From contig CAMPIQ010000080.1 in the NCBI GenBank assembly GCA_946886475.1, forward strand, positions 1-16,264: a stretch of DNA of 16,264 bases, read 5' to 3'. A program made the position numbers and the translations under genes. The notes under the pieces are model-generated. The model made no database searches. It had not been told where the DNA came from and saw nothing but the letters and a program-made list of their open reading frames with translations. The stretch is from an uncultured Chitinophagales bacterium (GTDB lineage: Bacteria > Bacteroidota > Bacteroidia > Chitinophagales > Chitinophagaceae). Position 1 is the first letter of the stretch; each line of letters begins with the position of its first letter. Positions 1 to 16,264 of the stretch are shown here, one piece after another.

Positions 1-1
1 T

Positions 2-697
2 AAATATACCTACCAGGTAGGAAATCCTTTTTACCGGCCACAATACACATGGAATGTTGAAATGAGCCATATATTCAAAAACAGGCTGGTATCGGGTATA
101 AGTTATAGCGTGACCAATGATTATTTTTCCCAGATATTCCCTGTGGACAGCAATGGAATTGTTTTATACACGGAAGGAAATCTTGAGAAACTTCAGAATT
201 TTGGAATTTCTACCGCCCTCCAGATATCACCTACCCGGTGGTGGTCATTAAATTCAAGTGTGGTATTGTACCATAAAAAAATGAAGGGTTTTATAGACAA
301 AGCCTATGAAGCCAGCATTACCCAGGTAAATCTGAGTCTGAATAACCAGTTTCGTTTCAATAAAGGTTGGGCTGCAGAATTATCCGGATCGTACAGCTCA
401 AAAAGCCAGCACGATCTGCAGGAAATTGTTGACCCTGCAGGACAATTATCTATTGGCTTATCTAAAACCATATTAAAGAACAGGGGCAGTTTGCGTTTAT
501 CCGCAAGAGACATCTTTTATACGCAATGGATGAAAGGAAATACGTTATTTGTAAACGTGGATGAATATTTTAAACTTACAAGAGATACCCGTGTGCTAAC
601 CATTTCATTTGCTTACCGGTTTGGACAGCATTTTAAACCAGGCAAGCGTTCAGCCGGATCAGCAACCGAGGAAGTAGAAAGGGTTGGGAATGGATAA
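2..697 (+). CDS. Outer-membrane beta-barrel receptor, C-terminal fragment
   Basis: The reading frame is open from position 2 at the window edge, so the Met at 62 is internal and the gene begins outside the window. The translation starts KYTYQVGNPFYRPQYTWNVE and runs through alternating polar/aromatic strands (SGISYSVTNDYFSQI, WWSLNSSVVLYHKK, GWAAELSGSYSSKS), then ends with 'TISFAYRFGQ' and a charged tail 'GSATEEVERV'. This pattern is typical of the C-terminal barrel of Bacteroidota OMP_b-brl/TonB-dependent-receptor-like proteins, where 'GNPxLxPQY' and the final 'YRFG' are recurrent. It would sit in the outer membrane. No plug domain or TonB box is visible in this part, so the substrate and any TonB dependence cannot be stated. 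It is separated from the FHA-kinase array by about 1.9 kb and unrelated small genes, so no functional link is claimed. Confidence 0.85.
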   Translation, partial: KYTYQVGNPFYRPQYTWNVEMSHIFKNRLVSGISYSVTNDYFSQIFPVDSNGIVLYTEGNLEKLQNFGISTALQISPTRWWSLNSSVVLYHKKMKGFIDKAYEASITQVNLSLNNQFRFNKGWAAELSGSYSSKSQHDLQEIVDPAGQLSIGLSKTILKNRGSLRLSARDIFYTQWMKGNTLFVNVDEYFKLTRDTRVLTISFAYRFGQHFKPGKRSAGSATEEVERVGNG

Positions 698-730
698 AAC
701 AAACCACATCGGTAATAGCCAACACCCGGC

Positions 731-1009
731 ATGCATCTATTTTCTTATCGAAACTGTCTAACAATAAACACCCTTATGTTTGCATTGACCAAACTCCCGC
801 GTTTCATGGAATATCTCTACCAGCATTATCAGAAATATTACAGTCTCTACAATGGTAGGTTAATAGAACTTTTTCCCTGTTCGGAAGCAACAGAAGATTC
901 TCTTGCTATAGCAGATGATGATCAGTCAACCTATCAGGAAGATGATCAGATATATCAATTATGGACCACATTTGAAACTGATCCGGAAAATCAATCATCA
1001 AATCATTAA
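731..1009 (+). CDS. Small hypothetical protein, acidic C-terminus
   Basis: This is a 92-codon ORF downstream of the barrel gene on the same strand, with a 33-nt gap. I do not recognise the family. An internal Met at 776 would give a 77-residue form starting MFALTKLPRF, which is an equally plausible start. The middle is Tyr/His-rich (YLYQHYQKYYSLYNG). The C-terminal half is acidic, with a short imperfect repeat DDQSTYQ/DDQIYQ. There is no convincing signal peptide or membrane helix. Codon choice resembles the neighbouring real genes, which is the main support. It could still be a chance ORF; conservation in relatives would decide. Confidence 0.35.
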   Translation: MHLFSYRNCLTINTLMFALTKLPRFMEYLYQHYQKYYSLYNGRLIELFPCSEATEDSLAIADDDQSTYQEDDQIYQLWTTFETDPENQSSNH

Positions 1010-1045
1010 TCCCAGCATTTAAATCAGGATGGCTTCCATTTATTG

Positions 1046-1576
1046 CTATTGCCTGATTATATCGCTCTTTTCAATCCTGAGGCCTCTGGAATTGCCCCAC
1101 ATACCCAAACCCGCATAAGGACTTTTTCCATTAGCACCGGATCTTAACCCTGTACTTCCCATAGTGCCCGGACTGCTTCCTGTTCCTACTGTTCCCATAC
1201 CGGTTATAGTACCCGAAGAGGTTGTTGAACTTGGAAATACCCGCAGTTTTCCATGAGCATAACCATAAGCACCCTTTGGCATTCCAAGAATTTCGACATC
1301 CTTAATCTCCGGCTCAATTCCCTTTGCCCTTATATTTAGTGTATGTATTAACGGATCTGAAATGATAAAATTCACCTGAGGGCCCATGGCCGGGTTACCC
1401 ATCCTGGCCTCGTAAGCGGAAAAAGAATTGAGTGTGATAACCGCACTATTACCTGACTGGTCAGAAGGTTTGAGTCCATACCCTTTTTTTACCCCTGATC
1501 TCTCTGTGTTTTTTTGTGCTCCGGCTGAATGTGCCAGCATGATAACCGTACACAAACATATCCATATCTTTTTCAT
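1046..1576 (-). CDS. Secreted hypothetical protein with Gly/Ser-rich tail
   Basis: A 176-residue protein on the - strand, convergent with the preceding small ORF. The N-terminus MKKIWICLCTVIMLAHSAGA-Q is a good Sec signal peptide, with a basic n-region, a hydrophobic core and an AGA-Q cleavage site near residue 20. The mature part has a compact region (about 50-110) containing 'VNFIISDPLIHTLNIRAKGI' and 'KDVEILGMPKGAYGYAHGKL'. A low-complexity Gly/Ser/Thr-rich stretch follows (about 113-155). No catalytic motif or known domain is recognised. It is probably periplasmic or surface-exposed. The signal peptide and an open frame of this length make a real gene likely, but the function is unknown. 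Confidence 0.6.
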   Translation of the reverse strand: MKKIWICLCTVIMLAHSAGAQKNTERSGVKKGYGLKPSDQSGNSAVITLNSFSAYEARMGNPAMGPQVNFIISDPLIHTLNIRAKGIEPEIKDVEILGMPKGAYGYAHGKLRVFPSSTTSSGTITGMGTVGTGSSPGTMGSTGLRSGANGKSPYAGLGMWGNSRGLRIEKSDIIRQ

Positions 1577-1658
1577 AACAATAGTATATCTGATAACAGG
1601 TACAAACCTGCTGCCAGTTATAATATGGATCCGATGAGGTTGATGAAATTCCAGGGGA

Positions 1659-1859
1659 TCATCTTAGATACAGACGACCTTTCTTCTCCTTACCAATCAT
1701 CTCAAATTCAAGTTCCCTGATATATTGTAAAACCGGAAGGCTTACAATACCAGAACATTTTTCCAGTATTTCCTTCTTGGTCAATTCTTCACCCGGCTCA
1801 ATGAACTGTTTCAATTCATTGTAATTAACATTGATCGCTGGTGAAAATTTATATTTCAT
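1659..1859 (-). CDS. Small hypothetical protein, 66 residues
   Basis: A 66-residue - strand ORF lying 82 nt upstream of the secreted-protein gene in the same orientation. The sequence (MKYKFSPAINVNYNELKQFI... to KGRLYLR) is charged, soluble and free of cysteine clusters. Predicted helices around 'YNELKQFIEPGEELTKKEIL' and 'SLPVLQYIRELEFEMIG' give a helix-turn-helix-like or winged-helix feel, but no DNA-binding motif can be assigned with confidence. It lacks a signal peptide, so it would be cytoplasmic. The composition looks like a genuine protein rather than a random frame. I do not recognise the family. Confidence 0.5.
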   Translation of the reverse strand: MKYKFSPAINVNYNELKQFIEPGEELTKKEILEKCSGIVSLPVLQYIRELEFEMIGKEKKGRLYLR

Positions 1860-2597
1860 GTAAACAATAATCTAGTTTTTCCACAAACTGATGGTACTTG
1901 TATTTTCTTTTTCCCAAACTAAAGAAGATGTTTGTCCAGGTTTAACTGAACGTACCAAAACTGCATTCTTTTGAATGACCTTTCTTCTTCTTTTTTCATT
2001 GTTACTATTACTACGCATTTCCATAATTCTGATTTTCTAGTAGAGATTTGAAAACCGTGCCAAAAAAAGATCAGGCACCATAACTGACTGCTGTTTAAGT
2101 TCAGATTGAGTTTAAAAATGACGTTTAACATTCAATAATCCTCGTTAACATGGTTAATCTATTGGCCTTCGCGGGCATATCATTCATTGAAAAAATCAAG
2201 GCCGGTTTGCACATATCCATCCACACTGTATTTCCAATTGCCTGTAAACATGTGATCATGCAGGGCTGCCCTACTTCATACCCCTATGAAAAATGGTATG
2301 ATTGAAGATTTACAAAAGCCGATCAGGCTAACAGTTCTTAAAAATCATCCAATACAATGAATGATGAGGGGGCAGATGCAATACAAGACGGTTTAGCCGC
2401 CATCCCAATTTTTAGCCGGCTTACAATTCCTGAACCCCGCTGTTGTGGAAGGCATTTTTCTGTTACCTGCCATACCGTACTAAAAAATACTTAATAACCG
2501 CAGTCCGTATAAGAAAGAATTAATTATTTCGTTGAACGCAAGGGTATCCGGGGAACCATTCCTTCATTTCCTTTACATTTACTTTCAACAACCAAGC
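1860..2597. other. Gene-free stretch upstream of the FHA/phosphatase array
   Basis: About 740 bases with no ORF I can support. It holds the divergent spacer between the small - strand gene and the + strand array, so promoters for both directions should lie here, but I found no clean Bacteroidota -33/-7 pair to place one. Only short inverted repeats are present: GTGCC/GGCAC at 2057-2061/2074-2078 and AGGGC-T-GCCCT at 2262-2272. A 70-codon - strand ORF (1919-2131) and a 45-codon + strand ORF (2357-2494) have implausible composition and are not called. The frame of the first array gene is open back to a TTG at 2532, inside this stretch. Confidence 0.6.
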
Positions 2598-3551
2598 ATG
2601 AAACCAAAAGAATCTTTCTGGAAAAAAATAGGACTTCACGACTGGCTATTAAAAAAAGAACAGGAACCCGGCCTTCACCAGCCAGCAGTGCTTACACCCA
2701 ATGATGTTTATCATTATATACTGGAAAAATTCAGTCAAAGCATAGCGGAACTTTCATTTGCCGACCGCCTGGTTTTTTACCATGAATATATCATAGCATT
2801 CAATGCCGATGATTTCAAAGACTTCATGGATAATAAGAAAGGGATCTTTGGATTGATTGTTCAGGAAACGGTTAAAAAGTTCTATGATGTGTTGAAGGAA
2901 CACCGGTCAAAAGGTAAAACCGTTGAGCCTTCGGCAAGTAAATGGGTATTCCGTTTTGTGAGCCACCCGGATTATGCCAGAGGGGATAAAGGCTTTATTG
3001 GCAAATTATTGCCGGGCAACATCTCTGGTGGCAATGAAAACCTCAGGGTTACTTTCATTCCCCGCCAGACCGGGATCGCCCAGACCTTTGACATCAATCC
3101 TGATATTCTTCAGGGATTTACCTTTTATAGCGAAGGTTATTATGAAGTTCCATATGAATCGAATTTAACCTATGATGAGGCCAGGGCAAAACAACTAACC
3201 AATACCGTTAAAGCCCGTTTTGAAACGATTGTGCCTGAAAAAGAATTCGCCGGACGCAAGATCGAGTACATGATGAGAGATGATGAGATAACCGTAAGCG
3301 GCAAGGATGAAAGCAGGGAAGCGACGAACATCTTCCGCATTCCAAGTGAATGGGTTAACACGCCACACCTCCGGATCAGATATGATAAGAATGACAATAA
3401 ATTTTTCCTGGCTTCGTTTGGCGAAAAAACCCTTTTGAATGAAAAAGAAATTAACAGAAGCGATCTGCATCACCCTCAATGGACAGAACTGCCATTAAAC
3501 AGCAGGATCATGCTCAATGGTATTGTTGGTATAAATATTTTTAAATCTTAG
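2598..3551 (+). CDS. Degenerate FHA-domain protein with FhaA-like N-terminal region
   Basis: A 317-residue cytoplasmic protein and the first gene of the array. The ATG at 2598 (MKPKESFWKKIGLHDWLLKK) is preferred to the upstream TTG at 2532, whose extra 22 residues look non-coding. The C-terminus (about 190-317) reads like an FHA beta-sandwich: a loop with SGKD (234-237), 'HLRIRYDKNDNKFFLASFG', 'KTLLNEKEI' and a final 'SRIMLNGIVGINIF'. The phosphothreonine-binding residues of canonical FHA domains are missing: GR is GK (235-236), and the Ser-Arg of SRxH is replaced in N254-T255-P256-H257. The middle part, 'FYHEYIIAFNADDFKDFM' followed by helices and 'SKWVFRFVSHPDYARG', resembles my recollection of the N-terminal domain (DUF3662) of actinobacterial FhaA. 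That match is inference. The tight downstream genes point to a scaffold or adaptor role in the phosphorylation system. Confidence 0.85.
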   Translation: MKPKESFWKKIGLHDWLLKKEQEPGLHQPAVLTPNDVYHYILEKFSQSIAELSFADRLVFYHEYIIAFNADDFKDFMDNKKGIFGLIVQETVKKFYDVLKEHRSKGKTVEPSASKWVFRFVSHPDYARGDKGFIGKLLPGNISGGNENLRVTFIPRQTGIAQTFDINPDILQGFTFYSEGYYEVPYESNLTYDEARAKQLTNTVKARFETIVPEKEFAGRKIEYMMRDDEITVSGKDESREATNIFRIPSEWVNTPHLRIRYDKNDNKFFLASFGEKTLLNEKEINRSDLHHPQWTELPLNSRIMLNGIVGINIFKS

Positions 3552-3555
3552 CAGC

Positions 3556-3645
3556 ATGGTTATTTCCATTATACTTTTTGTGATATGTGCACTTATGCTG
3601 GTTGTACATTTTCGTGAAATAAAATCTACTCATGACAAAACCTGA
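3556..3645 (+). CDS. Candidate 29-residue single-helix membrane microprotein
   Basis: A short ORF lies between the FHA-like gene and the phosphatase gene. It starts 4 nt after the upstream stop and overlaps the phosphatase start by 14 nt in another frame. The product reads MVISIILFVICALMLVVHFR followed by EIKSTHDKT. It has one hydrophobic helix (about residues 2-18) with a short charged C-terminal tail, the look of a small inner-membrane protein. The spacing on both sides fits translational coupling within the operon. Against it: it is very short, and the stretch could simply be a linker carrying a chance ORF. I know of no matching family. Conservation of the helix between the same two genes in relatives would be the test. 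Confidence 0.4.
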   Translation: MVISIILFVICALMLVVHFREIKSTHDKT

Positions 3646-5029
3646 TCATTTTTTCGGTGCCACTGATACAGGAAGGCAAAGAAATAATAATGAAGATGCT
3701 TTTATAGCCCAGGCGCTGGCAGATAACAGGATACTGGCCTGCGTAATTGATGGCGTTGGCGGCTATGAAGGTGGTGAAGTGGCTGCTGCAATAACAAAGG
3801 ATACGATTTTAGAAAACTTCAGAAGATCAGCTGCCGACCTTTCTTTAAAGATGAAAGCTTCTCTTGTGCAGGCCAACCAGAAGATTTATGAAGACAGACT
3901 TCAGAATCCCGACAGGAACAACATGGCCTGTGTGGTAACGCTTACCATTGCAGATATGGAGCAAAGCCAGTTCCATTATGCACATGTGGGGGATACCCGG
4001 TTGTACTTATACAGGGACCGCTCCCTGGTGAAAGTAACAAGAGACCATTCTTTTGTAGGTTTTCTTGAGGACAATAAACGAATTTCTGAAGAGGAGGCAA
4101 TGAACCATCCCAAGCGCAATGAGATCAACAAAGCTCTTGGATATGACCCCAACATGGCTGGTGTTGCGGATTATATTGAAACCGGCGCTTCACCTTTCTT
4201 ACCCGGCGATCTCCTACTGTTATGCAGTGACGGACTCACCGACCTGGTGGACCATAAAACCATTTCCTCAATCCTTAATAATTCTACTCCTTTAAATGAA
4301 AAAACAAGATTACTGATAGATGCTGCCAATGATGCCGGAGGAAAAGATAATATCACGGTTGTTTTGGTTCACAATCATAAAAAAGCCTCAAAACAAAAAG
4401 CAACAAGACCAGTTCTGATAAAAAAAAACGAGCAGGCACCAAAACAGGTTGAAATAAAAAAAACTCCGGTAATGCATAAACCGGAAAAAAAGAAAGGGAA
4501 AGGATTGATCGTGTTTCTTTTGTTGTTATGCATTTTACTTGCAGCGGCAGTTTATTTTTTATGGCAGCGAAACATTAAAAAGCCTGAACCTGTAAATACG
4601 GTTACCCAGGCAGTTAAAAGAAATGCCTCGGAACAGAGGCTTCTGGACAGCCTGGAAGTTTCACCTTTTATTTTCCTTGACAGCAGCTACGGCAAAGCTA
4701 TCACCATATCTGACCTGGTGCTGGTACAAAAAGATTCATTATACATCAATGGCAATGGACTTACATTATCAAGTGATAGTGCTTATAACGGGCCGCTATT
4801 TGTAACCCCTCCATCATGCAATTATATTCTACTGGAAAACCTGGTGATCGAAGGTTTCACCATTGGCCTTACCACATATAGTAAAGTTGTAAAACTTAAA
4901 AATGTAAGGTTTATCAATTGTAATATACCGGTTCAGTATAATACATCCCTACCATTGAACAGATCATTAAGCGGTACTATAACGGACAGTTTATTATTCA
5001 AACCGGATTCCACATCAAAAAACAGGTAA
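3632..5029 (+). CDS. Membrane-anchored PP2C-type Ser/Thr protein phosphatase
   Basis: A 465-residue protein that should remove phosphate from Ser/Thr in the cytoplasm, opposing the two kinases encoded downstream. Residues 1-250 form a PPM/PP2C domain. It has GATDTGRQRNNNEDAF (9-24, metal-binding Asp22), VIDGVGGYEGG (38-48, Asp40/Gly41), HVGDTRLYLYR, CSDGLTDL (198-205, Asp200) and GGKDNITVV (236-244, Asp239), so the Mn/Mg ligands are intact. A Lys-rich linker (about 250-290) leads to one transmembrane helix (about 291-311, GLIVFLLLLCILLAAAVYFL). An extracytoplasmic tail of about 150 residues follows. The segment 'YILLENLVIEGFTIGLTT' and then 'VVKLKNVRFINCNIP' looks like rungs of a right-handed beta-helix. 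The layout (cytoplasmic PP2C, helix, exported tail) recalls mycobacterial PstP, though the tail is different. The stop codon overlaps the next start by one base (TAATG). Confidence 0.96.
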   Translation: MTKPDHFFGATDTGRQRNNNEDAFIAQALADNRILACVIDGVGGYEGGEVAAAITKDTILENFRRSAADLSLKMKASLVQANQKIYEDRLQNPDRNNMACVVTLTIADMEQSQFHYAHVGDTRLYLYRDRSLVKVTRDHSFVGFLEDNKRISEEEAMNHPKRNEINKALGYDPNMAGVADYIETGASPFLPGDLLLLCSDGLTDLVDHKTISSILNNSTPLNEKTRLLIDAANDAGGKDNITVVLVHNHKKASKQKATRPVLIKKNEQAPKQVEIKKTPVMHKPEKKKGKGLIVFLLLLCILLAAAVYFLWQRNIKKPEPVNTVTQAVKRNASEQRLLDSLEVSPFIFLDSSYGKAITISDLVLVQKDSLYINGNGLTLSSDSAYNGPLFVTPPSCNYILLENLVIEGFTIGLTTYSKVVKLKNVRFINCNIPVQYNTSLPLNRSLSGTITDSLLFKPDSTSKNR

Positions 5030-8000
5030 TGCGATTTTTCAGGGAAAGAAATATTGAAAGGATATTCATGCTACTGATAACAGGCGTGCTCCTGATTTTG
5101 TTTATACGCCTGGGAACAGTGCTTGAGAAAGACTACAGCGAAGTACCACAACGAATTGCCAATGGCACAATGGTAAATCTGAATGGTGGCCAGTTAGACC
5201 AGCGGATCAAAAACTTATTGGAAAAAGGATTTTATTTAGAAGACCCCCGCGATATAAACCTGGCTTACAAAACTGTTTCACAAGGTCTTGCTTCGGAGGC
5301 TGAAATGGATAACATTGGTGAACTTAATAAGAAAAGATTTTTTCTTACAACAGAGCAGGCATATAAAGAAGGCGGAGAGTCGTACAGAAAAAGAGCGGAA
5401 CTGGCAAGAACCCTGCTGGGCTTTGCCGGAGATGACTCACTACGGTTCAACCAGGAATTAACAAACCCACCTCATCTGCCATCAGTTGTTGATGTTCAAA
5501 TGGGAAAACATAAGCTGGAAGGGAAAGTACAGGACCGCGACAACAATAATTTAAATGGTGTTCTTGTAAGATTGCAATTAATTTTGCCGGATAGTGCCAG
5601 GCAGATTGAACTGACGAATGCCGATCTGGTTGAAGAAAATACAAATACCATCCGGAAAGTCTTTGTTGTTGATTCCGCAAACAGGGAGCTTCAATCATTA
5701 GCCGTTTATGCAAGAACAGATGCTTCTGGAAAATTTACATTCAAAGGACTGCCCGATGAACAGGCTTATGAGGTATTACCCCTTAAACCCCATTTCCAGT
5801 TTGGATCTTCAAAAGGTGTTGAGAAATTAACGAAGAATGTTTCTTTTGATTTCACCGCATCTCCACATACGATCAGGCTTTTCTCCACCAGGGATTTTAA
5901 TAATCTTAAAAAAGAAGGGGCGCTTATTGTAAGAACACCTGATGAAGCCTCAAAAGGTTATACAATAATCACCACAGGCTTTTTTATTGCATTCTTTCTT
6001 TTGCATTTATTTCTAACCATAAGTTTTCCTAAGGCCGACCAGTTAATATTACCCGTGCTGATGCTGCTTACAGGAATTTCATTTCTCACTCTTTTAAGTT
6101 TGCAGGATCCTTTGCGGGACAGATTCCTTGCACAAAATATGTTCTGGTATTTTGCCGGAGGTATTGTGCTGATGGCCTTATTATTACTGTTCAACCTGCG
6201 GAGGTTCACCACTGATTCAGGATTATTCAGGTTGTTTGCATTTAAAAATGATCCTAAGGCTGCCAATGGCTGGCCCTGGGCAGCAGCCGCTGCCATCTTA
6301 TTGCTCCTTACCATTATTTTTGGAAGCGGTCCGGAAGGAAGTGGCGTAAAAGTGAACCTCCTTGGGTTTCAGCCCAGCGAGATCGTTAAATTTCTATTAC
6401 TGGTTTTCCTGGCGGGTTTCTTTACCGCAAATGAAAAATTCATTGCAGAATACGGCAGATGGCAGAAACGGTGGTCCTTCTTTTCATTTGCTTTATTATC
6501 CATTATAGTTTCCATTTTATTATTTCTTATCCTCGGCGACCTCGGACCCGCAATGGTGGTCTGCTTTACCTTTATAGTTTTGTTTTCATTTTCGAGAGGT
6601 GATTTTTTACTGGCGGTAGGAGCCGCAGTATTATATGTGCTGGCGATATGGCTCACAAAAAACCTTTGGATAGCCACTGCCATTCTTATTGTTATTCTTG
6701 TAACAGCATCTTTCGCCATTAAAAAAGGAATGAGTGAATCAGCTGTTATGGTGATTTTGGTAATGGCTGGTTTTTTATTACTTGACCAGGTACCTTTTAT
6801 AGATGATCTTTTTCCAGGTCCTGTGGAAAGACTGGTAGAAAGAAAATCCATCTGGCAGGATCCATGGAATAACGAAGTGTTTGGCGGCGACCATATTGCA
6901 AACAGCATATGGGCTATGTCGAGTGGCGGCATAGAAGGCCAGGGTATTGGAGAAGGTTTTGCCAAGACCATACCTGAAGCCCATACCGATATGATACTGC
7001 CTTCCATGGGAGAAGAGTTTGGTTTGATGGGCATTCTCTCTGTATTTATCCTTTTTATCATTTACCTGCACCGCTCCATCATCATCGGAAGACAAACCGG
7101 AACGCCCTTTCTTTTTTATTTATGTGCAGGCATTGGCATCAGCACCTTTATACAATTTTTGCTGATAGCAGGAGGTTCCATTGGTGCACTTCCACTTTCG
7201 GGCGTCTCCCTTCCTTTTATGAGTTATGGAGGTTCATCGCTTATCATGAATATGATGGCCGCAGGGTTTTTATTATCTGCATCCAATGCTCAGGGAACAG
7301 CAGTACAAATGAAATTTATTACGAAACAGCAGGACAGGAATCTTATACCTGCATTGGTTGCTTCATTTATAGGAATTCTCTTATTAGGTATTACCGTTAC
7401 CCAATATCTGTTCAAAAACAAAAAATGGGTAGTACAACCTGCTCTGGTGGCAGACAGGAGCGGTGCAAGGATGTTTAGTTACAATCCACGTATTGCCATA
7501 TTAATGAACCGCCTTGGCGCCGGAGATCTTTTAGACCGTAATGGAAGATTGCTGGCAACAAGTAAACCTGAATCAATCGGGAAAAACAGGGATAGCCTGG
7601 TTAATGCTGGTCTTGATGCCATGGCCCTTCAGGCTATAAGCCGCAAACGTCTTGACAGGTATTATCCATTTGAAGAACACATGTTTTTCTGGATCGGAAA
7701 TTTAAATACAGGCATATTTATGGGAGGCACCAATGGATATTTTGCCGAATACGAACACATTGCTGAACTGCGAGGCTTCCCCGCTCCCACAACGCATTTT
7801 GAAGTAACGGCAAGCCGGTTCAGGGAGAATCGTTTTCTTCCAAAGCGAAGGCAGGAAATGACCGTGGCTAAAAAAGATTATTCTGCCATATCAGATCTTC
7901 TGCTGGCAGGCATCAACAGCAAAGAAGTAGAAGCATTCAAACAAAGGAACCGTGATGTACAGCTGACCATGGATGCCGCATTACAAACAGAGATCCAGCA

Positions 8001-9108
8001 GTCGCTTCAATTACTGGACACATTACGAAACAGCCGTATTTCTGTAGTGATCATGGAGGACAGTACGGGCGATGTTCTTACTTCCGCTGCCTTTCCACTA
8101 CCCTCAATTGATGAACCTGAAAAACTTTTGCTGACCACAGCTGAAGAAAACAAACTGTCGTACTGGATCACCAATCGTGATCCCGGATTTACCCATGCCA
8201 CCCAGCCCGGTTCTGCAGCCAAACTGGTTACCGCCTCCGCTGCATTCAACAAAATGGGAATGGAGGCAGCCAGTAAAAATATCCTGATCCGTAAACAGGA
8301 CCTTATCAGGGTGAAAGGTGAAGAACCGGATGAAACAGGTAATATCAGTTTACAAAGAGCAATTGTACGTTCAAATAATCCGTTTTTCATTAAGCTCGCC
8401 AACCAGGAAAGGCTTCAGGAAGAAATGGCTACCATTTACATGCAGACAGGCATGTTTTTGCGTGGAGTGGGTGGTTATTATTTTAATGGGAACCATAGCA
8501 ATACCGTACAACAGGACAAATGGAGGGAATTCTGGAGGTCAACAGAATTTAAAAGCCTTGATCGCTATAACCCGAACGACATCCGGAAAACCAGGGCTAC
8601 AGGTGTTTCTGGTATGGCCTGGGGTCAGGGAGAACTCATCTCCACGCCCGCATCCATTGCAAGGGTTGCATCATCCATTGCAAACAATGGGATCATGAGG
8701 GAGAACCGTTATGTAATGAAGATCAGCGATTCTCTTTTGGGATTGAATGAAGCTATTGAGGTATTGGAAGATCCGCAGTATGCCGAAGCGCTGACCTCTT
8801 ATATGAAAGCACAAAGTGCAGGAAAAACAAATAAATTAAAAATTGCTGTAGCAGGAAAAACCGGCACGCCGGAACGTATGGTAAGAGGCAAACGCATAAA
8901 TGACGGGTGGTATGTATTTTTTGCACCAAAGGCCAACGGAAGAGGCCATATTGTGGTCTGTATAAGAATTGAAAATACCAAAGGCTCAAGTGTAGCGGTG
9001 AACCTGGCTGGAACTCATATCATTCCCGCGCTGTTGAAAAGAGGCTATATCCGGGGATTTGCAACACCAGGCCGTCAGCCTGACATTAGAGTACAGGCTG
9101 AAGAATAA
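5029..9108 (+). CDS. SEDS glycosyltransferase fused to penicillin-binding transpeptidase (RodA-PbpA fusion)
   Basis: A 1359-residue inner-membrane protein predicted to polymerise and cross-link peptidoglycan in one chain. An N-terminal helix (about 12-29) is followed by a periplasmic region (30-310) with a carboxypeptidase-regulatory-like beta-sandwich (about 160-250: KLEGKV..., DASGKFTFKGLP). Residues about 311-760 are a RodA/FtsW-type SEDS domain with many hydrophobic helices. It has FQPSEIVKF (447-455), GDLGPA (503-508), the SSGG..GQGIGEGF loop (632-644), PEAHTD (649-654, with the essential Asp of this family) and LPFMSYGGSS (728-737). A last helix (about 772-791) anchors a class B PBP ectodomain: LLDRNGRLLA, 'VQLTMDAALQ', the SxxK motif S1062-K1065 in QPGSAAK, the SxN motif S1115-N1117 in RSNNPFF, and K1277-T-G-T in AGKTGT. 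All catalytic residues I can check are present. SEDS and PBP proteins are usually separate, cooperating polypeptides. The start overlaps the phosphatase stop. Confidence 0.97.
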   Translation: MRFFRERNIERIFMLLITGVLLILFIRLGTVLEKDYSEVPQRIANGTMVNLNGGQLDQRIKNLLEKGFYLEDPRDINLAYKTVSQGLASEAEMDNIGELNKKRFFLTTEQAYKEGGESYRKRAELARTLLGFAGDDSLRFNQELTNPPHLPSVVDVQMGKHKLEGKVQDRDNNNLNGVLVRLQLILPDSARQIELTNADLVEENTNTIRKVFVVDSANRELQSLAVYARTDASGKFTFKGLPDEQAYEVLPLKPHFQFGSSKGVEKLTKNVSFDFTASPHTIRLFSTRDFNNLKKEGALIVRTPDEASKGYTIITTGFFIAFFLLHLFLTISFPKADQLILPVLMLLTGISFLTLLSLQDPLRDRFLAQNMFWYFAGGIVLMALLLLFNLRRFTTDSGLFRLFAFKNDPKAANGWPWAAAAAILLLLTIIFGSGPEGSGVKVNLLGFQPSEIVKFLLLVFLAGFFTANEKFIAEYGRWQKRWSFFSFALLSIIVSILLFLILGDLGPAMVVCFTFIVLFSFSRGDFLLAVGAAVLYVLAIWLTKNLWIATAILIVILVTASFAIKKGMSESAVMVILVMAGFLLLDQVPFIDDLFPGPVERLVERKSIWQDPWNNEVFGGDHIANSIWAMSSGGIEGQGIGEGFAKTIPEAHTDMILPSMGEEFGLMGILSVFILFIIYLHRSIIIGRQTGTPFLFYLCAGIGISTFIQFLLIAGGSIGALPLSGVSLPFMSYGGSSLIMNMMAAGFLLSASNAQGTAVQMKFITKQQDRNLIPALVASFIGILLLGITVTQYLFKNKKWVVQPALVADRSGARMFSYNPRIAILMNRLGAGDLLDRNGRLLATSKPESIGKNRDSLVNAGLDAMALQAISRKRLDRYYPFEEHMFFWIGNLNTGIFMGGTNGYFAEYEHIAELRGFPAPTTHFEVTASRFRENRFLPKRRQEMTVAKKDYSAISDLLLAGINSKEVEAFKQRNRDVQLTMDAALQTEIQQSLQLLDTLRNSRISVVIMEDSTGDVLTSAAFPLPSIDEPEKLLLTTAEENKLSYWITNRDPGFTHATQPGSAAKLVTASAAFNKMGMEAASKNILIRKQDLIRVKGEEPDETGNISLQRAIVRSNNPFFIKLANQERLQEEMATIYMQTGMFLRGVGGYYFNGNHSNTVQQDKWREFWRSTEFKSLDRYNPNDIRKTRATGVSGMAWGQGELISTPASIARVASSIANNGIMRENRYVMKISDSLLGLNEAIEVLEDPQYAEALTSYMKAQSAGKTNKLKIAVAGKTGTPERMVRGKRINDGWYVFFAPKANGRGHIVVCIRIENTKGSSVAVNLAGTHIIPALLKRGYIRGFATPGRQPDIRVQAEE

Positions 9109-9155
9109 ATATGGACTGTTAATTGAAGTAATTACAATAAAATACAACTATCAAC

Positions 9156-9938
9156 ATGTTTGATTTTCATAAACAAAAAAAGAATCCTGTTCAGCCCGAT
9201 GTTAAAACCATCAGGCACCTCCTTTTGAATTTTATCAAGGACCATTTGCAAAGATGGGAAGGGGAAGGCAGCTTCATCAAAGGGATGCAATTATTCCTTG
9301 CTCCTGAACAGGATAAACATGTTTATGAAGCCGTGGTTTATTTTCATGAACCCGGGAAATTTCAACATGAGGAAGTTCAAAAAATTGCAGACGATTACGC
9401 AATTGAACTGCCGCCGGCTTGGACGATGGATATTTTTTTTAATGAACAATTACCGGAAGAAGCGGTAAAATCAAAAGAGCTTCCTGTTGCCCTGCATATA
9501 GTTACCAACAGAAAGCCAACCATCAATAAACCAACTTCCGCTAAACTAACCGTGTTGAAAGGCGAAGCTGAAAATGAAACCTATAAGATCAATGCAAAAG
9601 ATGGAAAGATCTGTATTGGCAGGGACAGGGAAACGCAGACATCGGAAGGATTTTTCAGGTTGAACAAGGTTGCATTTCCCGGAAACAGCAATGATCCGGC
9701 TAATAAATATATAAGTCGCCAGCATGCACATATAGAATGGAATGCAGAAGCAGGTTGTTTTTTTCTTTTTGCAGATGAAGGCGGATTGCCACCAAGAAAT
9801 AAAGTAAAGGTGAGGAAGGGTGATGGAGAACTGATAAAACTCCAGGCCTTGCAGATCGGCCATCCCCTGGGAGAGAACGACCAGATCATAATTGGTGAAA
9901 TGGCACTGTTACAATTTAATTATACGGGAGATCAATAA
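9156..9938 (+). CDS. FHA-domain phosphothreonine-binding protein
   Basis: A 260-residue soluble cytoplasmic protein. The C-terminal FHA domain (about 128-258) keeps the canonical binding residues: IGRD (G155-R156), ISRQHAHIEW (S187, R188, H190) and RNKVKV (N215), so phosphothreonine binding is expected. A long loop between the GR and SRxH strands (about 157-185, with GFFRLN and VAFPGNSND) is larger than usual. The N-terminal region (1-110) has helices 'IRHLLLNFIKDHLQRWEG', then strands 'QLFLAPEQDKHVYEAVVYFH' and 'WTMDIFFNE'. Its alpha/beta plan resembles the N-terminal region of the first array gene and possibly FhaA. The gene follows the SEDS-PBP gene after 47 nt and ends 1 nt before the first kinase start, so FHA reader and kinase are translated together. 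Likely partners are the autophosphorylated kinases or their substrates. Confidence 0.95.
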   Translation: MFDFHKQKKNPVQPDVKTIRHLLLNFIKDHLQRWEGEGSFIKGMQLFLAPEQDKHVYEAVVYFHEPGKFQHEEVQKIADDYAIELPPAWTMDIFFNEQLPEEAVKSKELPVALHIVTNRKPTINKPTSAKLTVLKGEAENETYKINAKDGKICIGRDRETQTSEGFFRLNKVAFPGNSNDPANKYISRQHAHIEWNAEAGCFFLFADEGGLPPRNKVKVRKGDGELIKLQALQIGHPLGENDQIIIGEMALLQFNYTGDQ

Positions 9939-9939
9939 A

Positions 9940-11415
9940 ATGGCTAAAGTGTTCACGATAACTGAGGGACTGGAAAATTTAGGCGCATTAAAAACAGGTG
10001 GCCAGGGTTCTGTATACAAAGGAAAAAGGATTGGTGAGATCATATCTGCAGTAAAAATATTACCAACACCCATGGTCAATGATGATCCGGGCAATAAAAA
10101 ATATGCAGATTTTCAGAATGAGGTCAATAAACTGCAACGCGTAAACGAGCAACCCAACCCCAATGTGGTAAAGATCCTGGGATCCGGCATAACTGAAACA
10201 GGAGGTTTCCCATTCATTGAAATGGAATTTATTGAAGGCCCTGATCTCTGTGAATTGCTGCAACCACCAAATGACAGGATTTTCACTATCAAAGAGACCA
10301 TCAAAGTGGCCGAACACTTAGCACATGCTCTTTCGCATTGTCATAATCTTGATGTAAAACATGGGGACATCAAAAGTAATAATGTAAAATACAACCGTCA
10401 TACCGGCAATTATGTGTTGCTTGACTTTGGTTTAGCTGTTATGTCGGATGAACAAAGAAGAACAAGTCTCCGGAATGCAGGTGCTATTGAATTCATGGCC
10501 CCTGAACAAAATGAAGGAAAGATGTTTTTTCAAACAGACGTGTACAGCTTCGGCATCATCCTGTTTGAATTACTTGCCGGACAGGTGCCTTTTAAACTGG
10601 ATAGCAATACGGAAACTGCGCGGAATCATATAATGCTGGCGCATATGGAAACAGGGGTTCCGGACCTGGTTTTGTTACGTAAAAATAATTTACCTGCAAA
10701 CTGGCCAGAAGAAAAGAAGGAAGCAGAAATGAATTTACCAGCCTGGTTAACCCATGTAGTTTACAAATGCCTTGAAAAACAGATTGAGAACCGGTTTGCA
10801 AATGGTGAAGTATTGTATGAATTTGTTTGCCTGAACAATACCCTTTCCACCGGTACTCCTGAGCTGAATGCAGGCAACACAGCTATACTTCAGGAAATAA
10901 ATAAACGGCTTATTTCAGAAAAAGAAATCTTACAGGAACAACTCCTGCTTCAGCAAAAAGCCACAGAGGAAAAAGAAAAGGAATTAATTCTATTCAGAAA
11001 CAGCCTGCAACATCATGCTATCTCTACTTCCCCATCTCCTGGTCATGGTGTTTCAAAAGCGGCTTTTTCAGGACTGGTCTTCACCAGCATCATTCTGGCT
11101 TCCATTGCCGCCTATGGATTATTTTTCCGTAATGCAAACAGCATTGCTTCAACCGAGGTAGTAGTACCGGCAGACAGTACCCACTATTATGATTCAATAG
11201 AAAAAGCTGCAGATGAAGAAAGGGAAAGCACTGCCCGGATCAAAAGAAAAGAAAAAGACGATCCCATTGTGGCAGATACCGTCAGTTCAAAAAAAGATAC
11301 AAACCAGGTTAAGTTCAATTCCACCAGGAAGGATTCAATCAAAAAAAACATAACTGTTGATACTTCCATGGAGAACAGTAATGATTTACTGCCATCAGAA
11401 AAAAATGAGTATTGA
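9940..11415 (+). CDS. Membrane Ser/Thr protein kinase 1 (non-RD, no PASTA)
   Basis: A 491-residue kinase. The start at 9940 (MAKVFTITEGL) is chosen over an in-frame upstream start inside the FHA gene because the second kinase begins with nearly the same residues. The kinase domain (about 10-300) has the Gly-rich loop TGGQGSVYK (19-27), the ATP-binding Lys39 in SAVKIL, the catalytic loop H141-G-D143-I-K145-S-N-N148, DFG at 162-164 and the APE triplet in FMAPEQ (187-189). The Arg of HRD is Gly, making this a non-RD kinase. The activation segment holds Thr175/Ser176 as candidate autophosphorylation sites. A coiled coil (about 317-353) precedes one transmembrane helix (about 376-397). The extracytoplasmic tail (about 398-491) is charged and Ser/Lys-rich with no fold I recognise. 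The gene follows the FHA gene by 1 nt. Confidence 0.96.
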   Translation: MAKVFTITEGLENLGALKTGGQGSVYKGKRIGEIISAVKILPTPMVNDDPGNKKYADFQNEVNKLQRVNEQPNPNVVKILGSGITETGGFPFIEMEFIEGPDLCELLQPPNDRIFTIKETIKVAEHLAHALSHCHNLDVKHGDIKSNNVKYNRHTGNYVLLDFGLAVMSDEQRRTSLRNAGAIEFMAPEQNEGKMFFQTDVYSFGIILFELLAGQVPFKLDSNTETARNHIMLAHMETGVPDLVLLRKNNLPANWPEEKKEAEMNLPAWLTHVVYKCLEKQIENRFANGEVLYEFVCLNNTLSTGTPELNAGNTAILQEINKRLISEKEILQEQLLLQQKATEEKEKELILFRNSLQHHAISTSPSPGHGVSKAAFSGLVFTSIILASIAAYGLFFRNANSIASTEVVVPADSTHYYDSIEKAADEERESTARIKRKEKDDPIVADTVSSKKDTNQVKFNSTRKDSIKKNITVDTSMENSNDLLPSEKNEY

Positions 11416-11462
11416 TCTGTATATTCAAAACAATTTTACTTAAAATTTATCTAATACACCAT

Positions 11463-11488
11463 ATAACACTGTTATGTAGGATACAGTG
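11463..11488. promoter_or_regulatory. Inverted repeats in the gap between the two kinase genes
   Basis: The 88-nt spacer between the kinases holds two overlapping perfect inverted repeats: ATAAC-ACT-GTTAT (11463-11475) and CACTGT...ACAGTG (11467-11472 / 11483-11488). The spacer is AT-rich and is the largest gap between the phosphatase gene and the second kinase gene. An internal operator, a processing hairpin or a weak attenuator are all possible. There is no T-run suggesting an intrinsic terminator. The stems are short, so chance is not excluded. Confidence 0.25.
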
Positions 11489-11503
11489 CATTAAATTTAC
11501 TTA

Positions 11504-13381
11504 ATGGCGAAAGTCTTTACCATTACGGAAGGATTGCAAAATCTCGGAGCGCTTAAAACCGGAGGTCAGGGTTCGGTTTACAAAGCAAAGCGAACCGGAG
11601 AAATGATTACTGCGGTAAAGATCCTGCCCACACCAATTTTCAATGAAAGTCATGATGATAAGAATTATGCTACTTTCCAGAACGAGGTTCAGAAATTAAA
11701 AAAGGTAAATGAAGAGCCCAATCCCAATGTGGTCAAGATCATATCTTCAGGTTTGACCGAATCGGGCGGCTTTCCATTTATCGAAATGGAATTCATTGAA
11801 GGTCCAGATCTTGAAGAATTACTCAAACCACCACATCCTCCGGTATTCACTATCCGGGAAGCAGTAAAAGTAGCAGAGCATCTTTCTAATGCATTATCGC
11901 ACTGCCACCGTTTGAATGTAAAGCATGGTGACATCAAAAGCAATAATGTTAAATTCAATGTTCATTCCGGAAATTACGTCTTGCTTGATTTCGGACTTGC
12001 TGTAATGTCTGATGAACAACGCCGCACAAGTTTAAGGCAGGCTGGTGCCATTGAATTTATGGCCCCTGAACAAAGTGAAGGCACCACCTTATTTCAAACG
12101 GATGTTTACAGTTTTGGGATTATTATTTATGAATTGCTTGCAGGCACAGTGCCTTTTCCGTTAAGGGATAAAAGTGATACGGCACGAAATCAGGTTATGC
12201 TGGCACATATGGATGCCTCGCTTCCGGATCTGTTAACCTTACGCAGACAAAACCTTCCTTCGGACTGGGATGATGATAAAAAAGCACTCGAAGTAAGTGT
12301 TCCAGCCTGGCTTATCAATACTATTTATAAATGCCTGGATAAAAAACCGGAGAACCGGTTTTCCAACGGAGTTCAACTGCACAACCATATTGTACGTAAC
12401 AGCCTGGCACCTGTAGTAAAGCAGGAGATAAATTCATTTCAGTTAGAGCAGTTGAAAATTGAAAATGAAAAACTGCGGAATGAAAAAAAAGAATTGGAAA
12501 CGGTACTGATGCGGTATCAAACCCCTCCGCAGTCGCGGGAACCAAACTATGTATCTACACAGGAGATACACAGGCGCTCTTCTTCATCCAGCATTCTTAT
12601 TGCTTTTTTTATAACACTGGTGGTAATAGCTGCTATCATATTTTTTGCTTTAAAGGAGAATGATCCGAAATCAATTACTGATCAGCAACAGCAGACAGCA
12701 GACAGTATAAAACAACCGGTAACATATAAAGTAGCAGCCACCCGCGCTTATTTTCATAACCAGCCAGATGAATCAACAAGAAGAAGTGCATTTATCCCTG
12801 CCAATGCATCACTGGAAGGGACAGACGAAAAAAATGGTTTTGTTTATACTGAATTTACAAACAGTAAGGGGCAGGTGTCCATTGGCTGGTTGCGTAAGGA
12901 AGACCTGATTACGCTGGAAGAATGGACCACCCAGCAAAACAATGCAAGACAAAGACAGGAGCAGATCAAAGATCAGTTAAAGGAAGCGGCTGATTATATG
13001 AATAACAACCGGGTAACTGAAGCACTTGTAATTTATAGTGACCTGGCTGCACAGGAAGTAACTGAGGCCATGTATCATTATGCAAATATTACCCTGCAGG
13101 GCAAAAACAACCATCTCAGCTGCCAGGAAGCATTGTCTTTAATGGAACAGGCGGCAGAAAAAGGTCATGCTGCTGCAAAAAGAACACTGGGATTCCTGTA
13201 TGTTTTTGCCGACCAGCGGGATGTACTGGCACTGAGCGGATACGAACAATGCGGGTACCCGAAAGATGTGATCAAAGGCACACAATTACTGATACAGGCT
13301 ATAAGGGATGGAGATACTACAGCAAGGGATATCATGGAACAGATAAACCGGGAAGACGAAGTACCACCTTCAGACCAGTAA
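11504..13381 (+). CDS. Membrane Ser/Thr protein kinase 2 with SH3-like and Sel1-like extracytoplasmic domains
   Basis: A 625-residue paralogue of the preceding kinase. The catalytic domain (about 10-300) has the same landmarks at the same positions: TGGQGSVYK, Lys39, the HGD loop 141-143, DFG 162-164 and FMAPEQ. It too is non-RD. A coiled coil (about 307-335, QLEQLKIENEKLRNEKKELE) precedes one transmembrane helix (about 363-383, SILIAFFITLVVIAAIIFFAL). The extracytoplasmic part begins with an SH3-like domain (about 407-470: YKVAATRAYFHNQPD, GFVYTEF, GQVSIGWLRKEDLI). It ends with a helical Sel1/TPR-like region (about 485-615: EALVIYSDLAAQEVTEAMYH, SLMEQAAEKGHAAAKRTLG). Bacterial SH3-like domains often contact peptidoglycan or peptides, and Sel1-like repeats bind protein partners. 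A sensory role at the envelope is inferred, analogous to PASTA domains in PknB. It follows kinase 1 after 88 nt. Confidence 0.97.
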   Translation: MAKVFTITEGLQNLGALKTGGQGSVYKAKRTGEMITAVKILPTPIFNESHDDKNYATFQNEVQKLKKVNEEPNPNVVKIISSGLTESGGFPFIEMEFIEGPDLEELLKPPHPPVFTIREAVKVAEHLSNALSHCHRLNVKHGDIKSNNVKFNVHSGNYVLLDFGLAVMSDEQRRTSLRQAGAIEFMAPEQSEGTTLFQTDVYSFGIIIYELLAGTVPFPLRDKSDTARNQVMLAHMDASLPDLLTLRRQNLPSDWDDDKKALEVSVPAWLINTIYKCLDKKPENRFSNGVQLHNHIVRNSLAPVVKQEINSFQLEQLKIENEKLRNEKKELETVLMRYQTPPQSREPNYVSTQEIHRRSSSSSILIAFFITLVVIAAIIFFALKENDPKSITDQQQQTADSIKQPVTYKVAATRAYFHNQPDESTRRSAFIPANASLEGTDEKNGFVYTEFTNSKGQVSIGWLRKEDLITLEEWTTQQNNARQRQEQIKDQLKEAADYMNNNRVTEALVIYSDLAAQEVTEAMYHYANITLQGKNNHLSCQEALSLMEQAAEKGHAAAKRTLGFLYVFADQRDVLALSGYEQCGYPKDVIKGTQLLIQAIRDGDTTARDIMEQINREDEVPPSDQ

Positions 13382-13422
13382 TTTTCTTCTGGCAAGGTTT
13401 TTCCATATATCATAAAAAAGCC

Positions 13423-13620
13423 ATGAAAGAAAAACAATTTGACCCTGCACGATACAATGAGAAATCTCCTGCACCAGGACTTGCAGCTGTAAATACGCAT
13501 AATCCGGAAGAAGAAGAACCGGATAACGTACCTCCGCAACAGGTGATGAATGAAGAAGAAATGAAAAGGGTTGAACAGGAACAAAACCGTACCCGGCAAA
13601 GCGAAAACGAAGAATTATAA
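13423..13620 (+). CDS. Small acidic, probably disordered protein
   Basis: A 65-residue ORF 41 nt after the second kinase gene, on the same strand. The frame is open further upstream, but the start MKEKQFDPARYNEKSPAPGL at 13423 is the first that does not run into the kinase gene. The sequence is rich in Glu, Pro, Asn and Gln (PEEEEPDNVPPQQ, MNEEEMKRVEQEQNRTRQSE) and has no hydrophobic core. This suggests an intrinsically disordered cytoplasmic protein with a helical C-terminal half. I do not recognise the family. Its place at the end of a kinase-phosphatase array makes a substrate or adaptor role conceivable, with Thr/Ser at NTHNPE and NRTRQS, but that is only inference. Confidence 0.6.
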   Translation: MKEKQFDPARYNEKSPAPGLAAVNTHNPEEEEPDNVPPQQVMNEEEMKRVEQEQNRTRQSENEEL

Positions 13621-13680
13621 AAATGAGGCGAAGGTCTTTTGCATGCGAGCATTGTTATTAACTTCATGCAAACAGATCTT

Positions 13681-14808
13681 ATGCGATGGTTCTTTATTTT
13701 CTTCATTACACTTTATTGGTTCAATGCCGCTGCACAGAACAAAAGACCGGCTGATCTCGGCATTTCCATAGGGGTAATGCAAAGAGGCAACTTAAATGCC
13801 ATAACGGATGTGCCTGGAGTTAAAGTGGGGCATACCACCATCATCAGGGGCGATTCGGTAAGAACAGGCGTTACGGCTATCCTGCCTCATGGTGGAAATA
13901 TTTTTCAGCAAAAAGTTCCTGCTGCTATTTATACAGGAAACGGATTTGGCAAACTTTCAGGGGTTACGCAAATCCAGGAACTGGGAACGATTGAATCTCC
14001 CATTATATTAACCAATACTTTAAGCGTTGCTGCCGGGATGCAGGGCGTGATTCAGCACACATTACAACAAAAAGGAAATGAACAGGTGCGTTCAGTAAAT
14101 GCTGTTGTTGGCGAAACCAATGATGGCGGATTAAACGACATCAGGGGTATGCATGTAAAAATTTCAGATGTTACCCATGCCATTAAACATGCAAATGATA
14201 AAGTGGAAGAAGGAAATGTTGGCGCAGGCACAGGTACTATATGCTTTGGATTCAAGGGCGGTATTGGAACTGCTTCGAGAAAACTACCGCAATCAGCAGG
14301 CGGGTATGTAGTTGGCGTACTTGTTCAAACCAATTTTGGCGGGGTGTTACAGATTGATGGTGTTCCTGTAGGTGAGGAGCTGAACAAATTTTACCTCTCT
14401 AACCAGTTGAATAAAAAAGAAGATGGTTCGTGTATGATCGTGGTTGCTACCAATGCACCACTTGATAGCCGCAACCTGGAAAGGCTGGCAAAAAGAGCCT
14501 TCCTCGGACTGGCCAAAACAGGTGGTATAGCGCACAACGGTAGTGGTGATTATATCATTGCATTTTCAACGGATAGTTCATTAAGGGTTCCGTATAATCC
14601 GGAATCATCCATTCAACATTTACCCGTGCTGCACAATGATTTTATTTCCCCTTTGTTTATGGCAGCCATTGAAGCCACTGAGGAGGCCATTATCAATTCC
14701 CTGTTTGCTGCAGAAACCATGAGCTCAAAGAATATGAAAGTGGAAGCATTGCCGGAAGAGAAAGTAATGGACATAATGAGGAAATATAATAGGGTGAAGA
14801 AATTTTGA
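13681..14808 (+). CDS. Exported P1-family (S58, DmpA-like) aminopeptidase
   Basis: A 375-residue protein of the DmpA/L-aminopeptidase-D-esterase family, N-terminal-nucleophile-like hydrolases that mature by self-cleavage. The start at 13681 is preferred because it gives a clean signal peptide (MRWFFIFFITLYWFNAAA-Q). In-frame ATGs at 13639 and 13666 are alternatives. Family hallmarks are NAITDVPGVKVGHTT, 'YTGNGFGKLSGVTQIQELGT', 'VVGETNDGGLNDIRG', 'EGNVGAGTGTICFGFKGGIG' and 'GYVVGVLVQTNFGG'. The predicted autocleavage and nucleophile site is G249-S250 in EDGSCMIVVATNAPL. 'GGIAHNGSGDYIIAFSTD' follows. The protein would act in the periplasm on the N-terminal residues of small peptides. Some relatives take D-amino-acid substrates, so wall-peptide trimming is possible but unproven. 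It lies 60 nt after the small acidic gene and may be read from the same transcript. Confidence 0.95.
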   Translation: MRWFFIFFITLYWFNAAAQNKRPADLGISIGVMQRGNLNAITDVPGVKVGHTTIIRGDSVRTGVTAILPHGGNIFQQKVPAAIYTGNGFGKLSGVTQIQELGTIESPIILTNTLSVAAGMQGVIQHTLQQKGNEQVRSVNAVVGETNDGGLNDIRGMHVKISDVTHAIKHANDKVEEGNVGAGTGTICFGFKGGIGTASRKLPQSAGGYVVGVLVQTNFGGVLQIDGVPVGEELNKFYLSNQLNKKEDGSCMIVVATNAPLDSRNLERLAKRAFLGLAKTGGIAHNGSGDYIIAFSTDSSLRVPYNPESSIQHLPVLHNDFISPLFMAAIEATEEAIINSLFAAETMSSKNMKVEALPEEKVMDIMRKYNRVKKF

Positions 14809-14906
14809 GTTGGGGGAGATGGGAAGAAACCATCATTACGAATATTCTGCAGACACAATAATAAATCTCGTCTTCCTCCCTTACCCTATGAATTAATTGG
14901 CAGGGG

Positions 14907-16166
14907 ATGATTATCTTTAAAAAACACTCCAGACTCATGACCAAAATCCTGCTGTTCTCCGGGCTTATTGCCATTCTTAGCTGGCAAATGCCATTTCATA
15001 AAAACCTGTTCACTTCCTTTACAGGCCCTTTGCCTGCAAAAGAGATCAGAACCGGTGCAGATCAAACTGAAAAATATCTACCTCTTTTGAAAGGAAAACG
15101 GGTAGCCATTCTGGGAAACCAGACCTCTATAATCGGCAACACCCATCTTGTGGATTCCTTACAATCCTTAGGCATCCATATCGTAAAAGTATTCGGACCG
15201 GAACATGGATTTCGCGGCCAGGCCAGCGCAGGTGTTCAGGTAAAGGATGAAATAGATAAAAAAACAGGCATCCCTGTTATCTCTTTATACGGCCCTAAAA
15301 GAAAACCTTCAAAAAAAGACCTGTCTGATGTGGATCTCATGATCTATGATGTGCAGGATGTTGGCTGCCGTTTTTATACAAATATCAATGCGCTGGCGGA
15401 ATTAATGGAAGCATGCTATGAAAATGGAAAAGAACTATTGATACTTGACCGTCCCAATCCCAATGGATATTTTGTTGATGGACCTGTGCTTGACATGAAA
15501 CTGGAATCAGGCATTGGAAGATTCCCAATACCTATAACACATGGAATGACCATTGGAGAGTTTGCGCTCATGATCAATGGTGAAGGATGGCTGAATGATA
15601 AAGTAAAATGCCAGCTCAGCATCATTAAGGTTGCCAATTATGATCATGATATGCCATATGAACTTCCTGTAAAGCCATCTCCCAATCTTAATACCCAGCA
15701 ATCCATTTTACTGTATCCTACCACCTGCATATTTGAGGGTACAATTCTAAATCATGGGAGGGGGACCTATTTCCCATTTACAGTTTTAGGCGCACCGGCA
15801 TTAAAAGGAAAATATGATTTTTCATTTACTCCCACTGGCATTCCGGGCATGTCTGAAACGCCATTGTATATGAATGAAGTGTGTTATGGTCTTGACCTGA
15901 GAAACTACGATACTGAAATTTTAAGAAGAGAGAAAAGGATCAACCTGCAATGGCTTAAAGAATTATACAAAGCTTACCCCGATAAAGAAAAATTCTTTGA
16001 TCATACACAAAGCAAAGAGATCGGAAATGTGGATTTCCGCACCGGTGATTCGAGGTTGAAACAACAGGTAATTGATGATGTGCCGGACGAAGAGATCAGA
16101 AAAAGCTGGGAGCCTGCGCTGGGAAATTATAAAGAAATGAGAAAAAAATATTTATTGTACCCGTAG
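14907..16166 (+). CDS. namZ: NamZ-type exo-beta-N-acetylmuramidase (DUF1343)
   Basis: A 419-residue exported protein of the DUF1343/NamZ (GH171) family, whose characterised members release terminal MurNAc from peptidoglycan fragments. The family signatures are visible: VFGPEHGFRGQASAG (95-109, with conserved Glu99), 'DVQDVGCRFYTNI', DRPNPNG (181-187), 'PITHGMTIGEFALMINGE', 'KPSPNLNT' and NHGRGTYFPFTVLGAP (282-297). The N-terminus is a signal peptide or anchor (TKILLFSGLIAILSW). Met11 at 14937 is an alternative start with a more compact n-region; 14907 is kept because GGCAGGGG lies directly before it. The length is usual for the family. It is 98 nt downstream of the peptidase gene on the same strand. 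Cell-wall turnover or MurNAc salvage is the likely role, thematically linked to the SEDS-PBP synthase upstream. Confidence 0.94.
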   Translation: MIIFKKHSRLMTKILLFSGLIAILSWQMPFHKNLFTSFTGPLPAKEIRTGADQTEKYLPLLKGKRVAILGNQTSIIGNTHLVDSLQSLGIHIVKVFGPEHGFRGQASAGVQVKDEIDKKTGIPVISLYGPKRKPSKKDLSDVDLMIYDVQDVGCRFYTNINALAELMEACYENGKELLILDRPNPNGYFVDGPVLDMKLESGIGRFPIPITHGMTIGEFALMINGEGWLNDKVKCQLSIIKVANYDHDMPYELPVKPSPNLNTQQSILLYPTTCIFEGTILNHGRGTYFPFTVLGAPALKGKYDFSFTPTGIPGMSETPLYMNEVCYGLDLRNYDTEILRREKRINLQWLKELYKAYPDKEKFFDHTQSKEIGNVDFRTGDSRLKQQVIDDVPDEEIRKSWEPALGNYKEMRKKYLLYP

Positions 16167-16187
16167 AAGTTTTTGCCCTGCAGGTTT

Positions 16188-16230
16188 GCTTCGCCCGCAA
16201 TAACAACGCACCGTTATTGCAAGCGGAAGC
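16188..16230. repeat. Long inverted repeat (hairpin) after the muramidase gene
   Basis: A perfect 8-bp inverted repeat GCAATAAC / GTTATTGC (16197-16204 / 16213-16220) encloses an 8-nt loop. It is extended outward by GCTTC / GAAGC (16188-16192 / 16226-16230) across a small internal loop. It begins 21 nt after the stop codon. The following bases (GTTAAAAAATATAATATTAT) are A-rich rather than T-rich, so it is not a textbook intrinsic terminator for the + strand. It may stabilise the mRNA end, act as a weak terminator, or be a copy of a dispersed intergenic palindrome. Confidence 0.5.
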
Positions 16231-16264
16231 GTTAAAAAATATAATATTATAAAACTACCAGCGA

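What the first reader, a model, noticed from the sequence alone, without database searches (positions are those of the whole stretch)
2598..13381. Actinobacterial-type fha-pstP-rodA-pbpA-pknA-pknB gene order in a Bacteroidota
The sequence shows, in order and on one strand, FHA-like, PP2C phosphatase, RodA+PBP, FHA, Ser/Thr kinase, Ser/Thr kinase. Mycobacterial genomes carry fhaA, fhaB, pstP, rodA, pbpA, pknA, pknB in almost the same order, and that operon controls cell-wall synthesis by phosphorylation. The overlaps and short gaps here (4 nt, 14-nt overlap, 1-nt overlap, 47 nt, 1 nt, 88 nt) indicate a co-regulated unit. Finding this layout in a Gram-negative lineage suggests an ancient or horizontally moved phospho-signalling/peptidoglycan module, or convergence. 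The proposal that these kinases and the phosphatase regulate the SEDS-PBP enzyme is inference.
Basis: partly seen in the sequence, partly recalled or inferred. Interest (0 to 1): 0.85.

Follow-up and report, generated by a model that had tools for sequence, protein, structure and literature searches.

The report
Fused cell-wall synthase with kinase genes
A bacterium of the Bacteroidota carries a compact gene set joining a one-piece cell-wall-building enzyme to protein kinases, a phosphatase, phospho-reading proteins and an unannotated 29-residue membrane protein, and it looks like a distant cousin of the gene set thought to control wall growth in mycobacteria and their relatives.

Summary
It is not unique: FHA1-PP2C-fusion-FHA2 is kept in 77 of 81 fetched relatives, but patchily (12/117, 20/121 and 15/395 genomes of two families and the phylum). 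Four genomes examined also have their own FtsW and RodA, so this is a third, accessory synthase. In trees its SEDS domain lies with RodA of the actinobacterial fhaA-pstP-rodA-pbpA-pknAB operon, apart from canonical FtsW and RodA (100/99; AU tests reject joining it to either). FHA1 is tied through deep relatives to the FhaA N-terminal domain. This supports an ancient shared core, though the PBP evidence is weak. It is not a copy of that operon: SEDS and PBP are fused, no PASTA domain was found, FHA2 lies elsewhere, and the kinase pairs duplicated separately. New here is the conserved membrane microprotein (80 of 80 assessable gaps against 2 of 90 control gaps). One relative fuses PP2C to SEDS-PBP in one polypeptide. 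Control of the synthase by phosphorylation is inferred, not shown.

The parts
2598..3551 (+). FHA1: cytoplasmic protein with an FhaA_N-like N-terminal domain (inferred through relatives) and a C-terminal FHA fold in which the phosphothreonine-binding Arg and Ser are not kept
3556..3645 (+). 29-aa single-pass membrane microprotein MVISIILFVICALMLVVHFREIKSTHDKT
   Evidence: Hydrophobic ATG ORF in 80 of 80 assessable gaps at this place, against 2 of 90 other cluster gaps of 60 nt or more; codon-position variability 0.39/0.18/0.59 and pN/pS 0.36; similar ORFs in six divergent clusters.
3632..5029 (+). PP2C phosphatase: cytoplasmic PP2C domain, one membrane helix (residues 292-310), about 150-residue extracytoplasmic tail
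   Evidence: Pfam PF13672 52.4 bits; tested site residues invariant in 79 of 79; hydropathy; matches 18 PDB sequences, bacterial PP2Cs including PstP (2cm1).
5029..9108 (+). SEDS-PBP fusion, 1359 aa: membrane anchor, transthyretin-like extracytoplasmic domain, SEDS polymerase, membrane helix, transpeptidase
   Evidence: Pfam PF01098 161.2 bits and PF00905 69.9 bits; D654, S1062, K1065, S1115 and N1117 kept in 81 of 81 and K1277/G1279 in 80 of 81; CarboxypepD_reg sub-threshold here but over cut-off in L113 and L114; 13 hydrophobic segments.
9156..9938 (+). FHA2: N-terminal alpha/beta domain plus an FHA domain that keeps the phosphothreonine-binding residues
9940..11415 (+). STK1: Ser/Thr kinase with one membrane helix and a short tail
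   Evidence: PF00069 110.6 bits; HGD catalytic loop and DFG present; membrane helix 371-389.
11504..13381 (+). STK2: Ser/Thr kinase, membrane helix, extracytoplasmic part with weak Sel1/TPR similarity, no PASTA found
   Evidence: PF00069 119.6 bits; Sel1 16.6 bits, sub-threshold; membrane helix 364-382.

Best explanation
The cluster encodes an accessory peptidoglycan synthase in which the SEDS glycan polymerase and its transpeptidase are one polypeptide, switched by reversible Ser/Thr phosphorylation. Membrane kinases sense the envelope through their outside parts and phosphorylate the synthase complex or its partners. FHA2 reads the phosphothreonine marks and recruits or gates the synthase. 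The membrane-anchored PP2C resets the marks. FHA1, with a degenerate FHA face, serves as a scaffold, and the 29-aa membrane protein is a small subunit of the complex, most likely tied to FHA1, which it follows even where no PP2C gene is present (L114, L116). The module descends from the same ancestral SEDS-PBP-FHA-phosphatase unit as the actinobacterial fhaA-pstP-rodA-pbpA-pknAB operon. Shown here: parts, conserved order, intact catalytic residues, the SEDS relationship, and the microprotein as a coding gene by its codon pattern. Inferred: complex formation, direction of control, sensing, and all activity.
For: Order kept in 77 of 81 fetched loci. SEDS domain groups with the actinobacterial operon RodA against all canonical FtsW and RodA rows used, 100/99 in three data sets; AU tests reject joining it to canonical RodA (p 0.005) or FtsW (p 0.007). 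FHA1 connected to FhaA_N through relatives. PP2C fused in frame to SEDS-PBP in L117 and in P0243 and P0246, of which P0243 may be the L117 protein itself, evidence that phosphatase and synthase belong together. Of 19 cluster kinases in the tree, 18 fall in one clade with the kinases beside L113 and L117, SH-aLRT 97. FHA2, PP2C, kinase, SEDS and PBP active-site residues conserved. The four genomes examined also hold separate FtsW and RodA genes.
Against: No phosphorylation, transcript or phenotype data exist. PBP kinship to PbpA is weak: fusion with Bacteroidota PBP2 is not rejected (p 0.051). Kinase position and number vary (before FHA1, after FHA2, one to three copies, none seen in 4 of 81 loci, several of these cut by contig ends). 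One L112 kinase and the kinase near L115 fall outside the cluster clade. The window's FHA1 has lost the pThr-binding residues and reaches no FhaA_N score itself. The divergent loci L114 and L116 have no PP2C or kinase in the 19 kb read around the fusion.
Confidence: 0.6

Rival explanations
1. Convergence: a Bacteroidota-lineage SEDS-PBP fusion independently gained FHA, PP2C and kinase neighbours, so the likeness to the actinobacterial operon is functional, not ancestral.
For: Gene order differs; kinase pairs are independent duplications; FHA2 versus FhaA alignment covers only part of the FHA domain; PBP link weak; kinase and PP2C trees show no exclusive tie with PknAB or PstP; direct FHA1-FhaA comparison is weak.
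Against: SEDS tree and AU tests; FhaA_N over the Pfam cut-off in L114 and L116; an FHA gene beside the related SEDS in a Clostridia record.
Confidence: 0.22
2. The phospho-signalling genes serve some other envelope process and only share a transcript with an ordinary accessory synthase.
For: Kinases and PP2C of this type have many targets in other bacteria (established knowledge); kinase genes shift position between lineages.
Against: PP2C-SEDS-PBP single polypeptide in L117; FHA1-microprotein-PP2C-fusion-FHA2 is a far tighter unit than loose co-regulation would need.
Confidence: 0.13
3. Recent horizontal transfer of the actinobacterial operon into Bacteroidota.
For: The Spirosoma copy lies on a plasmid; distribution is patchy.
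Against: Deep separation of the fusions from RodA; Sphingobacteriaceae and Chitinophagaceae each on one side of a branch; G+C of the cluster like the rest of the window.
Confidence: 0.03
4. A phage-defence or type VI secretion phospho-switch rather than a cell-wall module.
For: Kinases hit PD-T4-6 and MAD6 defence models.
Against: Those hits cover mainly the kinase domain; TssO is sub-threshold (19.6 against 29.2); no other gene of the cluster has a telling defence match; the conserved core is a cell-wall synthase.
Confidence: 0.02

Closest known systems
Actinobacterial fhaA-fhaB-pstP-rodA-pbpA-pknA-pknB operon
   Same: Same kinds of genes; SEDS domains share a branch apart from canonical FtsW and RodA; PP2C phosphatase; FhaA-like FHA1 through relatives.
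   Different: SEDS and PBP fused; FHA2 after the synthase; no PASTA found; kinase pair duplicated independently; extra conserved membrane microprotein; the four genomes examined keep separate FtsW and RodA.
Canonical RodA-PBP2 and FtsW-FtsI synthases
   Same: SEDS plus class B PBP with conserved catalytic residues.
   Different: One polypeptide with an added N-terminal extracytoplasmic domain; SEDS excluded from both clades; below the ftsW and rodA NCBIfam cut-offs.
Natural SEDS-PBP fusion ORFs noted in print (PMC10449877, citing the Rhodococcus RHA1 genome; passages and reference list seen)
   Same: SEDS and PBP in one ORF.
   Different: Here a large family among Bacteroidota, with members named Rhodothermales and Acidobacteriota, set in an FHA/PP2C/kinase cluster in the Bacteroidota loci; the RHA1 fusion was not compared.
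PASTA-type kinases (PknB, StkP)
   Same: Best solved-structure relatives of STK2 and best NCBIfam match of both kinases, though far under its cut-off (146-148 of 450 bits); membrane topology.
   Different: No PASTA domain found; HGD in the catalytic loop (that HRD is usual is recalled).

Membership tests
Actinobacterial pstP/rodA/pbpA/pknAB operon | SEDS gene of the operon's RodA lineage | tested here: met
   Fusion plus operon RodA (plus Monoglobus where included) one side of a branch, 100/99. In quick trees operon RodA and Monoglobus stay outside canonical FtsW plus RodA when fusions are left out (SH-aLRT 99), and the fusions stay apart when those rows are left out.
Actinobacterial pstP/rodA/pbpA/pknAB operon | Separate rodA and pbpA genes | tested here: not met
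   One 1359-aa ORF.
Actinobacterial pstP/rodA/pbpA/pknAB operon | FhaA: FhaA_N plus FHA domain | tested here: inconclusive
   Window FHA1 reaches no FhaA_N score and is sub-threshold for FHA; FHA fold by structure; deep relatives L114 and L116 pass both, and FHA1 proteins align to them full length, E 7e-8.
Actinobacterial pstP/rodA/pbpA/pknAB operon | Second FHA gene directly after fhaA | tested here: not met
   FHA2 follows the fusion.
Actinobacterial pstP/rodA/pbpA/pknAB operon | PASTA-bearing PknB | tested here: not met
   No PASTA match in STK1 or STK2 by Pfam; PASTA-kinase NCBIfam model 146-148 of 450 bits.
Actinobacterial pstP/rodA/pbpA/pknAB operon | Two kinases orthologous to PknA and PknB | tested here: not met
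   Window kinases fall inside the Bacteroidota cluster clade; PknA and PknB rows form their own clade (quick tree, SH-aLRT 97 and 94).
Actinobacterial pstP/rodA/pbpA/pknAB operon | Co-transcription and phospho-control of wall synthesis | not testable with these tools
   Short gaps and overlaps only.
SEDS-class B PBP synthase | SEDS catalytic Asp and PBP SxxK, SxN, KTG motifs | tested here: met
   D654, S1062, K1065, S1115 and N1117 in 81 of 81; K1277 and G1279 in 80 of 81, one row cut; T1278 T in 73, S in 7. That D654 is the catalytic Asp is recalled.
SEDS-class B PBP synthase | Polymerase and transpeptidase activity | not testable with these tools
   -
Canonical RodA-PBP2 (elongasome) | SEDS domain inside the RodA clade | tested here: not met
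   AU p 0.005 against fusion plus canonical RodA.
Canonical RodA-PBP2 (elongasome) | PBP domain with PBP2 | tested here: inconclusive
   AU p 0.051.
PD-T4-6 phage-defence kinase | Kinase of the PD-T4-6 families acting in defence | tested here: inconclusive
   Strong kinase-domain hits, 2.5e-43 and 1.3e-43, also expected of other Ser/Thr kinases; no defence function tested.

The most novel reading that the evidence does not exclude
There is an ancient third lineage of SEDS-PBP cell-wall synthases, besides FtsW-FtsI and RodA-PBP2, built around phospho-control by FHA, PP2C and kinase proteins. Its members include the actinobacterial operon 'RodA'-PbpA (then not an orthologue of canonical RodA) and the one-piece synthases of Bacteroidota and Acidobacteriota. 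In Bacteroidota it carries a dedicated membrane subunit of about 22 to 36 residues that has gone unannotated in the records seen here.
Probability: 0.5. Interest if true: 0.85.

Novelty: new variant of a known kind. Interest (0 to 1): 0.7.

Why it matters
It would extend phospho-controlled wall synthesis of the actinobacterial kind to Gram-negative Bacteroidota, give a one-piece synthase in which control of polymerase and transpeptidase can be studied without loss of partners, and offer a conserved membrane microprotein as a candidate small subunit of such a complex. It also questions whether the actinobacterial operon's RodA is a true RodA, which a denser tree can test directly.

Tried and rejected
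Considered and set aside: recent transfer from Actinomycetota (family-wise fusion tree; G+C); phage defence or type VI secretion; PknA/PknB orthology of the kinases.

Led nowhere: the recalled Bacteroidota promoter pattern gave 0 matches where 1.09 are expected by chance. The sigma-70 and terminator scan was near its shuffles (29 against 23.9, and 17 against 11.3), so it neither supports nor excludes internal promoters. An FhaA_N-type fold for the N-terminal halves of FHA1 and FHA2 could not be tested by fold search: the FHA domain filled the lists, so its absence there says nothing. Profile comparison of FHA1 with actinobacterial FhaA alone was weak (E 0.006, probability 6); the divergent relatives against FhaA matched only in the FHA domain (E 1.3e-6); FHA1 against FHA2 matched only in part of the FHA domain. 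An SH3-like part that I suspected in STK2's outside region got no Pfam support. Neighbourhoods of the Acidobacteriota fusions could not be fetched. The genome counts are lower bounds: each search scored only the first two or five candidates per genome.

Those combining SEDS or FtsW, FHA or kinase, Bacteroidetes or microprotein terms found no paper; one search listed one unrelated paper that I did not open. Four papers were opened: PMC10449877 (passages, outline, first part of the reference list), and PMC6554272, PMC8262863 and PMC11898655 (passages only).

Rows dropped before counts: SEDS trees left out P0350 and P0351 (no match to my motif slice) and the L131 RodA (split over two frames); the wider SEDS tree left out seven near-copies and the AU set also Monoglobus and one Streptomyces row; the PP2C tree dropped two truncated or repeat rows, the kinase tree seven; one search used only proteins over a length limit and without stops (81, 79, 128, 77 and 81 rows). 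In one search the row L168 is labelled 'other' but lies at G034:C1:2730733, about 8 kb upstream of the L113 fusion.
Full report

DISTRIBUTION. A scan of GTDB contigs gave 241 relatives of the fusion, of which the best 80 were kept. With a Spirosoma oryzicola plasmid this makes 81 loci. Of these 81, 77 hold FHA1, PP2C, fusion, FHA2 in that order; two contigs lack FHA1 and one lacks FHA2 at a contig end; Spirosoma has FHA1, PP2C, kinase, kinase, fusion, FHA2. At least one kinase was found in 77 of 81 loci, after FHA2, before FHA1, or both. The fusion is accessory: 15 of 395 genomes of the phylum, 12 of 117 of the family of G001 (Flavisolibacter longurius) and 20 of 121 of the family of G003 (a Mucilaginibacter) at E 1e-40, all lower bounds because few candidates per genome were scored. 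The four genomes examined (G001-G004) hold separate FtsW and RodA genes as well. Within the 82 fusions, Sphingobacteriaceae (56 rows) and Chitinophagaceae (20 rows) each need one change on the FastTree tree, with 6 rows in no group, which fits inheritance with loss more than traffic between families.

DEEP RELATIVES. Divergent fusions in the phylum were read with their surroundings. L110 and L111 keep FHA1, PP2C, two kinases, fusion, FHA2. L112 keeps kinase, FHA1, PP2C, fusion, FHA2, kinase. L113 has a LysM/SLT transglycosylase gene, an FHA gene with a sub-threshold FhaA_N match (19.9 of 25 bits), PP2C, fusion and a HEPN_Swt1-FHA gene. L114 and L116 have an FhaA_N-FHA gene next to the fusion but no PP2C or kinase in the 19 kb read. 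In L117 the PP2C domain is fused in frame to SEDS-PBP (PP2C 36.3, SEDS 169.7, transpeptidase 127.6 bits), and two database proteins have the same architecture (P0243 and P0246; P0243 may be the L117 protein itself). Related fusions carry Rhodothermales, Thermoanaerobaculia, Blastocatellia and Bryobacteraceae names, though most listed rows have none.

THE MICROPROTEIN. Between FHA1 and PP2C every one of the 80 assessable sources (79 loci plus window) holds an ATG-started hydrophobic ORF of 20-50 codons; in the other gaps of 60 nt or more in the same clusters only 2 of 90 do. In 77 of 82 sources it carries the strict motif [HN]F.[DENS][IV]K after the membrane stretch; the five others are two variants (L074, L079), Spirosoma and two contigs cut there. 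Variability by codon position is 0.39/0.18/0.59 and pN/pS is 0.36 over 400 random pairs of 74 aligned blocks, with a proportion of synonymous change of 0.77. Hydrophobic ORFs of 22-31 codons, counted from the ATG nearest the membrane stretch, stand directly after the FHA1-type gene in L110, L111, L112, L113, L114 and L116; in L114 and L116 the next gene is the fusion. None was seen in three gaps of the Tsukamurella operon. These six have no codon test of their own. Positive charges after the membrane stretch suggest an inside C-terminus (inference).

KINSHIP. SEDS trees of 41, 42 and 40 rows put the fusions and the operon RodA of four Actinomycetota (with a Clostridia SEDS that stands beside an FHA gene, where included) on one side of a branch and all canonical FtsW, SpoVE and RodA rows used on the other, support 100/99. 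AU tests reject fusion with Bacteroidota RodA (p 0.00014) and with Bacteroidota FtsW (p 0.0011), with all canonical RodA (p 0.0052), with FtsW (p 0.0067), and also operon RodA with canonical RodA (p 0.0072). In quick trees, leaving the fusions out keeps operon RodA and Monoglobus outside canonical FtsW plus RodA (SH-aLRT 99), and leaving those rows out keeps the fusions apart (100). A second Nonomuraea SEDS falls with canonical RodA (98/95). The trees are unrooted, some branches are long, and the canonical set is small, drawn from records on hand. The PBP tree agrees only weakly (89/73); fusion plus Bacteroidota FtsI is rejected (p 0.009), fusion plus Bacteroidota PBP2 is not (p 0.051). FHA1 proteins align full length with those of L113, L114 and L116 (E 7e-8, probability 94.6); L114 and L116 pass Pfam's FhaA_N cut-off (26.5 and 27.4 against 25). 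Direct comparison of FHA1 with actinobacterial FhaA is weak (E 0.006). Cluster PP2Cs form one group (86/97) and PstP another (96/93), both apart from two other Bacteroidota PP2Cs (100/99), while a third Bacteroidota PP2C falls with PstP (88/81), so no exclusive tie is shown. Of 19 cluster kinases, 18 fall in one clade with the kinases beside L113 and L117 (quick tree, SH-aLRT 97); one L112 kinase and the one near L115 fall outside on long branches. The pairs in the Flavisolibacter-like, Mucilaginibacter, Pedobacter and Spirosoma-like rows look like separate duplications, so they are not PknA and PknB.

MECHANISM. SEDS and PBP catalytic residues, PP2C site residues and kinase HxD, DFG and APE residues are kept in nearly all copies. 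FHA2 keeps the residues used by FHA domains to bind phosphothreonine in 81 of 81, whereas in 77 FHA1 proteins the Arg position is variable (Arg not among the five commonest residues) and the Ser is Asn in 68 (the role of these residues is established knowledge of FHA domains). Hence FHA2 is the likely reader and FHA1 a scaffold. The fused PP2C of L117 argues that phosphatase and synthase act together. In Actinomycetota the operon's Fha, PstP and Pkn proteins are linked to growth and division (PMC6554272 and PMC11898655, passages), which is the ground for the analogy, not a test of it.

WHAT IS KNOWN. Single-ORF SEDS-PBP fusions are mentioned in PMC10449877 with the Rhodococcus RHA1 genome as reference. 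[quoted passage not shown] The searches named under Tried and rejected found nothing on such a cluster or microprotein in Bacteroidota; most subscription papers and all bioRxiv preprints are not covered.

Noticed in passing
window 14907-16166 and 13639-14808: Downstream genes: a NamZ-type exo-N-acetylmuramidase (both NamZ domains over cut-off) and a family S58 peptidase; NamZ acts on peptidoglycan, but no link to the cluster was tested.
   Followed up: no
L001 (NZ_CP089545.1): The Spirosoma oryzicola copy of the cluster lies on a 137-kb plasmid, with the kinases between PP2C and the fusion.
   Followed up: partly
L117 8762-12916: PP2C, SEDS and PBP domains in one 1384-aa polypeptide; the kinase upstream carries WD40 repeats.
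   Followed up: partly
L113 12435-13805; L117 12979-14253: The FHA2 place is taken by a HEPN_Swt1 plus FHA protein, and a LysM/SLT transglycosylase gene lies upstream of the cluster.
   Followed up: no
L060 and L077 (NZ_LGEL01000011.1): Pedobacter panaciterrae O48 has two copies of the cluster about 100 kb apart on one contig with identical fusions; one copy's FHA1 reads in two pieces.
   Followed up: no
L141 / L180 (NZ_OY725743.1 137154-140139): A Clostridia record (Monoglobus) has adjacent FHA, SEDS and PBP genes with no PP2C or kinase annotated in the 23 kb read; its SEDS falls with actinobacterial operon RodA (94/84).
   Followed up: partly
L115 (G135:C121): Genome G135 carries a second, strongly diverged SEDS-PBP fusion near a kinase gene.
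   Followed up: no
L112 11654-13042: A kinase with its own FHA domain over the Pfam cut-off closes the L112 cluster.
   Followed up: no
L004 14050-18298: About 4.2 kb of other sequence lies between the fusion and FHA2 in Paraflavisolibacter caeni; its content was not read.
   Followed up: no
window 731-1009, 1046-1576 (-), 13435-13620: Three small ORFs without Pfam or PHROG matches.
   Followed up: partly
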